DNA of 64,000 nt, from the NCBI RefSeq assembly GCF_005871165.1, contig NZ_SWKP01000005.1, positions 310,001-374,000 of the forward strand, given 5' to 3'. Positions within the stretch are counted from its first letter, which is position 1. Each line of letters begins with the position of its first letter. Origin of the DNA: Maricaulis alexandrii. GTDB taxonomy: Bacteria > Pseudomonadota > Alphaproteobacteria > Caulobacterales > Maricaulaceae. The position numbers were made by a program, and so were the translations under genes. This document shows positions 1 through 64,000 of this stretch, one piece after another. The notes below the pieces were generated by a model. That model was not told the DNA's origin and searched no databases. It was given only the letters and a program-made list of their open reading frames with translations.

Positions 1-153
1 GCGGCTGGGCGTGTCGAAGGACAGCGGTGGGCATTGCGGCGCAGGCCTGTGGCAATTGGCGTGTCGGTGCGCCCGTCCGGGCACACCCTCTCACGCCCCA
101 GCATGCCGAAACCCCTGAAAGAAACGGTTAACGCCGTTTGTCGATTTGTCGCC

Positions 154-1467
154 TTACTGCAGGGCGGCCTGCTGGCTCTCCATCATCGAGCGAAGGACCT
201 CCCGGGCCCGGCTGAGCTGGTAATCCTCATCCTCGGGCCAGTCGGCTGGCGGCTGTTCCACAGCGGCCACATCCGTATCCGCCCGATGTTCGCCATTCTC
301 ATTCTCCAGAGCGCCCGGCAGGTCGGCCTCGGAGGAGACTTGCGGTGCGCTGTGCTCGGGATCGCTGTCTTCCAGCTCCCAGGACGAGATCTGCAGGTCC
401 GGGATGATGCCCGTGGCCTGGATGGAGCGGCCGGCCGGCGTGTAGTAGCGGCCCGTGGTCAGGCGCAGCGCGCCGTCACGGCCGCCGCGCAGCGGGATGA
501 TGGTCTGGACCGAGCCCTTGCCGAAACTCGTCATGCCGACCAGTTCGGCCCGCTCGCGGTCCTGCAGGGCACCGGCCACGATCTCGGCCGCACTGGCAGA
601 GCCCTCATTGATCAGGATCACGATCGGCGCGCCGTTCAGCCGGTCACCCGGACGGGCATTGTAACGCTGGGTCTCGCGCGGATCGCGGGTGCGGGTGGAG
701 ACGACTTCGCCGCCATCCAGGAAGACATCGGTCACTCCGATGGCCTGGTCCAGTAGACCGCCCGGATTATAGCGCATGTCGATGATCAGGCCCGGCAGCT
801 CCGCGCCGTATTCTTCCTGCAGCTCGGTAATGCCTTCATGGACCATTTCCGTGGTGCGCTCATTGAAGCCGGCGATCCGCATATAAGGCACGCCCTCATC
901 GATACGGGTGGCCACGGTGCGCAGCGGAATCGTGTCGCGGACCAGGGTGACGTCGAACGGATCCTCGTCAGAGCGGGAAATCGTGATGGTGACCGGCTCG
1001 CCGACGGCCCCGCGCATCATTTCCACGGCTTCGTCGACGGACACGCCGATAATGCTCTCGCCATCGACGGCGATGATGCGGTCATTGGTGCGCAGGCCGG
1101 CGCGCTCGGCCGGAGTCTCGCTGATCGGGGAGACGACGGTGATGAAGTCTTCCCGGCGGGTCACTTCCATGCCCAGGCCGCCATATTCACCGCGGGTGGA
1201 GACGCGCAGATCCTCGTAGCTGTCGGGATTGTGGTAGACGGAGTGCGGATCCAGCGAGGTCAACATGCCTTCGATCGCGGCTTCGATCAGCTCGGCCTGG
1301 TCGGTGTCGGTGACATAGTCCGACTCGATCCGGCTGAGCACATCGCCGAAGAGTTCCAGCTGACGGAAGGTTTCCGTCCGGTCTTCCTGGCTACCCTCGG
1401 CTGACACCGCAATGGCCACGGCGCCGACAGCAAAGGCGACCATGGAAGCGAAGACATTGATACGCAT
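154..1467 (-). CDS. ctpA: S41 carboxy-terminal processing protease
   Basis: Periplasmic serine protease of the CtpA/Prc family, which trims or degrades envelope proteins from their C termini. The 437-residue product starts with a hydrophobic signal segment (about residues 4-22). A PDZ domain follows at roughly 85-170 and then the S41 catalytic domain. The Ser-Lys-Gln catalytic set is visible: the second Ser of GSASAAEI (S292), the Lys of FGKGSVQ (K317) and Q321, spaced 25 and 4 residues apart as in characterised CTPs. An acidic, proline-containing tail follows the catalytic core. The ATG is preceded by AAGGA. It lies 30 bp downstream of the EnvC-like gene on the same strand, so it is probably the last gene of the obgE-to-ctpA run. 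Its natural substrate cannot be read from the sequence. Confidence 0.95.
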   Translation of the reverse strand: MRINVFASMVAFAVGAVAIAVSAEGSQEDRTETFRQLELFGDVLSRIESDYVTDTDQAELIEAAIEGMLTSLDPHSVYHNPDSYEDLRVSTRGEYGGLGMEVTRREDFITVVSPISETPAERAGLRTNDRIIAVDGESIIGVSVDEAVEMMRGAVGEPVTITISRSDEDPFDVTLVRDTIPLRTVATRIDEGVPYMRIAGFNERTTEMVHEGITELQEEYGAELPGLIIDMRYNPGGLLDQAIGVTDVFLDGGEVVSTRTRDPRETQRYNARPGDRLNGAPIVILINEGSASAAEIVAGALQDRERAELVGMTSFGKGSVQTIIPLRGGRDGALRLTTGRYYTPAGRSIQATGIIPDLQISSWELEDSDPEHSAPQVSSEADLPGALENENGEHRADTDVAAVEQPPADWPEDEDYQLSRAREVLRSMMESQQAALQ

Positions 1468-1497
1468 GCGTACTCGCGTCCTTTGAGCGCGATATCC

Positions 1498-2718
1498 TTA
1501 ACCGGCCTCTGCGCCTGTCCGGATCCAAGGGGCCGGATCGATCGCATCGCCGTCTCGTCGCAGTTCCAGATACAAATCCGGTGCCGGTTGAGACTGATCC
1601 GGCATGGCACCGACAGGTTCCCCTGCCAAAACGCTCTGACCGACAGAGGCATAGGTCACCGCCATGCCAGCCAGCACGATATAGTAGTCATCCCCGACAT
1701 TCAGTATCAAGAGACCGCCGTAGGTGTTGAACGGTCCCGCGAACTCCACGCGGGCATCGAAAGGCGAGACTACCTGCGCTCTGGGCCGTGTCCGAATGAA
1801 AATTCCGTCAGACCGTGTGCCATCTTCGGCCACATGCCCGAAACGCCGGGTGATTTCCCCGCGCGCCGGAGCCTGGAGCCGGCCGCGCGCATCGGCAAAG
1901 CGCAAAGTCTGCAGCGGCGCTGTTGGTGCCCGTGCTGCGACCATGTCACGCGGCGGCCGCATGCGCGGGGCCGGGATGGCATCGGTGACTTCCAGGCGGC
2001 GCGGACTGAGATTGGGCGTCACCTCGGCCATGCGGGACAATTCGCCGATCAGGCTGCGGATGGAGCGGGCGCGCTCTCCGGCTGACGAGGCGACGGCCAG
2101 CAATTCCACGGCTTCATTGCGGCGACGCGCCTCCAGCCCGCGGCGTTCCGCGATCAGGACTTCCAGCTCCAGCCGCTGGGCGGCCAGCGTGTCCTCGGTG
2201 GAGGCCAGTCTGGCCTGCTCGGCCTCGATGTCGGCGCGCAGGGTACGCAATTGGGCTAATTGTTCCGCCAGGGCATCGGCCCGTTCGCGCAGGGCGGGCG
2301 CGACATCGGCCATCAACGCGGCGGCCCGGGCAGCATCGGCGGCATCGCCGGGGGCTGCCAGAATGGCCGGAGGTGCCTGGCTTTCAATTCGCTGGATTGC
2401 CGCCAGCAAGGCCATCAGGGCCTCGCGGTCCTCATTGAGGCGCGACAGGAGTTCGTTTTCCTCGCGGCCCAGTTCGGCCAAGCGCTGTTCGGTTTCAAGG
2501 GCGGCATTTTCACTGGCCCCCACCCGCTGGCCCAGTTCGACAAGCTGGCGCTGCATGAGCGCAATTTCCTGTGCCATTTCCTCAGCCTGGCGGCGCATGG
2601 CGGCGGCGCGTTCCGCGGCCTGCTGTTCCTCGCGCTCCAGACGCGCCGCTTCCTCCGGGTCCGGAGGCGGAGCCGGCTGGGTCTGAACCAGGGCAAGGGC
2701 AGCGATCAGGCTGAGCAT
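1498..2718 (-). CDS. EnvC-like murein hydrolase activator (degenerate M23/LytM domain)
   Basis: Secreted 406-residue protein with a short N-terminal hydrophobic signal. A long Glu/Ala/Arg-rich coiled coil spans about residues 20-235, and a LytM/M23-like domain fills the last 120 residues. Active M23 peptidases carry zinc ligands in H-x(n)-D and HxH motifs. Here the expected HxH position reads LYLELR and the first His is replaced within DGIFIRT, so the domain looks non-catalytic. That matches EnvC-type activators, which relieve autoinhibition of amidases during cell separation. It sits between rlmH and ctpA, a common alphaproteobacterial arrangement. No convincing ribosome binding site precedes the chosen ATG, so the exact start is less certain than the gene. 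Confidence 0.88.
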   Translation of the reverse strand: MLSLIAALALVQTQPAPPPDPEEAARLEREEQQAAERAAAMRRQAEEMAQEIALMQRQLVELGQRVGASENAALETEQRLAELGREENELLSRLNEDREALMALLAAIQRIESQAPPAILAAPGDAADAARAAALMADVAPALRERADALAEQLAQLRTLRADIEAEQARLASTEDTLAAQRLELEVLIAERRGLEARRRNEAVELLAVASSAGERARSIRSLIGELSRMAEVTPNLSPRRLEVTDAIPAPRMRPPRDMVAARAPTAPLQTLRFADARGRLQAPARGEITRRFGHVAEDGTRSDGIFIRTRPRAQVVSPFDARVEFAGPFNTYGGLLILNVGDDYYIVLAGMAVTYASVGQSVLAGEPVGAMPDQSQPAPDLYLELRRDGDAIDPAPWIRTGAEAG

Positions 2719-2749
2719 GACGGCAAGCTAGAGCGGCGTGGGTTAACGC

Positions 2750-3220
2750 TCAATCACGATGATAGGGCGAGCCTGCCAATATCGAGACGGCGCGATAGAG
2801 TTGTTCGGCCAGCATGACCCGAACCAGCTTGTGCGGCCAGACCGCAGGGCCGAAGGCCAGCATGAGATCCGGTTGCGGCAGGGCAGTGCGGTCATGGCCG
2901 TCAGCGCCCCCGATGCAGAAGACGGCTTCGCGTGCACCCTCATCCCGCCAGCGTTCGATCTGGCTGGCGAATTGGCGGGAGGACAGGGCCTTGCCGCGCT
3001 CATCCAGCAGGATCAGCTTGGCGCCCGGCTCCAGGGTCTGGGCCAGGGCCCGGCTTTCATCGCTGGACGTTTTGAGGGCGCGATTGTCGATCTCGGTCTC
3101 GCTGAGCGGGCCCAGCCCGATGGGGCGCCCGGTGGCGGTGCAGCGATCCATATAGGTGTCGACGAGCTCGCGCTCGGGGCCGGACTTGATCCGGCTGAGC
3201 GCGGCGATACGCAGTTTCAC
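2750..3220 (-). CDS. rlmH: 23S rRNA (pseudouridine1915-N3)-methyltransferase RlmH
   Basis: SPOUT-class methyltransferase that methylates pseudouridine 1915 in helix 69 of 23S rRNA, using S-adenosylmethionine. I chose a GTG start at 3220, giving 156 residues, the usual family length. Longer in-frame upstream sequence runs back into rsfS and shows no conservation. Diagnostic segments are LDERGKALSSRQFA, the glycine-rich CIGGADGHD of the knotted SAM site and the C-terminal end SPYHRD. It follows rsfS by 22 bp, the pairing found in most bacteria. Confidence 0.95.
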   Translation of the reverse strand: MKLRIAALSRIKSGPERELVDTYMDRCTATGRPIGLGPLSETEIDNRALKTSSDESRALAQTLEPGAKLILLDERGKALSSRQFASQIERWRDEGAREAVFCIGGADGHDRTALPQPDLMLAFGPAVWPHKLVRVMLAEQLYRAVSILAGSPYHRD

Positions 3221-3242
3221 GCGGCAGGTCCCGAAGCCGGCG

Positions 3243-3674
3243 TCAGGACGCCGTGGCTTCCGGCTCGACCGACCACATCTTTTCCAGATTGTAGAAACCG
3301 CGCACTTCCGGACGGAACAGGTGGACGATGACATCACCGGCATCGATCAGCACCCAGTCACAGGTCTGCATGCCTTCGACCCGGGCCTTGCCGGTACCGT
3401 GTTCCTTGAGCTTGCGCACAAGATGATCGGCCAGCGCGTTCACGTGCCGGGCCGACCGCCCGGAGGCGACGATCATGATATCGGTGACGGAAGATTTGCC
3501 GCGCAGATCAATCGCGACGATGTCTTCGGCCTTGTCGTCTTCCAGTGAATCGAGAACCAGGGTCTCCAGTTCTTCGACATGCGTATCATCACCGGTGACG
3601 CGAACGGCGGCGGCCGACTCCTGCTCCTTGCGGGGCGATAATTCCGTAGACAGGGCTGGTGTCCTCTCTGACAT
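3243..3674 (-). CDS. rsfS: Ribosome silencing factor RsfS
   Basis: RsfS (RsfA/Iojap family) binds ribosomal protein L14 and blocks 30S-50S joining when nutrients are scarce. The conserved core is clear: LVLDSLEDDKAEDIVAIDL, then TDIMIVASGRSARHVNALAD and a C-terminal region with DWVLIDAGDVIVHLF and the final FYNLEKMW motif. I placed the start at ATG 3674 (143 residues). An ATG at 3695 is possible and neither has a strong ribosome binding site. The first 30 residues are variable in this family. Confidence 0.93.
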   Translation of the reverse strand: MSERTPALSTELSPRKEQESAAAVRVTGDDTHVEELETLVLDSLEDDKAEDIVAIDLRGKSSVTDIMIVASGRSARHVNALADHLVRKLKEHGTGKARVEGMQTCDWVLIDAGDVIVHLFRPEVRGFYNLEKMWSVEPEATAS

Positions 3675-3726
3675 CCAAAACAATACGCCATTCATAGCAC
3701 GCTTTGCGTCTCTCGACGAGACATGT

Positions 3727-4338
3727 TCAGCGGGTTTGCTGGCGGGCCCGGCGAATATCGGATGAGGCATGGGGATGCAAGCGTCCCGTCAGATAGGTCC
3801 AGGCCGGGGCCTCCTGGTCTGCCAGGGTGGCGGCCGCGCTCTCCGGGATGCGGGCATGGGCAAAATAGCGGGCTGCCGGGGACAGGCGGGCGCGAACAGC
3901 GTCCGTGGGGCGGGCAATCACGGCGACCGGGCATGATGCGAACACGCCCTGCCAATGCGCCCAGCGATGGATGCCGGACAGATTGTCCGCGCCCATCAGC
4001 CAGACGAATTTCACGTCCGGCTTGCGGGTTCGCAAATGGTGCAGAAGGTCGATGGTCCGGGTTGTTCCGATCCGCGCCTCGATATCGGAGACGACCATGC
4101 CGGGATCGCGGGCCAGTTCGGACACAAGCGTCATGCGGCGGTCCAGGTCGCTCGCCTGACGGGCCTTGAGCGGGTTCTGCGGCGAGACCAGCCACCAGAC
4201 CCGGTCCAGTTTCAGCCGGCGCATGGCGGTCCGGGCCGCGTGGAGATGGCCGTGGTGCGGCGGATCGAACGTCCCCCCCAGCAGGCCGACGCGCAGTCCC
4301 GGTGCCAAGGCTTCCGAGTGCAGAACAGAGGAAGGCAT
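3727..4338 (-). CDS. nadD: Nicotinate-nucleotide adenylyltransferase
   Basis: NadD transfers AMP from ATP to nicotinate mononucleotide, the penultimate step of NAD biosynthesis. The nucleotidyltransferase signature GLLGGTFDPPHHGHL is near the N terminus and contains the HxGH motif. The substrate loop PQNPLK follows, and SSDIRR near the C terminus corresponds to the second conserved motif. The ATG at 4338 lies 1 bp after the proB stop codon, which implies translational coupling and fixes a 203-residue product. In-frame sequence further upstream lies inside proB and is not conserved. Confidence 0.95.
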   Translation of the reverse strand: MPSSVLHSEALAPGLRVGLLGGTFDPPHHGHLHAARTAMRRLKLDRVWWLVSPQNPLKARQASDLDRRMTLVSELARDPGMVVSDIEARIGTTRTIDLLHHLRTRKPDVKFVWLMGADNLSGIHRWAHWQGVFASCPVAVIARPTDAVRARLSPAARYFAHARIPESAAATLADQEAPAWTYLTGRLHPHASSDIRRARQQTR

Positions 4339-4339
4339 G

Positions 4340-6519
<2,180 letters not shown>

Positions 6520-6598
6520 TCAAGAAGAAGCGCCTGTCTATACAGGGAATGGCGCCAAAGTTCAGTGTGTTTATTCGGTCTTGTGAGCCGGGGATGTT

Positions 6599-7123
6599 TT
6601 AGACCCCACCCCACACCATGTCCAAACAGCGGGTCGGCCCCATGCGGGCCATGGAAAAGTGTTCTCCGGTCTTGCCGGTATAGGCGAAGCCCAGCTTTTC
6701 CAGCACACGACCGGAGGCCGGATTGTCGTCGGCATGGGCGGCGGTCAGCGTGGTCGCGCCGAGGGTTTTCGTGCCCAGATCGACCAGGGCCTGGCCGATC
6801 TCGGTCGCGAATCCCTGGCCCCACCAGGGCTTGCCGATCCAGTAGCCGATTTCCCATTCGGCCGCTGCTGAACGCTTGAATACGCCGCCGCCGCCGATGA
6901 CCTCACCCGCATGCTCCACGGTGAGGGACTGATTGCCTTGCGGTTTCCAGCTCGCCCGCGTCATCAGCACCCACATTTCCGCGCCCAGCGTGGGATAGGG
7001 GTGGGGAATGCGGGCCGTGTTTTTGGCGACATCGTAATCTCCGCAATAGCGGGCGACGGCCGGGGCATCTTCCATGTCAGGCAGGCGCAACAGGCAGCGT
7101 TCAGTCTCGATCCGGGGACCCAT
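6599..7123 (-). CDS. GNAT-family N-acetyltransferase (RimJ/RimL type)
   Basis: A 174-residue GNAT acetyltransferase starting METHERCLL-style as [13 protein letters not shown]. The family's acetyl-CoA-binding motif A is visible as [16 protein letters not shown]-like sequence in the second half ([14 protein letters not shown]), preceded by [12 protein letters not shown] and followed by [13 protein letters not shown]. These are typical of RimJ/RimL-type protein or small-molecule acetyltransferases. The start at 7123 is supported by GAAGGAG a few bases upstream. The gene lies between the rpmA terminator and obgE, where such a gene is common in Caulobacter relatives. Substrate unknown. Confidence 0.88.
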
Positions 7124-7154
7124 GGTCCGGCTCCTTCGGGGGAGAAGGCATAGA

Positions 7155-7186
7155 AAAAGGGGAGGCGGCGGTCCGTCTCCCCTTTT
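7155..7186 (-). terminator. Rho-independent terminator of rplU-rpmA
   Basis: A perfect 10-bp inverted repeat (AAAAGGGGAG ... CTCCCCTTTT) with a 12-nt loop. Read on the minus strand, the second arm ends in a run of five U. It lies 58 bp past the rpmA stop and upstream of the GNAT gene, so it should end the rplU-rpmA transcript. Confidence 0.85.
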
Positions 7187-7217
7187 CACGCATCATGCGC
7201 TCCGGACCCCGCTAGGC

Positions 7218-7244
7218 GGGCAGTCCGGCTATCATGGACTGCCC
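7218..7244 (-). other. Stem-loop at the rpmA stop codon
   Basis: A 9-bp perfect inverted repeat (GGGCAGTCC ... GGACTGCCC) with a 9-nt loop, touching the last base of the rpmA stop codon. It has no U-tract. It may stabilise the 3' end or assist the downstream terminator. Confidence 0.5.
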
Positions 7245-7513
7245 TATTCGGCTGCGTCGGCGATCGGTTCGACCGATACGAATGCCTTGCCGCCAGATTT
7301 CTTGGCAAACTTCACGCGGCCTTCGGTAAGGGCGAAGAGGGTGTGGTCCTTGCCCATGCCGACATTGGCACCCGGATTCACCTTGGTGCCGCGCTGACGC
7401 ACGATGATGTTGCCCGGAATGACCGTCTGGCCGCCGAACTTCTTGACGCCAAGGCGCCGGCCTTCAGAGTCGCGACCGTTACGGGATGAACCGCCTGCTT
7501 TTTTGTGAGCCAT
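7244..7513 (-). CDS. rpmA: 50S ribosomal protein L27
   Basis: Ribosomal protein L27, whose N-terminal tail reaches the peptidyl-transferase centre. The 89-residue protein shows the family pattern: [20 protein letters not shown] at the start, then [22 protein letters not shown] and the central HTLFALTEG. There is no cleavable firmicute-type N-terminal extension. GGAGGG precedes the ATG, and it follows rplU by 16 bp. Confidence 0.98.
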
Positions 7514-7529
7514 GAGTTAAGCCCTCCGA

Positions 7530-8198
7530 TTACGACGCCAGCGCTTTCGCGGCGTTGATCCAGTCACCCTTCTCGGCCTTGGCCTTGAGACCGGTAATGG
7601 TCTCGGAGAGGGTCTCCATGTCAGCATCCGACCACGCCGCGATCTGGGCGAAGGACGTGATGCCGGCTTCGTTCAGCTTGGTCGCCAGCGCCGGGCCAAC
7701 ACCCGTCAGCTGGGTCAGGTCGTCATTCGACGCGGCCTTCGGGGCAGCAGCCTTTTTCGGCGCCGCGGCCTTGGCCTCGGCCTTCGGAGCGGCGGCCTTC
7801 TTGGCCGGAGCCTTCTTGGCTTCGGTCTTGGCGTCCGACTTCGGCGCGGCCGTGGTCGACTTCAGCTTGGTCTTGGCGGTTTCGCCCGGGGCCACGATCT
7901 CCGCGATGCGAACCAGGGAACCCCACTGACGGTGGCCCTTGGTGCGGCGGTAGTTCTGGCGGCGGCGCTTCTTGAAGACGATGACCTTCTTGGCGCGATT
8001 GGTGTCGACCAGCTCGCCGATCACCTGGGCGCCGTCAACGATCGGGGAACCGACCGTGACGCCGGCGTCGGAGCCAAGCATGAGGACATCGCCGAGGGCC
8101 AGCGTGTCGCCGGCAGCCCCTTCGAGCTTTTCAATCCGAATTTCGTCGCCAGCGGCTACGCGGTACTGCTTGCCGCCGGTCTTGATCACTGCAAACAT
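7530..8198 (-). CDS. rplU: 50S ribosomal protein L21 with C-terminal helix-hairpin-helix extension
   Basis: Residues 1-101 are a normal L21 ([18 protein letters not shown], then [17 protein letters not shown]). The protein then continues through a roughly 50-residue Ala/Lys/Pro-rich linker. It ends in a domain of about 65 residues beginning [17 protein letters not shown], which resembles the helix-hairpin-helix domains found at the ends of some alphaproteobacterial L21 and NuoE proteins. The total of 222 residues is twice the usual L21 length. The start at 8198 is set by the L21 N terminus, and in-frame codons upstream look like leader. It is co-transcribed with rpmA. Confidence 0.95.
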
Positions 8199-8339
8199 GA
8201 TCGTCCGATCCTTTTTTGCGATCCCGTCCAGCCCTTGTTTTACAGGCTTGGCGAGGTCCTTTTTCTTCACTCCGTATGCCCGGAGCGTTGTTCATCAATT
8301 ATGGGCCCGCACGGGCAAGCCGCGCGAGCAGGAGCGGGC

Positions 8340-8367
8340 GTTATACGCATGCGCGAGCCAGAGTCAA
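8340..8367 (-). promoter_or_regulatory. Predicted sigma-70-type promoter of rplU-rpmA
   Basis: On the minus strand, TTGACT (8362-8367) and TATAAC (8340-8345) are separated by 16 bp. This predicts a start near 8333 and an untranslated leader of about 135 nt before rplU. A leader this long in front of a ribosomal protein gene could hold autoregulatory structure, though I see no recognised motif. Confidence 0.6.
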
Positions 8368-8490
8368 TGCGATCAGGCCTGTCCAGGCGGGTCGCGCGGG
8401 AGTTTTGGCAGCTGTCCGGTCGGCGGTGTCGTACAGCGTTCGCCCCTTGATTTTATCGCAGGCCTCGGCCAAAACCCCGCTTCCCCGTGC

Positions 8491-8580
<90 letters not shown>

Positions 8581-8701
8581 TTTCCCCTTCAGGAATTCGC
8601 GCGATCCGATCGGCTGGTCATCCTTGGCTGGTTCGGGCCGGGCGTGTTTGCCGAGTGGCCATGTCCGGACGCTGGCGCTATGAACGAAGCGGGGGGATGG
8701 A

Positions 8702-9352
8702 ATGAGCCTTTGCCGCATTGCCTTGATCGACGACCACACGCTGTTCTCGGCGGCTTTCGGGACGCTGATGGGCCAGTTGCGGCCGGATTGCCGGATCGAT
8801 GTGTTCGACGATCCGATTGCCTTCCTGAAATCGGACGCCCATCCGTCTGACTATGATTTGTTCATCCTGGACCTGGTGATGCAGCGCATGAACGGGCTCA
8901 GCCTGTTGGCGAGCCTGCGGCAACAGGCGCCGCGCTGCCGGGTGCTCATGCTGTCCGGTGTGGGCACGGAGCCACCGATCTCGGACATGCGGCGGCTGGG
9001 AGCCAAGGGGTTCGTCCACAAGTCCGATGACTCCGAGGTCCTGCTGGGTGCCATTGATGCGATCCTCGCGGGCAAGACCTGTTTTCCCAGTCTGGATGCG
9101 GATCCGGAGGATGCAGATGAGGAAAGGGTCTATCTGACGCCGTCGGACCGGACCCTGCCGGGCCTGGCCCCCCGTCAGCTGGAAGTGCTCAACCTGATCG
9201 CCAATGGAGAGACCAACAAGGCGATTGCGGACCGGCTACAGATCTCCGAAAACACCGTCAAATCCCACCTCAAGGCGATCTTCGAAGCCCTGGGCGAGCG
9301 CACCCGGACCGGCTGTGTGCGAACGGCTCAGACGCTCGGACTGATCGGCTGA
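8702..9352 (+). CDS. LuxR/NarL-type response regulator
   Basis: A 216-residue two-component regulator. The N-terminal receiver has the acidic pair D10-D11, phospho-acceptor D57 in FILDLVM and the conserved Lys in GFVHKSD. The C-terminal LuxR-type HTH starts at LAPRQLEVLNLIANGETNKAIADRL (about residue 155). The recognition helix is in SENTVKSHLKAIFEALG. It is convergent with the hybrid histidine kinase, and the two coding regions overlap by 25 bp, so the kinase is a likely partner. DNA targets are unknown. Confidence 0.93.
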   Translation: MSLCRIALIDDHTLFSAAFGTLMGQLRPDCRIDVFDDPIAFLKSDAHPSDYDLFILDLVMQRMNGLSLLASLRQQAPRCRVLMLSGVGTEPPISDMRRLGAKGFVHKSDDSEVLLGAIDAILAGKTCFPSLDADPEDADEERVYLTPSDRTLPGLAPRQLEVLNLIANGETNKAIADRLQISENTVKSHLKAIFEALGERTRTGCVRTAQTLGLIG

Positions 9353-11142
9353 TCCGGCGCGGCGTCACGCCCTGAATCCATCAGGTCCAGCATGGTGCGC
9401 CGCAGCTGGAACGGATCGGCCGGCTTGGACAGGAGGGCCAGGGCCTCCATCTCCGGCAGGCCCTTGAACCGGTCGATATCACCGGACATCAAAATGGCCG
9501 GCACGGTTTCGGCGACTTCAGCCCGCAGGGTCTCGATCACGGTGAGCCCGTCCTCGCCCTGTTTCAGGCGTTTGTCGACCAGAAGGATGTCGGGCGTGTC
9601 CGGCGCCCAGGACAGGGCTTCCAGGGCCTCGCGTCCGGAATCCGCCGCGATCACCCGGCAGGACCAACCGGTCAGCAGGATGGAGAGGCTTTCCCGTACG
9701 GCCTTGTCATCCTCGACCAGAACGATGAAGGGAGGGGCGGGGAAGGCATCAAAGCCCTGCTCATCGGACACGGGCAGGGCCTCGGCGTCGGCGGTGGGCA
9801 GGATGACGCCGGCAGTCGTCCCCGCTCCGGGCCGGCTGTCGAACAGGATCTCCACGCCCATCCGGTCAGCGAGCTGCCGGACAATGGACAGGCCCAGCCC
9901 CAGACCCCGCGTGTCGCTGGCATCGGGGTCGAGCTGGACGTATTCCTCGAAAATCCGCTCCTGGGCCTCGAGCGGGATGCCCGGGCCGGTATCGGTAATC
10001 TCGATGCGCATTCTGTCGGGCTCAAACGGTCGGGCACAGAGTTTGATCTGCCCGCCAGCGGGCGTGAATTTGAGTGCGTTGGACAGGAAATTGCGCAGGA
10101 TGCGGCCCACCAGGAGTGGATCGCCCCGGACGGCTGCCGGTTCGGCTTCCACGGAAATATCGATCTGGTGGTTCGACGCGGTCTTGGAAACCTCGGCGGC
10201 CAGGCGCGACAGGGTTTCGCCAACATCGAAAATGGCGGGTTTCACCACAATGCCACCGCTTTCGATCCGGGCGGCTTCGACCAAGCCCTGGAGCAGGCTT
10301 TGCTGACTGCGCCAGCAGGCCTCGATCCGGTCGAGCAGTTCGCGCTGGTCCGGTTGGGACAATTGGCTGCGCAGGGCCCCGATCAGAAATCCCTGGGCCT
10401 GCAGCGGCTGGGACATGTCATGGCTGGCGGCCGCCAGGAAGCGGGTCTTTTCCGCGCTGACCCGGGCGAGCTTCTCCGCCTGTTCCTTCAGCTGTTCGGA
10501 CAGGCGGCGATTGCGCTCGGCGGCCAGGCTTTCCAGTGTCTGCACTTCGGCCCGGGCGCTGACCAGAAGACCGAAACCGTAATAGATCAACAGGCCCAGC
10601 CCGATAAGGCGGATACCGCCATCCACTTCCACCAGCCAATAGGCACTGAACGGGACCAGGGTCGCGGTCGCCAGGCTGACGAAGCTGGGCCGGTATTCCG
10701 AACTGGGCATCATGCCGCCGACCGAGATCGAGAAGACCATGTTGATGGCGATGAATAGGTTGAGGACGGAGCTGGTGTCCAGAAAGCGGATCGCCAGACC
10801 GGACCAGATCAGTCCGGTGATCCCGGAAATAATGACATGGCCGGTCAGATATCGTTTGAGCCGGTCCGGTGTCACACCCTCGGGGACCATGATGCGCGGA
10901 TAGATGTAGACAACGCCCACCATTGCGGATGTCACCAACAGCCAGACCAGGGCGAAACCCGGCTGGCCGGACAGGGCGATCAGGGCGGTCAGATAGATGA
11001 TGACGATCTGGATGATCAGGCAGGATTGTCCGGTCCGCCGTCGCAGCAGCTGGGCCTGGCTCAGCCGGACCTGGGCCAGGTCTTCGGGGGCAAAGCCTCG
11101 CGATGTGTGCTCGGCAGGGTCTTGTGTCCCGGCGGCCGTCAT
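9328..11142 (-). CDS. Membrane hybrid sensor histidine kinase with C-terminal receiver
   Basis: A 604-residue hybrid kinase. An N-terminal membrane region with about six hydrophobic segments (residues 40-195) is followed by a short coiled coil. The HisKA domain has phospho-acceptor H241 in ASHDMSQPLQA. The HATPase_c domain has N box NFLSNALKFTPAGG, G1 DTGPGIP and GLGLGLSIV. A receiver domain ends the protein, with acceptor D523 in LLVDKRL. The ATG at 11142 overlaps the transporter stop codon as ATGA, so it is coupled to the GPH transporter upstream. That suggests the kinase senses something tied to solute uptake, but the ligand is not evident. The 3' end overlaps the convergent response regulator. 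Confidence 0.93.
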   Translation of the reverse strand: MTAAGTQDPAEHTSRGFAPEDLAQVRLSQAQLLRRRTGQSCLIIQIVIIYLTALIALSGQPGFALVWLLVTSAMVGVVYIYPRIMVPEGVTPDRLKRYLTGHVIISGITGLIWSGLAIRFLDTSSVLNLFIAINMVFSISVGGMMPSSEYRPSFVSLATATLVPFSAYWLVEVDGGIRLIGLGLLIYYGFGLLVSARAEVQTLESLAAERNRRLSEQLKEQAEKLARVSAEKTRFLAAASHDMSQPLQAQGFLIGALRSQLSQPDQRELLDRIEACWRSQQSLLQGLVEAARIESGGIVVKPAIFDVGETLSRLAAEVSKTASNHQIDISVEAEPAAVRGDPLLVGRILRNFLSNALKFTPAGGQIKLCARPFEPDRMRIEITDTGPGIPLEAQERIFEEYVQLDPDASDTRGLGLGLSIVRQLADRMGVEILFDSRPGAGTTAGVILPTADAEALPVSDEQGFDAFPAPPFIVLVEDDKAVRESLSILLTGWSCRVIAADSGREALEALSWAPDTPDILLVDKRLKQGEDGLTVIETLRAEVAETVPAILMSGDIDRFKGLPEMEALALLSKPADPFQLRRTMLDLMDSGRDAAPDQPISPSV

Positions 11143-12509
11143 TGTGAGGCGACCGTGTCGCGGATGCGCCCATAGCGATAGGTCACGCCGATGAGGGCCA
11201 GAAGGCAGAGTGCGGGACCGGCGCTGCACAGAAGGCGGATGGTGTGTCGGACCGGTTCGGAGACGCTTTCGCTGCCGCCCGCTTCATGTCCTGCAAGGTA
11301 GAGGGCCAGGCCGATGAGGAGTCCTGTCAGTCCGGACACGGTTTTCTGGACGAAGGTCGCCAGTCCGAACATGCGGGCCTCGATCCGGGTTCCGGTCCTG
11401 TCCGAATGGGCATCGATCGCGTCAGGCAGGAGCGACCAGAACATGACGGGCAGACAGGCATTGCCCGCCGCGGCGAGGGCGATGAAACCCAGCGCCATCG
11501 GGATGGCGTCCCGCGGAACGAGGCCCAGGCCGGCATAGCCGAGTGCGGCCAGCAATAATCCGGCCGCGAGCGTGGCGGGCTTGGAAAGGCGATGGGCCAG
11601 CGCCGCCCAGGCAGGGGCCAGCGGGATCATGATCAGTGCGGGAAGGCCCAGGGCCAGCGGGGTCAGGTCTGGCCGCTGGAAATGATAGGACACGAGGTAG
11701 AGCACGGTCTGGGTGTAGAGACCAAAGCTGAGGGTCGCCAGAGCCATGATGATCATGAGGCGCGAGAAGCGTGGATCGGACACCGCGCGGCGCAGAGCGA
11801 GAAGCAGGTCGGCGTGAAAGCCCGTCGTGCCCTGGCTGTTGTCGTCCCCGGCCGGTTCCTGCGCGGGTTCGGCCATGAGGCCGGAGCAGGACCAGAGGCT
11901 GAAACCCGCCAGTGCGCCGAGCGTCAGGGCGGCGATGAGGTAGGCCGGTCCCTCCTCCATTTGAAGGTTGAGCACGTCGATCATGACCGGTGTGGCCAAG
12001 GCCGCCATCAGTCCGCCCGCGGCGGCCCCGATGACGCGCAGGGCGGCCAGGGTGTTTCGGGTTCCGGGGTTCCGGGTCAGCCGGGCCGGCATGGTGTTGT
12101 AGGGCATGCTGGCAAATGTGTAGGCCGTCCGGAAACCGACATGGGTGGCCAGCGCCCAGAGGGCTGCGGGCAGAAGACCATCAAAGGGTTGGGTGAAGAG
12201 AAGTGGATAGGCAAGGGCCAGCGGTAACGCCGCCGCGCCGACCAGCCCGCCATAGCGTCCGATTTTTCGCGCCTTGCGTTCCGTCCAGGTCGCAATGAAC
12301 GGGTCGGAGATCGCATCCCAGATCATTCCGGCCATGTAGATGCCACCGGCAAGCAGCGCCGGAAGGCCCACGATTTCCGTATAGAAATACAGCAAGAAAA
12401 GCGCGCAGCCCTGCCACAGCATGACAAAGCCGAAATCGCCCAGGCCGAAACCCAGACGGGTCTTTGTGTTGACCTTGGCGACTGGCTTTTCCGGCTCGTG
12501 ACTGGCCAT
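11139..12509 (-). CDS. GPH-type (glycoside-pentoside-hexuronide) MFS transporter
   Basis: A 456-residue inner-membrane carrier with 12 predicted hydrophobic segments. The N-terminal part LGFGLGDFGFVMLWQ and the motif GIYMAGMIWDAISDPFIATW match the melibiose/glucuronide symporter (MFS_2) family. These proteins couple sugar uptake to Na+ or H+. A good ribosome binding site (GGGGGAAGG) precedes the ATG. It is the first gene of a two-gene unit with the hybrid kinase. The large autotransporter upstream is divergent. The exact sugar is not predictable. Confidence 0.88.
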   Translation of the reverse strand: MASHEPEKPVAKVNTKTRLGFGLGDFGFVMLWQGCALFLLYFYTEIVGLPALLAGGIYMAGMIWDAISDPFIATWTERKARKIGRYGGLVGAAALPLALAYPLLFTQPFDGLLPAALWALATHVGFRTAYTFASMPYNTMPARLTRNPGTRNTLAALRVIGAAAGGLMAALATPVMIDVLNLQMEEGPAYLIAALTLGALAGFSLWSCSGLMAEPAQEPAGDDNSQGTTGFHADLLLALRRAVSDPRFSRLMIIMALATLSFGLYTQTVLYLVSYHFQRPDLTPLALGLPALIMIPLAPAWAALAHRLSKPATLAAGLLLAALGYAGLGLVPRDAIPMALGFIALAAAGNACLPVMFWSLLPDAIDAHSDRTGTRIEARMFGLATFVQKTVSGLTGLLIGLALYLAGHEAGGSESVSEPVRHTIRLLCSAGPALCLLALIGVTYRYGRIRDTVASQ

Positions 12510-12690
12510 TCGGCCTTCCCCCTACCCTGTGCCGGCTCTTATGAAATCTGCGCGACCCACCCATTCGGGTGATTGATACTTGCGTTAAAACGAACCCCAA
12601 TCAACTTGAAAATTAACGCCTTTTTGCCGTGCGCGCGCAGCGTGCGCTCGTGCCTGTTGCGTGACGGGAAAGGGCGAGGGGGACAGTGAC

Positions 12691-15600
12691 ATGCGTGTTT
12701 GGGTTCGGGACTTGGCGTCGAGTGCGGCGTCGGTGAGGGCGGCTGTCTGCCGGGGGGCGGCGGTTCTGGTTGTGGCCGCGATGAGTATGGGCGGGCTCGC
12801 CCAGCCGGCCCGGGCAGACACACCGGCCCCGGTCGTCCAGTACATCAACGGCGCCACCTACACCAATCTCGACAGTCTCCAGTTCACGATCTACTTCTCG
12901 CAAATGGTGGTCAATGTTGATGCAGGGGACTTTGAAGTGTCCGGCACAACGGCGGGCGTCACGTCAATAATTCCCGCCGGGAGTGGCGGCTTCCTTGTGA
13001 CGGTGTCCGGCGGCGATCTGGCCGACCTGAACGGGGAGGTTCGCCTCGGCATTGCCGACAGTAACGATATCCAGAACCTCCTCGGTACGCCCCTTGGCCC
13101 GTTCGACCCGGGGGTGAGTGACCCGACAGTCGTCAACAATACGCCGCCGAATTGCGCCTTTTCGACGACAGAGCCGGCTCCGGTTTCCGGCGAGTTCGTG
13201 GTCGATATCACCTGTCTGCCGCAGGATGGTTTTGCGGACTACATTGCCACCTACTCCTTCAGCAGCAGTGATTTGAATGTGACCAATGCGTCGATCGAAA
13301 GCTTCAGCGTCCCGTTGAATGGAGCGCCGGGCTCGGTCACGCTCCGCCCGCAGGCATCGGGCGAGATCACGGTCAACCTGCCTGCCAACAGTCTGTTTGA
13401 CGAGGCGTCCAACCCCAATACCGAGTCCACCGAATTCTCGATCCAGGCAGAGGCCGGCGAGCCGGAAATCAGCTTCAGCTCGACCGCTTCTTCGCCGGTG
13501 AATGCGCCCTACACGCTGATCATCAATTTCAGCGAGGATGTGACCGGTTTCTCCGCGAGTGCGATTGGTGCGGCGGGTGCTTTTGTGTCCGATTTCACCG
13601 TGCTGTCCGCGAGCTCTTACAGCGTCTTGATCACTCCGGCCGGAAACGGGACGCACTATGTCGGCGTCGCGGCGAATGCAGCCAACGATACCGACGGATA
13701 CGGCAATCTGGCACCTGAAGCCTTCGAAATGACCTACGACGGCTCCGCGCCCACGGTCAGTTTTTCAAGCGCTGCCAGCAGCCCTTATGCCCTGAATGCG
13801 ACCTTCGACCTGAATCTGCAATTTTCCGAGACCGTTTCCGGGTTCGAGGCTTCGGACCTTGTGGTGGTCGGTGGCAGCGTTCAGTCCGTCAATACCGGCA
13901 CCAACACGGCGACCGCCACCATTCTGACGACCCAAGCCGGCACGCTGACCGTCAACATGGCGGCTGATCAAGTCCAGGATGCTGCCGGCAATGGAAATAC
14001 GGCTGCCAGCCAATTCAGCCTGGAAATCGATGGCACCGCGCCTGTCGTATCCGATGTCGATCGGACTTCGCCATCCGCCAGCCCCGCACAAGCGGACGCG
14101 GTCACCTGGAACGTGATTTTCTCCGAAGCGGTGAGCAATGTCTCGGCGGATGATTTTGAGCTGACAGGCAGTTCGCTGGGGATCGCCAGTGCGACAGCGC
14201 TCAGCACCAGCGTCTACCGGGTGACCACGGATACTGGCCTTCTTCCGGACGCAACCGGGACCGTGACCCTCGCGCTAGCCGGAACCTCGAACATTGTGGA
14301 TGCGGCGGGCAATCGGCTCACCAGCCTGGTTCCAGCCCGCCTCGATGAGCGGTCTGTCGTTCTCGACAATGCAGGACCGGTCCTGCTGTCGATCGAGCGC
14401 TCCGACCCGACCGGTTACTACACGAATGGCACCCAGGTTGAGTGGCTTCTGACCTTCGACGAGCCCGTGTCCAATGTGACGGCATCGGATTTTGACGTGT
14501 TCGGGACCACGGCCAGCGCCTCTCCGAATGTCCAGGGCAATGAAGTTCGGGTTTCCGTTTCCGGCGGCGATTTCTCCACGCTCAACAATGCCGGTGTGCG
14601 GCTGGAAATCAGCCGCACAAACGGGATCACGGATGTGCTGGGCAACGCGCTGAGTTCCACCTCCCCGTCCGGAACTTGGGAGTCCAGCTATGGCGTCGAT
14701 CATACGAGCCCGGTGCTCCAGTCGATCCGCCGCTACGACCCGACCGACCAGGCCACGAATGCCGACAGCCTGACCTGGATCGTCTCGATCAACGAGCCCA
14801 TCCAAGACGTCACGCCTGCCCATTTCGGTGTCAGCGGGACAACCGCGACCGTGACCAGTGTCACCGGGGGCGGTTTTGGCGACGCGAACGACAAGGATGA
14901 TTCATCCCTGAGTGCCGGCCGTATCCCGCCTGGCTATATCGTGACCGTATCCGGCGGCGATCTCGCCGATCTGGGCCTTGATGCTCCCGAGCGCGTGGAA
15001 CTCTTCGTTGATCCCTCCAGCGAGGTCATCCGGGACTTGCACGGCAATGCGCTGGCCTCCACGTCCCCGACGGGCGAGCACGAATTCTACGACGTCCAGA
15101 ATGGCGGACCCCAGATTGCCTCGATCACGCGCTCGACGCCGGGTGATGAAACGACCAATGCCGACAGTGTGACCTGGTCCGTGCAGTTTTCACGAATCTC
15201 GCCGGCTTTCAGCATGGCACCCGAAGACTTCACCCTCACAGGCACGACAGCGGATCTGACGGTTGAGCGTTTCTCCATCGGGTTCAACGTCACGGCTTCC
15301 GGCGGCGATCTGGCGTCTCTGGATGGTGAGATCGCGCTGACGGTTTCCAATGCCGCGCTGACGGACGAGATCGGGAATACACTGGTCAGCACCACGCCGA
15401 GCGGGGCCAATGACAATACATTCGTCCTCGACAACACCGCGCCCACGGCGAGCCTGGCCTATGAAGGCAGCGAACCCGAGTCCGGTGCCTTCGGTGTGGA
15501 CGTCACCTTCAGTGAGACGGTCACAGGCTTCACGATTGATGATCTGGCGCTGAACGGCGCGACCGCGTCGAACCTGCAGGGGTCCGGGGCCAGCTACACG

Positions 15601-18600
15601 GTCGATGTTACGCCTACAGGCAGTGGAACGGTCAGCATCGCGCTGGCTGCCGGCGCCGCGGCAGATGTCGCGGGCAATGAAAGTCTCGCAGCGTCCTCTT
15701 TGGAGGTAGACGTTGATGTCGATGCACCGACCGTGACGCTGAGCAGTTCGGTGAGCGGGCCGGTGGCCGGAGCCTTCGATGTGGGTGTCGACTTCAGTGA
15801 GGCCGTGGCCGGACTGACGATCGGCGGTTTCAGCGTGACCAATGGTGCGGCCACGAATCTGACCGGTTCGGGGGCGGCCTATTCGGTGACCATCACCCCG
15901 GCTTCGGACGGCGATGTCACGGTGCTCCTTTTGGCTGACGCGGCCTCTGATGCGGCCGGCAACGGCAATGAAGTCTCGACCGAGCTGACGCGCTCTGCCG
16001 ACTTCACCGCCCCAACGCCCGTTCTGGCAAGCAGCACGGCCGGTCCGGTTTCGGCGGCCTTCCCGGTCACGATCGTTTTCGACGAGGCCGTGACAGGCTT
16101 CACGGTCGCCGACCTGTCCGTGACCAATGGATCGATCTCCAGTTTCACCGGCTCCGGGACTGACTACACGGCCACCATCACGCCCTCCGATGACGGGACT
16201 GTCACGGTCAGCCTGGATGCCGGGGGCGCTGAGGATGCTGCCGGCAATGCCAGTGTGGCCGCCAGCGATCTGGTGCGTGAAGCGGATCTCACTGCGCCGG
16301 CCGTGGCCCTCACAACGGCTGCGGGCGGTCCGGTCTCCGGTGCTTTCCGTGTGAATGCGGCTTTTGACAGCGATGTCACAGGTTTCGGTCTGGATGATCT
16401 GGTGATCGGCAATGGTTCGGCCGCTGATCTCAGCGGATCCGGCGCGGACTACAGCTTCCTGGTGACGCCGGCTGATGATGGCCCGGTCACGATCGAACTG
16501 CCGGGCGGCGCGGCTGAAGATGCGGCCGGCAATGCCAGCACGGCGGCGGAGGCGCTGAGCGTTGACGCCGACCTGACAGCGCCGAGCGTGGTTCTCAGCA
16601 CCTCGCTGGAGGGTGCGGCCGTTGACGCTTTCATCCTGACGGTGACCTTCTCCGAGGACGTCACGGGCTTTGCGCTTGACGACCTGGACATCACCAATGG
16701 TGAGGCGTCCGGGCTGTCGGGAAGCGGCTCGGTCTACACGCTGACCGTCACGCCGACGGGCGGCAATCCGCTGACGATTGCGCTGGCGGCCGGTGCCGCC
16801 CTTGATGGCGCGGGCAATTTCAGCCTCGCGGCCGAGACTTTCGAGGTGGAAACCGATGCGGTGCCGCCGGTTCTGACCCTCGGTCTACCGAGTGCGGATG
16901 TGGAAGGGCCGTTCGAAGCGACATTTGATTTCTCCGAACCGGTGACCGGCTTCTCGATCGAGGATGTCGGTGTGTCCAATGGTGATGTGTCCGCTTTTAC
17001 AAGCGTATCCGCATCGCAATTCACAGCCACGATCACGCCCCGGACCCTGGGCACGGTCGGCATCAGCATTGCTGAAGGCGCCGCGTCTGACGAAGCGGGC
17101 AATCCGTCCGAGCCGGCCAATGGTGAGGTTGAAGCCGTCGCGCCGCCGGTCGAGGTGAATCTGACGGTCGGCGATGATGTCGCCGACGTGACGCAGATTG
17201 TCACCACGGCGAGCATTTCCAATCCGGGCAGTGAGGCGATCGAGTTTCGCGTTGATGTGGATGTGGACTGGTTCGACGTGACGCCGCGCTCCGGCACGAT
17301 TGCGGGGCTGGATACGCTCGATCTGGTCATTGCCGTCAACGACCAGGCCGAGGCCCTGGCCGCCGGCTCCTATACCGGGCGGATCACCGTCGTGAATCTC
17401 GGTGCGGCTCCAGCCGGTCAGCGCGGTGTCTTGGGCGCGGAAGGCGAATCCATTGTGGTCTCCATCCCGCTTACCATCACGATTGCCGAGCGCCGGGGTA
17501 CGATCCAGCTTGTGGCGACCACGCCGGGGGGTCTGCAGCGGGATGAAAGTTTCACCTACGAGTCTGGTGATCCCGACCTCGACGGGCTCAGCCTGACGAC
17601 ATCCGGCGGCCTGGCGTCCAGTGCACCGGTTCGCAAGCTTTTTGGCACTTATGACATCACCCAGGCCCTGCCGCAGGGCTGGCGATTGGACAGCCTGGAA
17701 TGCTCCGGCGATCTGGATGGTGGCAGTGTCATTGATGTCGCGGCCGGCCGGGTGGATATCGACCTGGACCCGGAAGAGGACATTGTCTGCACCTTTGCCA
17801 ACACGCGTGATGAGGCGGAAATCCGGCTGGCCACCCAGCGCGCGATCCGGAACTTCATGGTGCGCCGGGCTGACCGGATCCTGGATGCGAGCCCCGATCT
17901 GTCCCGCCGGTTTACGGACCGCGTCACGACGTCGCCGGGACATGTGGCGGTCGACATCACCCGCAACAGCCGTCTGGCGAGCCTGTCCACCAGCCTGTCG
18001 GGCCTGCGCAACCATGCCAAGCAGGGCCGTCCGCAAATGCCGGATACGCAGAACACGGACACGGCAACGGACTGGGATGCCTGGCTTTCGGCCAATTACA
18101 GCGCAGTGAGTGATGACCGGGCCGGTGATCTGTCCGAAAGCACATTCGGCATCGTGCAGATGGGCGCGGACTGGCAGGCCTCAGAAGGCCGTCTCTTTGG
18201 CATCATGCTTCAGCGGGACTGGATGGATGATGTGTCCGAGGACATCGCCGCCCGGGCCGGCGGCATCCGGGGTGCCCGGGTCAGTGGGTCTGGCTGGATG
18301 GCCGGTCCCTACCTGGTCCAGCAGGTCCGTGACGGTGTCTGGCTGGATGCCATGGCGCTCTACGGGACGTCCACCAATACGGTGGATCCGCTGGGGCTCT
18401 ACGAGGACGAGTTCGAGACCGAGCGTTACATGCTGCGGGTCAATCTGACCGGAGAATGGAGTCATGAAGGCTGGCGCGTCCGCCCGTCCGCCAGCCTCGC
18501 GCATTTCGAGGAAACCCAGGCGTCCTACACGGACAGTCTCGGTATCGTGATTCCGGAGCAGACTGTATCGGTCGGCCGTTTCGAGGCCGGTCCGGAAGTC

Positions 18601-18867
18601 GCTTACCGGTTCGATCGAGGCACAGACGGCTGGTGGGAGCCCATGGTCGGCCTGACCGGGGTCTGGGACTATAATCCGGCCACGCTTCTGGACGAGAATG
18701 GCGGGCTCGTGGGCACTGGCGATGTCCGGGCCGATGCCCGACTCGGGGTTCAGGGCGAATTCTGGGGCGGCGCCATCCTGCGCTTCACCGCGGATGTGTC
18801 CGGTCTCGGGACCGGCGATTTTGACGCGCATTCTGCCCGTCTGGAAATCCGGATCGGTCTGCAATAG
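12691..18867 (+). CDS. Giant Ig-repeat autotransporter adhesin-like protein
   Basis: A 2058-residue type V secreted protein. The start at ATG 12691 has GAGGGGG upstream; an in-frame GTG at 12661 is less likely. A long signal peptide ends near ARA-DT (about residue 42). About 14 bacterial Ig-like units follow (12818-17145) with recurring FSE-VTGF, SGSG-Y-V-I-TP and AAD-AGN motifs. Next are a BACON-like beta domain (about 17146-17480) and a Cys-containing beta-sandwich (LPQGWRLDSLECSG ... CTFANTR). The last 270 residues (from about 18070) form an autotransporter-type outer-membrane barrel. The protein ends in Gln, not the usual Phe/Trp. The role is probably surface adhesion or recognition, by inference. 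The gene stands alone between divergent and independent units. Confidence 0.9.
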   Translation: MRVWVRDLASSAASVRAAVCRGAAVLVVAAMSMGGLAQPARADTPAPVVQYINGATYTNLDSLQFTIYFSQMVVNVDAGDFEVSGTTAGVTSIIPAGSGGFLVTVSGGDLADLNGEVRLGIADSNDIQNLLGTPLGPFDPGVSDPTVVNNTPPNCAFSTTEPAPVSGEFVVDITCLPQDGFADYIATYSFSSSDLNVTNASIESFSVPLNGAPGSVTLRPQASGEITVNLPANSLFDEASNPNTESTEFSIQAEAGEPEISFSSTASSPVNAPYTLIINFSEDVTGFSASAIGAAGAFVSDFTVLSASSYSVLITPAGNGTHYVGVAANAANDTDGYGNLAPEAFEMTYDGSAPTVSFSSAASSPYALNATFDLNLQFSETVSGFEASDLVVVGGSVQSVNTGTNTATATILTTQAGTLTVNMAADQVQDAAGNGNTAASQFSLEIDGTAPVVSDVDRTSPSASPAQADAVTWNVIFSEAVSNVSADDFELTGSSLGIASATALSTSVYRVTTDTGLLPDATGTVTLALAGTSNIVDAAGNRLTSLVPARLDERSVVLDNAGPVLLSIERSDPTGYYTNGTQVEWLLTFDEPVSNVTASDFDVFGTTASASPNVQGNEVRVSVSGGDFSTLNNAGVRLEISRTNGITDVLGNALSSTSPSGTWESSYGVDHTSPVLQSIRRYDPTDQATNADSLTWIVSINEPIQDVTPAHFGVSGTTATVTSVTGGGFGDANDKDDSSLSAGRIPPGYIVTVSGGDLADLGLDAPERVELFVDPSSEVIRDLHGNALASTSPTGEHEFYDVQNGGPQIASITRSTPGDETTNADSVTWSVQFSRISPAFSMAPEDFTLTGTTADLTVERFSIGFNVTASGGDLASLDGEIALTVSNAALTDEIGNTLVSTTPSGANDNTFVLDNTAPTASLAYEGSEPESGAFGVDVTFSETVTGFTIDDLALNGATASNLQGSGASYTVDVTPTGSGTVSIALAAGAAADVAGNESLAASSLEVDVDVDAPTVTLSSSVSGPVAGAFDVGVDFSEAVAGLTIGGFSVTNGAATNLTGSGAAYSVTITPASDGDVTVLLLADAASDAAGNGNEVSTELTRSADFTAPTPVLASSTAGPVSAAFPVTIVFDEAVTGFTVADLSVTNGSISSFTGSGTDYTATITPSDDGTVTVSLDAGGAEDAAGNASVAASDLVREADLTAPAVALTTAAGGPVSGAFRVNAAFDSDVTGFGLDDLVIGNGSAADLSGSGADYSFLVTPADDGPVTIELPGGAAEDAAGNASTAAEALSVDADLTAPSVVLSTSLEGAAVDAFILTVTFSEDVTGFALDDLDITNGEASGLSGSGSVYTLTVTPTGGNPLTIALAAGAALDGAGNFSLAAETFEVETDAVPPVLTLGLPSADVEGPFEATFDFSEPVTGFSIEDVGVSNGDVSAFTSVSASQFTATITPRTLGTVGISIAEGAASDEAGNPSEPANGEVEAVAPPVEVNLTVGDDVADVTQIVTTASISNPGSEAIEFRVDVDVDWFDVTPRSGTIAGLDTLDLVIAVNDQAEALAAGSYTGRITVVNLGAAPAGQRGVLGAEGESIVVSIPLTITIAERRGTIQLVATTPGGLQRDESFTYESGDPDLDGLSLTTSGGLASSAPVRKLFGTYDITQALPQGWRLDSLECSGDLDGGSVIDVAAGRVDIDLDPEEDIVCTFANTRDEAEIRLATQRAIRNFMVRRADRILDASPDLSRRFTDRVTTSPGHVAVDITRNSRLASLSTSLSGLRNHAKQGRPQMPDTQNTDTATDWDAWLSANYSAVSDDRAGDLSESTFGIVQMGADWQASEGRLFGIMLQRDWMDDVSEDIAARAGGIRGARVSGSGWMAGPYLVQQVRDGVWLDAMALYGTSTNTVDPLGLYEDEFETERYMLRVNLTGEWSHEGWRVRPSASLAHFEETQASYTDSLGIVIPEQTVSVGRFEAGPEVAYRFDRGTDGWWEPMVGLTGVWDYNPATLLDENGGLVGTGDVRADARLGVQGEFWGGAILRFTADVSGLGTGDFDAHSARLEIRIGLQ
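15436..17145 (+). repeat. Six in-register 285-bp Ig-domain units
   Basis: Units start at 15436, 15721, 16006, 16291, 16576 and 16861, exactly 285 bp (95 codons) apart. Each begins with a TAPT/DAPT/VPPV-like tetrad and contains FSE-VTGF and AAGNxS-like motifs. Sequence identity between units is moderate, so this is a protein-level tandem array rather than a recent perfect DNA repeat. Eight upstream units are more divergent and vary in length. Confidence 0.9.
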
Positions 18868-18874
18868 GCTTGCT

Positions 18875-18897
18875 GGCGGCGGGCAGGTCCCGCCGCC
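18875..18897 (+). terminator. Stem-loop after the autotransporter
   Basis: A 9-bp perfect GC-only inverted repeat (GGCGGCGGG ... CCCGCCGCC) with a 5-nt loop, 8 bp after the stop codon. There is no T-run, so it is a termination or mRNA-end structure of uncertain efficiency. Confidence 0.5.
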
Positions 18898-18975
18898 CAC
18901 ACCTGTCCCGCAAGGCCTCCGCGATGGCCTCGCAAGCGCGCGCTGCGGCAGCGCTCCTAACCCTCTTGCTCTCAA

Positions 18976-18993
18976 TTGTCCCGTGTGGGACAA
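18976..18993. promoter_or_regulatory. Palindromic operator upstream of the LacI-family gene
   Basis: TTGTCCCGTGTGGGACAA is a palindrome with 7-bp arms and a 4-bp centre, 51 bp before the LacI-family start. The same TTGTCCC half-site recurs before the TonB receptor gene, so this is a candidate autoregulatory site of that regulator. Confidence 0.6.
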
Positions 18994-18994
18994 A

Positions 18995-19009
18995 TGTCCC
19001 AACAGGACA
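18995..19009. promoter_or_regulatory. Second operator-like element before the LacI-family gene
   Basis: TGTCC-CAACA-GGACA, an inverted repeat with 5-bp arms beginning 2 bp after the first palindrome. A further GGACAAT half-site follows it. The closely packed half-sites support cooperative repressor binding. Confidence 0.45.
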
Positions 19010-19044
19010 GGACAATTTTGGGTCCTGATTTGCCGGGGAGCGCC

Positions 19045-20055
19045 ATGGGGAAGATTTCGGATATTGCGGAACGGGCGGGTGTGTCGTCCAAGACCGTGTC
19101 GCGGATCCTCAACGGGCATCCCAATATCAGCGAGAAAACCCGCCGCAAGGTGGAAGAGGCCATCACCGCGCTGGGCTATGAGCCGCGGGCTGCGTCCGCC
19201 GGTTTCAACGGGGCCGGGCATCGCGGAATCGGTGTCCTGTTCGGGGATCCGGATGCGGGCTACCAGATCAGTGTCTACCAGGCCTTGCTCGACGCCTGCC
19301 GCGACAGCGGGTATTTCCTCGCGGTCGAGGCGTTTGACGAGACGGCCAAGGACTGGGGTGATCAGGTCCGGGGCTTTATCGAACGGTCCGGTGTGCGCCG
19401 GGTCATCCTGGTGCCACCGCTTTGCGACTCCTTCGAAATCCAGAACCTGCTCAAGCAGATGGGCGTTCACTTTGCCCTGATATCGCCGTCACGCCCGGTG
19501 TCCGGCGCGGACTCCATCGCCATGGACGATCGCCTGGCGGCGATGGAAATGACTCAACATCTCATTGGTTTGGGGCATCGGCGGATCGGTTTTCTTAGTG
19601 GCCGTCCGGGCCATGTCGCGACGCTCTTGCGCCGGCAGGGTTTTGACGAGGCCTTCGGCCTGGCGGGTCTGCCCCTGCCGGAAGAAAGCCTGATCCGGTC
19701 GGCGGACTTTTCCTTCCACCCCGCCATGGACGCGGCGCGCTCCTTGCTGACCTTGCCGGATCGTCCGACGGCCATATTTGCCTCCAATGACGAGATGGCG
19801 GCTGCGGTGATCATGGTGGCCAATGATCTGGGCCTGTCCATTCCGGCGGACATTTCCGTGGCCGGCTTCGACGGGTCGCAGATTTCCCAGACGATCTGGC
19901 CGGAACTCACGACGGTGCGGCAGCCTTATGAGGCGATGGCCCGGATGGCGGTCGAACTGGTTTCCAGGCCGGATTCGGAGGCCGGGCAGGCGGCCGGGAT
20001 CCAGGTTCTGCCCCACACACTGGTGGTTCGGGGGTCAACCGCGGAAAAGGCCTGA
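19045..20055 (+). CDS. LacI-family transcriptional regulator
   Basis: A 336-residue sugar-responsive repressor. The N-terminal HTH is unmistakable (KISDIAERAGVSSKTVSRIL, then NISEKTRRKVEEAITALGYEP). A periplasmic-binding-protein-like ligand domain follows, with HRRIGFLSG, AIFASNDEMAAAVI and ISVAGFDGSQI. The start at 19045 has GGGGAG four bases upstream; in-frame sequence before it holds the operator palindromes and is therefore non-coding. It is transcribed toward the TonB receptor and glucanase genes and probably controls them. The effector is probably a glucan oligosaccharide or glucose derivative (inference). Confidence 0.93.
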   Translation: MGKISDIAERAGVSSKTVSRILNGHPNISEKTRRKVEEAITALGYEPRAASAGFNGAGHRGIGVLFGDPDAGYQISVYQALLDACRDSGYFLAVEAFDETAKDWGDQVRGFIERSGVRRVILVPPLCDSFEIQNLLKQMGVHFALISPSRPVSGADSIAMDDRLAAMEMTQHLIGLGHRRIGFLSGRPGHVATLLRRQGFDEAFGLAGLPLPEESLIRSADFSFHPAMDAARSLLTLPDRPTAIFASNDEMAAAVIMVANDLGLSIPADISVAGFDGSQISQTIWPELTTVRQPYEAMARMAVELVSRPDSEAGQAAGIQVLPHTLVVRGSTAEKA

Positions 20056-20099
20056 ATCGCCAAGCATTGCAGGGAATGCCGCCGTCTTCAGAATACAGT

Positions 20100-20120
20100 A
20101 TTGTCCCAAAATTGTCCCAA
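20100..20120. promoter_or_regulatory. Direct-repeat operator before the TonB receptor gene
   Basis: Two copies of ATTGTCCCAA (20100-20109 and 20111-20120), repeated every 11 bp, i.e. about one helical turn. They share the half-site of the palindrome upstream of the LacI-family gene. A TTGACA element follows at 20146-20151, which could be a -35 box, though no clear -10 follows at the ideal distance. Confidence 0.55.
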
Positions 20121-20219
20121 TAATGGGGCGAAAACAAGACAAAAGTTGACACAAAGAGACAATTTGTGGAGCATAAGCGGACAAACCCGGTCAAAACCGG
20201 GGTGTTCAGGGGAGAGAAA

Positions 20220-23180
20220 ATGCCTACGAAATTACGTTCGCGCGTGCTCATGCTCGGCGCGTCGATCTTGGCCTTGTCCGCTGGGACAAGCCCGTCCTTC
20301 GCGCAGGACGGTGCCGAGAACGATGATGTCGACGTCATCACCATCAGCGGTATCCGCCAGAGTCTGGCCGCATCCATGGACATCAAGCGGGATGGCCAGG
20401 GTGTGGTGGATGCCATTTCTGCCGTCGATATCGGTAACTTCCCCGATACCAACCTCGCAGAATCCCTGCAGCGCATCACCGGCGTCTCGATCGAGCGCAA
20501 TAATGGTGAAGGCGCGACCGTCACGGTTCGCGGCTTTGGTCCGGAATTCAACCTGGTGACGCTCAATGGCCGGCAAATGCCGACCTCGTCGCTCGGCGAC
20601 GGCGCCAGCCCGCCCTCTTCCCGCTCCTTCGATTTCGGCAATCTGGCCTCCGAGGGCATTGCCGGGGTCGAGGTCTACAAGACGTCCCGCGCCTCGGTTC
20701 CCACTGGCGGCATCGGCTCGGTGATCAATATCCGCACGACGCGCCCGCTCGAAGCGCCGGGCATGCGGTTCGTGGTCGGCGGCAAGGGCGTCATCGACTC
20801 GACCGAGCTTTACAGCGACAGCATCACGCCGGAGATCTCCGGCATCTATTCCAACACCTTCGCGGATGACCGCGTCGGTGTCGCGGTGTCTGCCAGCTAT
20901 CAGGACCGCCAATTCGGTCATGCCCAGGCCAATGTCGGCTGGCGTGACGGCTATCTGGGCTCGGAAAACAATTGGGGCTCCCTGGCCCAGCCCGGTACGC
21001 CCGGCTTCGCCAACATTACCAACCGCCCGGGGCCGGATGATGTCTATGCGGTTCCGCAGAACGGTGAATACGCCCTGTCGGAAATTCAGCGGGAGCGGAT
21101 CAATGGTCAGCTGACCCTGCAATTCCGCCCGGTCGATTCCGTCACCGCGACGATGGACTACACCTATTCGCGCAATGAATCCTCCGTGCGTACGGGCATG
21201 GTCGGCATCTGGTTCAACCATGCCGATACGTCCAGCGCCTGGACGGACGGACCGGTTGCCGGGCCGATCTTCTATTCCGAAGACTTCGGCACCGCCTATT
21301 CGGACCTGTCCTATTCCGGCGCCCTGACCGAGAATGCCTCGATCAATCGCAGCCTCGGTTTCAATGTCGAATGGGATGTCTCGGACACTCTGTCCCTGGA
21401 GCTCGACTATCACGACTCCTCAGCGGAATCGAAGCCGACCAACCCGTACGGCACCAGCGTGTCTGTCGGCACCGCCGTCTTCGGTGTGGCCATGCAGGGT
21501 CTCGACTTCAGCGAAGAGCTGCCGGTCCTCTATTATGATGCGGCACCGGGCATGGACCCGGCCGATGCATCGAACATTTTCGCGACCGGTAACGCCTTCC
21601 GGAACGCCTATCAGCGTTCGGACATCGAGCAGTTCCAGCTGCGGGGCAGCTATCGTCCCGAGATCGATTTCGTGGAGAGCCTCGACTTCGGCGTCAGCGC
21701 CACCGAGAACCGCGTCCGCTCGGCCTATGGCTTCCTGCAGAATGACTGGTGGGGCGGTATCGGTCCGGCCTCGGACATTCCGGATGACATCTTCGTCCAG
21801 CGCTCCCTGCCGAACCATTTCGACACCCTGTCGGGCAGCGACAATCCGAACATGATCCAGAACTTCTATACGTTCGATTTCGAGCGCATGGTGGGTCTGA
21901 TCGATGGTCTGTACGGCGCCTGTGGCGGTAACGGCAATTGCCTGGCCGACTACACGACCGACCGCCGGATCAGTGAGGAAAGCCTCGCGGCCTATGTCCA
22001 GGCCGACATGGCCTTCGACGTCTTCCAGCGCCCGGCCCAGCTCGTCATGGGTCTGCGCTATGAAGAGACCAGCATCGACTCGTCCGCCCTGGTGCCGATC
22101 CCGATCGGGACGCAATGGGTCGCCGACAATGAGTACGGTCTGATCTTCGACGGATCGCAGGACTTCACCACACTGACGGGCGAGTACGACCACTTCCTGC
22201 CGGCTGTCGACTTCCGGGTCGATGTTCGTGACGATGTGGTGCTGCGGGCGTCCTACAGCCAGTCCATCACGCGTCCGGCCTACAACCTGCTGCAAGGTGG
22301 TCAGACCGTGGATCAGCTCTTCCGCATTGCCGGCGGTACGGGCAGCCAGGGCGATCCGGGGCTTCTGCCCTTCGAGTCCGAGAATTTCGATCTCTCGGCT
22401 GAATGGTATTATGCCGACGATAGCTATTTCTCGATCGGCTACTTCCGCAAGAACGTCGAGAACTTCATCAGTTCCGACGTGGTCGATGTCACTGCCTTCA
22501 ACCTGCCCCACCCGGGCCAGGGCGATCGTGTAGCCGCTGCCATTGCCGCGCTGGGTCCGAATGCGACCAGCACGGATATCCGCCAGTGGATTTTCGACAA
22601 TGCGGATCCGTCGACCTTCATGGTCACGGGCACGAACAGCCTCGGCTACACCACGGGTAATATCTATGGCGTGGACGGCGAAGATCCCTTCGTGAACTTC
22701 GAAGTGAATGTGCCGGTGAACAGCGATGAAACCGCCGAGCTTTCCGGTTGGGAAATCGCGCTCCAGCATACGTTCGGGGATAGCGGGTTCGGCATGATTG
22801 CCAACTACACGATCGTCGAGGGCGACGTGGAGTACGACAATACGCTGCCGTACAATGTGACCCAGTTCACGCTGACGGGGCTGAGTGACAGCGCCAACCT
22901 GATCGGTTTTTACGACAAGGACGGTATCCAGGCCCGGATCGCCTACAATTGGCGTGACGAATACCTGGCCGGTAACGGGATCAATCCCTTCTACCGCGAG
23001 GCCTATGGCCAGATCGACATGAATGCCAGTTATGAAATCCGCGACGGTCTGACCGTCTTCGTGGAAGGCATCAATGTGACCGATGAGGCCACGCGTGGCC
23101 ATCGCCGTCACCCGAACACCGCCTTCTTCGCGGCCCAGGGTGGTGCGCGTTACATGTTCGGTGCGCGCTACACATACTAG
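20220..23180 (+). CDS. TonB-dependent receptor (Xanthomonas/Caulobacter glycan type)
   Basis: A 986-residue outer-membrane receptor for energy-dependent import of a large solute. The start at ATG 20220 has GGGGAGAG upstream. The signal peptide ends near SFAQ-DG (residue 29). The plug domain begins DVITISGIRQSLAASMDIK and includes NLAESLQRITGVSIERNNGEGATVTVRGFGPEFN-type sequence. A 22-strand barrel follows, ending MFGARYTY with a terminal aromatic. Length and plug match the TonB-Xanth-Caul subfamily, often found beside glycoside hydrolases. With GH16 and GH3 genes downstream, the likely substrate is a beta-glucan oligosaccharide such as those from laminarin (inference from context). Confidence 0.93.
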   Translation: MPTKLRSRVLMLGASILALSAGTSPSFAQDGAENDDVDVITISGIRQSLAASMDIKRDGQGVVDAISAVDIGNFPDTNLAESLQRITGVSIERNNGEGATVTVRGFGPEFNLVTLNGRQMPTSSLGDGASPPSSRSFDFGNLASEGIAGVEVYKTSRASVPTGGIGSVINIRTTRPLEAPGMRFVVGGKGVIDSTELYSDSITPEISGIYSNTFADDRVGVAVSASYQDRQFGHAQANVGWRDGYLGSENNWGSLAQPGTPGFANITNRPGPDDVYAVPQNGEYALSEIQRERINGQLTLQFRPVDSVTATMDYTYSRNESSVRTGMVGIWFNHADTSSAWTDGPVAGPIFYSEDFGTAYSDLSYSGALTENASINRSLGFNVEWDVSDTLSLELDYHDSSAESKPTNPYGTSVSVGTAVFGVAMQGLDFSEELPVLYYDAAPGMDPADASNIFATGNAFRNAYQRSDIEQFQLRGSYRPEIDFVESLDFGVSATENRVRSAYGFLQNDWWGGIGPASDIPDDIFVQRSLPNHFDTLSGSDNPNMIQNFYTFDFERMVGLIDGLYGACGGNGNCLADYTTDRRISEESLAAYVQADMAFDVFQRPAQLVMGLRYEETSIDSSALVPIPIGTQWVADNEYGLIFDGSQDFTTLTGEYDHFLPAVDFRVDVRDDVVLRASYSQSITRPAYNLLQGGQTVDQLFRIAGGTGSQGDPGLLPFESENFDLSAEWYYADDSYFSIGYFRKNVENFISSDVVDVTAFNLPHPGQGDRVAAAIAALGPNATSTDIRQWIFDNADPSTFMVTGTNSLGYTTGNIYGVDGEDPFVNFEVNVPVNSDETAELSGWEIALQHTFGDSGFGMIANYTIVEGDVEYDNTLPYNVTQFTLTGLSDSANLIGFYDKDGIQARIAYNWRDEYLAGNGINPFYREAYGQIDMNASYEIRDGLTVFVEGINVTDEATRGHRRHPNTAFFAAQGGARYMFGARYTY

Positions 23181-23205
23181 CACCGAGACCGGTGTCTGTT
23201 CCGGG

Positions 23206-23232
23206 GTCCGGGGGTTTTTTGAACCCCCGGAC
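23206..23232 (+). terminator. Strong stem-loop between TonB receptor and sapC-like gene
   Basis: An 11-bp perfect inverted repeat (GTCCGGGGGTT ... AACCCCCGGAC) with a 5-nt T-rich loop, 26 bp after the receptor stop. No T-run follows. It may end part of the transcripts or protect the receptor mRNA, making receptor expression exceed that of the downstream genes. Confidence 0.65.
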
Positions 23233-23323
23233 CTCTTCCGGACGACGCCTTCCGGCCTGTCGGCCCCCGGAACTGGCCAAAATCGGCTATTTTGCGGGTT
23301 GGACAGCCACAGGAGCGATCAAG

Positions 23324-24040
23324 ATGAGCCGCCACAGCCCCCTCTCCAGCGACACGCACAAAACCCTCCGCGTCAGCCGCGCCCGCAAGGCCGAATTGGG
23401 TGATGCCGAGATGTGCTGCCTCGTTGTTCCCGCGGAGTTCCGGGAGGTCCAGGCGCACTATCCGATCGTCTTCCAGAAAGACCCGTCCCAGGGCAGCATG
23501 AATGCCGTCGCCCTGTTCGGCTTCACTCGGGGTGAAAACCTTTTTCTCAATGCCCGAGGCTGGGATGCCCGCTATGTCCCGCTGGCCATGGACACCCGTC
23601 CCTTCCTGGTCGGACTGGACCGGGACGGTGGATCCGGGGCGCATGTCCATATCGACCTGGACCATCCGCGCGCTGAGGCGAAAACGGGTGAGCGCGTGTT
23701 CGATGAAGCCGGCGAACCCACGCCCTTCCTGCAGGCGATGACCGGCAAGCTGGGCCGCCTCCATGAAGGCTATCAGGCCAGCCGCGGTTTCTTCGACGCT
23801 CTGGAACGCCACGAGTTGCTGGAGCCTTTCTCGCTCGAGATTTCCCTAGATGATGGCAGCCAGAACCAGCTCGTTGGCTTCCAGACCATCAATGAAACCC
23901 GCCTCCAGTCACTGGATGCGGCCGCGACAGCCGAATTGCATGCAACCGGCTATCTGATGCCGATCTTCATGGCGGTCGCCTCCCTGTCGAACCTTGCCGA
24001 CCTGGTCGGCCGCAAGAATGAGAGCCTGGTCCATGCTTGA
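23324..24040 (+). CDS. SapC family protein
   Basis: A 238-residue cytoplasmic protein of the SapC family. That family is named from a Campylobacter S-layer locus and has no established biochemistry. Family features seen are HYPIVF near the start, the ALFGFTRGENLFLN segment, the WDARYVPL motif and the C-terminal region ETRLQSLDAAATAEL with a hydrophobic tail. AGGAG precedes the ATG by 8 bases. It is regularly found next to TonB receptors, JmjC-like cupins and tryptophan-halogenase-like genes in Caulobacter and Xanthomonas relatives. The next gene overlaps it by 8 bp, so the three are co-translated. No signal peptide. Confidence 0.85.
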   Translation: MSRHSPLSSDTHKTLRVSRARKAELGDAEMCCLVVPAEFREVQAHYPIVFQKDPSQGSMNAVALFGFTRGENLFLNARGWDARYVPLAMDTRPFLVGLDRDGGSGAHVHIDLDHPRAEAKTGERVFDEAGEPTPFLQAMTGKLGRLHEGYQASRGFFDALERHELLEPFSLEISLDDGSQNQLVGFQTINETRLQSLDAAATAELHATGYLMPIFMAVASLSNLADLVGRKNESLVHA

Positions 24041-25061
24041 TCAGGCCGCCGGCATATTCGCGGAGATGGAACCCATCGCAGAGCGCGATGCCGGTGACCT
24101 GTCCGCGCTTGAAGCCGGATTTGCCACGCGCAAGCCTTTCATTGTCCGGGGTTTGGCCGCCGATTGGCCGCTGACCCGGGCTGCCCAAACCTCTTCCTCC
24201 GCCGCAAGGGCCTATCTGTCCGAACGGCAAACGCAGCGCCCCTTCGTTGTGACACTGGGGCCGGCCTCCATGGCCGGCCACATTTTCTACGACGAGAACA
24301 TGGCGGTGAATATCACCACGGAGCGCCTCCCGCTGGACGCCTGCCTGGAGCGCATGGCCCGGGCGGAGGCCGAGACGCCGTCGCCGACGGTCTATCTGAG
24401 CTCCACGGACATGCACACCTATTTCAGGGGTCTGGCGGACGACCATTCGCTCGACCTGGGCGATCGCGATCCGCTGGCGAGCATCTGGATCGGTACGCGG
24501 ACCCGTGTCAGCGCCCACAATGATTTCCCGGACAACATGGCGTGCGTGGTCGGTGGTCGCCGCCGCTTTGTCCTGTTTCCGCCGGACCAGTTCCGCAATC
24601 TCTATATCGGCCCCATCGATAACACGCCGGCGGGACGTCCGATCAGCCTGGTCGACTTCCACAGGCCTGACTTCGACCGGTTTTCCAAATTCCGGGAGGC
24701 TTTGGAAACCGCGCAGGTCGCAGAGCTGGGGCCGGGCGATGCGATCTTCATCCCCTCCATGTGGTGGCACCATGTCGAGGCGCTGGATGCGTTCAACATC
24801 CTGGTGAATTTCTGGTGGCGCGACACGCCGGCCCATCTGGGCCTGCCCCAGGACGCGCTGAATCTGGCCATGATGTCGATCCGGGACCTGCCAGACGCGG
24901 ACCGCCAGCTCTGGCGGGATTTGTTCGACCATTATGTCTTCGAGGCTGACGAGACCGTGACGGCCCACATTCCCGAACAGGGCCGGGGCATTCTCGGTCC
25001 GATGACGCGGGAGATGGCGGGGCGCATCCGGGCCTATTTACTGAGGATCCTGAACCAATGA
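24033..25061 (+). CDS. Cupin-like (JmjC-type) oxygenase
   Basis: A 342-residue cupin_8/JmjC-like protein, a fold used by Fe(II)/2-oxoglutarate hydroxylases acting on protein side chains. A complete metal-ligand set can be proposed: H162 and D164 in SAHNDFP and H246 or H247 in WWHHVEAL. The segment RRRFVLFPP matches the strand usually following the HxD motif. The start at ATG 24033 overlaps the sapC-like gene by 8 bp. It ends in an ATGA overlap with the halogenase-like gene. No signal peptide, so it should act in the cytoplasm. The substrate is unknown; protein hydroxylation would be inference. Confidence 0.85.
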   Translation: MLDQAAGIFAEMEPIAERDAGDLSALEAGFATRKPFIVRGLAADWPLTRAAQTSSSAARAYLSERQTQRPFVVTLGPASMAGHIFYDENMAVNITTERLPLDACLERMARAEAETPSPTVYLSSTDMHTYFRGLADDHSLDLGDRDPLASIWIGTRTRVSAHNDFPDNMACVVGGRRRFVLFPPDQFRNLYIGPIDNTPAGRPISLVDFHRPDFDRFSKFREALETAQVAELGPGDAIFIPSMWWHHVEALDAFNILVNFWWRDTPAHLGLPQDALNLAMMSIRDLPDADRQLWRDLFDHYVFEADETVTAHIPEQGRGILGPMTREMAGRIRAYLLRILNQ

Positions 25062-26560
25062 CGCAGGCGAGCCAGAGCGCCGTTCGGCGCGTCGTGATTG
25101 CCGGGGGCGGAACCGCGGGCTGGATGACGGCCGCTGCGATCGCCAAGACGATGGGCCCGACCGTCGATCTGACCCTGGTCGAGTCCGAGATGATCGGCAC
25201 GGTGGGGGTCGGCGAGGCCACCATTCCGCCGCTGCGCACCTTCAACCGCCTGCTGGACATTCCCGAAGACGTGTTCATGCGGGAGACCAAGGCCACCTTC
25301 AAACTGGGCATCCAGTTCGAAGGCTGGACGGACGGGTCCGACCGATACATCCACTCCTTCGGCACGACGGGCCGCGATCACTGGACCAGCGGCTTCCAGC
25401 ATTTCTGGAAGCGCGGCCGGGTCGAGGGCATGGCCGGTCCGCTGAGCGATTATTGCCTGGAGTACAAGGCCGCTTTGGAAGGCAAATTCGCCCGGCTACC
25501 CAATGACGGCATGAATTACGCCTATCACTTGGACTCTGCGCTTTATGCCAAATATCTGCGCGGTTTCGCCGAACAGCACGGGGCCGTCCGGATCGAGGGC
25601 AAGATCAACGAAGTCGTGCTGGATCCGGAGAGCGGCGACATCACCGCCCTGGATCTGGACAATGGTCAGAGGGTCGAGGGCGACCTCTTCATCGATTGTA
25701 CCGGCTTCCGGGCGCTTCTGATCGAGGGCGCGCTTCAGGCGGGCTATGACGACTGGACGCATCTATTGCCCTGCGATCGCGCGATCGCGGTCCAAACCCG
25801 GGCCGTGGGAGCCGCGGCACCCTATACACGCTCCATCGCCCATGATGCCGGCTGGCAGTGGCGCATTCCGCTGCAGCACCGCATGGGCAATGGCATCGTC
25901 TATTGCAGTCAGCACCTGTCTGATGACGCGGCACGCGAACGGCTCCTGTCCACGGTCGAGGGCGAAACCCTGACCGAGCCCAATCAATTGCGCTTCCGCA
26001 CCGGGATGCGGCGCAAGCATTGGGAGCGTAATTGCATTGCCGTGGGACTGGCCAGTGGCTTCATGGAGCCGCTCGAATCCACCAGTATCCACCTGATCCA
26101 GAGGTCCGTCCTGCGTCTGTTGCGGATGTTCCCGGTAGCCGGGGTGATGGCGTGCGACCGGGACGCCTTCAATGAGCAGACGGTCGAGGATTTCGTCACG
26201 ATCCGCGACTTTCTCGTGCTGCACTACAATGTCACCGAGCGCACCGACAGTGCCTTCTGGCGGCAGTGCCGGCGCCTGCCGATCCCGGACAGTCTCGCCC
26301 ACCGGATTGAACTCTTCTCGAAGACCGGCCGGATCCACTGCGCCGGGGATGAATTGTTCCGCGAAAACTCCTGGCTGCAGGTGATGCTGGGTCAGGGCCT
26401 GGAACCGGACTTCTACCACCCGATCGCGGACAAGATGCCGCGTGAGGAGCTCCAGCGCTTCCTCGAGCAGATCCGGCAATCCGTCAGCCAGACCGTCGAC
26501 GGCCTGCCGCTGCACGAGGACTATGTCCGCCAGTATTGCGATGCCGGGGAGACGGTCTGA
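25058..26560 (+). CDS. Tryptophan 7-halogenase-like flavoenzyme
   Basis: A 500-residue FAD-dependent protein of the tryptophan halogenase family. The dinucleotide motif GGGTAG is at residues 16-21. The lysine that forms the haloamine in PrnA aligns with K82 (ATFKLGIQF). The family hallmark WxWxIP is present as WQWRIP (W266, W268, I270, P271), and the FAD segment GFMEPLESTSIHLIQ follows. All catalytic hallmarks are therefore intact. Yet it lies in a polysaccharide-utilisation locus, not a natural-product cluster, and no flavin reductase is adjacent. Starts in an ATGA overlap with the cupin gene. Real substrate and halogenation activity are unproven for this clade. Confidence 0.9.
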   Translation: MTQASQSAVRRVVIAGGGTAGWMTAAAIAKTMGPTVDLTLVESEMIGTVGVGEATIPPLRTFNRLLDIPEDVFMRETKATFKLGIQFEGWTDGSDRYIHSFGTTGRDHWTSGFQHFWKRGRVEGMAGPLSDYCLEYKAALEGKFARLPNDGMNYAYHLDSALYAKYLRGFAEQHGAVRIEGKINEVVLDPESGDITALDLDNGQRVEGDLFIDCTGFRALLIEGALQAGYDDWTHLLPCDRAIAVQTRAVGAAAPYTRSIAHDAGWQWRIPLQHRMGNGIVYCSQHLSDDAARERLLSTVEGETLTEPNQLRFRTGMRRKHWERNCIAVGLASGFMEPLESTSIHLIQRSVLRLLRMFPVAGVMACDRDAFNEQTVEDFVTIRDFLVLHYNVTERTDSAFWRQCRRLPIPDSLAHRIELFSKTGRIHCAGDELFRENSWLQVMLGQGLEPDFYHPIADKMPREELQRFLEQIRQSVSQTVDGLPLHEDYVRQYCDAGETV

Positions 26561-26562
26561 CG

Positions 26563-27516
26563 ATGTTTCTCTCCGTCTTCATTCTGGCCGGAGCCCTGCA
26601 GGCTTCGCAGGGCGATGCTGGCCCGGAGACCGGTTGGCAACTGGTCTGGCAGGACGAGTTCGACGGAGAGGCGATCGATCCGTCGCGCTGGGGCCATGAC
26701 GTGGATTGCTGGGGTGGCGGCAATGCCGAGCGCCAGTGCTACACGCCCTGGCCGGAGAATTCCTCGGTCGAAGACGGCAACCTTGTCCTTACGGCCCGGC
26801 ACGAGACTGTTGAAGGGCCGGACCGACCGGCCGATCAGCTGGCCGATGGCGAAGAGCCGGAGATCGTGCGTCGCGAGTACTCCTCCGCTCGGCTGGTCAC
26901 GCGCGACCGTGCTGCCTGGCGCTATGGCCGGATCGAAGTCCGGGCCGAGCTGCCGCGCGGTCAGGGTGTCTGGCCGGCGATCTGGATGCTGCCGGAAGAC
27001 AATGTCTATGGCGGCTGGGCCCTGTCCGGCGAAATCGACATCATGGAAGCGGTCAATCTGGGCACGCCATGCGAAGAATGCGCCAGCGGGGTCGAGGACC
27101 GGGTTCTGGGAACGCTCCATTATGGCGGCGCCTGGCCGGACAATGCCCATTCGGGCAGTTCGGTTTCCGTCGCCAATGCCGCGGAAGGCTTCCACATCTA
27201 TGGCATTGAATGGTCGCCGGCGGCGATCACCTGGTTTGTCGATGGCGAGGCCTACGCCCGCCAGACGCCGGATGACTGGCATACCCGGGGCGAGGCGCCC
27301 ACGGCCACGCCGGCAGCGCCTTTCGACCAGGCCTTTCATCTCATTCTCAACATCGCCATCGGCGGCCACCTGTCCGAGGACAACAATCTCGGCGGTGTGT
27401 CCAATGAAGGATTTCCCAAGGTGATGCGGGTGGATTGGGTGCGGGTTTATGCCTGCGCCGACGGATTTCAATCAGACGGGACCTGCCCTGCCGGCGGCTC
27501 CCCCGACAGTCAGTGA
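26563..27516 (+). CDS. GH16 endo-beta-1,3-glucanase (laminarinase-like)
   Basis: A 317-residue secreted glycoside hydrolase family 16 enzyme. A short signal peptide (MFLSVFILAGALQASQG) is followed by the beta-jelly-roll. It includes WQLVWQDEFDGEAIDPSRW, VWPAIWMLPEDN and the catalytic ExDxxE as E157-I-D159-I-M-E162. The C-terminal sequence FPKVMRVDWVRVYAC is typical of laminarinases. It begins 2 bp after the halogenase stop. It would cleave beta-1,3-glucan (laminarin-type) into oligosaccharides for the TonB receptor and GH3. Fine specificity (beta-1,3 versus mixed linkage) is inferred from family similarity. Confidence 0.92.
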   Translation: MFLSVFILAGALQASQGDAGPETGWQLVWQDEFDGEAIDPSRWGHDVDCWGGGNAERQCYTPWPENSSVEDGNLVLTARHETVEGPDRPADQLADGEEPEIVRREYSSARLVTRDRAAWRYGRIEVRAELPRGQGVWPAIWMLPEDNVYGGWALSGEIDIMEAVNLGTPCEECASGVEDRVLGTLHYGGAWPDNAHSGSSVSVANAAEGFHIYGIEWSPAAITWFVDGEAYARQTPDDWHTRGEAPTATPAAPFDQAFHLILNIAIGGHLSEDNNLGGVSNEGFPKVMRVDWVRVYACADGFQSDGTCPAGGSPDSQ

Positions 27517-27529
27517 GGGCAGACGGACC

Positions 27530-30076
27530 ATGAAGTTCACGCACGCTTTTTCTCTTCTTGGCCTTGTGTCTGTCCTGGTGTCGGGCTGTGAAACCGAACC
27601 GGCACCGGTGGCGGTCGAAACGGCTCAGCCTGTCCAGGAAGCCGGGTCTGGCGTCAATCCGGACGTCTGGCCGGACGTTCAGTCGCCCTTTGTCCAGGAT
27701 GATGCCCTCGAAGCCCGTGTGGCCGAGCTGTTGTCGCGCATGACCCTGGAAGAGAAGGTCGGCCAGGTCATCCAGGCCGATATCGCATCGGTCACGCCGG
27801 ACGAGGTGCGCGAATACAATCTCGGTTCCGTGCTGAATGGCGGCAATTCCGCGCCGGGCAATGACAATTACGGCCCGCCCTCGGGCTGGGTTGAACTGGC
27901 CGACGCCTTCTGGGACGCCTCGACGGACACGTCGGATGGCGGGGTTGGCATTCCGGTCATGTGGGGAACGGATGCCGTCCACGGGCACAATAATATCGGC
28001 ACCGCGACCATCTTTCCGCACAATATCGGCCTGGGCGCCGCCGACAATCCGGACCTGATCCGCCAGATCGGCGAGATCACGGCCCGCGAAATCCGTGTCA
28101 CCGGGCAGGACTGGACCTTTGCGCCAACCCTGGCCGTGGTCCGCGATGACCGCTGGGGCCGGACCTATGAGAGCTATTCGGAAGATCCGGCCATCGTGGC
28201 GGCGTATGCGACGGCCATGATGCAAGGTCTTCAGGGCGAAGTCGGTGATGCCGACTTCCTGCAGGGCGAGCATGTCTTGGCAACCGCCAAGCACTTCATT
28301 GGCGATGGCGGCACGCATCGTGGTGTTGACCAGGGCGATAATCGTGCCAGCGAGGCCGAACTGGCCCGCATCCATGGCGGCGGTTATCCGCCGGCGATCG
28401 AAGCCGGCGCGCTCTCGGTCATGGCCAGCTTCAATTCCTGGCATGGCGAAAAACTGCATGGGCATGAGGGCCTGCTGACCGACATCCTCGTCGAGCGTCT
28501 GGACTTCACCGGCTTTGTCGTGGGTGACTGGAATGGTCACGGCCAAATTGAAGGTTGCACATCCACATCCTGTGCCCAGGCCTTCAATGCCGGTGTCGAC
28601 ATGTATATGGCGCCGGACAGCTGGCGGGATCTGTACGCCGCCCTGCTGGAACAGGTGCGTAGCGGCGAGGTGTCGATGGAGCGCCTGGATGAGGCGGTGT
28701 CCCGCATCCTGCGTGTGAAAATCCGCATGGGTCTGATGGAGGCGGCGCGTCCGTCCGAGCGTCCGCTGACTGGCGAGTTCGCGCAGCTGGGCGCACCGGA
28801 ACACCGCGCTGTGGCGCGTCAGGCTGTCCGGGAATCGCTGGTTCTGCTGCAGAACCGAAATGGTGTTCTGCCCATCGCGTCCACGGCCCGCGTCCTCGTC
28901 GCTGGTGAAGCGGCCGACCATATCGGCCAGCAATCAGGTGGCTGGACCATCAACTGGCAGGGCGAGGGGAATGAGAATTCCCACTTCGGCGACGGGACGA
29001 GCATTCTCGATGGCATCCGCGAAGCCGTCGAAGCCGATGGCGGAACCGTCACATACCAGGCTGATGGGGCTGCCGAAGGCGAATTCGATGTCGCCGTCGT
29101 CGTGTTCGGTGAGACGCCCTACGCTGAATTCCAGGGCGATGTCCCGCATCTCGATTTCGCCGATGAAACCGGGCTCAACCTGCTGCGCAGCCTGTCGGCG
29201 CGCGGCATTCCGACCGTGGCGGTTTTCCTGTCCGGCCGGCCGATGTGGATGAATCCGGAACTCAATGCAGCCGACGCCTTCGTGGCGGCCTGGCTGCCGG
29301 GTTCCGAAGGCAATGGTGTGGCGGATGTCCTGGTGGGCGATGCGTCCGGCGCGCCGCGTCATGATTTCACCGGCCGTCTGTCCTTCTCCTGGCCGGCCCG
29401 CCCGGACCAGAGTCCGCTCAATTGGGGTGATGCCGACTATGCGCCGCTCTTCGCCATGGGTTATGGCGGCAGCTATGCCGAACCGCCGGCGGATCTGGGC
29501 GAGCTGGATGAGACGCTGGCCGTAGGTGCGGCCGCCGCCGGCAGCAGTACGCTGATCAATTCAGGACGCGCAGCCACGGGATACGGTCTTGTGCTGACCA
29601 CCCCGGGCGCCGGACCGGTCGATGTTTCAGGGCCGCGCACGCAGACCCGTGACGGGACGCTGTCGGCCGTTGCCGAGGACCGTTTTGCCCAGGAAGACAC
29701 CAAGCGCTTTGAGTGGAGTGCTGAAGGGAGTGTTCGCCTCGAACTGGCCAGCGAAGGTCTGCGGGATCTGAGCGCAGACGGCCTGGCGTTGCACCTGGTC
29801 TACGCCGTCCCGCTTGCCCCTCAAGGCGAAGTCGCCTTCGTGATGGGCTGCGGTGAGGCCTGTGAAGGCCGCCTGGATGTCACGGCGTCGCTCCGCGTGG
29901 CCGAGGGCAAGGGATGGCGGGAGGCGTCCGTGCCGCTCAGCTGTTTTGCTGATGCCGGTGCGGATCTGAGCCAGATCAGCCTGCCGCTGTCGATCGAGTC
30001 CGACGGACCGGCCTCGCTCTCCCTGTCGGATGTGCGTATCGTTGATGCGCCGCCCGGTGCCGGTTGCGAATTCTAG
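27530..30076 (+). CDS. GH3 beta-glucosidase lipoprotein
   Basis: An 848-residue exo-acting beta-glucosidase of family GH3. A lipoprotein signal is present, with lipobox LVSGC and acylated C20, so it is probably anchored in a membrane facing the periplasm. The (beta/alpha)8 domain has the K254-H255 pair in TAKHFIGDGG and nucleophile D333 in GFVVGDWNGHG. The second domain follows (SLVLLQNRNGVLPI, VVFGETPYAE). The last 170 residues form a beta-rich accessory domain. The ATG at 27530 overlaps no gene and lies 13 bp after GH16. It would release glucose from the glucan oligomers made by GH16. Confidence 0.93.
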   Translation: MKFTHAFSLLGLVSVLVSGCETEPAPVAVETAQPVQEAGSGVNPDVWPDVQSPFVQDDALEARVAELLSRMTLEEKVGQVIQADIASVTPDEVREYNLGSVLNGGNSAPGNDNYGPPSGWVELADAFWDASTDTSDGGVGIPVMWGTDAVHGHNNIGTATIFPHNIGLGAADNPDLIRQIGEITAREIRVTGQDWTFAPTLAVVRDDRWGRTYESYSEDPAIVAAYATAMMQGLQGEVGDADFLQGEHVLATAKHFIGDGGTHRGVDQGDNRASEAELARIHGGGYPPAIEAGALSVMASFNSWHGEKLHGHEGLLTDILVERLDFTGFVVGDWNGHGQIEGCTSTSCAQAFNAGVDMYMAPDSWRDLYAALLEQVRSGEVSMERLDEAVSRILRVKIRMGLMEAARPSERPLTGEFAQLGAPEHRAVARQAVRESLVLLQNRNGVLPIASTARVLVAGEAADHIGQQSGGWTINWQGEGNENSHFGDGTSILDGIREAVEADGGTVTYQADGAAEGEFDVAVVVFGETPYAEFQGDVPHLDFADETGLNLLRSLSARGIPTVAVFLSGRPMWMNPELNAADAFVAAWLPGSEGNGVADVLVGDASGAPRHDFTGRLSFSWPARPDQSPLNWGDADYAPLFAMGYGGSYAEPPADLGELDETLAVGAAAAGSSTLINSGRAATGYGLVLTTPGAGPVDVSGPRTQTRDGTLSAVAEDRFAQEDTKRFEWSAEGSVRLELASEGLRDLSADGLALHLVYAVPLAPQGEVAFVMGCGEACEGRLDVTASLRVAEGKGWREASVPLSCFADAGADLSQISLPLSIESDGPASLSLSDVRIVDAPPGAGCEF

Positions 30077-30088
30077 TCGGGGCGCAGG

Positions 30089-31669
30089 ATGGAACTCGCG
30101 GCAGGAGGCGCACGCTTGATCGGAGCCGAAAGCAATGCCGTATTCCGGCTTGCCGCACTCGTCTCTCTGGGCGGGTTTGTCTTCGGATACGACGCCGTGG
30201 TGATCTCCGGCGCGGCGCCGGCCGTGGTTGCGCAGTTCGGTCTGACCGACTGGCAGATGGGCTGGATCGTCAGTGCGCCGACGCTCTCGGCCATGTTCGC
30301 CAGCCTCGCCGCGGGCTATCTCAGTGACCGGTTCGGACGCCGGACCATGCTGCGCTTTGCGGCGGCGCTCTACATCGTTTCATCCTGCCTGTCGGCGCTG
30401 GCGAGTGGTTTCCTGTCCCTGTCGATCGCGCGTGCGATCGGTGGAATTGCCTTTTCTTCTTTAGTGATCGCGCCGGTCTATCTGGCTGAAATCTCGCCCT
30501 CGGCAGCGCGCGGGCGTGTGGTGTCCATGCACCAGTTGGCGATCGTGTTGGGGCTGTCGGCGGCCTATTTCTCCAATGTATCCCTGCAGGCGCTCAGCGA
30601 GTCCGATCAGGCCTGGGTGGCTTGGGCCGGAATCGACCGGGAGGCTTGGCGCTGGATGCTGGGTATCGAACTGATCCCGGCCGTATCCTGGCTGCTGGCC
30701 CTGTCGCTTTGGGTGCCGGAGAGCCCGCGCTGGCTGGTCCAGACCGGTCGCACGGATGCAGCGCGGCGGGTGCTGTCCCGGCTTTACCCATCCGAGCGGG
30801 CGGACGAGATCCTCAACCGGGTCAATGATGTGGCCGTGACGACGCGGACCCGTCTGCGCAACAGCCTGGTCTGGCTGGCTTCGCCGCTCATGCGCAAGGC
30901 GTTGTTGATCGGCCTCATTGTCGGGATCGCGCAGCAGATCACGGGCGTCAACGCGATCTATTTCTACGCCCCGGTCGTGTTCGAACAGACCGGCGTTGGC
31001 GCCAATGCCGCCCTTTTCCAGGCGGCCCTGATCGGCCTGACCAATGTGGTCTTCACCATTATCGCGATGAGCCTGGTCGACCGGATCGGTCGCAAGCCGT
31101 TGCTTCTACTGGGGCTGGCCGGGGTCGGGCTGAGTACAACGATCGTGGCGCTCGCCTTCAGCTTTGCCACCTACCATATCGATGCAGGGATCCTGGCGGG
31201 GGCCAGCCCGGCTTTGCAGGCCATCGACCTGTCCGCCTTGCACGGCGAGTATTTCCAGTCCGATGTCGATTTCAAGAATGCCCTGATCGGCGAGATGGGG
31301 GCCGAGCTTTACCGGACCCATCAGTCCGAACTGCTCCGCATCGGGATCGAGATGAATGCCGGCCTGATCCTGACCGGTATTCTCGTCTTCGTTGCCAGTT
31401 TTGCGGTCTCTCTGGGGCCTGTCACCTGGGTCTTCCTGTCCGAGATCTTCCCGAATGCCGTTCGCGGCACGGCCATCGCCCTGGTCGCTTTCGTGAACGG
31501 GCTGGTGAGTTTTTCTGTCCAGCTCGTCTTTCCGGCCGAGCTGGCCACATTCGGCGCGTCCGTGACTTTTCTCTTCTACGGGGCGGCCGCGCTTTTCTTC
31601 TTCATCCTCGTCGCGGTCCTTGTCCCGGAAACCCGGGGCCGGAATCTCGAATCCATCAATGAGGGGTAA
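30089..31669 (+). CDS. MFS sugar porter (XylE/GLUT type)
   Basis: A 526-residue inner-membrane transporter with 12 hydrophobic segments. Sugar-porter signatures are GYDAVVISGA in TM1, the loop DRFGRRTML, the sequence WVPESPRWL after TM6, QQITGVNAIYFYAP in TM7 and VPETRGRNLE at the C terminus. It follows the GH3 gene by 12 bp and probably imports the glucose released in the periplasm, by proton symport. A TTG at 30116 with GGAGG upstream is an alternative start. Confidence 0.93.
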   Translation: MELAAGGARLIGAESNAVFRLAALVSLGGFVFGYDAVVISGAAPAVVAQFGLTDWQMGWIVSAPTLSAMFASLAAGYLSDRFGRRTMLRFAAALYIVSSCLSALASGFLSLSIARAIGGIAFSSLVIAPVYLAEISPSAARGRVVSMHQLAIVLGLSAAYFSNVSLQALSESDQAWVAWAGIDREAWRWMLGIELIPAVSWLLALSLWVPESPRWLVQTGRTDAARRVLSRLYPSERADEILNRVNDVAVTTRTRLRNSLVWLASPLMRKALLIGLIVGIAQQITGVNAIYFYAPVVFEQTGVGANAALFQAALIGLTNVVFTIIAMSLVDRIGRKPLLLLGLAGVGLSTTIVALAFSFATYHIDAGILAGASPALQAIDLSALHGEYFQSDVDFKNALIGEMGAELYRTHQSELLRIGIEMNAGLILTGILVFVASFAVSLGPVTWVFLSEIFPNAVRGTAIALVAFVNGLVSFSVQLVFPAELATFGASVTFLFYGAAALFFFILVAVLVPETRGRNLESINEG

Positions 31670-31714
31670 CCGCGCGAGCACTCGCAGAAGGCCGCGTGAC
31701 ACAGGGGTAGGACC

Positions 31715-33364
31715 ATGAATCTGACGACAATCGATCTCGTGATCGTCATCGGCTACGCGATCGCCCTGATCGCGGTTGCCAATCTGGTGAGCCGCGACAA
31801 GGCGGGTCACAAGAAGGATGCCGAGGATTATTTCCTCGCCGGCAAGGCCCTGCCTTGGTGGGCGGTTGGCGCCTCGCTGATCGCCGCGAACATTTCTGCC
31901 GAACAGATCATCGGCCAATCGGCCCAGGGCTATGTCGTGGGCCTGGCGATTGCCGCCTATGAATGGCAGGCCGCCATCGTGCTCCTGCTCGTGGCCAAGT
32001 ATTTCCTGCCGATCTTCCTGAAGTCCGGTGTCTACACGATGCCGCAATTCCTGGACCAGCGTTTCGGCGGCGGGGTCAAGACGATCATGGCCCTGTTCTG
32101 GATTGCCCTCTACACCACGGTCAATCTGACGGCCGTGCTGTGGCTCGGCGGTCTGGCCATCGCGGCCGTGACGGGGCTGGCGGTCTGGCCGGCCATGGCG
32201 CTGCTCGCCGTCTTTGCCATCCTGTATTCGCTCTATGGCGGTCTGAAGGCTGTGGCGCTGACCGATATCATCCAGGTCGTGATCCTGATTGCCGGTGGCC
32301 TGTTGATCACCTTCGTGGCCTTGAATCTTGTGGGGCAGGGTGAGGGTGCGCTCGCCGGCTTCGGCATCCTGATGCAGGACATTCCGGGGCATTTCGACAT
32401 GATCCTGCCGTCGGACCATCCCAGCTATGGCGATCTGCCGGGCATCTGGACCCTGCTGGGCGGACTTTGGGTCCTCCATTTCTCCTATTGGGGTTTCAAC
32501 CAGTACATCATCCAGCGGGCCCTGGGCTCGAAAGACCTGGCCGAGGCCCAGAAAGGCCTGGCCTTTGCCGCCGGGCTGAAACTCCTGATCCCGGTCATCG
32601 TGGTGGTGCCGGGTATTGCCGCACTCTATCTGGCACAGAATGGTCTGCTGGATGGCAGCCAGCTCGCGGACCGGGCTGACAGCACCTATGGCGTCCTGAT
32701 GACCCTGGTTCCGACCGGCGCACGCGGTCTGGTCTTCGCGGCCCTGGTGGCGGCGATCGTCTCTTCGCTGGCGTCCATGGTGAACTCCATCTCGACCATT
32801 TTCACGATGGACATCTATCGCACCTTCATCAAACCCGATGGCGAGACCGGGCATTATGTGACCGTCGGTCGGATCACGGCCCTGACGGCGATGATCGCGG
32901 CCCTGCTGCTGGCCCAGCCCTTCCTGGGCGGGTTTGAAAGCGCCTTTCAGACGATCCAGGAATATACCGGCTTCATCGCGCCGGGCATTGTCGCGATCTT
33001 CCTGCTCGGCTTCTTCTGGAAACGGGCCAATACGCCGGGCGCCTTCGCCTTGCTGATTGCCTCGGTCGGCCTGTCCTTCTTCTTCTGGCTGCTGGCCAAT
33101 CCGGCGGCCTTGGGCGGAGCAGGCGGCGGCTTGCTGGCGGCCCTTGGCCTCGACGCGCTCGACATGCCCTTCGTGGTACGGATCTGGATTGTCTTCCTGG
33201 CCTGTCTGGTCGTCGGCGTCGTCGTGTCGCTGCTGACGCCACCGCCGGCGGAAGGGCGCCCGGTGGAGCTCTCCGGTCTGCGCTTTGCCACCCGGACCGG
33301 ATTCAATATCGCCGCCGGCGTGATCATCGTGATCCTGGTCGGGATCTATGTGGTCTTCTGGTAA
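31715..33364 (+). CDS. Sodium/solute symporter (SGLT-like, SLC5 family)
   Basis: A 549-residue inner-membrane Na+-coupled symporter with about 13-14 hydrophobic segments. The SSS family pattern is clear: DYFLAGKALPWWAVGASLIAANISAEQIIG, YTMPQFLDQRFG, SLYGGLKAVALTDIIQ, and SSLASMVNSISTIFTMDIY, the region holding Na2-site residues. The branch resembles the bacterial galactose/glucose transporter vSGLT. AGGGG precedes the ATG. It is the last gene of the glucan locus. Two sugar importers with different energy coupling suggest dual use of H+ and Na+ gradients in a marine setting. Confidence 0.93.
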   Translation: MNLTTIDLVIVIGYAIALIAVANLVSRDKAGHKKDAEDYFLAGKALPWWAVGASLIAANISAEQIIGQSAQGYVVGLAIAAYEWQAAIVLLLVAKYFLPIFLKSGVYTMPQFLDQRFGGGVKTIMALFWIALYTTVNLTAVLWLGGLAIAAVTGLAVWPAMALLAVFAILYSLYGGLKAVALTDIIQVVILIAGGLLITFVALNLVGQGEGALAGFGILMQDIPGHFDMILPSDHPSYGDLPGIWTLLGGLWVLHFSYWGFNQYIIQRALGSKDLAEAQKGLAFAAGLKLLIPVIVVVPGIAALYLAQNGLLDGSQLADRADSTYGVLMTLVPTGARGLVFAALVAAIVSSLASMVNSISTIFTMDIYRTFIKPDGETGHYVTVGRITALTAMIAALLLAQPFLGGFESAFQTIQEYTGFIAPGIVAIFLLGFFWKRANTPGAFALLIASVGLSFFFWLLANPAALGGAGGGLLAALGLDALDMPFVVRIWIVFLACLVVGVVVSLLTPPPAEGRPVELSGLRFATRTGFNIAAGVIIVILVGIYVVFW

Positions 33365-33427
33365 GGGCGGCCGCCGGGGGCGATGGCAACCAGACGGATC
33401 GTCTCCGCCCAACTGAGTGGACAAGCA

Positions 33428-33457
33428 GACCCCCGGCGCGATGATGTGCCGGGGGTC
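33428..33457 (+). terminator. Terminator-like stem-loop after the symporter gene
   Basis: A perfect 10-bp inverted repeat (GACCCCCGGC ... GCCGGGGGTC) with a 10-nt loop, followed by TCGTTGTTC, which is only moderately T-rich. It is well placed to end transcription of the glucan locus. Confidence 0.65.
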
Positions 33458-33664
33458 TCGTTGTTCGAGATAGGGTCGGCCCGGATCGAGACCGGCAGCC
33501 GTTTCAACTGATCACATTCAGGGTGGCGTGAATTGGGTGGCAAGCTGCGTGCAGCCGCCTGTGGCGCGCCCCTTGCGTGCGCTGCAGCAAACCTCCGGAC
33601 ATCTGCGCTGCAAACCGGTGAAATTCCAAGACCTGGAAGGGCTCTGCGCAGGAGTGGCTCTGCG

Positions 33665-33692
33665 TTGACTTTGACCCTTCCCCTCCTATGAT
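33665..33692 (+). promoter_or_regulatory. Predicted sigma-70-type promoter for the glycan operon
   Basis: TTGACT (33665-33670) and TATGAT (33687-33692) with a 16-bp spacer. The predicted transcription start near 33699 lies after an in-frame ATG at 33688. This argues that the glycosyltransferase starts later, at 33775. Confidence 0.65.
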
Positions 33693-33774
33693 CCGGACGT
33701 CTGACACGGGTCGCGCCTGGCGCGGAATTTCAGTCGACTTTCATGGGGGAAGGGCCGGTTTCGGCCCACAATCG

Positions 33775-35358
33775 ATGCGCTATCTAACGAGCCCGGCGGT
33801 CTGCGTCGCCATAATCGCTGTCTGGAGTGTGATCAGTTTCGGGCTTGTCTTCGGTGTTTATGCCGACCTGCCCATCCTGGACCACTACCTTTTCCGGCAG
33901 ACCCAGGTCGCAACAGTGGCTCGGGAAATTGCGCGCGGTGGACCTTGGCTGGACTACCGCATGCCGATTTTCGGCCCGCCGTGGACGGCACCGCTGGAAT
34001 TCCCGCTCTACCAGATTGCCATTGCGAAACTGTCAGGCGTGACGGGCATGCCCCTGGAGCTCAGCGGCCGGGTTGTCAGTGTCCTGTCGGGGATTGCAGT
34101 GCTAGTGGCGGCATGGCGCGCGACGATTTTGCTGAACTTCACCAAGCTGCAGCAGATTGCACTGGTCGCGATCCTCGCGGCATCGCCGATGTATTTCTAC
34201 TGGTCGCATACGGTCATGATCGAGATGTTCAGTCTCGCCCTGGCGATGGGTATGGCTCTTTGCGCTTTGGAATTCATTCAGCGTGACCGCTTGTGGCCGC
34301 TCGGCCTGGGTGTGGTTCTGGCCATTTTGGCGGCCCTCGCCAAGACGACTACTTTTGTGGTGTTTGCGGTCGCCATCATTGTGGGTTTCGGCCTGCATTA
34401 TCTGCGCTTCGCCTGGGAAAAGCGGACCCAGCCCGGGGCCGTGGTCGAGCGGGGCCTGCAGTGGATGAGCTATGGTCTGGCCCTGCTGGGGCCGGCGCTC
34501 CTGATCACATTCGTCTGGGTGGATTTTTCAGACACGATTAAAGCGGCGCATCCGCTCACGGAATTCCTGACGTCCGAGCGTCTGCATGATTGGAATTACG
34601 GCTCGAATGTCGAACGCGTCCAGTCCTTCTCCTACATCCTGATGCCGTTCCGCGGCGACAACCCGTCCATCCTGACCCAGGCCCTCGGTCAGATGTGGTG
34701 GCTGGCGGTCGTGCTGGCCCTGCCCGGGCTGGCGCTGGAAGTGCGTCGGCGTGGCTGGCTGATGGTCGCACTCGTTGCGGGTTTCGTCTGCGGCTTCATG
34801 ATTTTCGCGAACGTCTACGAGCACCACTACTATTACTGGGTGGCCAATGTCGTCTTCCTGCTTGGCATTCTGGCGATTGGCATCAGTGCCTCTCTGGAAG
34901 CGGTCATTGCCTGGTTGGCGGGCCGCAAGGGTGTTCCGGTCAAGCTGACGACATGGGCCGTGCCGGTCGTCGTGTCCGTTGCGCTGCTGGGTGGAGCCGC
35001 CTGGACCTGGCAGTCCTTCTTCTTCCAGCGATCCCTTCAGGGCTGGCCGGCGATGGAACGGGTCAGCGCCGCCGTGGCCGAGTATTCCGAGCCCGACGAT
35101 GTCGTCTACATCTTCGGTGTCGGCTGGAATTCCGTGGTACAGTATTTGTCTGACCGTCCGATGGTGATGGGGTACCAGCGGAGTATCGCCCTGGATTATG
35201 CCGAGACCGACGGACCGGCACCGGGCTTGCTGGTGATCTGCCGGGGCGAACGTGACCGTGAGGCCGAAATCCTGGCGAATCCGGCATTTGCCGAGCGCGG
35301 TTATGCCCAGTTCGAACGAGTAAATTTCTGCAATTTCTATGCGCCCGAAGGCGCATAA
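33775..35358 (+). CDS. GT-C fold (GT39/PMT-like) membrane glycosyltransferase
   Basis: A 527-residue polytopic membrane protein with about 11-12 hydrophobic segments and a small soluble C-terminal domain. The first extracytoplasmic loop has DLPILDHYLFRQTQVA. It resembles the acidic/RQTQ motif of GT39/ArnT-like enzymes that use polyprenyl-phosphate-linked sugars as donors. It heads an operon containing DprE1/DprE2-like and UbiA-like enzymes, so polyprenyl-phosphoryl arabinose is an attractive donor (inference). The start is uncertain: 33775 lacks a good ribosome binding site, but the ATG at 33688 lies within the predicted -10 box. The acceptor is unknown. Confidence 0.78.
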   Translation: MRYLTSPAVCVAIIAVWSVISFGLVFGVYADLPILDHYLFRQTQVATVAREIARGGPWLDYRMPIFGPPWTAPLEFPLYQIAIAKLSGVTGMPLELSGRVVSVLSGIAVLVAAWRATILLNFTKLQQIALVAILAASPMYFYWSHTVMIEMFSLALAMGMALCALEFIQRDRLWPLGLGVVLAILAALAKTTTFVVFAVAIIVGFGLHYLRFAWEKRTQPGAVVERGLQWMSYGLALLGPALLITFVWVDFSDTIKAAHPLTEFLTSERLHDWNYGSNVERVQSFSYILMPFRGDNPSILTQALGQMWWLAVVLALPGLALEVRRRGWLMVALVAGFVCGFMIFANVYEHHYYYWVANVVFLLGILAIGISASLEAVIAWLAGRKGVPVKLTTWAVPVVVSVALLGGAAWTWQSFFFQRSLQGWPAMERVSAAVAEYSEPDDVVYIFGVGWNSVVQYLSDRPMVMGYQRSIALDYAETDGPAPGLLVICRGERDREAEILANPAFAERGYAQFERVNFCNFYAPEGA

Positions 35359-35413
35359 ATCCGCTTGAACCCGTCGGGGTGTTGCGCCCCTGCGGAACAG
35401 AAAGACGCCTGAA

Positions 35414-36346
35414 GTGAGCCAGCAAGTCTTCATTACCGGTGCGGCCGGCCTGGTCGGTCAAAACCTGATCCCGGTGCTCAAGCGCAATCCGGATCTCAAA
35501 ATTGTCGCCGCAGACAAACACCCGACCAATACCGCGAAGCTGGCCGAGCTTCATCCCGATATCGAGGTGATCCAGGCTGATCTGGCCGAGCCCGGTGACT
35601 GGCAGGCCCGTCTGGCTGACAGCGACATGGCGGTCTTCCTCCATGCCCAGATTGGCGGACTGGATGAAGCCGAGTTCATTCGCAACAATGTCACGGCGAC
35701 CGAGCTCTGTCTGTCGGCCATGGAATCCGGCAAGACACGTTACCTGGTCCATATCTCCTCATCGGTTGTGAACTCGATGGCCGATGATTTCTACACGCGC
35801 AGCAAGACGGCCCAGGAAGCGGTCGTGGCGAAGACCGATATTCCGCACATCATCCTGCGTCCGACGCTGATGTTCGGCTGGTTTGACCGCAAGCATCTGG
35901 GCTGGCTGAAGCGCTTCATGGAGCGCATGCCGGTTTTCCCGATCCCGGGGGATGGAAAATATCTGCGCCAGCCGCTCTATGCCGGTGATTTTTCGGCCAT
36001 CATTGCGTCGAGCATTGCGTCCCAGAAAACCGGGGCGTTCAATATTTCCGGACAGGAAACGGTGGATTACATCGACCTGATCCGGGCGATCAAACGGGTC
36101 ACCGGCGCCGGCGCCCTGATCCTGAAAATCCCCTATGGTGTTTTCTGGCTCCTGCTGAAGACCTATGCCCTGTTCTCGAAGAATCCGCCCTTCACGACCA
36201 GTCAGCTGGAAGCCTTGGTGACGCCGGACGTGTTTGAAGTGATCGACTGGCCGACCCTGTTCAATGTGCCGGCGACCACACTCGAGGACGCGCTCACTGA
36301 AACCTTCCTCGATCCCACCTATTCCAAGGTGGAACTGGACTTCTAG
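35414..36346 (+). CDS. NAD-dependent epimerase/dehydratase (extended SDR)
   Basis: A 310-residue extended short-chain dehydrogenase/reductase. The Rossmann motif TGAAGLVGQNL is at the N terminus. The catalytic Ser/Tyr-Lys set is plausible as HISSSV and YTRSK, and an LRPTLMFGW segment follows as in nucleotide-sugar epimerases. The start is GTG at 35414. It lies between the GT-C enzyme and an FAD oxidoreductase. It probably modifies a sugar for the glycan made by this operon, but substrate and reaction (epimerase, dehydratase or reductase) cannot be told from sequence. Confidence 0.82.
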   Translation: MSQQVFITGAAGLVGQNLIPVLKRNPDLKIVAADKHPTNTAKLAELHPDIEVIQADLAEPGDWQARLADSDMAVFLHAQIGGLDEAEFIRNNVTATELCLSAMESGKTRYLVHISSSVVNSMADDFYTRSKTAQEAVVAKTDIPHIILRPTLMFGWFDRKHLGWLKRFMERMPVFPIPGDGKYLRQPLYAGDFSAIIASSIASQKTGAFNISGQETVDYIDLIRAIKRVTGAGALILKIPYGVFWLLLKTYALFSKNPPFTTSQLEALVTPDVFEVIDWPTLFNVPATTLEDALTETFLDPTYSKVELDF

Positions 36347-36364
36347 ACCCGGACAAATCCGCTC

Positions 36365-37648
36365 ATGACCCAGAAACTTCTTGTCCTCGGAGCCGGCCCC
36401 ATGGGTCTGGCGGCAGCCTATCAGGCGGTGAAGAAGGGCTACCAGGTCGAAGTCCTTGAAGCCGATGACCGTCCCGGCGGCATGGCGGCGCATTTCGACT
36501 TCGACGGTCTGTCGCTGGAGCGCTTCTACCATTTCTGCTGCCTGTCCGACACGGACACGCTGGAGCTGCTGGACGAGCTCGGCATGAACGGGGCCATGAA
36601 ATGGGTCTCCACCAAAATGGGCTATTATCTCGACGGCCGCCTGATCCGTTGGGGCGATCCGGTCTCGCTCCTGTTGGCCCCGGGCATCGATATCGTGACC
36701 AAGGTGCGCTATGGCATCCAGATGTTCACCTCGACCAAGCGGTCGGACTGGGAACGCCTGGACAAGATCAGCGCGCGTGACTGGTTCACCGGATGGTCGG
36801 GCGAAAAGGCCTATGACCGTCTGTGGCGGCGTCTGATGGAGCTGAAATTCTACGAACTGTCCGACGAGGTGTCAGCGGCCTGGATTTGGCAGCGCATCAA
36901 ACGCATCGGCAATTCGCGCAAGAGCCTTTTCGAGGAGCAGCTGGGCTATATCGAGGGTGGAACGGAAACCCTGATGAATGCCCTGGCCGCGGCGATCGAA
37001 GAAAAGGGTGGCACGATCCGCTATTCCAAGCCGGCAGCCGAATTCATCATCGAAGATGGTGCCATCAAGGGTGTTCGTGCTGCCGATGGCGAAGTGTTCG
37101 AGGCGGAGAATGTGATCTCCACCATCCCAACGCCCTATGTCCCGGCTCTGTTCGGCGAGGCGCATGCCGATCTGGCCGCGCCTTATGAGGCGATCCGGAA
37201 TGTCGGCGTGGTCTGTGTGCTTCACAAGCTGAAGAAGCCTGTGACCGACAATTTCTGGGTCAACATCTCGGATGCGAATTTCGAGATCCCGGGGATCGTC
37301 GAGTTTTCCAATTTGCGGCCGCTCGAGGATCATGTGGTGTACGTGCCCTACTACATGCCGCAAACGAACGAGAAGTTCGGTTGGTCGGACGAGGCCTTCA
37401 TCAATCAGAGTTTCGGATATCTGCAGTCGCTCAATCCCGAGATTGAGCGGGATGATCTCCTGGCCTCTCATGTCGCGCGGCTGCGCTATGCCCAGCCGGT
37501 TTGCGAGGTCGGCTTTGCGGACATGATCCCGGATCATGTCACGCCGGTCGCCGGCCTGCAGATCGCGGATACCTGCTTCTATTATCCTGAAGATCGGGGC
37601 GTGTCGGAAAGCGCGAAACTCGCGAAGAAGATGGTCGACGTCCTATGA
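36365..37648 (+). CDS. FAD-dependent amine-oxidase-fold oxidoreductase
   Basis: A 427-residue flavoprotein. The FAD motif is GAGPMGLAAAYQAVKKGYQVEVLEADDRPGGMA (quoted as two pieces: GAGPMGLAAAYQ and LEADDRPGGMA). A second conserved region YIEGGTETLMNAL and a C-terminal FAD contact ADTCFYYPEDRGVSES follow. It belongs to the amine oxidase/protoporphyrinogen oxidase/UDP-galactopyranose-mutase-like group, a branch commonly found in polysaccharide loci. It is coupled to the next gene by an ATGA overlap. A role in sugar-ring isomerisation or polyprenyl/sugar oxidation is possible; the substrate is unknown. Confidence 0.82.
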   Translation: MTQKLLVLGAGPMGLAAAYQAVKKGYQVEVLEADDRPGGMAAHFDFDGLSLERFYHFCCLSDTDTLELLDELGMNGAMKWVSTKMGYYLDGRLIRWGDPVSLLLAPGIDIVTKVRYGIQMFTSTKRSDWERLDKISARDWFTGWSGEKAYDRLWRRLMELKFYELSDEVSAAWIWQRIKRIGNSRKSLFEEQLGYIEGGTETLMNALAAAIEEKGGTIRYSKPAAEFIIEDGAIKGVRAADGEVFEAENVISTIPTPYVPALFGEAHADLAAPYEAIRNVGVVCVLHKLKKPVTDNFWVNISDANFEIPGIVEFSNLRPLEDHVVYVPYYMPQTNEKFGWSDEAFINQSFGYLQSLNPEIERDDLLASHVARLRYAQPVCEVGFADMIPDHVTPVAGLQIADTCFYYPEDRGVSESAKLAKKMVDVL

Positions 37649-38073
37649 CCGAGCTGTTTGTCAGTTTGCGAAAACTCTACGTCAGCTGGCAGTTCGTGCA
37701 GTTTCTGGCGGTGGGCGGCATCGCCGCCTTGTTGCACTGGCTCGCCCGGTTTGCATTCAACGTCTATTTCAGCTTCACCATCGCCGTTGTTCTGGCCTAC
37801 GCGGTCGGGATCCTGGTGGCTTTCACCCTGAACCGCCTCTTCGTCTTCCCCCAATCAAGCCGTCCGATGCATCAGGAGCTGACCCTGTTCACGATCGTGA
37901 ACATCGCGGCCTTTCCCTTCGTGATTGTCATTTCGATTGTATTGGGGCGGTATGTACTGACCGGGTTTCTGCCACCGGAGTGGGCCCATGCCATCGGTCA
38001 TGGCATTGGTGTTCTGTCCCCGGTTCTGGTGAATTTCGCCGTGCACAAATTGATTACGTTCAAGTCCGACTAG
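37645..38073 (+). CDS. GtrA-family membrane protein
   Basis: A 142-residue protein with four hydrophobic segments. It has the GtrA pattern FVQFLAVGGIAALLHWLARF at the start and AFTLNRLFVFP after TM2. GtrA proteins are proposed flippases for polyprenyl-phosphate-linked sugars, also including the decaprenylphosphoryl-arabinose flippase candidate of mycobacteria. Here it fits moving a lipid-linked sugar made by the downstream UbiA/DprE enzymes across the inner membrane to the GT-C transferase. Start overlaps the previous stop as ATGA. Confidence 0.9.
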   Translation: MTELFVSLRKLYVSWQFVQFLAVGGIAALLHWLARFAFNVYFSFTIAVVLAYAVGILVAFTLNRLFVFPQSSRPMHQELTLFTIVNIAAFPFVIVISIVLGRYVLTGFLPPEWAHAIGHGIGVLSPVLVNFAVHKLITFKSD

Positions 38074-38085
38074 GAAATCACGACT

Positions 38086-38745
38086 ATGGAAAATTTGGAT
38101 ATTTTGTACCGGCACCGGTTTGCGGAAAGCGATCTGCCGGAAAAGAACAAGATCTGGTCGGTCCTGTGCAGCTCATATTTCAACAAACTGGTCGGTCCGG
38201 ATGATACGGTGCTCGACCTTGCCTGCGGTTTTGGCGAGTTCATCAACAATATCAAGGCGAAGAAAAAGCTGGGCGTGGACATCAATCCCGACAGTCCCGG
38301 CTTTCTCAATGAGGACGTCACCTTCGTGCGGGCCCGGTCCGACGAGTTGGACGGTGTGGCCGATGACAGCGTCGATGTCGTATTCACCTCCAACTTTCTG
38401 GAACATCTGGAATCCAAAGCGGCGCTGATGGCAACGTTCAAGGAGATCAAGCGGGTACTCAAGCCGGGTGGCCGTTTCATCATCATGGGTCCGAACATCC
38501 GCTATGTGTACGACAAGTACTGGGATTTCCTGGACCACCACTTGCCGCTGTCGCATGTGACGATTGACGAAGCGCTGAACGTGGCGGGTTTCGAGACCGA
38601 GACCATCATCGGCCGCTTCTTGCCCTACAGCACGCGTTCGGCCCTGCCGAAGGCGAGCTGGATCATTTCTCTTTATCTGAAGCTGCCCTTCGCCTGGCCG
38701 CTTTTCGGCAAGCAATTCCTGGTCACGGCGCGCAAGCCGAGCTGA
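38086..38745 (+). CDS. Class I SAM-dependent methyltransferase
   Basis: A 219-residue methyltransferase with Rossmann motif I VLDLACGFGEF, motif II around LGVDINPDSPGF and motif IV DVVFTSNFLEHL. A short hydrophobic C-terminal segment (SWIISLYLKLPFAWPLFG) suggests membrane association. In the operon it lies between GtrA and the HAD-UbiA fusion, so it may methylate the glycan, its lipid carrier or a sugar intermediate. Nothing in the sequence identifies the target. Confidence 0.85.
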   Translation: MENLDILYRHRFAESDLPEKNKIWSVLCSSYFNKLVGPDDTVLDLACGFGEFINNIKAKKKLGVDINPDSPGFLNEDVTFVRARSDELDGVADDSVDVVFTSNFLEHLESKAALMATFKEIKRVLKPGGRFIIMGPNIRYVYDKYWDFLDHHLPLSHVTIDEALNVAGFETETIIGRFLPYSTRSALPKASWIISLYLKLPFAWPLFGKQFLVTARKPS

Positions 38746-38767
38746 GATGGCATCAGGGGCGTCTGAC

Positions 38768-40210
38768 ATGAACAGGATACCGGCCAATCTCCGGTCTCAT
38801 CCGCTTGTTGTCGATCTCGACAACACGCTGCTGAAAACGGACACGCTGGTGGAAAGCCTGATCACCTTGCTGTTCCGGTCTCCCCTGCAGCTGGTGGTTA
38901 CCCTGTTTGCCCTGTTCAAGGGGAGGAGCCATTTCAAGCAGGCCATGACCCGGGCCGTCACGCTTGATGTCGACACTCTGCCTGTGCGGGCCGACCTCAT
39001 GGCCTTCCTGGAGACTGCCAAGGCGGAGGGGCAAGCCACCTATCTGGTCACGGCGGCGGATCAGTCGATCGCGGACGCCGTGGCGCAACGTTTTGGGCTG
39101 TTCGCCGAGGCCAAGGGCTCGGAGCCGGGGCAGAACCTCAAGAGCGACCACAAGCGAGACTGGCTGAAGGCGCGCTTTCCGGACGGATATATCTATGCGG
39201 GCGACAGTTCGGCGGACCTGCCCGTCTGGAAGGACGCGGACGGGATCATTCTGGCGGGGGTCTCGGCATCAACACGGCGGTCGGTCGAGAAACTCGACGC
39301 GCCGGTCCTGGCCGAGTTTTCCGAGGCCGGAAATGTCCTGCGGGCTTGGGTGAAGGCCTTGCGCCTGCACCAGTGGGCCAAGAACCTCCTGGTATTCGTG
39401 CCGCTGCTGCTGAGCGGCCTCTATGTCGATCCCCGGACCATTATTGCGGCGGCCGAAGCCTTCGTGGGGCTCGGTCTGGCGGCGTCGGGGACTTATATCC
39501 TCAACGATCTGTCGGATCTGCCGGCGGACCGTTGCCACCGGTCGAAGTGTTTCCGGCCATTTGCGTCGGGACGTCTGGGTGTCGAACTCGGCCTTCTCGT
39601 GGCCCCCGTCCTGATCATTCTGGGACTGGTTCTGGCGGCTCTGGCCAGTCCTTTGGCTGCTGCAGCCCTGGCCTGCTATCTGGCCGTCACCCTGTCCTAT
39701 TCCTTCTCCCTGAAGCGCAAACCCCTGCTCGACGTTGTCCTGCTGGCGGTTCTGTTCACCCTGCGCCTGGTCATCGGCGCCGTGGCGATCGGGGCGGAGA
39801 CCTCCTACTGGCTCTTCACCTTCTCCATGTTTTTCTTCCTCTCCCTGTCGCTGGCGAAGCGGCATGTGGAAGTGGCCGCGGCCGAACCCGGGCAACCGAT
39901 CCGGGGCCGGGGCTATCGGGCTGATGATGCGCCCCTGACCCTATCACTGGGCGTGTCCAGCGCCATGGCGGCCATTGTCATCATCTGCCTCTACGTGATC
40001 GAGGATGCCTTCCCGGACGGGCGTTACGGCGCTCCGGAATTCCTGATGGCGGCCCCGGCCATGATCGGCATCTGGACCTTGCGCATCTGGCTGCTCGCGC
40101 ATCGTGGCGAGCTGGATGATGATCCGGTGAGCTTTGCCGTGAAGGACAAGATCAGCCTCGGTCTGGGTGTTATACTGGTGGCCATGTTTGCGGCCGCGAG
40201 TTTTCTATGA
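38768..40210 (+). CDS. HAD phosphatase-UbiA prenyltransferase fusion (polyprenyl-P phosphoribosyltransferase-like)
   Basis: A 480-residue two-domain protein. Residues 1-200 are a HAD hydrolase with nucleophile motif D16-L-D18-N-T20, motif II LVTAADQS and motif IV GDSSADLPVW. The rest is a UbiA-type integral membrane domain with about nine segments. Its prenyl-diphosphate/Mg site is N246-D247-LS-D250-LPA-D254, followed by SKCFRPFASG as in decaprenyl-phosphate phosphoribosyltransferases (Rv3806c type). In mycobacteria the following 5-phosphate removal uses a separate phosphatase; here the HAD domain could supply it (inference). The ATG at 38768 has AGGGG upstream; 38747 is an alternative. It couples to the DprE1-like gene by ATGA. 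Confidence 0.85.
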   Translation: MNRIPANLRSHPLVVDLDNTLLKTDTLVESLITLLFRSPLQLVVTLFALFKGRSHFKQAMTRAVTLDVDTLPVRADLMAFLETAKAEGQATYLVTAADQSIADAVAQRFGLFAEAKGSEPGQNLKSDHKRDWLKARFPDGYIYAGDSSADLPVWKDADGIILAGVSASTRRSVEKLDAPVLAEFSEAGNVLRAWVKALRLHQWAKNLLVFVPLLLSGLYVDPRTIIAAAEAFVGLGLAASGTYILNDLSDLPADRCHRSKCFRPFASGRLGVELGLLVAPVLIILGLVLAALASPLAAAALACYLAVTLSYSFSLKRKPLLDVVLLAVLFTLRLVIGAVAIGAETSYWLFTFSMFFFLSLSLAKRHVEVAAAEPGQPIRGRGYRADDAPLTLSLGVSSAMAAIVIICLYVIEDAFPDGRYGAPEFLMAAPAMIGIWTLRIWLLAHRGELDDDPVSFAVKDKISLGLGVILVAMFAAASFL

Positions 40211-41544
40211 CGTCTGACTTCCACCCTCAAACCGCCAAACGGTCCTGGGGGCGCGTGGTCGAAGCGCATCATGATGTCGCGCGACCAGGGTCGCCGGAGG
40301 CCGCTGCAGCGCTTTTGCCGGTGCTCCAGGATAGGGGCGAGACCGGGCTGCCGATCGGGTTGGGCCGCTCCTATGGCGACAGCAATCTCAATCCCGACGG
40401 TGCGCTGATCGAAACCGCGCGGCTCGATCATTATATCGAATTCGATCCGGATGCCGGCGTGTTGCGGGCCGAGGCCGGCGTGTCCCTGGATGATATTCTG
40501 CGCCTTATCGTGCCGCGGGGCTGGTTCCTGCCGACCACACCGGGCACGCGCTACGTCACGCTGGGCGGTGCGATTGCCAACGACGTTCACGGCAAGAACC
40601 ACCATCTGGCCGGCAGTTTCGGCTGTCATTTGCGCCGCTTTACTCTGGCCCGTTCGGATCGGGGCGTGTTGGACATTAGGCCGGACAGCGAACCGGACCT
40701 GTTTGCCGCCACGATCGGCGGTCTCGGACTGACCGGCCTCATCCTGGATGTGGAACTCCAGCTCGTGCCGATCCGTTCGGCCTGTATCGACCAGCATGTC
40801 GAGCCCTTGCGCAATGTCGACGCCTTCTTCGATATCGCCGAAGCCCGGGCGACCGATTATGAGCACACGGTTGCCTGGATCGATTGCACGGCGCGTGGCG
40901 ACCGCCTGGGCCAGGGCGTGTTTTCCAGCGGCAACTGGGCGGCCAGTGGCGGGCTGGAGCCGCATGCGGCCAAGGCCGGGCCGGCCCTGCCGGTGGATGC
41001 CCCGGGGTTTGCGCTCAATCCGCTGACGCTGCGGGCGTTCAACATGGTGTACCGGCGCGTTCAATTGCTCAAACCGCAAAATTCCCGGGTCCACTATGCC
41101 GGCTTCTTCCATCCGCTGGATTCCATCCGCGATTGGAACCGGCTCTATGGCGCGCGCGGCTTCTACCAGTATCAATCCGTGATCCCGTTCGACACGGCCC
41201 GCGAGGCCACGCGCGAAATGCTGGACCGGATTGCCCGGTCCGGACAGGGGTCCTTCCTTGCGGTCCTGAAAACCCTGGGCGATCGTCCGTCTCCGGGCCT
41301 GATGTCCTTCCCCATGCCGGGGGTGACATTGGCGCTGGATTTTGCCAATGCCGGCACCAAGACGCTTCAATTGATGGCCGAGCTCGACGCCCTCGTGAAA
41401 TCGTCCGGCGGCCGGCTTTATCCGGCCAAGGATGGCCGGATATCGGCCGACATGTTCCAGCAGGGCTATCCCGAATGGGAGCGCGTGGAGACGCTGCGTG
41501 ACCCGGCCCTTTCATCAGCCTTCTGGCGGAGAGTGACTTCATGA
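40207..41544 (+). CDS. dprE1: DprE1-like FAD-dependent polyprenylphosphoryl-ribose 2-oxidase
   Basis: A 445-residue VAO-family flavoenzyme. In mycobacteria DprE1 oxidises decaprenylphosphoryl-beta-D-ribose at C2. The N-terminal FAD domain has RSYGDSNLNPDG and GTRYVTLGGAIANDVHGKNHH. The latter nearly matches the DprE1 flavin segment, and H128 is equivalent to its conserved His. The C-terminal half includes YQSVIPF and KTLGDRPSPGLMSFPMPGVTL, also DprE1-like. Overlapping ATGA junctions with UbiA upstream and the SDR downstream indicate a coupled pathway. Confidence in family is high; the exact polyprenyl substrate is inferred. Confidence 0.9.
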   Translation: MTSDFHPQTAKRSWGRVVEAHHDVARPGSPEAAAALLPVLQDRGETGLPIGLGRSYGDSNLNPDGALIETARLDHYIEFDPDAGVLRAEAGVSLDDILRLIVPRGWFLPTTPGTRYVTLGGAIANDVHGKNHHLAGSFGCHLRRFTLARSDRGVLDIRPDSEPDLFAATIGGLGLTGLILDVELQLVPIRSACIDQHVEPLRNVDAFFDIAEARATDYEHTVAWIDCTARGDRLGQGVFSSGNWAASGGLEPHAAKAGPALPVDAPGFALNPLTLRAFNMVYRRVQLLKPQNSRVHYAGFFHPLDSIRDWNRLYGARGFYQYQSVIPFDTAREATREMLDRIARSGQGSFLAVLKTLGDRPSPGLMSFPMPGVTLALDFANAGTKTLQLMAELDALVKSSGGRLYPAKDGRISADMFQQGYPEWERVETLRDPALSSAFWRRVTS

Positions 41545-42311
41545 CCGAAACCCGTTCGCCCCGCAAAGTTCTGATCCTGGGGGCCCTGTCGGCGATGGCG
41601 GCGGCCACGGCGCGGCGCCTGGCCGCCCAGGGCGCTGAATTTGTCCTCACGGGTCGCAAGGCCGATGCCCTTGAACGTGAAGCAAATGATCTCAAGGCAC
41701 GCGGTGCCGGGTCCGTGTCCATCCAGGTGATCGATCTGCTGGAGACATCGCGCTGTGATGCGGTGATGGATCTGGCCGTCGAGGCGATGGGGGGGCTGGA
41801 CACGGTCCTCGTCTTCTACGGCATTCTGGGCGACCAGGCCCAGGCGGAGACCGATCCGCAGGAAGCCGAGCGGATCATCGCCGTGAATTATTCCAGTGCG
41901 GTACACTGGGTCATGGCGGCCGCCCGGGCCCTCGAGGCTCATGCGGGGTCTTCCGGCGTGCTGTTGACGGCGAGTTCGGTGGCGGGTGATCGCGGCCGAC
42001 GTTCCAATTTCGTCTATGGCTCGGCCAAGGCGGGCCTGTCCGTGCTGATGCAGGGGTTGGCGCACAAATGGGCGGCACAGGACAACGCACCGCGTGCGGT
42101 CAATCTGAAGCTGGGTTTTGTTGATACGCCGATGACGGACGGGATCGAGAAGGGCGGTCCGCTCTGGGCCAAGCCGGACGATATCGCGGCCATCGCCGAG
42201 CGGGCCCTGGTGAAGGGTGGGCCGAATGTCTACGCACCCTGGTTCTGGCGTTTCATCATGTTGGCCATCCGCGTGACGCCGTTCTTCGTGTTCAACAAGG
42301 TCAATCTCTAG
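41541..42311 (+). CDS. dprE2: DprE2-like SDR (2-keto reductase)
   Basis: A 256-residue short-chain dehydrogenase. With DprE1 it would complete the C2 epimerisation of polyprenylphosphoryl ribose to arabinose by reducing the 2-keto intermediate with NAD(P)H. Features seen are the N-terminal Rossmann segment LILGALSAMAAATARRLAAQGA, a catalytic Ser in TASSVAGDRG, the YxxxK as YGSAK and a hydrophobic C terminus (FWRFIMLAIRVTPFFVF) as in DprE2. The Gly-rich motif is unusual, with Ser/Met/Ala in place of expected glycines. The start overlaps the dprE1 stop codon (ATGA). Confidence 0.87.
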   Translation: MTETRSPRKVLILGALSAMAAATARRLAAQGAEFVLTGRKADALEREANDLKARGAGSVSIQVIDLLETSRCDAVMDLAVEAMGGLDTVLVFYGILGDQAQAETDPQEAERIIAVNYSSAVHWVMAAARALEAHAGSSGVLLTASSVAGDRGRRSNFVYGSAKAGLSVLMQGLAHKWAAQDNAPRAVNLKLGFVDTPMTDGIEKGGPLWAKPDDIAAIAERALVKGGPNVYAPWFWRFIMLAIRVTPFFVFNKVNL

Positions 42312-42324
42312 GCCGGTTGGCAGC

Positions 42325-43059
42325 ATGGCGCGGGCACATCACTGGCTCACCTGGTTCGAACGCAACAAGGTCTGGATCCTTTGGGGCACCCTGATATTTG
42401 TGGCCCTTGCCGGATTTGTCCGCCGTGACTGGATCGCGGGCCATCTGCTTGGCGGCTGGGCCGAAGCAACGCCGGATCCGGTCCTGCTGCTTGCGGTGTT
42501 CGTCTGGTTCTTCGTGTCGCAACTGGTAATCCTGCCTTCAGGAACCCTGTCCATCCTGATGACGGGCGCTCTTTTCGGCTGGTGGGTCGGGCTTCTTTAC
42601 TATGTCGCCATGTTCCTCTCCGGCCAGCTGCTCCATCTTCTGGCGCGGCAGGACCGCGGTGCCGCGCGCCAGGCCCTCGCCCGGGCGCTGCCGGAAAAGC
42701 TGCGTCACGGTGTGTTGTGGCGTCTGATGGAGCGCGCAGAGCGCCGCGGCATCGCTACCACCGTCATGCTACGCCTCCTGCCAATCGCGCCGTCGGCCAT
42801 CAGCCCGCTGATTGTGGGATCCATTGGGGGAGCGTCCGGCCGTCTGGCGGTGGGGACCCTGCTGTCAGGTTGGGCCCGGCCCGTTTCGATTGCTTTGGTC
42901 GGGCAGGCTGCCGGGCACGCCCTACTGGCGCCTGAGCGTCTGATGTCTGAAGTGGCGCAGCCGGTTCTGTGGGTGGCCCTGGTTTCGCTGGGTCTCAGCT
43001 CGCTTGCTGCCTACCTCATCGTGCGCCCGCTTCCGCAGCGTGAACCGCCATCCCGCTGA
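42325..43059 (+). CDS. TVP38/TMEM64 (VTT/DedA-like) membrane protein
   Basis: A 244-residue protein with about six hydrophobic segments and the VTT (DedA-like) core. Visible parts are ILPSGTLSILMTGALFGWWVGLLY, then RLLPIAPSAISPLIVGSIGG. Some DedA/VTT proteins move polyprenyl phosphate or phospholipids across membranes. As the last gene of the glycan operon, 13 bp after the DprE2-like gene, it could recycle the lipid carrier (inference). It is convergent with marR, and their stop codons are adjacent. Confidence 0.83.
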   Translation: MARAHHWLTWFERNKVWILWGTLIFVALAGFVRRDWIAGHLLGGWAEATPDPVLLLAVFVWFFVSQLVILPSGTLSILMTGALFGWWVGLLYYVAMFLSGQLLHLLARQDRGAARQALARALPEKLRHGVLWRLMERAERRGIATTVMLRLLPIAPSAISPLIVGSIGGASGRLAVGTLLSGWARPVSIALVGQAAGHALLAPERLMSEVAQPVLWVALVSLGLSSLAAYLIVRPLPQREPPSR

Positions 43060-43515
43060 TTATTCTTCCAGCTGTTTCCAGATGCGTTTCATCACGGCCA
43101 TGAAAACCTCTTCGGGCAGATCCCCGAGCGCGTTGCGTATCAAGGCTTCGTGAGACTCGATCTCCGTCTTGATCGCCGCAACGGTCTCAGCGCCCGAAGC
43201 GTTCACGCTCAGACCGTGTGACCGGCCGTCCACGGGCTCTCGCTCGATCAGCCCGCGGTCATCAAGCCGTCCGATCAGGGGGGCCATATTGGCGCTGCGG
43301 ATGTCGAGCATGCGGCCCACCTCGCTTTGGCGAATGCCCGGATTGGCTTCGATCACCAGAAGCACGGAGGCTTCGGTCGGCCGCAGGTCCAGCGCGGCGA
43401 ACTGCCCGGCGAGCCGGGACATGCCGGCCGTGGAGGCGCGCCGGAGATTGTAGCCGAGATTGTTCTTGAACGGGTCCGCTTTCAAGCCTTGCGCTCCCAC
43501 ACTGAGATATGGCAT
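43060..43515 (-). CDS. MarR-family regulator (hydroxycinnamate-type)
   Basis: A 151-residue MarR repressor. The winged helix covers TEASVLLVIEANPGIRQSEVGRMLDIRSANMAPLIGRLDDRGLI, with recognition helix in SANMAPLIGRL. It is followed by wing PVDGRSHGLSV and a C-terminal dimerisation helix. It is divergent from the vdh-ech-CoA ligase operon and a perfect 15-bp palindrome lies between them. In Sphingobium (FerC) and Rhodopseudomonas (CouR), MarR proteins in this context respond to hydroxycinnamoyl-CoA thioesters. The same ligand class is likely here (inference). The ATG at 43515 was chosen; an earlier ATG at 43545 lies beyond the operator. Confidence 0.9.
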   Translation of the reverse strand: MPYLSVGAQGLKADPFKNNLGYNLRRASTAGMSRLAGQFAALDLRPTEASVLLVIEANPGIRQSEVGRMLDIRSANMAPLIGRLDDRGLIEREPVDGRSHGLSVNASGAETVAAIKTEIESHEALIRNALGDLPEEVFMAVMKRIWKQLEE

Positions 43516-43528
43516 TAAAGAATAAACA

Positions 43529-43543
43529 GCTATATAATATAGC
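43529..43543. promoter_or_regulatory. MarR operator between marR and vdh
   Basis: GCTATATAATATAGC is a perfect palindrome with 7-bp arms and a single central base. It contains TATAAT, a possible -10 element for the vdh side. Similar sites recur at 47420 and 47443 before the TonB receptor. Confidence 0.75.
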
Positions 43544-43577
43544 AATTAGTCCAGAGCGGACAGGGAGGAAATAGGCG

Positions 43578-44975
43578 ATGAATTTTCAGCGCGTCAATCC
43601 GATTACTGGCGAAATCGCAAGTTCGGCCAAGGCGATGAGTGTCGAAGAGGCCTGTCAGGCCGTTGACCGGGCACAGGCTGCCTTCCCGACCTGGTCCGCC
43701 ATGGGGCCGAATGCGCGGCGCGCCGTCCTGATGAAAGCGGCCGACGAGCTGGATGCCCGCGCGGATGATTTCGTTGCCGCCATGATGGGTGAAATCGGGG
43801 CCACGGAAGGCTGGGCGCGCTTCAACCTGATGCTCGCAACCGGCATGGTCCGTGAAGCAGCCGCCCTGACCACCCAGATCGAAGGCCAGGTCATTCCTTC
43901 GGACAAGCCGGGCTGCGTCGCCATGGCCCTGCGCGAGCCAGTGGGTGTTCTGCTTGGAATCGCGCCCTGGAATGCGCCCATCATTCTGGGTGTGCGCGCC
44001 GTGGCCGTGCCTTTGGCTTGCGGTAATTCCGTAGTGCTCAAGGCCTCCGAAACCTGCCCGCGCACGCATGAGCTGATTGTCGAGGCCTTCGCGGCCTCCG
44101 GCATGCCGGAGGGCACGCTGAGCGTGGTGACGAATGCGCCGGAGGATGCCGCCGAAATCGTCGGGGCGCTGATCGACCATCCGTCCATCCGCCGCATCAA
44201 TTTCACCGGCTCGACCGCTGTGGGCCGGATCATCGCCAAGCGCGCGGCCGAACATCTCAAACCCGTGCTGCTGGAACTCGGGGGCAAGGCGCCCTTCCTG
44301 GTGCTGGAAGATGCCGATCTGGACGAGGCCGTGAAGGCTGCCGCCTTCGGTGCTTTCATGAACCAGGGCCAGATCTGCATGTCGACCGAGCGTATCATTG
44401 TTGTGGATGCCGTGGCGGACGCCTTCGCCGAGAAGTTCGCCGCCAAGGCCAAGACGATGGCGGCGGGCGATCCACGGGATGGCAACACGCCCCTCGGCGC
44501 CGTTGTGGACTCCAAGACAGTCGACAAGGTCAACGGGCTGATCGCGGATGCAACGGGCAAGGGCGCAAAGGTCATTGCCGGTGGTCCCGCCGACAGTGTT
44601 GTCATGCCGGCGACGATTGTAGATGGCATCACGGACGCGATGTCGCTGTATCGCGATGAGAGTTTCGGGCCGGTGGTGGCCCTGATCCGTGCCCGTGACG
44701 AGGCCGATGCCATCCGGATCGCGAATGACAGCGAGTATGGCCTTTCGGCGGCCGTTTTCACGCGGGATGCGACGCGCGGTCTGGGTGTTGCCCGGCAGAT
44801 CCAGTCCGGCATCTGCCATGTGAACGGACCGACCGTGCACGACGAGCCGCAAATGCCGTTCGGGGGAGTCCGGGCGTCCGGCTATGGCCGCTTTGGCGGC
44901 AAGGCCGGCATCGATGCCTTCACCGAGCTGCGCTGGATCACCATCGAGACCCAGCCCGGCCACTTCCCGATCTGA
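43578..44975 (+). CDS. vdh: Vanillin/aryl-aldehyde dehydrogenase
   Basis: A 465-residue NAD(P)-dependent aldehyde dehydrogenase that should oxidise vanillin or 4-hydroxybenzaldehyde to the acid. Catalytic C267 (QGQICMSTERI) and general base E233 (LELGGKAP) are spaced 34 residues apart as in ALDHs. The cofactor segment FTGSTAVG and the PWNAP region are also present. The sequence pattern around the Cys is the vanillin-dehydrogenase type. It is the first gene of the operon with hydratase-lyase and CoA ligase, which fixes the aldehyde as the product of side-chain cleavage. It is controlled from the MarR operator just upstream. Confidence 0.92.
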   Translation: MNFQRVNPITGEIASSAKAMSVEEACQAVDRAQAAFPTWSAMGPNARRAVLMKAADELDARADDFVAAMMGEIGATEGWARFNLMLATGMVREAAALTTQIEGQVIPSDKPGCVAMALREPVGVLLGIAPWNAPIILGVRAVAVPLACGNSVVLKASETCPRTHELIVEAFAASGMPEGTLSVVTNAPEDAAEIVGALIDHPSIRRINFTGSTAVGRIIAKRAAEHLKPVLLELGGKAPFLVLEDADLDEAVKAAAFGAFMNQGQICMSTERIIVVDAVADAFAEKFAAKAKTMAAGDPRDGNTPLGAVVDSKTVDKVNGLIADATGKGAKVIAGGPADSVVMPATIVDGITDAMSLYRDESFGPVVALIRARDEADAIRIANDSEYGLSAAVFTRDATRGLGVARQIQSGICHVNGPTVHDEPQMPFGGVRASGYGRFGGKAGIDAFTELRWITIETQPGHFPI

Positions 44976-44994
44976 TTTCAAGAAGGACAAGATA

Positions 44995-45870
44995 ATGAGC
45001 AAACAATCCGCGACGGCCGCCAAAGCCGCCAATACCGGTGCGGAACGTGCCGAGGAAGACACCGTTGCCTATGACGTCCGTGACGGGATTGCCTGGGTGA
45101 AGTTCAATCGTCCTGAGAAGCGCAACTGCATGAGCCCCAAGCTCAACCGCCAGATGATGCGCGTGCTGGAAGCTCTGGAATTCCGGGATGATGTCGGGGT
45201 TCTGGTCCTGACGGGCGAAGGCTCGGCCTGGTCGGCCGGCATGGATCTCAAGGAATATTTCCGCGAGAACGAAGCCAAGGGCCTGGGCGCTGTTCGTCAG
45301 TCGCAGCGGGAATCCTATGGCTGGTGGCGTGCGCTTCGCTGGTACCAGAAACCGACGATCGCCATGGTCAATGGCTGGTGTTTCGGCGGCGGCTATGGTC
45401 CGCTCTATGCCTGTGACCTGGCGTTTGCCGACGAGTCTGCGCAGTTCGGACTGTCCGAGATCAATTGGGGTATTCTCCCCGGTGGTGGCGCAACCAAGGT
45501 CGCCACCGATCTGATGCCGTTCCGCAAGGCCATGTATCACGCCATGATGGGTGAGAATGTGGACGGCAAGACGGCTGCCGAATGGGGGCTGGTCAATGAA
45601 GCCCTTCCGGCCGACCAGCTGGAAGCCCGCGTGACCGAAGTTGCAAAGGTCCTGCTGGAGAAAAATCCGGTCGCGCTCAAGGCGACCAAGGATGCCATCC
45701 GGCGTGTCCGCGAAATGACCTATGACAATGCTGAGGACTTCCTGGTCCGGGCACAGGAAGCCGCCAATTCCTTCGACAATGACGGTCGCAAGGAAGGCAT
45801 CCGTCAATTCATTGACGAGAAGTCCTACAAGCCGGGTCTGGGGGCCTATGACAAGTCCCGCCAGTCCTGA
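44995..45870 (+). CDS. ech: Hydroxycinnamoyl-CoA hydratase-lyase
   Basis: A 291-residue crotonase-fold enzyme that hydrates feruloyl- or 4-coumaroyl-CoA and cleaves it to vanillin or 4-hydroxybenzaldehyde plus acetyl-CoA. Hallmarks of HCHL are RPEKRNCMSPKLNRQM, AWSAGMDLKEYFRE, the oxyanion region MVNGWCFGGGYGPL and catalytic E155 in FGLSEINWGI. The start at 44995 has AGGAC upstream. It follows vdh by 19 bp and precedes the CoA ligase by 2 bp. The N-terminal 25 residues (Ala/Thr-rich) are a non-conserved extension. Confidence 0.95.
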   Translation: MSKQSATAAKAANTGAERAEEDTVAYDVRDGIAWVKFNRPEKRNCMSPKLNRQMMRVLEALEFRDDVGVLVLTGEGSAWSAGMDLKEYFRENEAKGLGAVRQSQRESYGWWRALRWYQKPTIAMVNGWCFGGGYGPLYACDLAFADESAQFGLSEINWGILPGGGATKVATDLMPFRKAMYHAMMGENVDGKTAAEWGLVNEALPADQLEARVTEVAKVLLEKNPVALKATKDAIRRVREMTYDNAEDFLVRAQEAANSFDNDGRKEGIRQFIDEKSYKPGLGAYDKSRQS

Positions 45871-45872
45871 CC

Positions 45873-47360
45873 ATGACGGCGATCAGTGACTTCATCGCGC
45901 TGCAGGCGATGCGGCGGCCGGATGTACCGGCTGTCGCTGACCTCGCAAGCGGGAAATCCTGGACCTATGCGGGGCTGGACCGTTTGACGGGACAGCTCGC
46001 GCAAGCCCTCCTGGACCGGGGACTGGAGCCAGGTGACCGTTTGGCCGTGCTGGCCAGGAACCGCGGCGAGCTGGTCGCGCTCCAGCATGCCTGCGCGCGC
46101 ACCGGGGTTATTTATGTTCCGCTGAACTGGCGCCTGTCTGCACCGGAATTGGCCGACCTCGTGGAGGACTGTCAGCCCGGCCTTTTGCTGGGCGATGACC
46201 AGCTGGCCGCGGCGGGGCTGGAGGGCGGTGATCTGGCCGATTTCATCGCGGCTTCCGCCGAACTCGCTCCGGTCGCCGGTGGCGAGGCGGACCCTGACCG
46301 GGTCTCCCTCATCCTCTACACGTCGGGGACGTCGGGGCGCCCCAAGGGGGCGATGCTGTCCGAGGCCAACCTCACTGAGACAGCCATCAATTTTTCCATT
46401 CTCGGGGATGTCACCGCATCGAGTGTCTTCCTGTGCGACGCGCCAATGTTCCATGTCATCGGTCTCGTGACCAATGTCCGCCCGGTCCTCATGCGAGGGG
46501 GATGTTGCCTTGTTTCTGATGCCTTCATCCCTGCTCGCACCCTGTCCCGGTTGGGGGATCCCGATCTGGGGGTGACCCACTATTTCTGCGTTCCCCAGAT
46601 GGCAGCCGCCCTGAGGGCCGAACCGGACTTCAACCCGGCATCCCTTCGCAAGCTGACCGGCCTGTTCACCGGCGGGGCGCCACACCCGGCCCCGAATATC
46701 GAAGCCTGGCTGGATGACGGAATTTCCATCGTGGACGGTTTCGGGATGAGTGAGACCGGTACAGTGTTCGGAATGCCGATCGACCGTGAACTGATCCGGC
46801 AACGGGCCGGCTCGGCCGGTCAGGGCACGCCGCGAATTCGCAGCCGGATTGTGGGTGCTGATGGTGCGGACTGCCCGGTCGGTGAGGCGGGAGAGCTTTG
46901 GCTCAAAGGGCCCGGCGTTTTTTCCGGCTATTGGCAGCGGCCGGATGCCAATGCCGAGGCTTTCGTCGATGGCTGGTTCCGGACCGGAGATATAGCCCGG
47001 GCCGACGCCCAGGGCTTTCACTGGCTCGTGGACCGCAAGAAGGACATGTATATTTCCGGGGGTGAAAATGTCTTCCCGGCCGAGGTCGAGTCGGTGCTTG
47101 TCGCGCATCCGGACATCGCCGAATGCGCGATTGTCGGTGTCGGGGATGAGCGCTGGGGCGAGGTCGGGCACGCCTTTCTGGTGCTTCGCCCGGAAAGCGG
47201 TTGCGATGCGGACTCAGTTCTCGCCTGGCTGGATGGCCGCATCGCCCGATACAAATTACCCCGCCACGTCAGCATTCTGGAGGCTCTGCCGCGCAATGGA
47301 GCGGGGAAAATCCTCAAGCGCGAACTGCAGACCTACCCGATCCCCGGGGCCAGTCGCTGA
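45873..47360 (+). CDS. fcs: Feruloyl/coumaroyl-CoA ligase (AMP-forming)
   Basis: A 495-residue member of the ANL superfamily. Core motifs are YTSGTSGRPKGAML (ATP loop), DGFGMSETG, WFRTGDIA, DRKKDMYISGGENVFPAEVE (hinge) and catalytic Lys in RNGAGKILKREL. Operon position after vdh and ech identifies a hydroxycinnamate as the likely substrate, giving the CoA thioester cleaved by Ech. By sequence alone it could also activate other aryl or medium-chain acids. Confidence 0.88.
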   Translation: MTAISDFIALQAMRRPDVPAVADLASGKSWTYAGLDRLTGQLAQALLDRGLEPGDRLAVLARNRGELVALQHACARTGVIYVPLNWRLSAPELADLVEDCQPGLLLGDDQLAAAGLEGGDLADFIAASAELAPVAGGEADPDRVSLILYTSGTSGRPKGAMLSEANLTETAINFSILGDVTASSVFLCDAPMFHVIGLVTNVRPVLMRGGCCLVSDAFIPARTLSRLGDPDLGVTHYFCVPQMAAALRAEPDFNPASLRKLTGLFTGGAPHPAPNIEAWLDDGISIVDGFGMSETGTVFGMPIDRELIRQRAGSAGQGTPRIRSRIVGADGADCPVGEAGELWLKGPGVFSGYWQRPDANAEAFVDGWFRTGDIARADAQGFHWLVDRKKDMYISGGENVFPAEVESVLVAHPDIAECAIVGVGDERWGEVGHAFLVLRPESGCDADSVLAWLDGRIARYKLPRHVSILEALPRNGAGKILKRELQTYPIPGASR

Positions 47361-47419
47361 CCATTTGGGAGGGCCGCGCCCCGGTTTTGCTGCGACGCAA
47401 CAACGAAAGTTCGCATAAA

Positions 47420-47434
47420 GCTATATACGATAGC
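47420..47434. promoter_or_regulatory. MarR-type operator 1 before the TonB receptor gene
   Basis: GCTATATACGATAGC, an inverted repeat with 5-bp arms and the same outer bases as the marR-vdh palindrome. Its centre lies 23 bp from the second copy. Confidence 0.65.
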
Positions 47435-47442
47435 GTTTAATA

Positions 47443-47457
47443 ACTATACGCTATAGC
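47443..47457. promoter_or_regulatory. MarR-type operator 2 before the TonB receptor gene
   Basis: ACTATACGCTATAGC, with CTATA/TATAG arms around CGC, matching the consensus rCTATA-NNN-TATAGC of the two other sites. It lies 62 bp before the receptor start. Confidence 0.65.
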
Positions 47458-47519
47458 TATTATGGCCAATTCACGCTGACACGGTCTCGGAGAAGACCGG
47501 CAGTCCAAGGGAGGTAAAT

Positions 47520-49868
47520 ATGGTCCGACTCTTCAATCAGGGGGGGTGCGCCTGGGGCGCGCCTGTTATCAAGGCAGGGCTTCTGGCAACGGCGGCACTG
47601 ATCACGACACCGGTTGTGGCGCAGCAAGCGTCCGACGGGCAGACCAGCGCGTCCGAGGACGTGATTGTGGTCACGGCGCGCCGGCGTGAGGAAAGTCTCC
47701 AGGACGTACCGGTTTCCGTCAGCGTTGCAACGTCGGCGGACCTGGAACGCCAGGGCATTTCCGCGACCACTGAACTCACCAATATTGTCCCGAACCTTCA
47801 GTTCGCGACCTATGGCACGCTGACGGGGAACAACTCGGCTGCCCAGGTCTTCATTCGCGGGATTGGCCAGACGGATGCCACGCCGGGCGTTGATCCGGGT
47901 GTCGGCGTCTATATCGATGAGGTCTATATGGGCCGCTCGGTCGGCGGGGCGATGGACTTCCGGGACATTGCGTCGACCCAGGTCATTCGCGGCCCGCAAG
48001 GCACGCTGTTCGGCCGCAACACGATCGGCGGTGCCGTTCTCCTGACCACGAACCGTCCGGGTGCGGGCAATACGCTGCGTCTGGGTGTGGGTGAGGACAA
48101 TCTGTTTGAAGGTTTCGTCGCGCTTGATGTCGTCAATGAGGACACGGTCGGCCTGCGTGCCTCTCTCGGTGCGCGCCAGCGGGACGGCTATGTCACGCGC
48201 GTCGTGGATGGCGCCGATCTGGGTGATGAGAACAGCCTGACCGGCCAGATCTCGCTGGAGCTGGACCCGACGCCGGATGTGAATCTTCTGCTGCGTGCCG
48301 ACTTCTCCGACGAAGACGAAAACGGCTCGCCCTTCGTCTTTCTGGACATCAATGAGACCTCGGCTTTCCCGATGATCGCCAGTGCCTTTGCCGGATGTCC
48401 GGGCTCGTCCTTCCCGCCGCCGGTGCCGGTGCCGAATGTGGATGATCCGCGTTGCGCCAACGACTTCCAGTATGAAGGGGAGTTCCGGAACGGGGGTACC
48501 GGCGAGGTGTTCTCGACCACGCAGACCCGCGGTCTGTCCCTGATCGCCAACTGGGATGTCAACGAGACCATCACGCTGAAATCCATCACTTCGGGCCGGA
48601 ACCTGCAATGGACCGGTGCCCGTGACGCGGACAACACCCCGCTTTTGATTCTCTATACGAATTACGCATCGGAGAGCGATCAGTTCTCGCAAGAATTCCA
48701 GATGCAGTATTCCGGAGAGCGTCTGAGCGGTGTCGTCGGCGCCTACTATTTCGACGAGACCAGCAATGACCGCGTGATTGTCAACCTTGGCACGCCGGGA
48801 ACATCATACGACACCAACCGTGTCGAGATGACCACGGAGGCCATCGCGCTCTTCACCGAGTGGACCTATGACCTGACCGATGCGGTGAGCCTGTCCGGCG
48901 GTCTTCGCTACACAGAAGAAGACAAGAGCATCCAGGGCGCCTGGTTCAATGTCCCTGTTGCGGGCAGCCCTGAACCGGCCATTCCTACTTCGCTTTGCTC
49001 AGTTGTTGGTGCGCCGGTGCCCGGCTGCCTCTTCGTGACGCGGGACACGCATCGCGAGACGTTCGACTCGCTGACCGCTTCGGCCAATTTGTCCTATCGC
49101 ATCAATGATGCGCTCATGGTCTATGGCTCCTTCGCCCAGGGCTTCAAGTCGGGTGGCTTCAACCAACGTTACAATGCGCTTCTGAATGCGGATGGCAGCC
49201 CGTTGTCCTTCGACGAAGAAACCGCGCAATCCTTTGAACTCGGCTTCAAGTACAATCCCAACCGGACGCTGCGTCTGAACGGTGCGATCTTCTCGAACGC
49301 CTATGATGACATCCAGCTCACCTATCGTGTGGGGCCGGCCCCGCTGCTGTTCAATGCGGGCGAAGCCACCATCAATGGCGCCGAGCTCGAGCTGTTCTAT
49401 ACGCCGAGCGACCAGCTGATCATCGATGCCAGCCTGGGCTATCTCGACGCGGAGATCGAAACCGTTCGCAGTGTGCCCAATCTGGGGTCACAGACCCCGA
49501 CGGCCACGACGGCTCCGGGTGACCGCCTGCCGCGCGCGCCTGAGCTGGAAGCCCATATCGGCGTGTCCTATATCGCTGAGATCAGCAATGACTACCAGCT
49601 GACGCCTCGGATCGATGTGACCTGGCGTGACTCCATCTTCTTCGATGCGTCGAACGATATCGGTGAAAGCGCTGTGACCCTCGTGAACGGATCGCTGACG
49701 CTGGACAATATTGTCCAGGATTGGCGTCTGAGCCTGCGCGGCGACAACCTCACGGACGAGCTCTATCTCGTTTCGGGTACCACGTCGGCCTCCACGGCCA
49801 CGGGGTATTCGGAAGGGATCTATGCCCGCCCGCGCAGCTTCAGCCTCGTCTTCACGAAGGACTTCTAG
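47520..49868 (+). CDS. TonB-dependent receptor, probable aromatic-compound uptake
   Basis: A 782-residue outer-membrane receptor. The signal peptide ends near VVAQ-QA. The TonB-box region EDVIVVTARRREESLQDVPVSVSV is of the sphingomonad type. The plug includes VFIRGIGQTDATPGVDPGVGVYIDEVYMGR and IRGPQGTLFGRNTIGGA. The barrel ends FSLVFTKDF with a terminal Phe. GGGAGG lies just upstream of the ATG. Two MarR-type operator copies before the gene tie it to the hydroxycinnamate genes. In Sphingobium, TonB receptors import lignin-derived aromatics (DdvT), so ferulate-like or lignin oligomer uptake is the best guess (inference). Confidence 0.9.
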   Translation: MVRLFNQGGCAWGAPVIKAGLLATAALITTPVVAQQASDGQTSASEDVIVVTARRREESLQDVPVSVSVATSADLERQGISATTELTNIVPNLQFATYGTLTGNNSAAQVFIRGIGQTDATPGVDPGVGVYIDEVYMGRSVGGAMDFRDIASTQVIRGPQGTLFGRNTIGGAVLLTTNRPGAGNTLRLGVGEDNLFEGFVALDVVNEDTVGLRASLGARQRDGYVTRVVDGADLGDENSLTGQISLELDPTPDVNLLLRADFSDEDENGSPFVFLDINETSAFPMIASAFAGCPGSSFPPPVPVPNVDDPRCANDFQYEGEFRNGGTGEVFSTTQTRGLSLIANWDVNETITLKSITSGRNLQWTGARDADNTPLLILYTNYASESDQFSQEFQMQYSGERLSGVVGAYYFDETSNDRVIVNLGTPGTSYDTNRVEMTTEAIALFTEWTYDLTDAVSLSGGLRYTEEDKSIQGAWFNVPVAGSPEPAIPTSLCSVVGAPVPGCLFVTRDTHRETFDSLTASANLSYRINDALMVYGSFAQGFKSGGFNQRYNALLNADGSPLSFDEETAQSFELGFKYNPNRTLRLNGAIFSNAYDDIQLTYRVGPAPLLFNAGEATINGAELELFYTPSDQLIIDASLGYLDAEIETVRSVPNLGSQTPTATTAPGDRLPRAPELEAHIGVSYIAEISNDYQLTPRIDVTWRDSIFFDASNDIGESAVTLVNGSLTLDNIVQDWRLSLRGDNLTDELYLVSGTTSASTATGYSEGIYARPRSFSLVFTKDF

Positions 49869-49938
49869 GCTTCTCCGACCAGAGAGATCGTGTCCGCAAG
49901 TCATTGCGAACTCCCCTGATCAGATGGTCGTCTTTGCA

Positions 49939-49974
49939 GGCTCTCCGGACCCCTCCGTCCGGAGAGCCTTTTTT
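49939..49974 (+). terminator. Rho-independent terminator between TonB receptor and purU
   Basis: A perfect 12-bp stem (GGCTCTCCGGAC ... GTCCGGAGAGCC), 6-nt loop and a T6 tract. It sits between convergent genes, 2 bp from the purU stop, so it may serve both directions. Confidence 0.92.
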
Positions 49975-49976
49975 CG

Positions 49977-50837
49977 TCAATCGACGAAGACGACCGTCTT
50001 GGAACCGTTCAGCAGGATCCGGTCTTCCAGCTGATAGTGGACAGCGCGGGCCAGGACACGGCGCTCGATGTCGCGGCCCTTGCGCACGAGATCATCAGGC
50101 CTGTCACTATGGCTGATCGGCTCGACATCCTGGACAATGATCGGGCCCTCATCGAGGTCGGCCGTGACATAGTGGGCGGTGGCCCCGATCATTTTCACGC
50201 CGCGTTCGAAGGCCTGATGGTAGGGTTTGGCCCCCTTGAAGCCAGGCAGGAAACTGTGGTGGATATTGATGCAGCGGCCGGACAGGAAGGCCGACATCTC
50301 GTCCGACAGGATTTGCATGTAGCGCGCCAGGACCACCAGCTCGACGTCATTCTCCTCGATCAGGGCGCGAATGGCGGCTTCCTGACGGGGCTTGGTTTCT
50401 TTCGTGATCGGCAGGTGATGATAGGGGATGTCACCGATCAGGGTGAGGTTCAGGGCCTCGGCCGGATGATTGGATACAATTCCGACCACATCCATGGGTA
50501 GTTCGCCGATGCGGTGACGGTAGAGAAGGTCGCCCAGGCAATGGTCGAACTTGGAGACCAGGAGCAGGACCCGCTTGCGCTGGTCCTTGCGCCGGAGCCG
50601 CAACTCATAGGGCTCGATCCCGTTCAAGCTCTCGACCGCCGCGCGAACCGGGGTCTCCAGCGCGTCGCCTTTTTCAGCCTCATACTCCAAGCGCATGAAA
50701 AAGCGACCACTTTCGGAATCCTCGAATTGCCTCGCGGCCATGATGTTCGCGCCGGCATCACACAGGGTTGAGCTGACCGCGGCCACGATTCCGGGCCGGT
50801 CCTCGCATGTCAGGGTCAGGACAAAAACATCGGACAT
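49977..50837 (-). CDS. purU: Formyltetrahydrofolate deformylase
   Basis: PurU hydrolyses 10-formyl-tetrahydrofolate to formate and tetrahydrofolate. The N-terminal ACT domain ([19 protein letters not shown]) is followed by the formyltransferase fold with [14 protein letters not shown], the catalytic [14 protein letters not shown] and [17 protein letters not shown]. The start at 50837 has GGAG upstream and gives 286 residues, the family norm. It is divergent from ligM. Regeneration of free tetrahydrofolate would keep LigM supplied with its methyl acceptor. An operator-like TTGCATACAA lies in the shared promoter region. Confidence 0.95.
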
Positions 50838-50930
50838 GTTCGGGGGCTCCTTGTTGGGGCGGTCCTGCAGGAGAGGGATGGGCTCTCTGCGGGTCGCTGC
50901 CGGCCGGTTGGGGCATTGACTTTTGCCAAA

Positions 50931-50940
50931 TTGCATACAA
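50931..50940. promoter_or_regulatory. VanR/GntR-type operator site A in the purU-ligM region
   Basis: TTGCATACAA, one base from the perfect palindrome TTGTATACAA found upstream of the GntR gene at 54168. It lies in the divergent purU/ligM promoter region. Confidence 0.55.
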
Positions 50941-50959
50941 AAAATGCGAAAAGCAATAG

Positions 50960-52411
<1,452 letters not shown>

Positions 52412-52419
52412 TCCTCCCG

Positions 52420-52446
52420 GCGGCCCGGCTGTGATGGCCGGGCCGC
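52420..52446 (+). other. Intercistronic stem-loop between ligM and metF
   Basis: A perfect 10-bp GC stem (GCGGCCCGGC ... GCCGGGCCGC) with a 7-nt loop, 9 bp after the ligM stop. There is no T-run. An alternative metF ATG at 52434 falls in the loop, so the start at 52479 is preferred. Confidence 0.6.
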
Positions 52447-52478
52447 TCAATCCTTCAAGCGCAGGCGGAGACCGGTCC

Positions 52479-53351
52479 ATGCTCGACACGGTGAACAGTT
52501 CCCACCCCCCCCGATTGACCCTCTCCGGCCTGCTCGACGGGTTCACGACGGAGGTGACAACCCGGGACGACGCATCCATTCGCGACATCGCGAAGACGCT
52601 GGAGCCGGGCTCGCACGTCTTCATCGCATCCCTTCCCAAGGACAAGGCAGAGCGCCAGGTCGAGGCTGCGGTCCGGCTGGCCGATGCCGGCATGGTCCCC
52701 GTTCCGCATATCGTGGCCCGGAACCTCACTGACCGCGCTGCGCTGGACAGTCTGCTGGGAGATCTGGTGCGGCGCGCCGGTGTAACGCAGGCGCTCGTTC
52801 TGGCCGGGGACAGGGATGACCCGGCGGGTGAATACAGTGCCGCGCTGGACCTGCTGCAAAGCGGCTGCTTCCAGGAGCATGGCCTCCGCTCGATCCGCCT
52901 GTCGGCCTATCCGGAAGGACATCCGCGCATTTCAGACGAAGCTCTGACCAAGGCCCGCGCCGACAAGCTGGCGGCGGCGGAGGCGGCTGGTCTTGAGGTG
53001 GAATTGGTGAGCCAGTTCTGTTTCGAAGCCCAACCCGTTCTCGACTATGCCGAAGCTTTGCGGGCTGCGGGGGTCACTGCGCCATTCCGGGTGGGTGTGG
53101 CCGGTCCTGCGGATCGCAAGACACTTCTGAAATACGCCATGATTTGCGGCGTCGGACCATCCTTGCGCGCCCTCAAGGAGCGACAGGATCTGGCGCGAAA
53201 TGTCATGTCCGGTGAAACCCCGCAGGGCCTGCTGCAGGACCTGGCCGACGGCCTCAATGACCGTCCCGGCCTGGGGATCAGCGGCATCCATTTCTTCACC
53301 TTCAGCTCGCTGCGCCAGACGGCCGACTGGGTGGCCGGCGCCCGGATCTGA
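52479..53351 (+). CDS. metF: Methylenetetrahydrofolate reductase-like protein
   Basis: A 290-residue MetF-family flavoprotein (TIM barrel), which interconverts 5-methyl- and 5,10-methylene-THF. Seen are EVTTRDDAS near the start, VPVPHIVARNLTD, LVLAGDRDDPAGEY, RLSAYPEGHPRIS, a conserved SQFCFEAQPVLDYAEAL and the C-terminal GISGIHFFTF. These are the standard MetF strand motifs. A MetF beside LigM is known from Sphingobium SYK-6, where it oxidises the 5-methyl-THF produced by demethylation. The same role is likely here. Confidence 0.9.
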   Translation: MLDTVNSSHPPRLTLSGLLDGFTTEVTTRDDASIRDIAKTLEPGSHVFIASLPKDKAERQVEAAVRLADAGMVPVPHIVARNLTDRAALDSLLGDLVRRAGVTQALVLAGDRDDPAGEYSAALDLLQSGCFQEHGLRSIRLSAYPEGHPRISDEALTKARADKLAAAEAAGLEVELVSQFCFEAQPVLDYAEALRAAGVTAPFRVGVAGPADRKTLLKYAMICGVGPSLRALKERQDLARNVMSGETPQGLLQDLADGLNDRPGLGISGIHFFTFSSLRQTADWVAGARI

Positions 53352-53358
53352 GCCGGGG

Positions 53359-54117
53359 TCAGTCGCGGCCCTCTTCCGGGCCCGCATCCGCAGCGAACAG
53401 GAAGGAGCCGGGAACTTCCTTGAGCAGGTCCACGCGCTGTTGTGCCGTGGCCAGGTTGCGCCGGGCCAGGCGCGCATGTTCCCGGGTCAGCGCTTCCGCG
53501 CGCCCGCCTTCACCCAGACTGATCGCCTCGACAATGTCGGCATGCTGATGCTGGGCGAATTTCAGAATGTCGGACCGCTCATTGTCCGCAAACCCGACAA
53601 AGACGAAGGCGTTGGGCGAGGCAAAGGGCAGGGCTTCCACATGGGACAGGGAGCGGGCGAGCATCGGGCTGCGGCTCAGGGCCAGCAATTGGTCGTGGAA
53701 CTGTCCGTTCAGGTCGGAATAGCGCTGCAATACGTCCGGCGACATGTCCTGTTTCACGACCGTGTCGAGTTCCCGACAGGTCTGGCGCAGCGCGTCCAAC
53801 TCCTCCTCGGACGGGCGCCGCTCAGCCGCCAGGCGGGCGGCTGCGCCTTCGAGGACACCGCGGATTTCGATCGCGTCGAGCACATCCTGCTGGGAGAATT
53901 CACGGACCCGGTAGCCACCGCCCGTCTGACCCTGCAGGAAGCCTTCATGTTGGAGAATATTGAGGGCAAGGCGAACCGGGGTCCGCGATATGCCCAGCTT
54001 CTCCACCACAGCTAGTTCGGACACGCGTTCGCCCGGCGCAAACTCTCCTGCCAGGATCATCTCCCGCAGTTTCATCAGGGCGTGAATCTGCTGTTTCGAA
54101 CGTGGTGCGAGGGTCAA
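53359..54117 (-). CDS. GntR-family (FCD) regulator, VanR-like
   Basis: A 252-residue GntR/FadR-type repressor. The winged helix spans GEFAPGERVSELAVVEKLGISRTPVRLALNILQHEGFL and the FCD ligand domain follows from DVLDAIEIRGVLEGAAARL. The FCD metal ligands are suggested by DLNGQFHDQLL and QHADIVEAI. Context between MetF/LigM and the pobA-lig operon, and resemblance to VanR, point to vanillate or protocatechuate as ligand (inference). A perfect TTGTATACAA palindrome lies about 50 bp before its start, consistent with autoregulation. Confidence 0.88.
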   Translation of the reverse strand: MTLAPRSKQQIHALMKLREMILAGEFAPGERVSELAVVEKLGISRTPVRLALNILQHEGFLQGQTGGGYRVREFSQQDVLDAIEIRGVLEGAAARLAAERRPSEEELDALRQTCRELDTVVKQDMSPDVLQRYSDLNGQFHDQLLALSRSPMLARSLSHVEALPFASPNAFVFVGFADNERSDILKFAQHQHADIVEAISLGEGGRAEALTREHARLARRNLATAQQRVDLLKEVPGSFLFAADAGPEEGRD

Positions 54118-54167
54118 ACCCGGTCCTCCTGACGATGACGCGTGTCAGGATATGGAGGTGAGCCTAA

Positions 54168-54179
54168 ATTGTATACAAT
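54168..54179. promoter_or_regulatory. Palindromic operator upstream of the GntR gene
   Basis: ATTGTATACAAT is a perfect 12-bp palindrome. It matches the spacing of FCD-GntR sites such as VanR operators, and near-copies occur before purU/ligM. Confidence 0.7.
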
Positions 54180-54206
54180 CGCGTGAAGCCGGAGCGATGC
54201 GGCGGC

Positions 54207-55196
54207 TCAGGCAAATTCCTCGGTGTCGATTGTCTTCTGCATGGCAGCGCCATAGCGCGGACCGGATACGGTGTTCTGGTTGATCAGCGCGTCCAGGCGG
54301 TCGAGCACCGCTTGCGGGACGGTCACGTCGCGGGAACCGAAATTCTCTTCCATGTGCGCGATGGAGGTCGTACCCGGAATGGCGTGGACATGATCCCCGC
54401 GCGACAGGACCCAAGCCAGCGCCAGCTGTGCCGGCGGCAGGCCGAGCTCGGCCGCGATCGCGTTGAACTGGTCCACCAGGGCCAGATTGGCCGGCCAGTG
54501 CTCCGGTGTGAAGCGCAGCTGGGTCCGGCGAAGGTCGCCCTCTTCCAGCGTTTCCGGATCTCGCAGCCCGTTCGCGAAGACGCCCCGGCCGACCGGAGAG
54601 AAGGCGACAAAGGCAACACCCAGCTCGCGGCAAGTGTCCAGAACCGCGATTTCTGCATTGCGGGTCCACAGGGAATACTCGGTCTGCATCGCTGCAACCG
54701 GGTGCTCCGCATGGGCGCGGCGCAGCGTATCCGCCGACATTTCGGACAGGCCGATCGCACCGATCTTGCCTGCCTTGATCAGGTCCGCCAGAGCCCCCAC
54801 GGAGTCCTCGATCGGTGTTTCGAAGTCGCGCCGGTGGAGATAGTAGAGGTCGATGAAATCCGTCTGGAGCTGCGTCAGCGAGGTTTCGACCGCGTCCCGT
54901 ATCGTCTCCGGCCGGCAATCGATCCGCCGTTTCGGACCGTCAATGATGATGCCGCATTTGGAGGCCAGGAAGAATTCCTGGCGTCGGTGCTTCAGCGCCT
55001 TGCCGATGAGGGTTTCATTGCGGCCCAGACCGTAGAGGCGGGCGGTATCGAGATGGTCATGGCCCAGATCCAGCGCCCGGTTGAGCAGGGCCGTGCTGTC
55101 CGCCTCTGACGGCGGTGTTCCATAGCCGTGCGACAGGCTCATACACCCCAGGCCGATGGGTTTGAGCTGGCGGTCACCGATACTGCGTAAGGTCAA
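54207..55196 (-). CDS. Aldo/keto reductase
   Basis: A 329-residue NADP(H)-dependent aldo/keto reductase. The catalytic tetrad is complete: D50, Y55, K80 and H121 (in DTARLYG, LASKCG and LYYLHRRD). Cofactor segments GLSEM and SPVGRGVFANGL are present. It resembles the AKR13-like group. It overlaps pobA by ATGA as the last gene of the DUF1932-ligJABC-pobA operon. It may act on an aryl aldehyde or on a ring-cleavage by-product, but no specific substrate is indicated. Confidence 0.85.
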   Translation of the reverse strand: MTLRSIGDRQLKPIGLGCMSLSHGYGTPPSEADSTALLNRALDLGHDHLDTARLYGLGRNETLIGKALKHRRQEFFLASKCGIIIDGPKRRIDCRPETIRDAVETSLTQLQTDFIDLYYLHRRDFETPIEDSVGALADLIKAGKIGAIGLSEMSADTLRRAHAEHPVAAMQTEYSLWTRNAEIAVLDTCRELGVAFVAFSPVGRGVFANGLRDPETLEEGDLRRTQLRFTPEHWPANLALVDQFNAIAAELGLPPAQLALAWVLSRGDHVHAIPGTTSIAHMEENFGSRDVTVPQAVLDRLDALINQNTVSGPRYGAAMQKTIDTEEFA

Positions 55197-56361
55197 AGCG
55201 GGAGTCCTATATAGTTCTCAGCGATACTTTCGCGGGCCGCCCGGGAATTGGCAATGTAGTCGAGTTCGGCCCGCTGCATCTCCCGTTCAAAGCTGGAATG
55301 CTCCGGGAATTGATGCATCAGGCTGGTGAGATACCAGCTGAACCGCTCCGACTTCCAGATCCGGGCGAGCGCGCGGCTGGAATAGCCGTCCAGCGCGTTC
55401 TGGTCGCCCTGCTTGAACCAGGCGATGAGAGCATCGGACAGATAGGTTACGTCGGAAGCGGCGAGGTTCAGGCCCTTCGCGCCGGTTGGCGGAACGATAT
55501 GCGCGCTGTCGCCAGCCAGGAAAAGCGAGCCATGACGCATCGGCTCGAACACGAAGGAGCGCAGAGGCGCAATGGACTTTTCGATCGACGCTCCGCGCGT
55601 GATGCGGCCACCGGCCTCCGGTCCCAGACGGACCGCCAGCTCATCCCAGATGCGCTCATCCGGCCACTCATCGAGATTGGTGTCGACCGGCGCCTGGATG
55701 TAGTAGCGGCTGCGGGTCGCCGAGCGCATCGAGGCGAGGGCGAACCCGTTGGCATGGTTGGCATAGATCAGCTCGTCATCACAGGGCGGGACGTCGGCCA
55801 GAATGCCGAGCCAGCCGAACGGATAAACGCGCTCGTGCGTCACGCCAACCGTTTCCGGGATGGCCTTGCGACAGGGGCCGTGAAACCCGTCACAGCCCGC
55901 AATGAAACGCGCTTCCAGCGTGTGGGACGTCCCGTTTTTGGAATAGGTGATGCGCGGTGCATCGCTGTCGACATCGTGAAGCGCCACATCATCGGCTTCC
56001 CAGACGACTTCCACGCCTCGGGCGGGAATGGCATCGATCAGGTCGCGCTGGACCTCGCTCTGCCCGTAGACCATGACGCTGCTGCCGGTGAGCTCCGCCA
56101 AATCGATGCGGATCAGTTTTTCGCCATCGGCCAGATGGAAGCCTTCGTGGACCAGGCCTTCCGCATGCATGCGGTCGGCCAGGTTCAGCCGTTCCAGAAG
56201 ATTGGTCGTGGTCTTTTCCAGGACCCCGGCCCGGATACGGCTGAGCACGTAGTCCTTGGAGCGGCGTTCCAGAACGACCGGTTCCAGTCCGGCCTGGCGC
56301 AGCAAGTGCGCCAGGATGAGGCCGGATGGTCCGGCGCCGACAATGGCAACATCGCATTTCA

Positions 56362-56362
<1 letters not shown>
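55193..56362 (-). CDS. pobA: 4-hydroxybenzoate 3-monooxygenase
   Basis: PobA hydroxylates 4-hydroxybenzoate to protocatechuate with NADPH, O2 and FAD. The 389-residue protein has GAGPSGL at the N terminus, the SRIRAGVLE pterin/FAD loop, the DG motif in GCDGFHG and the C-terminal FAD motif LAGDSAHIVPPTGAKGLNLA. Length and motifs match PobA, distinct from other class A monooxygenases. Its place directly after ligC connects the 4-coumarate branch to protocatechuate 4,5-cleavage. Its start shares one base with the ligC stop codon (TGATG). Confidence 0.95.
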
Positions 56363-58542
<2,180 letters not shown>

Positions 58543-58546
<4 letters not shown>

Positions 58547-59568
58547 AGGCCACGCTCCTTCAATTGTGCGTCCAGACGCGGATAGACGCGGCGGGCATTG
58601 CCTTCGAAAATGGCGTGCCGGGTCTCCGGTGAGAGATCGAGGGCTTCGACATAGCGTTTCGTGTCGTCGAAATACTGGCCCGTGGTCGGATCGATACCGC
58701 GTACGGCTCCGACCATTTCCGACCCGAACAGGATGTTCTTGTGATCGATCACGTCGAACAGGAGATCGATGCCGGGCTGGTGGTAGACGCAGGTGTCGAA
58801 ATAGACATTGCGCATGACATGTTCATCCAGCGGCGGTTTGGACAACATGTCCGCCAGGCCGCGATACCGGCCCCAATGATAGGGCACACCGCCCCCGCCA
58901 TGCGGAATGATCAGTCGCAAATCCGGGAAATCCCGGAACAGGTCGCCTTGCAGGAATTGCATGAAGGCAATCGTGTCGGCCGCGATGTAGAAGGCGCCCG
59001 TCGCGTGCAGGCCCGGATTGCAGGATCCCGAGACGTGGATCATGGCCGGAACGTCCAGCTCGCACATCTTCTCGAACATCGGATACCAGTACTTGTCCGT
59101 CAGCGGCGGGTGCTTGAAATGGCCACCGCCGGGATCCGGATTGAGATTGCATCCGACGAAGCCCAGCTCGGTGACGCAGCGCTCCAGTTCGGCCACCGAG
59201 GCTTTCAGGTCGGCTTCCGGCGATTGCGGCAGCTGGCAGACCCCGATGAAGGTCTCGGGATAGAGGTCGATCACGCGCTTGATCAGGTCATTGCAGCGGC
59301 GCGACCACTCCAGGGATACCGTCTGGTCTCCGACATGGTGGGCCATGGCGGACGCGCGTGGCGAAAAAATGGTCATGTCGGCCCCGCGCTCGCGGACCAG
59401 GCGCAACTGGTTCGCCTCGACGGATTCCCGGATCAGCTCATCGGGGATGTCCGGATAGGGCGGTGGTGCCTCGCCCTTTGCAAAGGCGGCTTTCTGGGCC
59501 TCCCGCCAGTCATTGTGTGGTGCGGGCGCGGTCGTGTAGTGGCCGTGACAATCAATGATCAGGGTCAT
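58543..59568 (-). CDS. ligJ: 4-oxalomesaconate hydratase
   Basis: LigJ hydrates 4-oxalomesaconate to 4-carboxy-4-hydroxy-2-oxoadipate (CHA), the substrate of LigK. The 341-residue amidohydrolase-fold protein has DCHGHYT, HFKHPPL, MIHVSGSCNP and LIIPHGGGGVPYHWGR, giving a plausible zinc site. The sequence matches the LigJ family rather than LigI or decarboxylases. It is second in the operon after a DUF1932 protein, overlapping it by ATGA. Confidence 0.94.
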
Positions 59569-60431
59569 TCGGCGGCTGCCTTGCTGGCTTGAGCGATGAG
59601 GTCGAGCTTTTCATCGAGCGTGTCCGGCAGATGGGCCGGCGGATTTTCTCCCAGCGTGCGCTGCCAACTGGCCGTCGCGCTGGCGAGGAGCGGATTGATC
59701 GACATGGCGGTCAGCATGGCCGCGACCTCGTCCATCTCCGCCGCGCGGCGTTTGCCATGCGTCAGCATGCGGTCGAGATTATAGTCGGCCTGCTCGGCCC
59801 ACTCTTCGCCGAGCGAGGCGCGGATTTCGTCCATGACACCGGCCTGGTGGGCGGCCATGGCGCAGCAGGCGCTCAACGCCTCGCGGCCTTTGACCATGAT
59901 CGAGCGGATCATCTTGATGGCGGAAGCCCGGCCGACTTCGGTTCCGACGCTTCGCACATCGGTGAAGCCGGCCGAGCGGAGGAGGGTCACGGCGGGGTCA
60001 GCCTGTGGCCCACTGACCAGAAGCGGCGTGGACAGACGCTTTGGCAGGACGGGAGACATCACGGCGACATCGACATAGTGGGCCCCGCATGCATCGATTT
60101 TTTGTGCCGCCGCACGCTTGGTGTCCGGGGCCACCGAGTTGAAATCGAGATAGAGCGTTCCGGCGCTCAGGTATTGGGTGGCGTTGATCGCGGCCGTCAG
60201 CGCCTGGTCGGCTGTAACCACGCTGATCGCCGCTTCGGCCTGGGTCAGGGCGTCGTCCAGCGTCGGGCTGCAGGTGACGGAATGGGTTTCACACGCAGCT
60301 TCCAGCCCGACGCGGGTCGCGTCGGTATCGACCAGCCGGTCATAAGCCCGGCTGGCTGCGGTCCAGGTCGAAGCGCCGGTGAAAGCCCGGGCCGCCTCGC
60401 CAAATCCGATGAAAGCAATCTGTGCAGTCAT
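59565..60431 (-). CDS. DUF1932 NAD(P)-binding dehydrogenase of unknown substrate
   Basis: A 288-residue protein of the beta-hydroxyacid dehydrogenase/6-phosphogluconate dehydrogenase type. The Rossmann motif GFGEAARAF is at the start, and a substrate Lys appears in SAIKMIRSIMVKG. A C-terminal DUF1932 domain begins about residue 195. It is the first gene of the pca/lig operon (DUF1932-ligJ-ligA-ligB-ligC-pobA-AKR) and overlaps ligJ by ATGA. Such genes recur in lig clusters of sphingomonads, but I know of no assigned reaction. It could act on a side product of the CHA branch. Confidence 0.8.
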   Translation of the reverse strand: MTAQIAFIGFGEAARAFTGASTWTAASRAYDRLVDTDATRVGLEAACETHSVTCSPTLDDALTQAEAAISVVTADQALTAAINATQYLSAGTLYLDFNSVAPDTKRAAAQKIDACGAHYVDVAVMSPVLPKRLSTPLLVSGPQADPAVTLLRSAGFTDVRSVGTEVGRASAIKMIRSIMVKGREALSACCAMAAHQAGVMDEIRASLGEEWAEQADYNLDRMLTHGKRRAAEMDEVAAMLTAMSINPLLASATASWQRTLGENPPAHLPDTLDEKLDLIAQASKAAAE

Positions 60432-60514
60432 GGCGTCCTCGCTAGTGGGTTTGACGGAAGGCCGCTAATCGGAAACGCGGTACTTCCATAAGTGAATTCG
60501 AACTTTGGTGATTT

Positions 60515-61669
60515 TTACCGGGTCGGTGCGACACGCTTCAGCAAATCGATGAAGCGGGCTTCCATGGCCGTCGGACGCCAGTCCTTTCGATGGGTCAGGC
60601 CAATGGTTCGGCTCATCCATTCCGGTCCGGTACAGACGATCCGCAGGCGATTGGTTTCCAACTCGACGCTGACCTGGTCCGGCGAGAGCAGGCTGAGATA
60701 GTCGGTGGAGAGCAGCATGTTCCGGATCGTGATAACGGATCCGCATTCCACCGGGACGCGGGGCGGTTCGAGACCGGCCTCCCCGAAAAACAGCTCCAAT
60801 TGTTCCCGCAGGGGGATGCCCGGGCCGGGGGCGGCCCAGGGATAGGGCGTGAGATCGGCGACCGTGATGGCCCTGTCCAGGTGAAAGATCGGGTGCGCGC
60901 TGCGGGCCATGACCACCGGGCGGTCGACGAACAGGGGAAGTTGCGCCACGTCCGGACCGGGAGCGGGGTCACGCAGGGCGCCGAGCAGCATGTCCAGATC
61001 CCCATCGCGCAAGGGTTCGATCAGTTCGGCATGCGACCCGTCGGTAATGGCAATCTCCACATCCGGATCTCTGGCATGAAACGCGACAGCCGCGTCTGGC
61101 AGGATGCGGGCCCGAGACAGGGGCATGGAGCCCACGCGGATTTTGCCGCGGCTCAGACCGCGCAGGGCGGCAAGTTCGACGAGGGCGGATTCGATCTCGA
61201 TCTGGGCCAAGCGCAGGGCTCGGGCCAGAAGGCGGCCGCGCCGGGTGATCTCAAGCCCGCGACCGCGCCGCGCCACCAGGGATTGGCCCAAAGACAATTC
61301 CAGATCACTCACGGCGCGGTGCAGGGAGGCCTTGGAGACGCCCAGACGGGCGGCCGCCGATCCATACCCGCCCGTCGTGGACAGCGCGATGAAGGCCCGC
61401 GCCCGTGCATTGGTCAGATGCGGGGATTGCAGGCGTTCCAGTGCGGCCGAGATCCGGGGGTAAATGAGTTGGGCGGCAGCGGTTGGCCGCATGCCGGTGG
61501 ACTGTCTTTCAAACAGGACTTCATCCAGCTGGTTCTCCAGCCGGTTGATCGCCTGCGTCACCGCGGGCTGCGACAAATTAATAGCGGAGGCCGCGGCGGC
61601 TACCGTGCCAAGGTCAAACGTGCGGATGAAAGCCCGCAAATGACGGATGTTGAGGTCCCAGGGTTCCAT
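60515..61669 (-). CDS. LysR-type regulator with two tandem HTH domains
   Basis: A 384-residue LysR regulator, about 80 residues longer than typical. Two LysR-type HTH domains stand in tandem. The first (about 6-80) has FDLGTVAAAASAINLSQPAVTQAINRLE. The second (about 85-170) has GYGSAAARLGVSKASLHRAVSDLE. A periplasmic-binding-like effector domain follows from KIRVGSMPLSRAR. It is divergent from ligK and lies upstream of the lig operon on its own strand. It is likely the activator of both, with a protocatechuate-derived inducer (inference). The ATG at 61669 gives the full first HTH. Confidence 0.9.
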   Translation of the reverse strand: MEPWDLNIRHLRAFIRTFDLGTVAAAASAINLSQPAVTQAINRLENQLDEVLFERQSTGMRPTAAAQLIYPRISAALERLQSPHLTNARARAFIALSTTGGYGSAAARLGVSKASLHRAVSDLELSLGQSLVARRGRGLEITRRGRLLARALRLAQIEIESALVELAALRGLSRGKIRVGSMPLSRARILPDAAVAFHARDPDVEIAITDGSHAELIEPLRDGDLDMLLGALRDPAPGPDVAQLPLFVDRPVVMARSAHPIFHLDRAITVADLTPYPWAAPGPGIPLREQLELFFGEAGLEPPRVPVECGSVITIRNMLLSTDYLSLLSPDQVSVELETNRLRIVCTGPEWMSRTIGLTHRKDWRPTAMEARFIDLLKRVAPTR

Positions 61670-61683
61670 TGATCACAGTCAGC

Positions 61684-61711
61684 TTAAACTTATAGCGTGG
61701 CCACAGTTTGA
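61684..61711. promoter_or_regulatory. Inverted repeat between lysR and ligK
   Basis: TTAAACT (61684-61690) and AGTTTGA (61705-61711) form an imperfect inverted repeat, 14 bp apart. It lies in the divergent promoter region and is a possible binding site for the tandem-HTH LysR regulator. Spacing is longer than a plain T-N11-A box. Confidence 0.3.
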
Positions 61712-61770
61712 ATTTTGTTATGGCGAAGGCAAGCCCTACCGCTCTAGGCACGAAAAATCAGGACCGATTC

Positions 61771-62437
61771 ATGACCGGCGTCGTCGTACAGAATATCCAG
61801 CGTGCCAATCCCGATGTGGTGGAAGCCCTCGGTGCGTGCGGCGTTGCGACGGTCCACGAAGCCCAGGGCCGCAAGGGCCTGCTGGCCTCCTACATGCGCC
61901 CGATCTATTCGGGATCCCGAATAGGCGCTTCGGCTGTCACGATCTCCTCGCCGCCCGGCGACAACTGGATGCTGCACGTCGCGATCGAGCAGTTGAAGGC
62001 GGGTGACATTCTCGTCCTGGCACCGACCTCACCCTGCACGGACGGGTATTTTGGCGACTTGCTCGCGACTTCGGCCCAGGCTCGTGGTTGCCGGGGCCTG
62101 ATTATTGACGCCGGGGTCCGCGATGTGGCCGACCTCAAGGAGATGGACTTTCCGGTCTGGTCCCGCGCCATCTGCGCCCAGGGAACGGTGAAGAACACGC
62201 TCGGTTCGGTGAATGTACCGATCGTCTGCGCCGGTGCGGCCGTCAATCCGGGTGACATCATCGTCGCCGATGATGATGGCGTCTGCGTTGTCGCGCGCGA
62301 CGAGGCGGAAGCCGTTCTGGAAAAGGCAAAAGCCCGCGAAGCGGCAGAAACCGAAAAGCGGGAACGCTTGGCCTCCGGCGAGCTGGGACTGGATATCTAC
62401 AAGATGCGTGACCGTCTCAAGGAGATGGGATTGCGCT

Positions 62438-62445
<8 letters not shown>
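61771..62445 (+). CDS. ligK: 4-carboxy-4-hydroxy-2-oxoadipate aldolase/oxaloacetate decarboxylase
   Basis: LigK cleaves CHA to pyruvate and oxaloacetate and can decarboxylate oxaloacetate. The 225-residue RraA-like protein has [52 protein letters not shown] (metal/substrate Asp and Arg) and [14 protein letters not shown]. The ATG at 61771 (AGGA upstream) is preferred over the ATGs at 61708 and 61720, which would add up to 21 unrelated residues. It starts the plus-strand ligK-ligU-ligI unit. Confidence 0.93.

Positions 62446-64000
<1,555 letters not shown>

Follow-up and report, generated by a model that had tools for sequence, protein, structure and literature searches.

An accessory island of nine genes

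The window analysed here, a 64,000-nucleotide stretch of DNA from the marine alphaproteobacterium Maricaulis alexandrii, contains an accessory island of ~9.7 kb (positions 33365..43059) whose nine genes lie on the + strand in the order GT-C, SDR, flavoprotein, GtrA, methyltransferase, UbiA, DprE1, DprE2 and VTT. The original prediction concerned the UbiA, DprE1 and DprE2 genes and did not mention the other six, above all the SDR and the flavoprotein. The island is missing from the corresponding site of a sister genome (G001, locus L165), in which the flanks are only 165 bases apart; bases 3-2854 of the sister locus correspond to window positions 30512-33364 (84%), and bases 3020-6000 correspond to positions 43147-46138 (81%). 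The right edge of the island is inexact, as the sister-genome alignment restarts at 43147. Because the sister genome has an empty site, the nine genes constitute a single unit.

The first gene (33688..35358) encodes a polytopic protein of 556 residues that is a candidate GT-C glycosyltransferase for the acceptor-specific last step. A crude scan finds 11 hydrophobic segments in it, its match to PMT_2 is weak and under the Pfam cut-off (E 0.0091), and relatives occur in loci L013, L014 and L102; a structure model built from three sequences was unusable (pLDDT 48). It is followed by an extended SDR of the epimerase/dehydratase family (35414..36346, 310 aa; PF01370, E 1.3e-15), in which Y127-x3-K131 and S115-S117 are invariant in 12 of 12 alignment rows. 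The adjacent FAD-dependent oxidoreductase (36365..37648, 427 aa), hereafter the flavoprotein and the partner of the SDR, belongs to the PRK07233 family (NF005560, 502 bits against a cut-off of 252). Its structure model (pLDDT 88.6) has a phytoene-desaturase-like fold, with phytoene desaturase (5mog) and protoporphyrinogen oxidases as the top matches. Next come a GtrA-family membrane protein that is a candidate flippase of the lipid-linked sugar (37645..38073; PF04138, E 2.7e-14), and a SAM methyltransferase (38086..38745; PF08241, E 8.2e-14), an optional cassette member with relatives in the cassettes of loci L103 (52%), L136 (51%) and L150 (47%). The last gene (42325..43059) encodes a VTT/DedA-domain membrane protein (PF09335, 34.5 bits against a cut-off of 33.9) that may participate in carrier-lipid recycling and has a counterpart at the corresponding position in loci L013 and L014.

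Probable core genes for lipid-linked arabinose

Between the methyltransferase and VTT genes lie three consecutive + strand genes with a 4-nt overlap at both junctions, which encode a HAD phosphatase-UbiA phosphoribosyltransferase fusion (38747..40210, 487 aa), a DprE1-like FAD oxidase (40207..41544, 445 aa) and a DprE2-like SDR reductase (41541..42311, 256 aa). The three coupled genes are thus present as originally predicted, except that the fusion reading frame begins at 38747; the earlier start, 38768, is an in-frame methionine at codon 8. The fusion, a putative polyprenyl-phosphate ribose synthase, matches Pfam HAD at residues 23-160 (E 1.7e-6) and PF01040 in its UbiA half (E 2.4e-19), the latter also matching the M. 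tuberculosis DPPRS structure 8j8j (E 3.5e-25); the protein scores 573 bits against NCBIfam PRK08238 (cut-off 351) and 154 bits against the decaprenyl-phosphate phosphoribosyltransferase model. DprE1 and DprE2 are the nearest solved relatives of the two downstream proteins (PDB 4aut, E 2.9e-71, and PDB 21gq_C, E 9.6e-28, respectively), which would oxidize the 2-hydroxyl to a 2-keto group and reduce it to the arabino configuration. The match scores of all three proteins are far above chance. Because neither the DprE1-like nor the DprE2-like protein reaches the score that NCBIfam requires of a curated equivalog (354 of 500 bits and 162 of 250 bits, respectively), they are classed from these scores as relatives, or homologues, and not as curated mycobacterial orthologues.

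Inspection of individual residues agrees with these assignments. The motifs named in the original prediction were located, namely N253-D254-x2-D257-x3-D261 in the UbiA half of the fusion and an HGKNHH stretch at residue 128 of the DprE1-like protein. The latter also contains K408, the presumed substrate lysine, within the sequence LYPAKD (404-409), and it carries Ala376 in place of the M. smegmatis DprE1 chain cysteine that is presumably the benzothiazinone target. In the DprE2-like protein, Y159 lies within a YGSAK sequence (YxxxK). The mycobacterial DPA pathway is not known to include an SDR-flavoprotein pair.

The closest described system is the three-component pentofuranose system of Citrobacter youngae O1/O2, which comprises the PRP-PPPRS fusion ORF15, the flippase ORF14, the GT136 enzyme ORF12 and the epimerase ORF13; that work characterized the HAD-UbiA fusion, demonstrated for ORF15 the first two steps of the pathway proposed below, with its HAD domain as a built-in 5-phosphatase, linked DprE1/E2 homologues to Araf in Gram-negatives, and listed further clusters in its figures S11 and S12 (Kelly et al. 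2024, PMC11127046). The proposals that the HAD domain removes the 5-phosphate and that the locus follows a ribose-to-arabinose lipid-linked logic are both supported by the comparison: the Citrobacter fusion protein at locus L016 is 44% identical to that of the window, the UbiA half of which resembles mycobacterial DPPRS, and the residues tested in ORF15 are conserved. The ORF15 numbering (D18, N247, D248, D251, D255, R366 and E369) holds in the L016 protein, and these positions align with D23, N253, D254, D257, D261, R372 and E375 of the window protein. D23 lies within a D23-L-D25 sequence whose second aspartate is also kept in the Citrobacter protein, and a GDSSAD sequence is located at residue 152. 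The novelty of the fusion and of its Gram-negative setting is not supported, as Kelly et al. 2024 (PMC11127046) had already covered both.

The Citrobacter system employs a lipid-linked pentofuranose, a flippase and a GT-C enzyme, and the island may do likewise; its synthase and GtrA are clear, and its GT-C candidate is tentatively assigned from topology and the sub-threshold PMT_2 match. The two systems differ in several respects. DprE1/E2 matches are present in the window but none was found in the Citrobacter loci L016 and L018, and Citrobacter O2 is described as making Xylf via ORF13. L018 is, to judge from its gene order and gene lengths, an O2-type cluster. Its ORF13-type SDR is 42% identical to a relative in L021, whereas the island SDR is not close to it (22% over 183 residues, E 0.001), and an ORF13-like role of the island SDR by direct homology is unsupported. 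The flippase is of the GtrA type in the window, whereas the L018 candidate matches the SMR/EamA families, and the flavoprotein, methyltransferase and VTT protein are extras relative to the Citrobacter system.

The mycobacterial DPA pathway (Rv3806c, Rv3807c, DprE1 and DprE2), for which the DprE1/DprE2 steps have been described in print, shares a homologous phosphoribosyltransferase and DprE1/E2 with the island but uses a separate, unrelated phosphatase in place of the fused HAD domain, a difference that the original prediction stated in agreement with published passages (Kelly et al. 2024, PMC11127046). The statement in the original prediction that Azorhizobium noeCHOP serves Nod-factor arabinosylation likewise accords with published passages. 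The noeCHOP genes and noeCNHOP of Rhizobium sp. IRBG74 are lipid-linked D-arabinose genes of alphaproteobacteria, as the island genes appear to be; IRBG74 differs in having a separate candidate phosphatase, noeN, and the acceptor in the noe systems is the Nod factor.

Linkage of the SDR and the flavoprotein

To describe the linkage we counted loci starting from flavoprotein genes with an identity of 44% or more, in 8 genomes of the order (that of the window included), 7 others of the phylum and 7 plasmid records; these 22 cases may overlap, as a plasmid record and a phylum genome possibly represent one species. The SDR is present in the locus in 22/22 and is adjacent in 21 (one gene intervenes in L136), while the fusion is present in 21/22, DprE1 and DprE2 in 20/22, and all three core genes together in 20/22. 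One locus (G356) is cut by a contig end, and in G124 DprE1 lies on another contig with DprE2 beside it. Three distant FAD paralogues that lie in other contexts and share 29-32% identity (from G104, G364 and Embleya) were left out; they have neither the SDR nor the fusion nearby, and their addition makes the SDR count 22/25. All seven plasmid records, five of them with annotation as well, share the order UbiA-DprE1-DprE2-SDR-flavoprotein-GtrA. These six genes recur across Alpha- and Betaproteobacteria and plasmids, the plasmid cassettes of Rhizobium, Agrobacterium, Burkholderia and Rhodobacteraceae sharing them with the window in a different order. A comparison of neighbours by eye shows that the genes beyond the cassette vary from case to case.

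Counts starting from the fusion used the best 80 of 233 relatives, several of whose loci stop at contig ends. Among these, the flavoprotein occurs in 11/31 loci with DprE1 as compared to 0/49 without it, and of the 20 DprE1-bearing loci that lack the flavoprotein only L086 has the SDR together with DprE1/E2. A quickly built tree of 105 fusion proteins requires 12 or more changes in the presence of the flavoprotein, and of 9 independent pairs defined by supported branches a mean of 8.8 have the SDR following the flavoprotein (median p 0.004). The flavoprotein-DprE1 link is not significant once relatedness on this tree is allowed for (median p 0.25). A scan of viral contigs with the flavoprotein alignment returned 16 candidate stretches, among which no relative was confirmed. 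The SDR and flavoprotein travel as a pair. The core pathway is already known, and the rest of the unit, beyond the fusion and DprE1/E2, is absent from the account of Kelly et al. 2024 (PMC11127046) in its published passages. In the literature covered by our searches, which may have missed a prior report of the cassette, we recognised no paper on the SDR-flavoprotein-GtrA combination and came across no described role for the SDR and flavoprotein of the six-gene cassette.

Proposed pathway and its alternatives

By homology, the nine-gene cassette very probably directs the assembly of arabinose on a membrane lipid, a process also found in tuberculosis bacteria. We infer that in the cytoplasm PRPP would be converted to a polyprenyl-phosphate pentose, the 5-phosphate would be removed by the fused HAD domain, and C2 would be inverted by DprE1 and DprE2 to yield polyprenyl-phosphate-arabinofuranose. 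Because the island holds six further genes, above all those of the SDR and flavoprotein, the end product is likely to be something other than plain arabinofuranose. Genetic linkage and fold suggest that the SDR and flavoprotein jointly modify polyprenyl-phosphate-arabinofuranose further, and the methyltransferase may methylate the sugar. From their families and positions, GtrA would then flip the donor and the GT-C-like protein would move the sugar onto a periplasmic surface glycan, with the VTT protein possibly assisting carrier recycling. This pathway, with its two-enzyme second modification, GtrA flipping and GT-C transfer, is our preferred reading and the one we hold to be reasonably likely.

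A clearly less probable reading is that the donor carries plain arabinofuranose, like that of the Araf systems of Kelly et al., and that the SDR and flavoprotein act elsewhere in the synthesis of this surface glycan, for example on a nucleotide sugar. DprE1 without the flavoprotein is indeed common, being found in 20/31 DprE1-bearing fusion loci among the best 80 of 233 relatives and in 11 of the 19 DprE1 genomes of the order; however, the pair lies inside or beside the fusion-DprE1-DprE2 cassette in 20/22 cases while the genes beyond it vary. It is unlikely that the two enzymes instead alter the isoprenoid tail, by reduction or desaturation of one unit, so as to reserve a carrier for this sugar. 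The nearest solved folds of the flavoprotein are phytoene desaturase and protoporphyrinogen oxidases, and its fold relatives include isoprenoid desaturases, which could indicate action on the lipid tail; but the flavoprotein is absent from all 49 DprE1-less fusion loci (best 80 of 233), where a carrier would be needed too, a contrast that is not significant on the tree. More doubtful still is a flavoprotein that converts the lipid-linked furanose to a pyranose by UDP-galactopyranose mutase chemistry, leaving the SDR to act on the pyranose. The flavin-adduct mechanism of these mutases suits sugar-phosphate substrates, and they turn up in the fold search from rank 25 on (TM 0.74); yet the desaturase and oxidase folds score higher, and the mutase is not among the seven Pfam families matched (E up to 0.001). 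Finally, a UbiA of the heme O, quinone or archaeal-lipid type, outside any lipid-linked pentose pathway, is rejected on the model scores: superfamily-level matches to the models for heme O, ubiquinone and geranylgeranylglycerol-phosphate enzymes reach at most ~35 bits, as compared to 573 for PRK08238 and 154 for the decaprenyl-phosphate phosphoribosyltransferase, and the neighbours are DprE1/E2.

Within the preferred reading of a second modification, one specific and speculative version, which we rate as improbable, is that the pair inverts polyprenyl-phosphate-arabinofuranose at C3 to give polyprenyl-phosphate-lyxofuranose, an unrecognised surface sugar in Maricaulis, Azospirillum, Rhizobium and others. 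According to Kelly et al. 2024 (PMC11127046), lyxofuranose is the only pentofuranose yet to be seen in a solved carbohydrate structure. When we searched the literature by text for glycans containing the relevant pentoses, nothing useful was returned. If the pair does edit a lipid-linked pentose, it would add to the chemistry available for periplasmic glycan decoration, and an unusual surface sugar would be predicted in culturable marine and soil bacteria.

Organization and accessory nature of the cassette

Nine genes lie on the + strand of the window between positions 33688 and 43059, with intergenic gaps of no more than 55 bases and three 4-base overlaps. From first to last, their products are a polytopic protein of 556 aa, an extended SDR (35414-36346), a flavoprotein of the PRK07233 family (36365-37648), GtrA, a methyltransferase, a HAD-UbiA fusion, DprE1, DprE2 and a protein with a VTT domain. 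Genes six to eight are the set reported in the original prediction; their presence is confirmed, and the interpretation given to them is supported in part. In a sister genome (G001), homologues of the flanking genes, read as a putative transporter upstream (92% protein identity) and a putative aldehyde dehydrogenase downstream (89%), are ~600 bases apart, and the DNA alignment has a 165-base gap in G001 where the window has ~9.7 kb. Because this site is empty, with its flanks close together and the DNA alignment resuming, we regard the nine genes as one accessory unit. Of 61 genomes searched with PRK08238, the NCBIfam model that the fusion matches, 6 score above the cut-off; within the genus the number is 2 of 19 genomes, some of them incomplete. 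As 17 of the 19 genus genomes are without the fusion, insertion in this lineage appears more likely than loss elsewhere. Another genome, G014, carries the unit minus the methyltransferase among different neighbour genes. At 0.56-0.66, the nine genes do not differ sharply in G+C content from the window (0.63). Immediately downstream (43060-47360), a MarR-type regulator, assigned by Pfam, precedes genes read as a putative aldehyde dehydrogenase, enoyl-CoA hydratase and AMP-binding enzyme, which perhaps function in hydroxycinnamate catabolism.

The core pathway enzymes

The fusion scores 573 bits against PRK08238 (cut-off 351) and 154 bits against the decaprenyl-phosphate phosphoribosyltransferase model, below that model's cut-off of 207, while the heme O and ubiquinone models give only 35 and 19 bits, respectively. 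Its UbiA half shows similarity to the M. tuberculosis DPPRS of known structure (E 3.5e-25). The top PDB matches of the window's DprE1 and DprE2 are a DprE1 and a DprE2 structure, respectively, and both proteins fall below the curated NCBIfam equivalog cut-offs. Residue 376 of DprE1 (40207-41544) is an alanine, where M. smegmatis DprE1 has an aligned cysteine that we take to be the benzothiazinone target. Fusion residues D23, N253, D254, D257, D261, R372 and E375 are the same as D18, N247, D248, D251, D255, R366 and E369 of a Citrobacter protein (locus L016), whose positions agree with the numbering in the available text of Kelly et al. 2024 (PMC11127046). As described there, a HAD-UbiA fusion converts PRPP to farnesyl-phosphate-ribose, as established by NMR and MS, and a HAD Asp mutant yields the 5-phosphate form together with a small amount of the dephosphorylated form. 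The core of the predicted polyprenyl-phosphoryl-arabinose pathway is supported by homology. Such a fusion has already been characterised from a Gram-negative in that study, so its occurrence in one is no novelty. The same text includes DprE1/E2 homologues among candidate systems for Araf-containing glycans, notes that Xanthomonas and Bacillus have more elaborate systems, of unknown significance, that contain multiple candidate epimerases or GT-Cs, and states that Lyxf is absent from every solved carbohydrate structure. Nod-factor arabinosylation genes are treated in the accessible parts of PMC2443382 and PMC5080398.

Candidate flippase, glycosyltransferase and acceptor

GtrA fits the role of flippase, and the 556-aa protein, judged by its topology and a sub-threshold PMT_2 match, fits that of a candidate GT-C; its structure model was unusable for fold reading. 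Polytopic proteins of 550-800 aa are also encoded near many of the other cassettes. When ten polytopic proteins, including the window's, were searched against Pfam, two gave sub-threshold PMT_2 matches and eight matched no glycosyltransferase family; such diversity among putative GT-Cs would fit differing acceptors. Plasmid neighbour genes were read from annotation, which two of the 7 records do not carry. Polysaccharide genes (a rhamnan-type glycosyltransferase, pseudaminic acid genes and a WxcM-like gene) lie near the cassette in four records, and are absent from the annotation of the stretch shown for the Burkholderia record. A surface glycan is therefore a putative acceptor. Undecaprenyl-phosphate flippases occur among DedA/VTT proteins, according to the available text of PMC10127716. 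The plasmid pDG3-1a of Agrobacterium salinitolerans, typed as conjugative, carries the full six-gene cassette (locus L149). An apparent O2-type cluster in Citrobacter sp. Cu233 (L018:8962-13789) has a 124-aa flippase candidate that matches the SMR/EamA families, not MATE.

Distribution and possible role of the SDR-flavoprotein pair

The flavoprotein was searched for regardless of neighbouring genes, and is present in 9 of 200 genomes of the order, 9 of 398 in a phylum sample (window's genome included) and 8 plasmid records. After three distant paralogues were set aside (29-32% identity; G104, G364 and Embleya), and with the window counted once, 22 cases were kept (8 from the order, 7 from the phylum and 7 from plasmids). 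The SDR shares the locus in all 22 and adjoins the flavoprotein in 21 (one gene intervenes in L136), and the locus also contains the fusion in 21 and DprE1 and DprE2 in 20; the exceptions are a contig end (G356) and a genome with DprE1 and DprE2 on a separate contig (G124). DprE1 is common without the flavoprotein (20 of 31 named fusion loci having DprE1; 11 of 19 DprE1 genomes of the order). On a quick tree built from 105 fusion proteins, the state of the flavoprotein changes at least 12 times; SDR and flavoprotein change the same way in an average of 8.8 of 9 independent pairs (median p 0.004), and the same independent-pairs test gives no significant association of the flavoprotein with DprE1 (median p 0.25). 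One Gallionellaceae locus (L086:9753-16994) has the fusion, DprE1, DprE2 and SDR with no flavoprotein; it also encodes a pair of polytopic proteins, 538 and 621 aa long. Two distant PRK07233 paralogues have other neighbours: one (31%) shares its locus with an exosortase (L137, 9356-11035 and 4576-5973; PF09721, E 2.7e-55), and one (32%) adjoins a family 2 glycosyltransferase (L108:7595-10340).

The YxxxK and SSS motifs of the SDR are kept in 12 of 12 aligned rows, and the protein is remote in sequence from the ORF13-type epimerase of Citrobacter. The flavoprotein yielded a good structure model (pLDDT 88.6). In fold it is closest to phytoene desaturase (TM 0.83) and to protoporphyrinogen oxidases; UDP-galactopyranose mutases rank below these (TM 0.74). 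Several Arg/Lys residues, including R115, K125, R126, R177, R180, R185, R318, R372 and R411, are invariant in the 12-row alignment of the flavoprotein, and would suit a phosphate-bearing substrate. In all 7 plasmid cassettes the order is UbiA-DprE1-DprE2-SDR-flavoprotein-GtrA, which reads like the order of reactions. From this gene order and the features of the pair, we propose that the SDR and flavoprotein would modify the lipid-linked pentose a second time, prior to flipping; the change may be a C3 inversion, a ring change or another oxidation. The core pathway is already known, and the wider cassette is a variation on it with an unexplained enzyme pair.
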